Virus record (IMG/VR): IMGVR_UViG_3300025719_000011
Span: 1 to 21,389 of that record
From: a virus
Strand: one strand, 5' to 3'
DNA: 21,389 bases
Shown: positions 1-21,389 of the stretch, in pieces
Layout of the letters: each line of letters opens with the position of its first letter
Numbering within the stretch: position 1 is the first letter of the stretch
Notes under the pieces: generated by a model
Databases searched by the model: none
What the model was told of the DNA's origin: nothing
The model's input: the letters and a program-made list of their open reading frames with translations, nothing else
Made by a program: the position numbers and the translations under genes

Positions 1-836
1 GAGTTAAAGGAATTGCAGTCGGATTTGCCACGGATATCCAACCTAGGAATCCTCAAGAGATTGCAGATTTATGTCAGTTGTATCTTGATGGATATGATAT
101 AGACCTAGAAGAACCACCACTCCCATATTACCCAGAGTTCTCTGGAAACGTATTTAGGGATACAGATGGAAACACATATTGCGAGGGAACATATATATTA
201 ACAGGACAAACCAAATTAGAAATTACGGAAGTTCCTGTCGGATTCAATCGGGAATCCTATGTCACTATATTGGACAAGTTAGAAGAAGAAGGCAAGATTG
301 TCGGCTATACTGATAAGTGTGATAAGTCGGGATTCAATTTTGATGTAACTCTAAAGCGAGGCAAGAAACTCAAAGACCACCAGATTGTATCGATGTTCAA
401 GTTACGTAAGAAAATTAACGAGAACATTACTGTTATTGACCACAATGGGTCATTGAAAGTATATGATTCGCCTATCGGTATTATCAAAGACTTTTGTGAC
501 TATCGTATCACCAAATATGCCGAGAGGTTCAAATATCTGATTGCTGATGGCAAAGACAAGTTGTCCATCATTCAAGCCAAAGTCAAGTTTATTGAGATGA
601 TATTGGATGGAACTCTAGATTTTAAGAATAAAAATCGAGAAACCATCAAAAAAGAGTTGACAAATCACTTTGAGCCTGTTATAATAGATATATTAATTAA
701 GATGCCAATTTACTCTTTATGTCAAGATGTGATGTCAGACCTGATTAATGAGGGTACAACATTATATAAACAGATAAAAGAGTGGGAAGTTATCGACACA
801 ACGAAAGAATTCATCCGTGAACTGAAAGGACTTTGA
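1..836 (+). CDS. 52: Type II DNA topoisomerase, GyrA/ParC-like subunit (T4 gp52-like), C-terminal part
   Basis: The start lies before the window. Frame 3 is open from the first base and gives about 277 residues up to the TGA at 834-836. The visible N-terminus reads GIAVGFATDIQPRNPQEI, matching the IAVGMATNIPPHN region of the GyrA/ParC/gp52 breakage-reunion domain, which lies downstream of the active-site tyrosine (not in the window). The rest is the tower and coiled-coil part, and there is no GyrA-type C-terminal beta-pinwheel, as expected for the short T4-type subunit (T4 gp52 is about 440 residues). In the T4 family this subunit joins gp39/gp60 to form the ATP-dependent topoisomerase that relieves supercoils at replication forks. 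The next gene starts 1 base after the stop, so it is probably co-transcribed with the RNase H gene. Confidence 0.88.
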   Translation, partial: VKGIAVGFATDIQPRNPQEIADLCQLYLDGYDIDLEEPPLPYYPEFSGNVFRDTDGNTYCEGTYILTGQTKLEITEVPVGFNRESYVTILDKLEEEGKIVGYTDKCDKSGFNFDVTLKRGKKLKDHQIVSMFKLRKKINENITVIDHNGSLKVYDSPIGIIKDFCDYRITKYAERFKYLIADGKDKLSIIQAKVKFIEMILDGTLDFKNKNRETIKKELTNHFEPVIIDILIKMPIYSLCQDVMSDLINEGTTLYKQIKEWEVIDTTKEFIRELKGL

Positions 837-837
837 T

Positions 838-1035
838 ATGGAATTTGTTAATGAAATAAACGAAAAAGAGGAGTCTGTAAAAGTGGACTCAAACTCTCTG
901 GAAATTGGTTACATTAAATATACCAGCGAAGATATCTCCTTTGAAATCAAAGATGTCAAAGTTAAGGATGTCCAGGGCCTACGAGAATTCTTGTGGGAAA
1001 TTATTGATGAAATTGATAGCAAAGAGGGACGATAA
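838..1035 (+). CDS. Small acidic protein of unknown function
   Basis: A 65-residue ORF starting 1 base after the topoisomerase stop and ending 3 bases before the RNase H start, so it sits inside a replication operon. It is rich in Glu and Asp, has no Cys, no signal peptide and no membrane segment. The last third (about residues 45-62) is predicted by eye to be helical. The upstream AAAGGA lies within the end of the previous gene and can serve as ribosome binding site. I do not recognise the family. Its tight packing between two replication genes supports it being real and suggests a replication-related or regulatory role, but that is inference only. Confidence 0.6.
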   Translation: MEFVNEINEKEESVKVDSNSLEIGYIKYTSEDISFEIKDVKVKDVQGLREFLWEIIDEIDSKEGR

Positions 1036-1038
1036 TAA

Positions 1039-1884
1039 ATGATATTAGTAGATTATAATCAAGTGATGATTGGGTCCTTGATGATGAACGCAAAAACCCA
1101 AGCAGATGTTTCAGAGGATTTGTTACGCCATATGGTGTTGAATAGTATCCGTAATTATAGGAAGCAATTCAATAAAACATATGGTGAGATTGTCCTCTGC
1201 AACGACAGTAGACACTACTGGCGAAAAGATGTCTTCCCACTGTATAAAGCGGGTCGTAAAGGTGCCAGAGATGCTTCGCCTTTTGATTGGAAAGAAATTT
1301 TTCAAATCTTTGATAAGTTGAAAGAGGAATTGAAAGATAATTTTCCATACAAATATGTTGAAGTTATGGGTGCTGAAGCGGATGATATTATCGGTGTGAT
1401 ATGCAAATATCACCACGCAACTGAAAAGATGTTGATATTGTCTTCCGATAAGGATTTTATTCAACTGCATAAATATAGGGGTGTTGCACAATATTCTCCT
1501 TCACAGAAGAAATTTGTAAAGCACGTTAATCCAGTTGCGTATTTGAAAGAACATACAATTCGTGGTGACAGAGGAGATGGAGTGCCAAACTTTTTGAGTG
1601 CAGATGATGTACTTGTTGAAGGAGTTAGGCAGAATTCTATCTCTAAAAAGAAGTTAGACATTTGGTTGACACAATCGACCGATGAGATGTGTACGACTCA
1701 AGAGATGACTGATAGGTTTGCACGAAACAACCAGTTAGTTAATCTTGATATGATTCCACAAGACCTTGTGAACGATATTCAAAATGCGTTTCAGAAGGAG
1801 CCTACAGGAACACGTAGAAAACTTTATGACTATTTTATTCAAAACAAACTAGCAAGGTTAGTCGATGTTATCACAGATTTTTAA
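1039..1884 (+). CDS. rnh: T4-type RNase H / 5'-3' flap exonuclease
   Basis: 281 residues, close to T4 RNase H (305). It belongs to the FEN-1/5'-nuclease superfamily, which removes RNA primers and flaps from lagging-strand fragments using metal ions. Acidic residues lie in the expected order: D5 in MILVDYN, D56 in the CND motif with the following basic stretch (YWRKDVFPLYKAGRK), E113/D115/D116 in GAEADDIIG, D137/D139 in SSDKDF, and D177/D180 in RGDRGDGVPN (helix-hairpin-helix side). The replication context (topoisomerase upstream, DNA ligase downstream) fits primer removal followed by nick sealing. Start chosen at ATG 1039, 3 bases after the previous stop. The C-terminal domain is more divergent. 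Confidence 0.9.
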   Translation: MILVDYNQVMIGSLMMNAKTQADVSEDLLRHMVLNSIRNYRKQFNKTYGEIVLCNDSRHYWRKDVFPLYKAGRKGARDASPFDWKEIFQIFDKLKEELKDNFPYKYVEVMGAEADDIIGVICKYHHATEKMLILSSDKDFIQLHKYRGVAQYSPSQKKFVKHVNPVAYLKEHTIRGDRGDGVPNFLSADDVLVEGVRQNSISKKKLDIWLTQSTDEMCTTQEMTDRFARNNQLVNLDMIPQDLVNDIQNAFQKEPTGTRRKLYDYFIQNKLARLVDVITDF

Positions 1885-1948
1885 ATGTAAGGTATATGAT
1901 ACATTAAAGTGTATAATGTAAGGTATATGATACATTATGACATATAAT
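1884..1948 (+). repeat. Tandem 31-bp-spaced repeat carrying two promoter-like units
   Basis: A 23-base sequence (starts AATGTAAGG, ends GATACATTA) occurs exactly twice, at 1884-1906 and 1915-1937, offset by 31 bases, in the gap between RNase H and the next gene. Each copy is followed 5 bases later by TATAAT (1912-1917 and 1943-1948). In each unit AAGGTA sits 17 bases upstream of TATAAT, where a -35 box would lie, and it does not match TTGACA. This looks like two tandem promoters whose -35 region is replaced by a shared motif, perhaps a phage activator site. Only the sequence pattern is seen; the function is inferred. Confidence 0.6.
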
Positions 1949-1960
1949 TAAGGAGTCGAT

Positions 1961-2152
1961 ATGGAAGTTACAATTACAGATGAAGGTACGTTTGAGTTCT
2001 TATTTGATAAATGGGACATATTTGTCCAGATGTTGGGTTTAGGATTCACGATTGCCCTTGTTGTAGTTGTGATTGTCGCATCAATGAAATTGGGTTGGAA
2101 GTATTGGCCTTGGGTATTAGGTGCCGGTGCTTTGGCCTTTTTATTCTTTTAG
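1961..2152 (+). CDS. Small membrane protein, two predicted TM segments
   Basis: 63 residues behind a good ribosome binding site (AAGGAG about 8 bases before ATG 1961) and just downstream of the tandem promoter-like repeat. The N-terminal 20 residues are acidic. Hydrophobic segments lie at about 22-42 (GLGFTIALVVVVIVAS) and 47-63 (YWPWVLGAGALAFLFF), separated by a short KLGWK loop. No family recognised. A holin is a possibility for a small two-TM phage protein, but the gene is not next to lysozyme, so I do not call it. The glutaredoxin gene follows 8 bases later. Confidence 0.65.
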   Translation: MEVTITDEGTFEFLFDKWDIFVQMLGLGFTIALVVVVIVASMKLGWKYWPWVLGAGALAFLFF

Positions 2153-2160
2153 GAGAAATT

Positions 2161-2430
2161 ATGGAAGTAGTGGTTTATAGTCGAGATAATTGTGTATTTT
2201 GTGACAAAGCAAAATCACTTTTACAGGTAAAGGAAATAGCATATACGGAAGAGATTGTCGGTATTGATATTTCTAAGGATGAACTTTTTAAGAAACTAGG
2301 CAAAGAAGTAAGGTCAGTACCACAAATAGTGGTTGACAAAACCCTCATAGGGGGTTATAATGAACTTACTGAATATTTAGCGGAGAAAGAAAATTATGAC
2401 AGAAGTGAGCAAAATACTACAAACGCTTGA
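2161..2430 (+). CDS. Glutaredoxin
   Basis: 89 residues starting at ATG 2161 behind an AGGAGAAATT ribosome binding site. The fold's hallmarks are present: a short beta strand (VVVYS), the redox motif C11-V-F-C14 at the start of helix 1, the cis-Pro motif SVPQIVVD around residue 60, and the GG-Y/N-E-L segment (IGGYNEL) that binds glutathione. Glutaredoxins keep ribonucleotide reductase reduced, and this phage also carries nrdA/nrdB about 12 kb downstream. The active site CVFC differs from the common CPYC. The last 35 bases overlap the DNA ligase gene in another frame, and a strong promoter lies inside its 3' half. Confidence 0.88.
   Translation: MEVVVYSRDNCVFCDKAKSLLQVKEIAYTEEIVGIDISKDELFKKLGKEVRSVPQIVVDKTLIGGYNELTEYLAEKENYDRSEQNTTNA
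2333..2361 (+). promoter_or_regulatory. Sigma70-type promoter inside the glutaredoxin gene
   Basis: Perfect consensus boxes: TTGACA (2333-2338), a 17-base spacer and TATAAT (2356-2361). It would start transcription near 2368, just ahead of the DNA ligase start at 2396. The spacer contains a small inverted repeat, AACCC (2340-2344) with GGGTT (2352-2356). Confidence 0.7.
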
Positions 2431-3733
2431 AGGTAACAATTCAAGATTGTTTAAAGAAGCGACCCTTGAGGAGAACAAGGATAATGAAACTCTAAAGCGT
2501 GTTCTAACGGCCGCCCTGGACCCGTACACGCAGTATTATCAACGAAAAATCCCAGAATATGACCGCAAAGAAGGTACAATGTCACTAGATTGGGCATTGG
2601 GTTCCCTCAAAGTTTTAACGTCACGAGAAGAGACTGGTAACGCCGCTATCGGTCGATTAAAGAACACTTTGGGCAGACTGAACGAAGAAGATGCAGAAGT
2701 CTTAAAACGTGTGGTAACGAAGGACCTGAAGTGTGGTGTGTCGATAGCGACCGTCAATAAAGTCTTTGGTAAAGACTTCATTCAGACCTACCCGTGTATG
2801 TTAGCCAGTGCATTCAATCAGAAGTCATTTCAAGCGATTAAATATCCCGCATTAGTTCAGACAAAAATGGATGGTATGAGAGCAAATATCCTTATTGATG
2901 GTGAAGGTAAAGTCGAAGTTCGTTCAAGAAGCGGGCGAGAGATTGACCTCAAAGGACATTTCGATGAGTATATTAGGTCGATATTTTATAAGTCTGCCGT
3001 TCTTGATGACATAACACATTTCCGTGGAGCCGTCTTAGATGGTGAGTTAGTTGTTCTTGCCGAGGATGGTGGAATTTTAGATAGAAAGACTGGTAATGGA
3101 ATTCTAAATAAAGCAGTGAAAGGCACCATATCAAAAGAAGAAGCATCACGAGTTAGATTGTGGTGTTGGGATATGATTCCTCTTGCAGATTTCAAAGACG
3201 GGCTTTGTAAGATACCATATTTCGATAGGCTTGATGTTTTGAATGACAGGATGGAAGATGTTTATAATGTTCAAGAAACTCCTGATTTGGTAAAAATTCT
3301 TCCAGCAGAAATGGTTGCTGATTATCAAGAAGCAGAAGAACTTTTCAATGCCGCCCTAGAAGCAGGGGAAGAAGGCGTGATTGTGAAGAACGGTGATTCC
3401 ATCTGGGAAAATAAGCGTTCTAAATATCAAGTGAAGATGAAAGCAGAACTTGAAGCAGACCTTCTAGTCGAGGATGTTATTGAGGGTTCTGGAAGAATTG
3501 AAGGTTTAGTAGGCTCCCTAAGTTGCACAACAAAAGATGGAAAACTTAAAGTTAATGTTGGTTCGGGTCTTACTGATGAAGACCGAAAGAAATCTCCTGA
3601 TGAATTTATTGGGAAGATAATTTCAGTGAAGTATAATGAAAAGATTAAGGACAAGAATAGCGATACGTTCTCATTGTTTTTGCCTATCTTTCAAGAACTA
3701 AGATTAGATAAATCAGAAGCAGATAATATCTAG
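2396..3733 (+). CDS. 30: ATP-dependent DNA ligase (T4 gp30-like)
   Basis: 445 residues, close to T4 ligase (487). Nucleotidyltransferase motifs appear in order: motif I KMDG with adenylated Lys157 (T4 K159 lies in KADG); the following MRAN; RSRSGREI (motif Ia/II area, 176-183); motif III with D215-G-E217; motif IV EEGVIVK (about residue 325); and motif V KYQVKMK, followed by an OB-fold domain (ADLLVEDV to the end). The N-terminal 140 residues match the helical DNA-binding domain (KCGVSIATVNKVF). The enzyme seals nicks after RNase H removes primers. The start overlaps glutaredoxin by 35 bases, with GGAG about 11 bases upstream, and it probably has its own internal promoter. Confidence 0.93.
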   Translation: MTEVSKILQTLEGNNSRLFKEATLEENKDNETLKRVLTAALDPYTQYYQRKIPEYDRKEGTMSLDWALGSLKVLTSREETGNAAIGRLKNTLGRLNEEDAEVLKRVVTKDLKCGVSIATVNKVFGKDFIQTYPCMLASAFNQKSFQAIKYPALVQTKMDGMRANILIDGEGKVEVRSRSGREIDLKGHFDEYIRSIFYKSAVLDDITHFRGAVLDGELVVLAEDGGILDRKTGNGILNKAVKGTISKEEASRVRLWCWDMIPLADFKDGLCKIPYFDRLDVLNDRMEDVYNVQETPDLVKILPAEMVADYQEAEELFNAALEAGEEGVIVKNGDSIWENKRSKYQVKMKAELEADLLVEDVIEGSGRIEGLVGSLSCTTKDGKLKVNVGSGLTDEDRKKSPDEFIGKIISVKYNEKIKDKNSDTFSLFLPIFQELRLDKSEADNI

Positions 3734-3743
3734 AAAGGTTTAG

Positions 3744-3944
3744 ATGGAAGTACGTGTAAGAAATAACAATGTTGAAAAAGCAGTAAAGATTTTAAAGAAA
3801 AAACTTCAAAAGGAAGGTTTGTTTAGAGAACTACGGATTCGAGAGTTTTATGAAAAACCTAGTGAGAAGAAACGCAGAAGGAATAAAGATTCCAAAAATC
3901 GAGTTGCGAAAGAACTTAGAGATAAACTTAAAAAGGAGCGATAG
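3744..3944 (+). CDS. rpsU: Ribosomal protein bS21 (phage-encoded)
   Basis: 66 residues, the usual size for bS21. The family signature is clear: N-terminal [23 protein letters not shown] (beta strand plus first helix) and the hallmark [19 protein letters not shown], then a Lys/Arg-rich C-terminal helix. bS21 sits at the platform of the small subunit near the anti-Shine-Dalgarno end of 16S rRNA and influences initiation. Viral bS21 genes have been reported in aquatic phages, including pelagiphages, where replacement of the host copy to favour phage mRNAs has been proposed. Start ATG 3744 has AGAAAGG about 6 bases upstream. It lies 10 bases after ligase and 2 bases before the next gene. Confidence 0.9.
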
Positions 3945-3946
3945 TT

Positions 3947-4138
3947 ATGGATGTTTATGCTGTTAAGCAAGTTTCTACAAAGAAAATTGTTGAGTCTGGT
4001 TTTGCAAAAAAGATGGATGCAAAGGCAGCCCGTAATGCTTTGTGTGAGGGTACTTGGAAGAAGTTGAAGAAGGATGCAGTTAAGACCTTTCCTTTTATTG
4101 TTGTGAAGGGTAAGGAGCATCCCCAATACGATGGCTAA
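3947..4138 (+). CDS. Small basic protein of unknown function
   Basis: 63 residues with a strong ribosome binding site (AAAAGGAG 8 bases upstream). It is Lys-rich, with a beta-like opening (MDVYAVKQVSTKKIVESGF), a central helix (KKMDAKAARNALCEG) and a Lys-rich second half. The order of an N-terminal strand pair followed by 'AKKMDAKAARNAL' recalls small nucleic-acid-binding phage proteins, but I recognise no named family. It directly follows bS21 and overlaps the next gene by 8 bases, so these three are probably translated as a coupled set. Confidence 0.65.
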   Translation: MDVYAVKQVSTKKIVESGFAKKMDAKAARNALCEGTWKKLKKDAVKTFPFIVVKGKEHPQYDG

Positions 4139-4415
4139 GAAAATAAATCCTTGGACACTCAAGACATACGAAGAAAAGGAATGTCCTGATTGTGAAGAAG
4201 ACAAAGCCAAGTGGGGAGTACTGGATTCTGTGAAGAAGATAAATAGTGATGAAGCAAGACAACTCCAGAAAGATAGGCTTGCTATCTGTAAGGTTTGTCC
4301 TCATAGTAAAGATTTAATGGGGCGGGGTTGGATTAATTATTGTGATATTTGTGGGTGTATGCTTCAAGCAAAAACTAGGCTAGCATCAAGCAAATGTCCA
4401 GATGGGAGATGGTGA
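4131..4415 (+). CDS. Small cysteine-rich (zinc ribbon-like) phage protein
   Basis: 94 residues with eight cysteines in zinc-ligand spacing: CPDC (18-21), CKVC (residues 53-56, in RLAICKVCPHSKDL), CDICGC (71-76) and a final Cys in SSKCPDGRW. The C-terminal part, with ICKxCP ... YCxxCGCxLxxKTRLxxxKCPxGxW, is a layout I know from small uncharacterised phage proteins, presumably one zinc ribbon. A second CxxC near the N-terminus may bind another metal. The start overlaps the preceding gene (ATG within GATGGCTAAG). Role unknown; nucleic-acid or protein binding through zinc is an inference. Confidence 0.7.
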   Translation: MAKKINPWTLKTYEEKECPDCEEDKAKWGVLDSVKKINSDEARQLQKDRLAICKVCPHSKDLMGRGWINYCDICGCMLQAKTRLASSKCPDGRW

Positions 4416-4422
4416 AAATATA

Positions 4423-5412
4423 ATGGATTATCAATCAGCAGGCGTAGACTTGCAAGAACAGGAAATGTTCAATGTTAATTTAGCAATGAAGATGCCTTGG
4501 TTAGGTGGTTTCGCAGGAGCAGTTGATATTGGAGAAGATTATCTAGTATCAAGTTCTGATGGAATCGGAACAAAAATTCAACTGTTTCTCGACAATCGAG
4601 ATGCAGATGGAGTGAGCATTAAGAATCTTGGTAAAGACCTAGTAGCGATGGTATTCAATGATATCATTTGTACAGGTGCAGTTCCATTGTTTATGAATGA
4701 CTATCTCGCAGTACACGATTTAAGAATTTCCGAAATTAATTATCTGGACCTGATTGCAGGTATCAATGAAGGGCTTACTGAATTAGGAGTACCTTGTCCT
4801 TTGATTGGTGGCGAGACTGCAATAATGCCCGATATGATGGAACACGGAAAATTTGATATCGCTGGATTTGGTGTAGGTGTTATTAAGAAAGATTTGTTTA
4901 TTGATGGCACAAAGATTAAAGAAGGTGATGTAATGGTTGGCTTGAAGTCAAGTGGATTTCATTCTAATGGATATACATTAATTCGTAAAGTCTGGCAGAC
5001 TCAAAAATATCGTAACACTCAAGACGAAAACGATGCACTGATACAAAAACTATTAACGCCTACACGGATTTATGTAAAATCCTTATTGGCCGTACTATCA
5101 CGGCATCGGAAAAAGGTTCACGGAATTGCCCATATTACTGGTGGTGGAAGAGATAACTTACTCAGACTTCTGGGTGAAGATATTAACCTACGACCTCAGT
5201 GGAGCAATGATTGGGCTAAACCAGAAGAGTTTAAATGGATTCAGGAAAAGGGAGAAGTCTCTGACCAAGAGATGAAACGTGTGTTTAACGATGGAATTGG
5301 TATGATACTAGTTGTACATCCAAATTCAGTAGTCGCAGTTGTCGATACGTTGACAGAACTTGGAGAGAGTCCAATTATTTGTGGTAAAATATCCTCGAGG
5401 CTAAAACAGTAA
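4423..5412 (+). CDS. purM: Phosphoribosylformylglycinamidine cyclo-ligase (AIR synthetase)
   Basis: 329 residues (bacterial PurM about 345). It catalyses ATP-dependent ring closure of FGAM to AIR in purine synthesis. Visible PurM motifs: YQSAGVD at the N-terminus, the ATP loop SSSDGIGTK (43-51), GKDLVAMVFNDI and CTGAVPLFMNDYLAV in the dimer core, GGETAIMPDM, AGFGVGVI, the domain-2 stretch GLKSSGFHSNGYTLIRKV, HITGGGRDNLLR and the C-terminal FNDGIGM. I chose ATG 4423 because MDYQSAGVD aligns with the usual start and GGAG lies upstream; an in-frame ATG at 4402 has no good site and would overlap the previous gene. Purine genes are known auxiliary metabolic genes in marine T4-like phages. Confidence 0.93.
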   Translation: MDYQSAGVDLQEQEMFNVNLAMKMPWLGGFAGAVDIGEDYLVSSSDGIGTKIQLFLDNRDADGVSIKNLGKDLVAMVFNDIICTGAVPLFMNDYLAVHDLRISEINYLDLIAGINEGLTELGVPCPLIGGETAIMPDMMEHGKFDIAGFGVGVIKKDLFIDGTKIKEGDVMVGLKSSGFHSNGYTLIRKVWQTQKYRNTQDENDALIQKLLTPTRIYVKSLLAVLSRHRKKVHGIAHITGGGRDNLLRLLGEDINLRPQWSNDWAKPEEFKWIQEKGEVSDQEMKRVFNDGIGMILVVHPNSVVAVVDTLTELGESPIICGKISSRLKQ

Positions 5413-5744
5413 TGGTCACAAACGGAAGTCGGAGAATTATTTTTGTAGATATAGATGGCACCATTTGTACCCAGAACGATGAACACGATTACGCAAAAGC
5501 AGAACCTTTAATGAGCCGAATTTCTCGAATTAATACATTGTTCGAGGAAGGACATCAAATAACATATTGGACTGGAAGAGGTGGTATATCAGGCACAGAC
5601 CATACCAAACTCACCATAAAGCAATTGAAAGAATGGGGTGCAAAATATACATCTTTAATCGTTGGTGAAAAACCACATTTCGATGTTTATATTTGCGATA
5701 AGTCTATCAATGCAGATAGATTTTTTACGGAGTTAGTAACATAA
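5412..5744 (+). CDS. HAD-superfamily phosphatase, short form
   Basis: 110 residues. Motif I is FVDIDGTIC with nucleophile D13 and acid/base D15, motif II TGRG (T54), a Lys in LTIKQLKEWG (K70) and a short motif III at CDKS (D96). There is no room for a large cap, as in the small capless HAD proteins annotated as capsule/LcbU-type or phage-like phosphatases (KDO-8-phosphatase-like group). The substrate cannot be read. The start shares bases with the PurM stop (TAATG) and the end shares bases with the next start (ATAATG), so translation is coupled. A role in nucleotide or sugar phosphate recycling next to PurM is possible but unproven. Confidence 0.75.
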   Translation: MVTNGSRRIIFVDIDGTICTQNDEHDYAKAEPLMSRISRINTLFEEGHQITYWTGRGGISGTDHTKLTIKQLKEWGAKYTSLIVGEKPHFDVYICDKSINADRFFTELVT

Positions 5745-5959
5745 TGGCAGATAATAACTTAGAAGGAGCAACACTAATGACTCCTTCAGAAGCACTAGAA
5801 AACTGTGCCGAATGTAGAATAGAAATTACTACAAGCGGTATTGAAATAGATGGACAAGATGGTAATTTGATGACCGAATTAGGGGTGCTTGTTTTAGTAT
5901 GTGTCCTTGGTCTATTCGTCTATGCAGGATATAGGTGGTTAAAAACTAAGATAAAGTGA
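5744..5959 (+). CDS. Single-pass small membrane protein
   Basis: 71 residues. The N-terminal 45 residues are acidic with two Cys (CAEC), followed by one hydrophobic segment (LGVLVLVCVLGLFVYAGYRW, about 46-65) and a basic tail (KTKIK), which predicts N-out/C-in topology. No signal peptidase site. The start is coupled to the previous stop (TAATG). No family recognised. Confidence 0.6.
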   Translation: MADNNLEGATLMTPSEALENCAECRIEITTSGIEIDGQDGNLMTELGVLVLVCVLGLFVYAGYRWLKTKIK

Positions 5960-5960
5960 G

Positions 5961-6128
5961 ATGGTAAATCCAATTTTAAAAAACTGGGTGTCGAAAATGA
6001 CAAGTAATCTTAGTGAAAAAGTAAATGAACTTGATGCACAATTCGTGGAGATTGAAAAGCAGTCTGATATGATTGAAGAGCAACGAAAAAGAATAGAGCA
6101 AATATTAGTGGAGTTTGAAGATGATTGA
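5961..6128 (+). CDS. Predicted coiled-coil mini-protein
   Basis: 55 residues from ATG 5961, one base after the previous stop. From residue 16 onward the sequence (NLSEKVNELDAQFVEIEKQ, then SDMIEEQRKRIEQILVEFEDD) has a heptad pattern of hydrophobics, so a parallel coiled coil is likely. There is no strong Shine-Dalgarno, and an in-frame ATG at 5997 is an alternative start. The stop (TGA 6126-6128) overlaps the next start in ATGATTGA, a coupling arrangement that supports translation. It resembles small bZIP-like phage proteins in general shape only; function unknown. Confidence 0.55.
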   Translation: MVNPILKNWVSKMTSNLSEKVNELDAQFVEIEKQSDMIEEQRKRIEQILVEFEDD

Positions 6129-6279
6129 AGCGGAACGATATTGCGATTGTGGCCATAGGTGTCACTGCTATCGACCTGACTGTCCTGATGAAATAGGAGT
6201 TGGAATGACTGATAAGTCCCAAAAGTGTGGGTGTAAGAAATGCACCTGCCAAAAGCCTAGAGGATTTTTCGATGATTAA
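6121..6279 (+). CDS. Cysteine-rich metallothionein-like mini-protein
   Basis: 52 residues with nine cysteines (8, 10, 14, 16, 21, 36, 38, 41, 43) plus His 12 and 15. The N-terminal cluster reads YCDCGHRCHCYRPDC and the C-terminal cluster CGCKKCTC, both dense in CxC pairs. This spacing (CxC, CxxCxC) is the pattern of metallothioneins and related metal-cluster proteins rather than of a classical zinc finger, which would have CxxC pairs 10-20 apart. The two clusters are separated by a Gly/Met/Asp linker. Its start overlaps the coiled-coil gene by 8 bases. Zinc or copper binding is a strong inference; the biological role is unknown. Confidence 0.6.
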   Translation: MIEAERYCDCGHRCHCYRPDCPDEIGVGMTDKSQKCGCKKCTCQKPRGFFDD

Positions 6280-6318
6280 TAAACTAAATAGTAGTCGATA
6301 TGAACTACATTTTAGTCT

Positions 6319-6498
6319 ATGATTGACAGTATAAAATATTCTCCATCTCCTCAATGGGTCAGAAGAGTTGAGAAGATAGAGAAAGTAGGAGTCGTTAAGG
6401 ACTACAAGGACTCTAAAACGAGAGAAGAATTGGAAAAGTCACGGAGAGAAGAAAGGTACTCTCCAAAACCTCCAATGTCACCATTTGGTGACGAATAG
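6319..6498 (+). CDS. Small charged protein of unknown function
   Basis: 59 residues from ATG 6319 to TAG 6496. Very rich in Lys, Arg and Glu in the middle (EKIEKVGVVKDYKDSKTREEL), with Ser/Pro-rich ends (YSPSPQW and YSPKPPMSPFGDE). No hydrophobic segment and no Cys. The ribosome binding site is poor, so the start is uncertain. Codon use resembles that of the neighbours and the frame fills most of the gap before the porin, which is why I list it. No family recognised. Confidence 0.45.
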   Translation: MIDSIKYSPSPQWVRRVEKIEKVGVVKDYKDSKTREELEKSRREERYSPKPPMSPFGDE

Positions 6499-6552
6499 TT
6501 TGATAAGAACTATTTTTAACAGTAATACACACACAAGGGATTGGCAGTAATA

Positions 6553-7461
6553 ATGATGAAGACTTTTACAACAGCAACTATAGTTGCATTGACAATGGCG
6601 TTGTCAACAGGCGCTTCGAGTGAACCTAACCAAGAAGATATAGGTAAACCAGAAGCAAGGATTTTCGGAGAAATTAATCAAGCGTTCAGTACGAACCAGA
6701 AAGGTAACTCAGATTTCATACCAGGAGTTAATGACTCTTTTTTCGGTGTAGATATCAATTGGGAAAATGAAGAAAATAAGTATTTTGCTAAGATGTCCGC
6801 AGATGTAGATATAAACAATTCTACAAACAACCGACTTTCAACACGAGATGCTTTTGCGGGAGTCGAAAGAGGACCGTTACATATTTCATTCGGACGACAG
6901 ATGAATGTTCGAGGAAAAATTAGAGAAGCGACAGTTGGGATATTCGAAGGACCAAATAATTTTGGTACACAGAATGTAGGACGAGCAAGTCAAACTTTAA
7001 AAACGAAATACAAATTTGACGATTTTACTCTAGTAGGAACAGTCACTACAGACTTCGGGTCTAACAGAAACCTTGAATCTTGGGAAGTAGGTTCAGCCTA
7101 TTCTTTCTCAGAAGATATCAATCTGGTATCTGCATTTGCACAAGATAAAGATACTGGACAAAATACTGTCATCGGTGGAGTTAACTACACTTATGGCAAT
7201 CTTTTATTCGGGGCTTCTTATGAACGAGCATTGAAAGATGTAGTCAAACTTGGGAAGGGTACATTTAATTTAGTATCTGCCCTAGAACGTGGAAAGCAAA
7301 CTTATAAAGCGGGCTTCCAAACTGTAGAGCAAGGTAGTGAAACTTATCTAATAGAAGCAGTTCACGACTTTAACTCAGCGGGTGCGGTTTATGCAAATGC
7401 AGAACACATCACTGAAGGTAGCCTTGAAAACTATACTATAGGAATTAGACTTAGGTTCTAA
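6553..7461 (+). CDS. Outer-membrane porin (Gram-negative porin-like beta barrel)
   Basis: 302 residues from ATG 6553. There is a Sec signal peptide (MMKTFTTATIVALTMALSTGASS, cleavage probably near residue 20-22). The mature part consists of alternating amphipathic strands with short turns throughout and ends in RLRF, the C-terminal Phe signature read by the BAM machinery. The stretch STRDAFAGVERGPLHISFGRQMN is the loop-3/strand signature of trimeric general porins (RDAFVGLxGxFGxLxLGRQ). At about 280 mature residues it fits a 16-strand barrel. AAGGGA lies 12 bases upstream of ATG 6553; ATG 6556 is equally possible, and TTG 6541 sits too close to that site. It is followed by a strong terminator. 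A host-type porin in a lytic-phage context is unusual. Confidence 0.8.
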   Translation: MMKTFTTATIVALTMALSTGASSEPNQEDIGKPEARIFGEINQAFSTNQKGNSDFIPGVNDSFFGVDINWENEENKYFAKMSADVDINNSTNNRLSTRDAFAGVERGPLHISFGRQMNVRGKIREATVGIFEGPNNFGTQNVGRASQTLKTKYKFDDFTLVGTVTTDFGSNRNLESWEVGSAYSFSEDINLVSAFAQDKDTGQNTVIGGVNYTYGNLLFGASYERALKDVVKLGKGTFNLVSALERGKQTYKAGFQTVEQGSETYLIEAVHDFNSAGAVYANAEHITEGSLENYTIGIRLRF

Positions 7462-7490
7462 GTCTTACGGAAGAAAGGATGTATGAGATA

Positions 7491-7519
7491 GGGAACTCCA
7501 GCAGGAGTTCCCTTTTCTT
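7491..7519 (+). terminator. Rho-independent terminator after the porin
   Basis: Perfect 9-bp stem GGGAACTCC (7491-7499) with GGAGTTCCC (7504-7512), loop AGCA, followed by TTTTCTT. It ends plus-strand transcription after the porin. On the minus strand the stem comes directly after the convergent gene's stop, but the following bases (TATCTC) make a poor U tract, so the minus-strand effect is probably weak. Confidence 0.85.
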
Positions 7520-8063
7520 ATGTAGCAAGAGCGATTGAACCTTCCATCGCTTGATTAAGAGTTTTGATATCTCGTGGGTCGACTGGTTCTAGTCGGTCCA
7601 TTTTTTCTTCTAGATTTTCTTTCTTCAATTCATTCTCTGTAGGAGGCTTGCGATTATCTAGACCATTAGGTGCAGGTTGCAATTGGTCACCATACAGAAT
7701 AACACAACTCATCCCATTTTCGAGATGAGCAATAAGAGAAAAAGTTCCAGTCTTTGGGTTGAAATATTGAACGATAGGTAACTGAAGTTGCCTTACTTTG
7801 CCTTGAGTGTCCTCTCCACCAGGGATTTGGATAATTCCACGACCCTGTAGCATTTCAATTTCACCACGAGCACCTTTGAATTCACCAAGGATGACTTGAT
7901 GCGATGAGCAATCAAAGAAACCTGGCCATTGCTGAACCTGGGGTCTTTGCTGTTCCTGAGGAACCGCTTGGATACTAATTGTGTCATTGGCTAGGGCTGA
8001 GACTCCAGAGAGTAAAACTCCGAATAAAACAGCGATACCAACAACCATTTTATGGTTTTGCAT
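7518..8063 (-). CDS. Secreted periplasmic/envelope protein of unknown function
   Basis: 181 residues and the only convincing minus-strand gene here. A classic signal peptide opens it (MQNHKMVVGIAVLFGVLLSG with VSALA, cleavage after ALA at about residue 25). The mature protein has two Cys (about 52 and 119) that could form a periplasmic disulfide, a beta-rich centre (FDCSSHQVILGEF ... FSLIAHLENGMSCVILYG) and a Pro/charged C-terminal tail. AAAGGAT lies 8 bases before the start. A T4-type late promoter octamer lies about 48 bases upstream on the same strand. It converges with the porin gene and may act with it in the envelope. The two-Cys 'HxxNGxSC' style is one I associate with marine phage and bacterial hypotheticals; no function known. 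Confidence 0.72.
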   Translation of the reverse strand: MQNHKMVVGIAVLFGVLLSGVSALANDTISIQAVPQEQQRPQVQQWPGFFDCSSHQVILGEFKGARGEIEMLQGRGIIQIPGGEDTQGKVRQLQLPIVQYFNPKTGTFSLIAHLENGMSCVILYGDQLQPAPNGLDNRKPPTENELKKENLEEKMDRLEPVDPRDIKTLNQAMEGSIALAT

Positions 8064-8110
8064 ATCATTTATCCTTTGTCTATAAAGCCAGATTAATTGA
8101 CTTTGTGAAC

Positions 8111-8118
8111 TATTTATA
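8111..8118 (-). promoter_or_regulatory. T4-type late promoter for the minus-strand gene
   Basis: TATAAATA on the minus strand (plus-strand TATTTATA), the T4 late promoter octamer recognised in T4 by gp55. It lies 48 bases before the start codon at 8063, which places the transcript start roughly 40 bases before the ORF. No -35 box is expected for this class. Confidence 0.6.
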
Positions 8119-8136
8119 AGTTTTTTGATTAAAGGG

Positions 8137-8165
8137 TTGACAATCCAGATTTCCTGTGCTATAAT
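8137..8165 (+). promoter_or_regulatory. Early sigma70-type promoter
   Basis: AAAGGGTTGACA with the -35 at 8137-8142, a 17-base spacer and TATAAT at 8160-8165. It drives the 55-residue gene at 8206. It belongs to a family of near-identical promoters in this window. Confidence 0.8.
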
Positions 8166-8205
8166 GTATCTATAATAAAGAATTAATTGAAAAAGAGGTA
8201 TGAAT

Positions 8206-8373
8206 ATGAGTAAAATGAAAGATTATGTTATGGATGTCCAAGAATGGGTTAATGATGTTGTAGCAGATGGGCAGTGTGATTTTGATAATGTCCATCAAAA
8301 AGCGACTGATTTCTTCGGAAATAGTATGGCTGGTGATATAGCGAAAGATTATGTCGAACACGAAATGGCGTAA
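8206..8373 (+). CDS. Small acidic protein of unknown function
   Basis: 55 residues from ATG 8206, about 7 bases after AGAGG. An in-frame ATG at 8200 is too close to that site. The protein is acidic, with two likely helices (YVMDVQEWVNDVVADG and FDNVHQKATDFFGNS) and a single Cys. It forms a one-gene unit between two strong promoters, a layout typical of phage early host-takeover proteins. No family recognised; the takeover role is an inference from context. Confidence 0.55.
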   Translation: MSKMKDYVMDVQEWVNDVVADGQCDFDNVHQKATDFFGNSMAGDIAKDYVEHEMA

Positions 8374-8385
8374 AAAACTTCAAAA

Positions 8386-8405
8386 AAAGGGTTGACAAAC
8401 CCTTT
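8386..8405. other. Perfect 8-bp palindrome overlapping a -35 box
   Basis: AAAGGGTT (8386-8393) and AACCCTTT (8398-8405) flank GACA. The -35 box TTGACA (8392-8397) lies within it. On the minus strand the stem is followed by a run of T (complement of A382-388 in local numbering), so it could stop antisense transcription. On the plus strand the U tract is only TTT. Confidence 0.55.
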
Positions 8406-8420
8406 CCCACCGTGTATAAT
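8392..8420 (+). promoter_or_regulatory. Early sigma70-type promoter
   Basis: TTGACA (8392-8397), 17-base spacer, TATAAT (8415-8420) preceded by GTG. It drives the gene at 8472. Confidence 0.8.
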
Positions 8421-8441
8421 ACTTAGTATAAAATCAATTAA

Positions 8442-8449
8442 TATAAATA
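8442..8449 (+). promoter_or_regulatory. T4-type late promoter octamer
   Basis: TATAAATA 23 bases before ATG 8472, just downstream of a sigma70-type promoter. The gene at 8472 may be expressed both early and late. Confidence 0.45.
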
Positions 8450-8471
8450 ATCAGCAATATGGGAGAATCCT

Positions 8472-9092
8472 ATGAGTTTAACGATTAAAGGTGACCCATC
8501 TGGCATTGATGTATCAGAGTTTACGGATATTGTCGATACCTATGATGGCAAAAATGCGTTCATTAAGGATGTACTTTATCGGGTAGAGGCTAAGGGTTCT
8601 GTCACTGTTAAGCAGATTGAGGCAGTGGTCAAGGTATTCAAATCTGACCAGTCATATATAGAGAAGAATAAGGAACGCCTTGAAAGAATGGTTCCTATGA
8701 AAGAAGGTAGGAATGAAGTTGTTGGTACCGTAGTTTCTATGAAGGAATACGAGAACCGATTCACTGGTGGTTATGACTTTAAGATGCTCATTGAGGATTT
8801 CAAAGGCTATCGAGTGTTTGGTTCTGTACCAAAATTCTTCCAAGACAAAGATGTTAAGGTTGGGGATTTCGTTAAATTTAGTGCGAAACTTCGCCAAAAA
8901 GAATTAGGTTTTGGATTCTATTCGTATCCAAAAGAGGGTGTTTTTGTTGATGGTGAAACTGCTCAAATCACAAAAGAAGCAATTGAGAAGTTGAAGCCAG
9001 CACCGAAGACTCCAGAGGAAATCATACAAAAGGAGGTGCAGGTTAAAAAAGAATTGTATCAACGTGAGTTGATGGACTTCCTTTCTGCATAA
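8472..9092 (+). CDS. OB-fold-like phage protein, possible ssDNA/nucleic-acid binder
   Basis: 206 residues from ATG 8472 (GGGAG 6 bases upstream). The N-terminal 75 residues are helical and charged. Residues about 80-155 show a five-strand pattern: NEVVGTVVSMKEYEN, YDFKMLIEDFKGYRVFGSVP, VKVGDFVKFSAKLR and LGFGFYSYPKEG. This reads like an OB-fold with the 'GD-x-V-x-F-x-A' strand often seen in phage proteins predicted to bind nucleic acids. The C-terminal 50 residues are Lys/Glu-rich and helical. I cannot name a family. Its strong early promoter plus a late octamer implies high and long-lasting expression, as for a DNA-binding protein needed throughout infection. Confidence 0.7.
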   Translation: MSLTIKGDPSGIDVSEFTDIVDTYDGKNAFIKDVLYRVEAKGSVTVKQIEAVVKVFKSDQSYIEKNKERLERMVPMKEGRNEVVGTVVSMKEYENRFTGGYDFKMLIEDFKGYRVFGSVPKFFQDKDVKVGDFVKFSAKLRQKELGFGFYSYPKEGVFVDGETAQITKEAIEKLKPAPKTPEEIIQKEVQVKKELYQRELMDFLSA

Positions 9093-9096
9093 CGAG

Positions 9097-9222
9097 ATGC
9101 AACCATTAGGTAAAGAAAAACAAAATGCTCTTAGTCGTTCTTGGACTAAAGCAATGCGTAAGGCTGGTAAAGCCAAGGGCAGACGAGATAATAAAAAGAA
9201 GGAGACACAAACTCCTCAATAA
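9097..9222 (+). CDS. Very small basic protein
   Basis: 41 residues from ATG 9097, starting 4 bases after the previous stop. Strongly basic (14 Lys/Arg), with KAMRKAGKAKGRRDNKKK in the second half. Likely a nucleic-acid-binding or ribosome-contacting peptide if translated. There is no clear ribosome binding site, so expression would depend on coupling with the gene upstream. Confidence 0.4.
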   Translation: MQPLGKEKQNALSRSWTKAMRKAGKAKGRRDNKKKETQTPQ

Positions 9223-9352
9223 TGGTGTTGACACGGGCAATGGGGGAAGTCCTGTTTGAGATACTATCGAAAGGGTAAAGAGAAAGTCAAATTGACGTGG
9301 AAACTTTAACCGCAGAACCCACTTATTCAACCTACAATATGGAAGATTATAT

Positions 9353-9727
9353 ATGAGTTGTAAACATAAAGAACCACATACCCATCTGCCACTTTGGCTA
9401 GTAAAAGTAACCTGGCTCGATGCCGCAACCTATAATAATGGTTGGCACGAACTAGATGACCTGCCTATTGAAAACGACTTCTTTGAAACATATGGAATAC
9501 AATTTCTAGAAGATGACCTCTGTATCTACCTCACTGATACAATCCGACCTGATTTCTGCGTAGGTGCTATACACCAACTCCCTAAGGGTATGATAAAATC
9601 CATCACCAAAATCAAGAAGATTAAAGACCTTTGGGGATATGAAAAGAAGGCCAAGGACGAATTAGCCACTATTATACCCGCAAAAGAAACTGCAAAAAAA
9701 GTGAAAAAAGGTGATAAAAGGGGTTGA
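9353..9727 (+). CDS. Phage protein of unknown function
   Basis: 124 residues from ATG 9353 with GGAAG about 8 bases upstream. The first 90 residues look globular (LPLWLVKVTWLDAATYNNGWHELDD ... LCIYLTDTIRPDFCVGAIHQLPKGMI), with a strand-rich pattern. The WLDAATxxxxWxxLDD opening recalls small conserved phage hypotheticals. The tail is Lys-rich (AKETAKKVKKGDKRG). The last codons overlap the promoter for the next gene (TGA stop within TTGACA). No function can be assigned. Confidence 0.6.
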   Translation: MSCKHKEPHTHLPLWLVKVTWLDAATYNNGWHELDDLPIENDFFETYGIQFLEDDLCIYLTDTIRPDFCVGAIHQLPKGMIKSITKIKKIKDLWGYEKKAKDELATIIPAKETAKKVKKGDKRG

Positions 9728-9751
9728 CATTGGGCTGGAATAGTGTATAAT
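9724..9751 (+). promoter_or_regulatory. Early sigma70-type promoter
   Basis: GGGGTTGACA with -35 9724-9729, a 16-base spacer and GTG-TATAAT (9746-9751). An ATGATG lies exactly at the predicted start site (9758). The better start for the gene, with its own ribosome binding site, is 9785. Confidence 0.8.
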
Positions 9752-9784
9752 ATACTTATGATGAAAGAAAATAGAAGGAAAAAT

Positions 9785-10306
9785 ATGATAATATACTTAG
9801 ATATGGATGGAGTAATAGCAGATTTCTTCAGCGGATTAGCGAAGAAACACGGCAAAAGCCACTGGAAAGAAATTGACGATGTTGAGGTTAAAATTGACAA
9901 TCTCAAGGGTACAGATTTCTTTAATACTCTAGACTTATATCCAACTTCAACTGCTCTAGTTGATTTTGTAAAAGAACTCGCTGGTGATGATTGGGGCATT
10001 TGCTCTTCTCCTCTACGAGGCGACTTCAAAAACTCTGCTTTTTGGAAAGCAGAATGGTTAGAGAAGTTTGGGTTTACCCCACCTAAAAAAGAGAACTTAA
10101 AGTTCTCCACAAACAAACCTGTTTATGCTACTAATAAAGCGGGTGTTCCTAATATCTTGATTGACGATAAACCTGAAAATGTTGAGCGTTGGATTGCGAA
10201 AGGCGGTATAGGTATTCGTTACCAAGCGAATGAAGATAGCCTAGATGACTTGAAAAAGATGTTGTCTATGAATGTTGAAATGAGCCAAATGCTTGCAACA
10301 GTGTGA
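9785..10306 (+). CDS. HAD-family 5'(3')-deoxyribonucleotidase-like protein
   Basis: 173 residues. Motif I YLDMDGVIADF (nucleophile D6, D8), motif II CSSP (73-76, S74/S75) and motif III/IV LIDDKPENVERW (D127, D128) with a Lys between them match the NT5C-like nucleotidase group, which dephosphorylates (deoxy)nucleoside monophosphates. The segment after motif I (residues 14-65) can form the small helical cap. Start at ATG 9785 behind AGAAGGAAAAAT; the in-frame ATG 9758 coincides with the predicted transcription start and would be leaderless. With RNR and PurM present, a role in balancing or recycling nucleotide pools is likely; the substrate cannot be read. Followed by a terminator. Confidence 0.78.
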   Translation: MIIYLDMDGVIADFFSGLAKKHGKSHWKEIDDVEVKIDNLKGTDFFNTLDLYPTSTALVDFVKELAGDDWGICSSPLRGDFKNSAFWKAEWLEKFGFTPPKKENLKFSTNKPVYATNKAGVPNILIDDKPENVERWIAKGGIGIRYQANEDSLDDLKKMLSMNVEMSQMLATV

Positions 10307-10341
10307 ATCGAGTAGTTTTAAAAAATCAAAAATAAGTACCT

Positions 10342-10366
10342 AGGGATGATAAATATCATCCCTTTA
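10342..10366 (+). terminator. Probable terminator hairpin
   Basis: 9-bp perfect stem AGGGATGAT (10342-10350) with ATCATCCCT (10355-10363), loop AAAT, followed by TTAATTG. The U tract is short, so strength is moderate. It sits between the nucleotidase gene and the next promoter, in the 10307-10415 gap. Confidence 0.6.
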
Positions 10367-10380
10367 ATTGTGTAAAAAGT

Positions 10381-10409
10381 TTGACTATACCAGAAGAAAG
10401 TGATATAAT
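10381..10409 (+). promoter_or_regulatory. Early sigma70-type promoter
   Basis: TTGACT (10381-10386), 17-base spacer, TATAAT (10404-10409). The predicted start site falls on or next to the ATG of the following gene. Confidence 0.65.
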
Positions 10410-10415
10410 AACTAT

Positions 10416-10655
10416 ATGATGAAATTAAATAAAGACGTTACAAAGATTTTAGAGTGGTTATCTACTCTAATTGTGGTTACTGGAGTGTTCTTGAATTCTC
10501 TAGGGTATTACCCAGAAGGACCTATCATTATGACGATAGGAAGTATCTTTTGGATTATCGTTGGGTTACGTTGGAAGACACCTTCGATTATTATTACAAA
10601 TACAGTAATTTTCATATTGTCCTCTACTGGACTTATGTATACTTACTTAGGATAA
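10416..10655 (+). CDS. Small multi-pass membrane protein
   Basis: 79 residues with three hydrophobic segments: about 16-31 (STLIVVTGVFLNSLGY), 36-52 (PIIMTIGSIFWIIVGLR) and 57-76 (SIIITNTVIFILSSTGLMY), with short basic loops. Start at ATG 10416 or the adjacent ATG 10419. There is no ribosome binding site, and the upstream promoter would start transcription at the ATG itself, so it may be leaderless. It directly precedes the lysozyme gene (15 bases), so a holin or holin-like role is plausible but not shown. Confidence 0.6.
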   Translation: MMKLNKDVTKILEWLSTLIVVTGVFLNSLGYYPEGPIIMTIGSIFWIIVGLRWKTPSIIITNTVIFILSSTGLMYTYLG

Positions 10656-10670
10656 AGGAGTAAATTTTTG

Positions 10671-11279
10671 ATGGTCAAGTTTCTAGCAACAACAACTTTT
10701 ATAGGTATGTTAGGATGGGGTGTCATTGCTAATGGTGGTGTAAAAGCCACTCAAGCAAGCATTCAAAGTCTTTGGCAACCCGAAGAAAAGATTGTTATAT
10801 TTGTTAAGAGTATGGAGAATTACCCACTTCTAATGGGTCGTGTTACGCTGAATGAATATGATGACGTTGGTCATATTGCCGCAGGATATGGAACAAGAGC
10901 ATATCTAATTACAGTTCAAACCGAAGAAGAAGCCTCACGAGTGATGAAGATAAAATTGCAAGAGGCTAATATGTTCATCGATAGACTTGTAAAAGTACCA
11001 TTAAAAAAGCACGAACGGGATGCCTTAGTGTCTCTAGTGTATAATGTTGGACCGACTAGGTTCAGTAAATCAAGAGCCTTAAAGTGCCTAAATAAAGGTG
11101 ATATGAAATGTTTCTTAGAACAATCATTTCACCATAAAAAGGGATTTGTTAGGGTACGTAATAAGATACACAAAGGACTAGTAGCAAGACGGGCCCTAGA
11201 AAGTAATATTTTCCAGAACGGAGACGAAATGGGTTTCTACTGGATTAATCTGAACCCGAGTGGACATTTAACAGACTAG
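10671..11279 (+). CDS. GH24 (T4-type) lysozyme / endolysin with N-terminal membrane anchor
   Basis: 202 residues from ATG 10671, ten bases after AAAGGAG. An N-terminal hydrophobic segment (about 4-21) suggests a signal-anchor endolysin exported by Sec. GH24 features: candidate catalytic Glu E49 (KSMENYP), D65 in EYDDVGHIAAGYGT, the helical core ALVSLVYNVGPTRF and the C-terminal GLVARRALE, the usual GLxxRRxxE signature. By alignment to T4 (YTIGIGH), the catalytic Thr26 position reads Ala70 and His31 reads Thr75, which differs from the standard E-D-T triad. The product cleaves peptidoglycan MurNAc-GlcNAc bonds at lysis. The small membrane protein just upstream could be its partner. Confidence 0.82.
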   Translation: MVKFLATTTFIGMLGWGVIANGGVKATQASIQSLWQPEEKIVIFVKSMENYPLLMGRVTLNEYDDVGHIAAGYGTRAYLITVQTEEEASRVMKIKLQEANMFIDRLVKVPLKKHERDALVSLVYNVGPTRFSKSRALKCLNKGDMKCFLEQSFHHKKGFVRVRNKIHKGLVARRALESNIFQNGDEMGFYWINLNPSGHLTD

Positions 11280-11287
11280 GAGTTATT

Positions 11288-11407
11288 ATGTGGTATTATA
11301 AGTGTGAGGCTGGACAGTATATGGAAGATACATTGTGTCGATTACTCACCGTGATAATTAAGCATCGGTTTCAACATCTAATTAAAGGCGAAGGTTTTAA
11401 AGATTAG
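11288..11407 (+). CDS. Very small protein of unknown function
   Basis: 39 residues from ATG 11288 behind AGGAG (5 bases), starting 8 bases after lysozyme. Contains two Cys (6, 17) and a Leu/Ile-rich helix (TLCRLLTVIIKHRFQHLI). It ends directly before the promoter at 11410. The good ribosome binding site and placement argue for expression; nothing is known of its role. Confidence 0.5.
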   Translation: MWYYKCEAGQYMEDTLCRLLTVIIKHRFQHLIKGEGFKD

Positions 11408-11409
11408 GG

Positions 11410-11438
11410 TTGACACGCATCATTTTTTAGTGTATAAT
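11410..11438 (+). promoter_or_regulatory. Early sigma70-type promoter
   Basis: GGGTTGACA with -35 11410-11415, 17-base spacer, GTG-TATAAT (11433-11438). It drives the glycosyltransferase cassette that follows. Confidence 0.8.
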
Positions 11439-11458
11439 GTATATTAAATGAGAATGAG

Positions 11459-11944
11459 ATGTATATCTGTATATGCAACGCGGTCAAAGAAGGTGACAAA
11501 GAACGATACCATCTAATTGGCACAAATTGTGGAAGATGTATGATTGATAATATTAATGAGAAGGATGATAAAATTATGGCAGAGGATAAAAAGCGAAAAG
11601 TCGAAGTAGAAGAGTCAGCAGGTTACGATAACTATTTGGGCGAAGTCGATGATTCCTCGCTACCAACTACCCTTGATGGCTTTATGGGTGGTGAGAAAAT
11701 CAATACAGAAGTTGATATTGATTCTTGGCGTGCCCATTGGAAACAAATGCCCTCTTTTACTCAAGAAGAGAATAAGGCTTTCAAGCAAATTATTATGTCC
11801 TTCAGAACGAAGGAAGACTACGAAGAATTTCAAGTCAAACTTGGTCAGCGAATGACTGTAAAAACCAAGTCTGCTTGGTATCCCCACCTTGATGTAACCG
11901 CTAATTCATTACTCCGTTGGATGGAGGACGAGAATAATGATTGA
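11459..11944 (+). CDS. BFD-like [2Fe-2S] N-terminus joined to a phage module
   Basis: 161 residues in one uninterrupted frame. Residues 1-28 read MYICICNAVKEGD ... GTNCGRCM, matching bacterioferritin-associated ferredoxin (CxC near the start, then a Gly-rich turn with CGxC; ligands C4, C6, C24, C27), but about 14 residues shorter between the Cys pairs. From Met40 (ATG 11576, preceded by AAGGA) the sequence is a different module: an acidic linker, then WRAHWKQMPSFTQEE ... FRTKEDYEEFQVKLG and KTKSAWYP. I know this module from phage proteins that stand alone or follow ParB-like domains. The internal start could yield a separate 122-residue product. It overlaps the next gene by 8 bases and opens the modification cassette. 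Confidence 0.65.
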   Translation: MYICICNAVKEGDKERYHLIGTNCGRCMIDNINEKDDKIMAEDKKRKVEVEESAGYDNYLGEVDDSSLPTTLDGFMGGEKINTEVDIDSWRAHWKQMPSFTQEENKAFKQIIMSFRTKEDYEEFQVKLGQRMTVKTKSAWYPHLDVTANSLLRWMEDENND

Positions 11945-12806
11945 GCGAATCTACATTCCAACAGTTCGCAGGACCGATAACCAAATTACATTTAACAATC
12001 TTCCCGATGAATTAAAGGAAAGAGTTGTTATGGTTGTCGAACCTGCGGAACGACACCTCTATAATTATGATTGCGAGTATCTCGAAATCCCAGAGAAGAT
12101 TGTTGGTACTTGGACTCAATTAGCAGAGACCCGTTTGTTTATCCATAAACACGCTGGCAAAATCAAATATTGTGTTGCAGATGATGACCTTATTATCAGA
12201 CGAAGGAACGCTAAGTATTGGACTGGAAAGTCTAATATGGAGAAGTCCAAGCAAACTGCTACTAAAGACGAAATTCTAGATATGTTTGATACGTTCAGTA
12301 ACTGGTTCGATGAACCAGATATTGGTATTGCAGGATGCTCTGATTGTTGGGCACCACCAGCGGCTACAGAATATGTAGATACAAAGGGCATATATTCTAT
12401 CGTGTTCTATGATGGAAGAATGATATCGAAGGTGATTGATGATATAGATATTACCTCATTACGTATTGCAGAAGATGTTCTTTTTCTTTACGAGTGCCTA
12501 AGTCGAGGTATCAACACCAGACAGTCAACCGAATGGATATACGACAACAAATCAATGACTGATAAAGACCTCCAAGACACACGGGTAGTATGGACAGGTA
12601 TGTTCGATGGAGATTCTTCTGAGAAGATTAAAAATTACTACCAGAGTGACGAACATTATAAAGCAATGAAATTTATTCAAAACAAATTCCCTCACGGAAT
12701 GAAGATTTTTGAGAAGGATGGGAAATTGAAAAATACCAAGTACTGGAAAAAAGTTTATAAACCATTGGAATCTACAACTGATTCCTCATTAAGTGACTTT
12801 ATGTGA
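11937..12806 (+). CDS. GT-A-type glycosyltransferase-like protein
   Basis: 289 residues starting inside the end of the previous gene (ATGATTGAG). The N-terminus reads IYIPTVRRTDNQITFNNLP, then a strand (RVVMVVEPAE) and KYCVADDDLII, with D82-D84 as the metal/nucleotide-sugar DxD of GT-A enzymes. A second acidic site lies in IAEDVLFLYECLSRG, resembling the acceptor-side ED-x-DL motif of family-2-like enzymes. I recognise this layout from phage glycosyltransferase-like proteins close to the TET/JBP-associated type, though less clearly than its neighbour at 13398. Donor and acceptor are unknown; modified DNA bases or surface glycans are both possible. Confidence 0.62.
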   Translation: MIERIYIPTVRRTDNQITFNNLPDELKERVVMVVEPAERHLYNYDCEYLEIPEKIVGTWTQLAETRLFIHKHAGKIKYCVADDDLIIRRRNAKYWTGKSNMEKSKQTATKDEILDMFDTFSNWFDEPDIGIAGCSDCWAPPAATEYVDTKGIYSIVFYDGRMISKVIDDIDITSLRIAEDVLFLYECLSRGINTRQSTEWIYDNKSMTDKDLQDTRVVWTGMFDGDSSEKIKNYYQSDEHYKAMKFIQNKFPHGMKIFEKDGKLKNTKYWKKVYKPLESTTDSSLSDFM

Positions 12807-12818
12807 CGAAAGGAATAT

Positions 12819-12941
12819 ATGTTCAGAATGTGGATGGCCATAATATTAACAGTAGCACTATTATTCGTATTTGCAACAATGGGACCGCACTATACATTGC
12901 CAGACGAGGCTTTTGTTGGAAATAAAATCTTAGAAAAATAG
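12819..12941 (+). CDS. Single-pass mini membrane protein
   Basis: 40 residues from ATG 12819 behind AAAGGAA. A hydrophobic segment covers residues 5-20 (WMAIILTVALLFVFAT), followed by a short polar tail. Twelve bases after the glycosyltransferase stop. It may be an anchor or an uncleaved signal. No family. Confidence 0.5.
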   Translation: MFRMWMAIILTVALLFVFATMGPHYTLPDEAFVGNKILEK

Positions 12942-12948
12942 GGGCCTA

Positions 12949-13242
12949 ATGGATGAAAATAGATTTTACATTAAACGCCCAGACCATTTAACTAAATGGT
13001 TAAAAGAACAAGCAAATGGCTGGGTGCAAGAACAAGTAGACGAGCATTTTGAATGTGAGAATTCAGACGATTTGCCTGAAGAGTATATGCAACAAGTTTT
13101 AGACGAGTGGAGTAATCAAGAAATAATATTCCACTTGAGAATTATAAATGAGAAGCCCAGTGACGATTACTTCTCAGCGGCACTATTAAACATCATACGC
13201 CGTTGGGAGATTAAAAACGATACTATGATAAGGGAGATTTAA
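12949..13242 (+). CDS. Phage protein of unknown function
   Basis: 97 residues from ATG 12949, seven bases after the mini membrane protein, preceded by GGGG (AGGGGCCTA) as a weak ribosome binding site. Acidic and helix-rich, with many Trp (KWLKEQANGWVQEQVDEHF, LDEWSNQEIIF, IIRRWEI). No Cys cluster, no membrane segment. No family recognised. It lies within the modification cassette and abuts the next gene. Confidence 0.55.
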   Translation: MDENRFYIKRPDHLTKWLKEQANGWVQEQVDEHFECENSDDLPEEYMQQVLDEWSNQEIIFHLRIINEKPSDDYFSAALLNIIRRWEIKNDTMIREI

Positions 13243-13410
13243 ATGAGTACAATTATCAATTTTTTGTCTGGTTTAGTCTTAATAACTTGTTTATCATTTG
13301 GTGGTTTGTTGATGTATGATACCTATCAAGGTAGAACATTAGCGGCCAGTTTAGCAGAAGCAATTTTAGGAGATGTTATGAAATTAAAGGAGTCAACGTG
13401 CAAGCAGTAA
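13243..13410 (+). CDS. Small membrane protein
   Basis: 55 residues from ATG 13243, immediately after the preceding TAA, with AGGGAG 7 bases upstream. One hydrophobic segment (about 5-25, INFLSGLVLITCLSFGGLLMY), then a helical polar tail (LAASLAEAILGDVMKLKE). The last 13 bases overlap the GTG start of the glycosyltransferase gene, and its own KLKES codons form that gene's ribosome binding site. Confidence 0.55.
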   Translation: MSTIINFLSGLVLITCLSFGGLLMYDTYQGRTLAASLAEAILGDVMKLKESTCKQ

Positions 13411-14339
13411 CAAAACACGACCCGCAGTATCCACTTTACACAATTAGTAAAGGTCGGGCTGATTCTATGATAACGTCAAAGTCGTTGTCAAGAATGAAGA
13501 TACACCACTATATCGCCATAGAGCCTCAAGACGAAGAACCGTATGAAAGGGCTCTTGTTAAATTTGGATTAAGTGACTATGCCACGTTACTAATTCTACC
13601 ATTCTCTAATCACGGAGATGGTCCAGGTCGAGCGAGAAATTGGTGTTGGGACCATTCAAAAGATATTTTGAAGACAGAATGGCATTGGGTTATGGATGAT
13701 AACATTGCTGATTTTTATCGACTTCAAAAGAACTTTAGATATCGTGTTGAAAATGGAGCACTGTTTAGGTCGTGTGAAGATTTCTGTAATAGGTACAGTA
13801 ACGTCAAGATGGCAGGTCTTCAGTATAGGTTCTTTATAGCACCTAATCAGAAGTATCCACCCTATGTAACTAACACTCGAATCTATTCTTGTAATTTAAT
13901 CAAGAATGATGGTGTCCATAGATGGCGTGGTCGATATAACGAAGATACCGATTTATCGCTGAGGATACTGAAAGATGGGCATTGCACAATTCAGTTCAAT
14001 CATTTTCTACAAGGAAAATGTGCTACTCAAACAGTTTCTGGTGGTAATACAGAAGAGTTTTATCACGCAGAGGCGACTGATAACGAAGCATTCAAAGACA
14101 CTGGATACAATGCTGAGGGAACTATCAAGAAGAGCCAAATGCTCGTGGATATGCACCCAGACGTTTGTAGAATAGTTTGGAAGTATGGAAGATGGCATCA
14201 TTATTGTGACTATGGTCCGTTCAAAAAGAACAAGTTGATATACAAGCCAGAGTACGCAAATGGTGATTTAATTGCAAAAGGTGATAACAACTACGGATTG
14301 AAATTGACATCCACCACCAAGCAAGGAGTACGTGTATGA
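13398..14339 (+). CDS. TET/JBP-associated-type glycosyltransferase (TAGT-like)
   Basis: 313 residues with a GTG start at 13398 behind AAGGAG (7 bases). The N-terminal half shows the pattern I know for the TAGT family: YPLYTISKGR, a strand with IAIEPQ (phage members read VVEPQ), LLILPFSN with a Gly-rich GPGRARNWCWDH, and HWVMDDNIADFYRL with D100-D101 as the DxD metal site. Downstream RYNEDTDLSLRIL supplies the acceptor-side acidic residues. This family was predicted to glycosylate oxidised or hydroxymethylated bases in phage DNA. No TET/JBP dioxygenase lies in this window, so the DNA target is an inference; surface glycan transfer cannot be excluded. It overlaps the next gene by 4 bases. Confidence 0.75.
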   Translation: MQAVTKHDPQYPLYTISKGRADSMITSKSLSRMKIHHYIAIEPQDEEPYERALVKFGLSDYATLLILPFSNHGDGPGRARNWCWDHSKDILKTEWHWVMDDNIADFYRLQKNFRYRVENGALFRSCEDFCNRYSNVKMAGLQYRFFIAPNQKYPPYVTNTRIYSCNLIKNDGVHRWRGRYNEDTDLSLRILKDGHCTIQFNHFLQGKCATQTVSGGNTEEFYHAEATDNEAFKDTGYNAEGTIKKSQMLVDMHPDVCRIVWKYGRWHHYCDYGPFKKNKLIYKPEYANGDLIAKGDNNYGLKLTSTTKQGVRV

Positions 14340-14746
14340 AGAAAATAGGATTTACTTGCTCTTCGTTTGATTTGCTTCACGCAGGGCATATTGCTATGTT
14401 GAGAGAATCCAAAGAAAATTGTGAGTGGTTGATAGTCGGACTGAATGTTAATCCAGTCAATAAATCTCCTCTCCAATCAGTGGTCGAAAGGTTCACTCAA
14501 CTGAGTGCCGTCAAATATGTAGACGAAATCGTGCCATATAATACTGAGGAAGAGTTGATAGATTTGATTCAGTTGTACCGAGTTGATATAAGATTTATCG
14601 GTGAGGACTATAGAGATAAGCCGTTCACTGGAGACACATTGGAAGGCATCGAGGTGTTTTATAACAGGAGAGACCATAGATTCAGTTCTTCTGGCCTGAA
14701 AAAAAGAGCAAAAGAATCTGATATAATTGGGAAATTACCTGCGTAG
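14336..14746 (+). CDS. Nucleotidyltransferase (glycerol-3-phosphate/pantetheine cytidylyltransferase-like)
   Basis: 136 residues in the HxGH superfamily. GFTCSSFDLLHAGHIAML carries H15-A-G-H18, and RFSSSGLKKR (115-124) is the family's second motif (RTEGISTTxLxxR-like). IGEDYRDKPFTG in between fits the base-binding turn of TagD/ECT-type enzymes. Such enzymes make CDP- or ADP-activated alditols and sugars. It starts inside the GT stop (ATGA overlap), so it may supply the activated donor for the glycosyltransferases. The exact nucleotide and substrate cannot be read from sequence. Confidence 0.78.
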   Translation: MKKIGFTCSSFDLLHAGHIAMLRESKENCEWLIVGLNVNPVNKSPLQSVVERFTQLSAVKYVDEIVPYNTEEELIDLIQLYRVDIRFIGEDYRDKPFTGDTLEGIEVFYNRRDHRFSSSGLKKRAKESDIIGKLPA

Positions 14747-14770
14747 TATTTGTAGTTGGGAATGGTCAAA

Positions 14771-14778
14771 TATAAATA
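14771..14778 (+). promoter_or_regulatory. T4-type late promoter octamer
   Basis: TATAAATA, immediately upstream of a sigma70-type promoter (starting at 14780) ahead of nrdA. Confidence 0.4.
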
Positions 14779-14779
14779 G

Positions 14780-14808
14780 TTGACAGCCTCGAGATTACAG
14801 TGTATAAT
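14780..14808 (+). promoter_or_regulatory. Early sigma70-type promoter for nrdAB
   Basis: TTGACA (14780-14785), 17-base spacer, GTG-TATAAT (14803-14808). The leader of about 90 bases up to ATG 14904 contains the palindrome ATATTAATTAATAT (14846-14859), a possible operator or weak RNA hairpin; nothing else is recognised in it. Confidence 0.8.
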
Positions 14809-14903
14809 ACTAACTGAGTCAAAATAGCAGTCCTGAAAAATGGGAATATTAATTAATATGGGTATCAATACACAGATATCCTTTATGGGTTTATGGAGTT
14901 GAA

Positions 14904-17237
14904 ATGGTCGGAATAAGTGAGAATCAAGTAAGGAAAAGAGATGGGACGTTAGAACTCCTAGATTATGATAAGATACACAAGATGTTGGAATGGTGTTCCA
15001 ACGGACTTAACGTATCGGTATCAGATACAGCGATATCGGCACAAATCAAGATTGTCAATAAGATTTCTAGCCACGACATTCAGCAAACCTTAATTAAATC
15101 CGCGGCGGAAAAGATTTCGCCAGAGACACCTGACTATGATATTTTTGCTGGAAGATTGCTTGTTACAAATATGCGTAAACAGGTATATAATAGTATCGCT
15201 CCTACTCCGTTTCTGGAGTATATCAAAGGACACGTAGAACGAAAGTTATACTCACCAGAGATTTTGGAAAAGTATACTGAAGAAGAGATTACACAATTAG
15301 GTACTCATTTGGATTATGAAAATGATATGCACAGAGGATATGCCTCAGTCGTTCAATTAGAATCCAAGTATCTCATTAAAGACGTAAAGGATGACAGGCT
15401 AGTTGAAATGCCTCAAGAAACCTTTATGATTATCCCTATGGTTATCTTTGCAGATGAAGGAAAGAATAGGGCACAATTAGTTATAGATTTTTATACAGCA
15501 TTAAAGAATGATGAGATGAGTTTGCCTACTCCAGTTATTTCTGGTGTTCGTACTCAACTCAAAATGTTTAGTTCGTGTTGTAAGATTAAGATGGGTGACA
15601 ATGCAGAATCAATTCTTGCGGCTGAGTATGCCACAAGTTTGATGACAAGTCAGAGGGCTGGTATTGGAATTGATATGGGTCCAGTTCGTGGTGTTTTGGC
15701 GCCAGTTAAAAATAATACTGTAAAGCACACTGGTGCATTACCAATTCTTAAAGCAATTGAAAGTGTATCTAAGCAGTTTACACAAAATTCATTGAGGACT
15801 GGTGCTACTGTAGTTAACTATCCTATTTTTAATTGGGAGATTATGGATGTCCTTGAGTACAAGAACAATCAAGGCTCTAACACTACACGAGCAAGGTTCA
15901 TTGATTATTCAATTGGAGTTACGAGTTTATTCATTGAGCGATTGATGAAGAAAGAAGATTTCACGTTGTTCTCTGCGGATGAAGTTCCAGAATTGTTCGA
16001 GCATTATGGAGACAGTAGAAACTTTGATGCCGCTTATCTAAGATATGAACACAAACGAGGAATACGAAAGAAAACTGTACCAGCAGTTGAAATCTTTAAT
16101 AAACTGATTAAGGAACGAGTAGGTACAGGTCGAATTTATATTCATTTTATTGATAACATTAACCGACAAGGTATGTTCAAAGAGCCTGTCACACAGACTA
16201 ATCTTTGTTCTGAGATATTCTTGCCAACTAAAGCAATGACATTTGAGGGACTTAAACGTACCAAAAAAGAAGCCATTGCCGACTATGATACAGAAAATGG
16301 AATGATTTCATTATGTATTCTTGGTTGTATTAACTTTGGTAAGTTGGCAAACATTACAAGGTTGGATGCGTTGACCGCATTAATGGTTCGATTCTTGGAT
16401 AATCTAATTGATATTCAAGAGTACCCATTGGATGCCGCTGAGTACCCAACTAGAGCATATCGATTCTTAGGAATTGGTATCAGTGATTTCGCCCATTTCT
16501 TAGCAAAGAATGAGGCACGACTGGGAACATTAAAGTCCCTTGAACTATCACACAAATGGGCAGAGAGATTTCAATATGGACTTATTAAAGCGAGTATGGA
16601 ACTGGCTAAAGAACGTGGTCCCTGCGAAGCATTTCAACTGAGTAAATATTCAGAAGTTAAACTACCAATCGACACTTATAATAGAAACGTGGATAAAATC
16701 TACGAGAATAAATTGTTGTGTGATTGGGAACGATTAAGGACACAGATTAAGAAACACGGAATGCGACATACTACGTTGTCTGCTATTCCACCTACGGCAT
16801 CAAGTTCGCTTGTGTCCAATTCGACACAGGGTATTGACCCAATTCAGTCTGTTACAGATACGTTTGAGTCTGCCGCATATACAGTTAAATCTCTTGTTCC
16901 TGATTGGGAAAAAGAGCCATTCTATATGAAAGCGTGGGAGTTTCCGAATAACGACAGTTCTGATTACATCAAATTGATGGCAATACTTCAGAAATTTATA
17001 GACCAAGGAATGAGCGTCAATCAATGGTATGATTTGACGAAAATTGAAGGGAAGGTACTTGATGCAAATCGAGTCAAGAGGGATATCCTAACAGCGTATA
17101 AGTACGGACTAAAAAGTCTATATTACATTCGCTCTAAAGATAAAGAGAATACGAGTGAACAATTACATAAACAAGAGGCTACGGATGATATTCCAATTGA
17201 GGAAGATGGATGCGAAAGCGGTGCGTGTGCTATATAA
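14904..17237 (+). CDS. nrdA: Ribonucleotide reductase class Ia, large subunit
   Basis: 777 residues (E. coli NrdA 761). It reduces NDPs to dNDPs for phage DNA. An ATP-cone starts the protein (VRKRDGTLELLDYDKIHKML). Active-site parts: C225 in FSSCCKI and its partner Cys (C471 in ISLCILGC), the catalytic loop N433-L-C435-S-E437, and RTQIKKHGMRHTTLSAIPPTASSS near the substrate-binding end. The C-terminal CESGAC (C770, C775) is the swinging disulfide reduced by thioredoxin/glutaredoxin, matching the phage glutaredoxin upstream. GGAG lies 5 bases before ATG 14904. nrdB follows after 12 bases. No intron or intein is visible. Confidence 0.96.
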   Translation: MVGISENQVRKRDGTLELLDYDKIHKMLEWCSNGLNVSVSDTAISAQIKIVNKISSHDIQQTLIKSAAEKISPETPDYDIFAGRLLVTNMRKQVYNSIAPTPFLEYIKGHVERKLYSPEILEKYTEEEITQLGTHLDYENDMHRGYASVVQLESKYLIKDVKDDRLVEMPQETFMIIPMVIFADEGKNRAQLVIDFYTALKNDEMSLPTPVISGVRTQLKMFSSCCKIKMGDNAESILAAEYATSLMTSQRAGIGIDMGPVRGVLAPVKNNTVKHTGALPILKAIESVSKQFTQNSLRTGATVVNYPIFNWEIMDVLEYKNNQGSNTTRARFIDYSIGVTSLFIERLMKKEDFTLFSADEVPELFEHYGDSRNFDAAYLRYEHKRGIRKKTVPAVEIFNKLIKERVGTGRIYIHFIDNINRQGMFKEPVTQTNLCSEIFLPTKAMTFEGLKRTKKEAIADYDTENGMISLCILGCINFGKLANITRLDALTALMVRFLDNLIDIQEYPLDAAEYPTRAYRFLGIGISDFAHFLAKNEARLGTLKSLELSHKWAERFQYGLIKASMELAKERGPCEAFQLSKYSEVKLPIDTYNRNVDKIYENKLLCDWERLRTQIKKHGMRHTTLSAIPPTASSSLVSNSTQGIDPIQSVTDTFESAAYTVKSLVPDWEKEPFYMKAWEFPNNDSSDYIKLMAILQKFIDQGMSVNQWYDLTKIEGKVLDANRVKRDILTAYKYGLKSLYYIRSKDKENTSEQLHKQEATDDIPIEEDGCESGACAI

Positions 17238-17249
17238 CGGAGAACTAAT

Positions 17250-18413
17250 ATGAGTAAAATATTCGACTTGGGAGAAACCATTAACAGTAAGAAGACTAGA
17301 CTGTTTTTTGGTAAAGGTTCCAATCGTAGAAACATCCAAACTTATCACGACCCAAAATACAAGTGGATTTTAGATTTCGCTGAAGAACTTAGGGCGATGG
17401 GTAATTGGAGTAAGAACGAGATTGACCTCTCGAAAGAAAAACGAGACTTTGATGGTCTTGATGATGCTGGAAGGCATATCTTTGAAGCGGGTCTTAAATT
17501 CGCAATCACATTGGATTCTTGTGCAGGACGAGCCCCTTTAGAGTTATTTAACAAGGGTGGAATATCTAACAATCCTGAGTGGGAACTCTATCTAACAAAT
17601 CACCAGAATAACGAATTACTGCACAGTGAATCCTATACAGAAATGGTTAGGGCAGTATATAATGATGTAGATGATTTCATCGACTCAATTATATCAGACA
17701 AGTATATCCAAAACAGAGCCACTAGTATTCTTAGTGCGTTTGATTGGTCTACGGAAGTGTGTGAGAAAAACGAAGCAAATTTGACAGCGAAGAACAATGG
17801 AATGCCAAAACCATACCCAGAAGTTAATGAGAAAATGCTGAAGACGGCAGTTTATAAATCTGCATTGACTATCAATATGTTTGAAGGAATTAGGTTCTTT
17901 GCTACGTTTGTGACGAACTGGAGTTTCTCTGAGCAACCTGTTAAATTGATGCAGGGTTGTAGTAATATCTTCAAGTTGATTGCACGAGATGAAATGATTC
18001 ACCTTGATGTATTCCAAAGGGTATTGATGATGATGAGGAATGAAAAGTCAGAAGGATTCCAAGAGATTGTTGAAGAACTCGAAGAAGAAACTTATCAGAT
18101 GTTTAAAACCTCGTATGACGAAGAGATTGAATGGATTGATTATCTATTCTCTAAAGGTACTCCATTAATTGGTATGAATGATACTATTCTGAAACAATAT
18201 ATGGATTACATTTTTGCCATACGTATGAAGAATATAGGCTTGGACCCACAGAAAATTGGAATAGAATCAAGCCCATATAACCCCGTTCCTTGGGTTGATA
18301 ATTATCTTGATTCGCAACATATTAAATCAGCACCTCAAGAGATTGAGAGTGTGAACTATGTTGCCGCAATCGATAACAGCAAGGACGTGGATTTTGCAAT
18401 GGATGACTTATAG
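17250..18413 (+). CDS. nrdB: Ribonucleotide reductase class Ia, small subunit
   Basis: 387 residues (E. coli NrdB 376). It houses the diiron-tyrosyl radical cofactor. Ligands appear in order: D89 (TLDSCAGR), E122 and H125 in NNELLHSESY with radical Y129 (E. coli E115, H118, Y122), E212 (NMFEGIRFF), and E248 and H251 (ARDEMIHLD). All four helices' signatures are present, so this is a tyrosyl-radical type and not a Tyr-less variant. The acidic C-terminus (DVDFAMDDL) is the tail that docks to NrdA. Overlaps nothing; 12 bases after nrdA, so one operon. Confidence 0.96.
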   Translation: MSKIFDLGETINSKKTRLFFGKGSNRRNIQTYHDPKYKWILDFAEELRAMGNWSKNEIDLSKEKRDFDGLDDAGRHIFEAGLKFAITLDSCAGRAPLELFNKGGISNNPEWELYLTNHQNNELLHSESYTEMVRAVYNDVDDFIDSIISDKYIQNRATSILSAFDWSTEVCEKNEANLTAKNNGMPKPYPEVNEKMLKTAVYKSALTINMFEGIRFFATFVTNWSFSEQPVKLMQGCSNIFKLIARDEMIHLDVFQRVLMMMRNEKSEGFQEIVEELEEETYQMFKTSYDEEIEWIDYLFSKGTPLIGMNDTILKQYMDYIFAIRMKNIGLDPQKIGIESSPYNPVPWVDNYLDSQHIKSAPQEIESVNYVAAIDNSKDVDFAMDDL

Positions 18414-18428
18414 AAAGGTAATTATGTG

Positions 18429-18620
18429 ATGTTTGGGATGAAAAAATTGCGTGAGAAGTTTAAAATCAAAACTTGGAAGGCAGAGTATGAGTATGAAAGG
18501 GTCAGAGCGGATTCTAACGAAGCAAAATTGAATTATTTGTTATCGGGAATCAATGATGTGGTTAAAAAAATAGATGATAATGGAGCAGTAAGATGGGAAA
18601 AGAACAGCAGTATGTTTTAA
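18429..18620 (+). CDS. Small basic helical protein
   Basis: 63 residues from ATG 18429 (or GTG 18426, slightly better spaced from AAAGG at 18414-18418). Lys-rich N-terminus (FGMKKLREKFKIKTWKAEYEYERVRADS), then helix-forming sequence with a heptad-like pattern (LNYLLSGINDVVKKI). Overlaps the GroES-like gene by 28 bases in another frame. No family recognised; not convincingly a membrane protein. Confidence 0.5.
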   Translation: MFGMKKLREKFKIKTWKAEYEYERVRADSNEAKLNYLLSGINDVVKKIDDNGAVRWEKNSSMF

Positions 18621-18937
18621 AGCCAATAGGCGACCAAATAGCACTCATCCGAGATGAGATTGTAGAGAAGACCGAGAGTGGTATTATACTACAAGAAGGT
18701 CGTAGAGTTGTTCCAGGTTCTGGAACAGTGTTCGCTATTGGTAGTTATGTAGAAGAGGTCAAAGAGGGAGATAGAGTTTATTTCTCTGCTATGGCTGTAG
18801 CGAAAGCGGGTAGGACAATCGAAGTCGAAGGTCAAGAATTCCTCATTATAAAAGAAGAAGACTTGTACTGTACGGTGACTCCTACTGTCAAACTACCTGA
18901 ATTATCCTTGGTACCAAGCGAGGAGTACGAACCTTAA
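18593..18937 (+). CDS. 31: GroES/gp31-like co-chaperonin
   Basis: 114 residues. The GroES fold is recognisable: LKPIGDQIALIRDEI (first strands), the mobile-loop region VEKTESGIILQEGRR (24-38) that contacts the GroEL apical domain, GSGTVFAIGSYVEEVKEGDRVYFS (central strands with the VKxGDxVxF motif) and EFLIIKEEDLYCTV at the end of the fold. A C-terminal extension of about 20 residues (PTVKLPELSLVPSEEYEP) goes beyond the usual 97-residue GroES. T4 gp31 replaces GroES to fold the capsid protein. Start at ATG 18593 overlaps the previous gene; its ribosome binding site (GGAG) lies within that gene. Confidence 0.82.
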   Translation: MGKEQQYVLKPIGDQIALIRDEIVEKTESGIILQEGRRVVPGSGTVFAIGSYVEEVKEGDRVYFSAMAVAKAGRTIEVEGQEFLIIKEEDLYCTVTPTVKLPELSLVPSEEYEP

Positions 18938-18950
18938 TAGGAGTTCAGTT

Positions 18951-19142
18951 ATGTGGTCTACATTAATAGGATTTTTTAAGAAAATGAATTATGTTAAAGG
19001 CGTAACGAAATATAGTAAAGATTCTAAATGGGACGGATATCAACATCTTGACAAAGAACGTATGGCGGTGAGAGCCGAGAATCGTAACGGTACTCAGGAG
19101 TGGTTAAGAAAAGATAGACTTGACAGGTCTATCAATAAGTAG
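18951..19142 (+). CDS. Small basic protein of unknown function
   Basis: 63 residues from ATG 18951 behind AGGAG (18940-18944). Starts with an aromatic/hydrophobic stretch (MWSTLIGFF) and then becomes very basic (RMAVRAENRNGTQEWLRKDRLDRS). No Cys and no clear domain. It follows GroES by 13 bases. A promoter begins inside its 3' end (19120). Confidence 0.55.
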   Translation: MWSTLIGFFKKMNYVKGVTKYSKDSKWDGYQHLDKERMAVRAENRNGTQEWLRKDRLDRSINK

Positions 19143-19148
19143 TATAAT
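19120..19148 (+). promoter_or_regulatory. Early sigma70-type promoter
   Basis: TTGACA (19120-19125), 17-base spacer, TATAAT (19143-19148), reaching past the end of the previous gene. It drives the gene at 19186. Confidence 0.72.
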
Positions 19149-19185
19149 AGTACCATACTTAATAATCTTGTAAATAGTGAGTGTT

Positions 19186-19416
19186 ATGGATAAGAAACCA
19201 GAGGACTTGAAGTATGGCATTACGATGGAAGATATTGAGGACGCATTCCTCAAAGGAACAGAAGCAGAAATATTAGAAAAAGCGACTGATTTGCTAGATG
19301 ATACACAAAATCACTTCAAAAGACAGTCCAAAACCTTAGATGTCTGCTTCAACCTAGAAATAGTGAAAATAATGCTAAAAAAGTGCAAAAAAGGGTTGAC
19401 AACGAGTACAGGATAG
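19186..19416 (+). CDS. Small helical protein of unknown function
   Basis: 76 residues from ATG 19186. An in-frame GTG at 19177 is possible, but GTGAGTG leaves no better ribosome site. Acidic N-terminal half (MEDIEDAFLKGTEAEILEK) and basic C-terminal half (LKKCKKGL), mostly helical. Two Cys (about 54 and 67). The stop overlaps the promoter at 19396-19424. No family recognised. Confidence 0.55.
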   Translation: MDKKPEDLKYGITMEDIEDAFLKGTEAEILEKATDLLDDTQNHFKRQSKTLDVCFNLEIVKIMLKKCKKGLTTSTG

Positions 19417-19424
19417 TGTATAAT
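19396..19424 (+). promoter_or_regulatory. Early sigma70-type promoter
   Basis: AAAAAAGGGTTGACA with -35 19396-19401, 17-base spacer, GTG-TATAAT (19419-19424). It drives the secreted glycine-zipper gene. Confidence 0.82.
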
Positions 19425-19454
19425 GTACTTATAAATGATGATAAGGAGTGTTAA

Positions 19455-20099
19455 ATGGTAAAAATAAAGACAATTAAGACAGTTCTAGCGACTTCACTTT
19501 TAGCGATATCGAGTTTTGCCCACGCTAATATTGTTCCAGTAGCAACTGAGAAAATAAAGAAAATCAAGCCACTGTATGCACTTGCATTAGTGATGTTCGC
19601 TGGCACAGTTCTTTATGCAAATAATGCCCACGCTGAAGCAGGTAATGGGATTATTTCTTACCACGACACTGCACAAGTGATGAATGTTGAAGCAGTATAC
19701 CGAACAATATATCAAGATGATGGCACAACACACTGTCATACACATTCGGGTAATTATGAAATCGAGGGTGATGGCAATCCTAATAACGAGATTATCGGTG
19801 CGATTATCGGTGGTGTTCTAGGCAATCAGATTGCGAAGAACAAGTCCCACAGAGGACCTGCTACGGTAATTGGTGCAATAGGTGGTGCTGTAATTGGCTC
19901 TAGCCAAGACAAAAATCGAGTAGGAACGTCTACTCATACTGTATGTGACAAAAACTATAACACAATCAAGCGAGAAGAAGTCTGGTTTTATAGAGTAACA
20001 TACAATCTTAATGGTCAAAGGTTCGTTATGGACCATAAACGTAGACCCCAATTTAACGAAAGAAAGGTGTTAATAAAAATTCAAGTATTAGGTCGATAA
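19455..20099 (+). CDS. Secreted glycine-zipper protein (17 kDa surface antigen-like)
   Basis: 214 residues from ATG 19455 behind AAGGAG. Signal peptide (VKIKTIKTVLATSLLAISSF, cleavage after AHA at about residue 24). A second hydrophobic stretch ending in AHA (40-60) follows, unusual for this family. Residues 112-148 are a glycine-zipper 2TM module (EIIGAIIGGVLGNQIA ... VIGAIGGAVIGSS). The C-terminal part (REEVWFYRVTYNLNGQRFV) matches the family's beta segment 'YxVxYxYxGxxy'. Related bacterial proteins sit in the outer membrane. Two Cys (94, 164) may pair. No lipobox Cys follows either signal. In a phage it may modify the host envelope or exclude other phages; this is inference. Confidence 0.75.
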   Translation: MVKIKTIKTVLATSLLAISSFAHANIVPVATEKIKKIKPLYALALVMFAGTVLYANNAHAEAGNGIISYHDTAQVMNVEAVYRTIYQDDGTTHCHTHSGNYEIEGDGNPNNEIIGAIIGGVLGNQIAKNKSHRGPATVIGAIGGAVIGSSQDKNRVGTSTHTVCDKNYNTIKREEVWFYRVTYNLNGQRFVMDHKRRPQFNERKVLIKIQVLGR

Positions 20100-20103
20100 C
20101 CAC

Positions 20104-20132
20104 TTGACAAGGACCTAATTTTCGTGTATACT
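20104..20132 (+). promoter_or_regulatory. Early sigma70-type promoter
   Basis: TTGACA (20104-20109), 17-base spacer, GTG-TATACT (20127-20132), five bases after the preceding gene. Confidence 0.72.
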
Positions 20133-20154
20133 TTAGACTTAATGGAGATATATC

Positions 20155-20376
20155 TTGAAACGAACAAGAGCAGAAGAAAAAGCAGTCCAAATGGAGTCTG
20201 TAAAATCAAAATTAGACGAGTTAAAAGATAGAAAAATGACACCAAAGAAAGCAAATTTAGTAAAGCATTTAAAGAATTTGAAGAAATGGAATGAAAGAAA
20301 GAGCCACGCAGTAAAGCGAGGTAAAACACAAAAAATTGTAGTTCCGATTGAAGTATTGGAAAGTGAGGTAGAGTGA
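20155..20376 (+). CDS. Small basic protein with TTG start
   Basis: 73 residues from TTG 20155, eight bases after GGAG. An ATG at 20191 is the alternative. Strongly basic helical protein (RAEEKAVQMESVKSKLDELKD; KKANLVKHLKNLKKWNERKSH), resembling short nucleic-acid-binding or ribosome-associated proteins. Its last bases overlap the HD hydrolase start (GTG 20373 next to TGA). Co-transcription with that gene from the promoter at 20104 is likely. No family recognised. Confidence 0.55.
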   Translation: MKRTRAEEKAVQMESVKSKLDELKDRKMTPKKANLVKHLKNLKKWNERKSHAVKRGKTQKIVVPIEVLESEVE

Positions 20377-20951
20377 CAGATTATAGCAAAGAAATGATTG
20401 CAAAGGCAGAGATTTTCGCAGGAAAAGCCCACGAAGGGCAAATGCGTAAGGGTGGTAATGATGTCCCGTATATCGCTCACCCTATCGCTGTAGCAAGCAT
20501 TTTAAAGGCAAATAATGCGACTACTGAAGCAGTTCTAGGTGGACTGCTTCACGATGTTGTAGAAGACACTCCAGTGACGTTAAAAGAGATTGGAGATGCT
20601 TTTGGACTCGGTGTACAGAATTTAGTCGAATATGTGACAGAAGAGAAGACCAGCGATGGTGAGAGACTCCCTTGGAGAGACAGAAAAGTCGCATATCTTG
20701 AAATGATTGGAAAAGCACCATATGATGCAGTTCTAATTGCCGCAGCCGATAAAGTTGCAAATGCTCGTGATATGGTTACTGATTACCAAGTGCTTGGTGA
20801 GGAGTTGTGGAATATATTCAATGCTGATAAAGAAAATCAGTTTTGGTATTACACCACTTTAATTAGCATATTTGAGATAAGAAGCATTCCACCAGGAATG
20901 ATACTTGAATTGAAGGATGCCTTGCGTATTCTCCATAACGAATATGTATAA
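20373..20951 (+). CDS. RelA/SpoT-type HD hydrolase (small alarmone hydrolase-like)
   Basis: 192 residues, about the size of stand-alone SpoT-like hydrolases such as MESH1 (179). HD motifs match in order: R25 and H36 in RKGGNDVPYIAHP, H60-D61 and E64-D65 in LLHDVVEDTP, and D126/N130 in AADKVANARD. No synthetase, TGS or ACT domain. Such enzymes remove the 3'-pyrophosphate of (p)ppGpp with Mn; some relatives act on other nucleotides (e.g. NADPH). Start GTG 20373 overlaps the previous stop. A phage-made hydrolase could keep growth-like metabolism going by lowering alarmone; substrate remains inference. Confidence 0.82.
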   Translation: MTDYSKEMIAKAEIFAGKAHEGQMRKGGNDVPYIAHPIAVASILKANNATTEAVLGGLLHDVVEDTPVTLKEIGDAFGLGVQNLVEYVTEEKTSDGERLPWRDRKVAYLEMIGKAPYDAVLIAAADKVANARDMVTDYQVLGEELWNIFNADKENQFWYYTTLISIFEIRSIPPGMILELKDALRILHNEYV

Positions 20952-20954
20952 ATA
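20947..20954 (+). promoter_or_regulatory. T4-type late promoter octamer upstream of the tmRNA region
   Basis: TATAAATA overlapping the end of the HD hydrolase gene. No convincing sigma70 promoter is seen between 20952 and 21107, so this is the best candidate for transcription of the small ORF at 21023 and the tmRNA. Confidence 0.45.
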
Positions 20955-21022
20955 GAGTTGTAGCATCGTTATAGTGTTACAGGTACTTAATTTCCAATAA
21001 TTACACAAGGAGATTTTAATCA

Positions 21023-21106
21023 ATGGGTATGAATAAATGTTGTTATAAATGGATGTTTATGATGACAATGATTGGTATTTTATTTGGTAGGTACGTCTGC
21101 ACGTAG
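21023..21106 (+). CDS. Possible 27-residue hydrophobic peptide
   Basis: ATG 21023 lies 9 bases after AAGGAG. It encodes MGMNKCCYKWMFMMTMIGIL plus FGRYVCT, a single hydrophobic segment with three Cys. It ends just before the tmRNA acceptor piece. It is too short to judge; the good ribosome binding site is the main support. Confidence 0.35.
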   Translation: MGMNKCCYKWMFMMTMIGILFGRYVCT

Positions 21107-21198
21107 GTGCAAATATAACGTATTAATGAGGTTATAACAGCGTAAATTTAATTTACTAGTTATTTAAGACACGGGTGCAAATCCCGTCACCTCCACCA
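21107..21198 (+). ncRNA. ssrA: tmRNA acceptor piece (5' limit approximate)
   Basis: Contains P2 3' strand (21149-21158), T arm (21171-21187), 3' acceptor strand (21188-21194), discriminator A and encoded CCA ending at 21198. The T loop reads TGCAAAT where TTCAAAT is usual. A small hairpin TATAAC (21114-21119) with GTTATA (21131-21136) may mark the start region of this piece; the exact 5' end is not visible. Confidence 0.85.
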
Positions 21199-21281
21199 TA
21201 AGAATCCTTGTTTTAGTATGCCTGTCCGACAAGTACAGCGTCCGGGCCACGTATGACTACTAGAATGAGGATTTTTATGAT
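21199..21281 (+). other. Intervening segment of the permuted tmRNA precursor
   Basis: Joins the CCA end to the 5' G. Bases 21197-21208 pair with 21268-21279 in twelve consecutive pairs (one G-U), stacked on the acceptor stem with only one mismatch (21196/21280) between. Inside, TAGTA (21214-21218) can pair with TACTA (21258-21262) and CTGT (21222-21225) with ACAG (21235-21238). This segment would be removed by processing at both ends. Confidence 0.8.
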
Positions 21282-21389
21282 GGGGGTGTACTAGGATTCG
21301 ATTAGATAGTGTGGTAAATTATTCGCTCGACAACGTATACAAATGTCGCAAACTTTGTATAAATAAATGTAACTGTAGATTCAGAGACA
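21282..21389 (+). ncRNA. ssrA: tmRNA coding piece (partial): tRNA-like 5' end, PK1 and start of tag region
   Basis: Begins GGGGGTG, a 5-base connector, then GGATTCGAT. An H-type pseudoknot (PK1) can be drawn: CGAC (21328-21331) with GTCG (21345-21348), and TATACAAA (21336-21343) with TTTGTATA (21354-21361). This is positions 47-80 from the 5' end; E. coli PK1 spans 49-79. The resume codon should follow within about 10-15 bases. With U-A at -5/-4 as in E. coli, the best candidate is GTA at 21375, giving V-D-S-E-T and then the window end. The frame is not certain. Confidence 0.8.

Follow-up and report, generated by a model that had tools for sequence, protein, structure and literature searches.

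The stretch of DNA analysed here, referred to as the window, is the whole of IMG/VR virus record IMGVR_UViG_3300025719_000011 (G000; 21,389 bases), and it ends within a genuine, circularly permuted tmRNA gene that is carried by a T4-type phage not yet in culture. A first-pass annotation had proposed a permuted tmRNA in a T4-type phage from the letters of the window; a covariance model, ARAGORN, the tag reading frame, a partner-swap test of the P2 helix and T4 structural genes now concur with that proposal.

A permuted tmRNA gene cut by the end of the record

Comparison of the window with Rfam release 15 returned a sole match above cut-off, RF04321 (tmRNA_permuted), at positions 21139-21372 on the plus strand. 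This match has a score of 64.1 bits, against a gathering score of 47, and an E-value of 1.5e-10, computed for the two strands against the full set of 4227 families. The alignment covers model positions 1-175 of 213 and stops where the record stops, the window end falling inside the tag. ARAGORN made no tmRNA call in the window because the record is cut within the tag, and not through absence of the gene.

The end of the gene was read beyond the window, on a contig from metagenome 3300025770. With the product of the upstream HD gene as protein query, two contigs from this metagenome were found: L124, which is 99.96% identical to window positions 7250-20807, and L003 (IMGVR_UViG_3300025770_000022; 59,006 bases, also handled as G002), which has three mismatches to the window's last 723 bases, of which two fall within the tmRNA's intervening segment. 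By these identities the window, L124 and L003 are of the same phage population. ARAGORN calls a full permuted tmRNA at L003:440-832, where L003:440 is equivalent to window position 21106, and RF04321 matches this copy over its full length with 79.1 bits. The covariance-model search suggested in the first-pass annotation thus supports the gene both in the window and at full length. As completed on L003, the gene includes the tag and its stop codon, the pseudoknot PK1 and a likely second pseudoknot, and is followed by an Hsp20 gene.

Architecture of the gene and tests of its structure

The gene is arranged in the order acceptor piece, intervening segment, coding piece (Table 1). The individual parts named in the first reading are present: an acceptor stem with G3-U70, the T arm, the encoded CCA, and GGATTCGA at its standard position, ending at 21301. 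The acceptor strands GGGGGTG and CACCTCC pair with a G-U as the third pair, and G3-U70 is the alanine identity signal; the alanine identity elements of the RNA are therefore present as GGGGGUG/CACCUCC plus ACCA. The G at position 55 of the T loop matches the alpha_tmRNA consensus. The intervening segment is predicted to form a single long hairpin, stacking onto the acceptor helix, with an energy of -28.0 kcal/mol alone and -46.5 kcal/mol with the acceptor stem, and the precursor as a whole folds better than shuffled sequences (z = -3.4). P2 does join the two pieces, as had been described, but it is longer than the 10 bp originally given to it, with 8 + 10 + 4 bp separated by internal loops. 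PK1 occupies tmRNA positions 47-80, close to that of E. coli at about positions 49-79, in keeping with the distance from the 5' end noted earlier. The likely second pseudoknot lies 3' of the tag on L003 (TGAGG...AGGGGTTA CCTTA...TAACCCCT); it was read by eye and is kept in relatives.

Table 1. Features at the 3' end of the window, with positions numbered from its first base.
Feature	Position	Strand	Details and basis
nrdB	17250..18413	+	Anchor for finding relatives with a downstream permuted tmRNA
HD_4-domain phosphohydrolase (SpoT/MESH1-like), upstream of the tmRNA	20373..20951	+	PF13328, 1e-16; phage homologues annotated SpoT-like
T4-late-promoter-like box TATAAATA, over the stop of the HD gene	20947..20954	+	Sequence
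Small ORF MGMNKCCYKWMFMMTMIGILFGRYVCT, 27 codons, strong ribosome-binding site AAGGAG	21023..21106	+	Directly upstream of the tmRNA, after the TATAAATA box
Permuted tmRNA (ssrA) gene, cut at the record end within the tag	21106..21389	+	RF04321; ARAGORN on L003; 5' boundary as set nominally by ARAGORN
P2 3' strand, in the acceptor piece	21139..21167	+	Duplex with 21302-21327, -16.2 kcal/mol
T arm ACGGG-TGCAAAT-CCCGT	21171..21187	+	5-bp stem; sequence and model alignments
3' acceptor strand CACCTCC	21188..21194	+	Sequence and model alignment
A73 (discriminator) and encoded CCA, closing the acceptor piece	21195..21198	+	CCA 21196-21198; sequence and model alignment
Intervening segment (83 nt), predicted to be excised during maturation	21199..21281	+	Between CCA and G1
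Start of the coding piece, with acceptor strand GGGGGTG and the D-loop-like TACTAGGATTCGA	21282..21301	+	G1 = 21282; acceptor strand 21282-21288
P2 5' strand	21302..21327	+	Pairs with 21139..21167
PK1	21328..21361	+	CGACA (21328-21332)/TGTCG (21344-21348); TATACAAA (21336-21343)/TTTGTATA (21354-21361)
Tag reading frame, cut at the record end	21369..21389	+	GTA ACT GTA GAT TCA GAG ACA

The P2 strands of 12 related phages were paired with one another in all combinations. Own partners gave a mean of -15.4 kcal/mol versus -9.7 kcal/mol for swapped partners, and 0 of 20,000 permutations were as good; for the P2 of the window, its own partner came first in both row and column among the 12. Kinship may inflate tests of this type; here it counts against the effect, because near relatives also give good swapped partners. 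Stem 1 of PK1 is altered on both sides between relatives, being CGACA/TGTCG in the window, CGTGA/TCACG in L129 and, as read by eye, CAAC/GTTG in L130 and L149. An automatic search for PK1 gave implausible pairings for L130 and L149 and none for L151, and these three outcomes were excluded from the evidence. Five related T4-type contigs (L134, L136, L139, L140 and L144) carry a permuted tmRNA in which the resume codon lies 59-61 bases from G1 and PK1 is seemingly missing.

The tag reading frame

The tag frame that is cut at the window end continues on L003 with TAC GCA CTA GCC GCA TAA, to read (VT)VDSETYALAA-stop; the downstream stop that the first-pass annotation suggested looking for is thus this TAA, and a further pseudoknot-like element is found as well. 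ARAGORN places the resume codon at GTA 21369-21371, with the tag VTVDSETYALAA. This start was not taken outright, since the homologous resume site in relatives is 6 bases later: the aligned relatives all share TAA(C/A/T)(T/C) ahead of the codon at that site, and tags read from it are VDSETYALAA, ANTEAYAIAA, GNTDTYALAA, GNDYNYALAA and DNVNYALAA. A resume codon at 21375-21377, after TAACT, is more likely by this alignment and would give the 10-residue tag VDSETYALAA, the leading VT codons being uncertain. Ten residues is the commonest tag length in the tmRNA database (PMC11915505).

Genomic context

The T4-type hallmark genes on the window and on L003 show, by gene content, that the contigs belong to a T4-type phage. 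The window encodes T4 RNase H, an ATP-dependent ligase, a T4-type topoisomerase subunit (gp52), PurM, lysozyme, NrdA, NrdB, a GroES-like protein and the HD_4 protein, and L003 encodes baseplate wedge and hub proteins, gp32, a gp23-like capsid protein and thymidylate synthase. By the baseplate wedge protein, the closest cultured phages, at about 35% identity, are Mosig, Melnitz, HTVC008M and a Desulfovibrio phage. Two genes resembling TET-associated glycosyltransferases lie at window positions 11937-12806 and 13398-14339, the second matching PF20691 with 1.8e-38, suggesting that the phage may carry modified DNA bases.

The product of the HD_4 gene is a possible alarmone hydrolase, which would put two translation-stress functions side by side. 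The late-promoter-like box over the stop codon of this gene is a candidate promoter of the small ORF at 21023 and the tmRNA; four such T4-late-like boxes were seen, versus about 1.2 expected per strand by chance. ARAGORN finds no tRNA genes in the window, in keeping with the original reading, and none were found on L003. SmpB was not found on the four contigs searched, which are fragments, so the RNA probably uses the SmpB of the host.

Proposed function and alternative explanations

Taken together, the data are best explained by a permuted tmRNA gene, complete and maintained, in an uncultured T4-type phage, a reading that we hold with high confidence. In its transcript, GGGGGUG and CACCUCC would pair as the acceptor stem, on which the hairpin of the intervening segment would stack. 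The tRNA-processing enzymes of the host would then excise the intervening segment, with RNase P cutting 5' of G1 and exo- or endonucleases acting at the CCA, and the acceptor and coding pieces would stay joined through P1 and the long P2. The mature RNA would be charged with alanine by virtue of G3-U70 and A73, be bound by host SmpB and enter stalled ribosomes, where the (VT)VDSETYALAA tag would be added; its ALAA end would direct the tagged chain to host proteases, and ribosomes would be recycled during infection. The analysis itself shows the sequence and structure of the gene, the specificity of its pairing, the tag frame, the phage context and the conservation among relatives; from these we infer transcription, processing, charging, use of SmpB and a benefit to the phage, which would in this way bring its own ribosome rescue.

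An alternative is that the phage RNA acts as a decoy, competing with host tmRNA for SmpB and so blocking trans-translation, as has been proposed for the RNA of mycobacteriophage DS6A, which has a tRNA-like domain only (PMC4131195; PMC11915505). A decoy would have no need of PK1, a resume codon, a tag frame or a stop codon, yet these are kept across relatives, and we regard this alternative as improbable. Slightly less probable again is a tmRNA pseudogene or decaying remnant, recently acquired from a host and without function. The bit scores are indeed below those of bacterial-like copies, and in some relatives certain parts can no longer be recognised, for example PK1 in L136 and L140 (resume codon at 59-61). 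However, the pairings are all kept despite changes on both sides, divergent relatives retain an open tag frame that finishes in ALAA, and the genomic place of the gene is conserved. Although some mobile elements insert into ssrA, the chance that the contig represents bacterial chromosome, or else a prophage adjoining the host's own ssrA, is negligible, given T4-type replication and virion genes on both sides, the HD gene upstream and Hsp20 downstream, the lack of an integrase among the ORFs scanned, and the matching position of the gene on the contig of a related phage. The preferred reading is therefore of a gene that is kept and is evolving as a functional RNA, retaining its pairing and its ALAA end, and not of a stray host fragment.

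Permuted tmRNA genes in related phages

Relatives were collected by NrdB, giving 73 contigs, many of them fragments, and a permuted tmRNA was present in 26 of these (23 by ARAGORN and 3 by RF04321). In L125, the nearest distinct relative, NrdB is 91% identical, blocks of DNA are 75-85% identical and the tmRNA is at the homologous place. A scan of IMG/VR by T-arm/acceptor pattern gave at least 120 loci, and ARAGORN called at least 83 permuted and at least 2 standard tmRNAs among those listed. A two-piece ssrA has been published for Melnitz, a T4-type methylophage, in a study that counted 133 unique tmRNA structures across 402 phages; 53 of these were predicted to be two-piece, and 50 of those came from marine or aquatic samples (PMC9004378). 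The rarity claimed in the first-pass annotation, which took the gene for an uncommon case, is wrong, because of this precedent and the frequency of permuted calls in IMG/VR. Permuted phage tmRNA is thus already known in kind, and the gene in the window adds another member; the present data correct the impression that such genes are rare and extend the carriers of two-piece tmRNA to a T4-type lineage, as yet uncultured, that has diverged deeply from Melnitz and from the pelagimyophages. When the region or the tmRNA was compared with the DNA of cultured phages, only short matches were obtained. An exact scan of bacterial genomes with the T arm matched mainly Elusimicrobia, most of which have one-piece tmRNAs, which argues against a near bacterial source.

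Protein genes within the intervening segments of relatives

The intervening segment ranges from 7 to 246 nt, with a median of 73 nt in the 76 distinct genes fitted. That of the window has no ORF of 25 codons or more; protein genes were found in the segments of relatives and of Melnitz. In nine contigs of four sequence types (L220-L228), the segment is filled by a conserved gene for a 53-residue basic CxxC protein (MKKKRVGKRGR...CTLCT.IRWMGN...; for example L220:2501-2659), which spans from about 13 bases past the CCA to a stop codon lying two bases short of G1. In eight other contigs (L229-L236) this gene occurs on its own. Changes between nested copies, counted separately for the three codon positions, include 5/4/13 and 7/5/19, and this third-position excess shows selection on the protein. 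At L113:1960-2178 the segment holds a 73-residue ORF unrelated to the 53-residue protein, with stand-alone homologues in L249-L251 that are 48% identical.

In Melnitz, an unannotated ORF (L246:46096-46224) with the strong ribosome-binding site TTGGAGAAG opens within the segment and extends into the coding piece; its predicted peptide begins MFKWLSKTRLVVITRDYFRERNRKADAK. This ORF is conserved in about 18 IMG/VR contigs, L253-L268 among them, with one in-frame 24-base insertion. Changes are mostly at the third position (9/8/20, counted only up to G1), and the ORF ends before G1 in L266 and L268. Further ORFs, of 64 and 47 residues, lie in the segments of L129 (13600-13791) and of L011 and L035. 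The segment of L128 (11294-11427) is 134 nt long and highly structured, and has no Rfam match except tmRNA; an RNase-P-like word within it, GAGGAAAGTC, was dismissed as lacking Rfam support.

These observations lead us to favour, with some reserve, the view that T4-type phages whose tmRNA is permuted use the intervening segment to house small protein genes, a single transcript then carrying an mRNA nested in a split structured RNA. The only inserts of this kind given in the tmRNA database paper are a tRNA and a repeat element (PMC11915505), and the papers searched contain no description of protein genes nested in such segments. Together with the relatives that lack PK1, the nested genes raise testable questions about how tmRNA is processed and which parts a phage tmRNA needs.

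Comparison with known tmRNAs

The L003 gene shares its architecture and the T-loop G55 with the alpha_tmRNA of Alphaproteobacteria and matches that model (RF01849) over its full length, but barely exceeds the cut-off (51.4 versus 50 bits); the window copy, shortened by the record end, scores 40 bits. The resume codon is GCA in alpha_tmRNA and GTA here. The beta_tmRNA model (RF01850) also aligns over its full length, yet its 51.5 bits for the L003 gene are below the cut-off of 84. The beta model scores higher than the alpha model for the relatives L151, L128 and L125, and L151 (G015) is above the beta cut-off (93.7 versus 84 bits). An alphaproteobacterial origin is accordingly not established by model score alone, the two models scoring the L003 gene at 51.4 and 51.5 bits.

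The Melnitz gene (MZ577097, 45984-46436) has in common with that of the window the permuted order, the acceptor stem, GG(n)TTCGA, a long P2, an ALAA-ending tag and a T4-type phage as carrier. On rechecking, it scored 113.4 bits with RF04321, versus 79 bits for the L003 gene, and 106.7 bits with alpha_tmRNA, so that Melnitz is clearly of alpha type in contrast to the L003 gene. The Melnitz tag, ANDNYVPVDYALAA, is unlike that of the window, and a glutamine riboswitch adjoins the 3' end of the Melnitz gene, whereas none was found for the gene in the window. The Melnitz intervening segment holds an ORF, unlike that of the window, and the Melnitz gene lies beside a late-transcription coactivator, whereas the gene described here is downstream of nrdB and the HD gene. 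Phage-borne ssrA genes are also found in mycobacteriophages (Bxz1, Wildcat and others) and in Bacillus phage G (PMC4131195), but these tmRNAs are one-piece, with no two-piece record in that source, and have unrelated hosts and tags.
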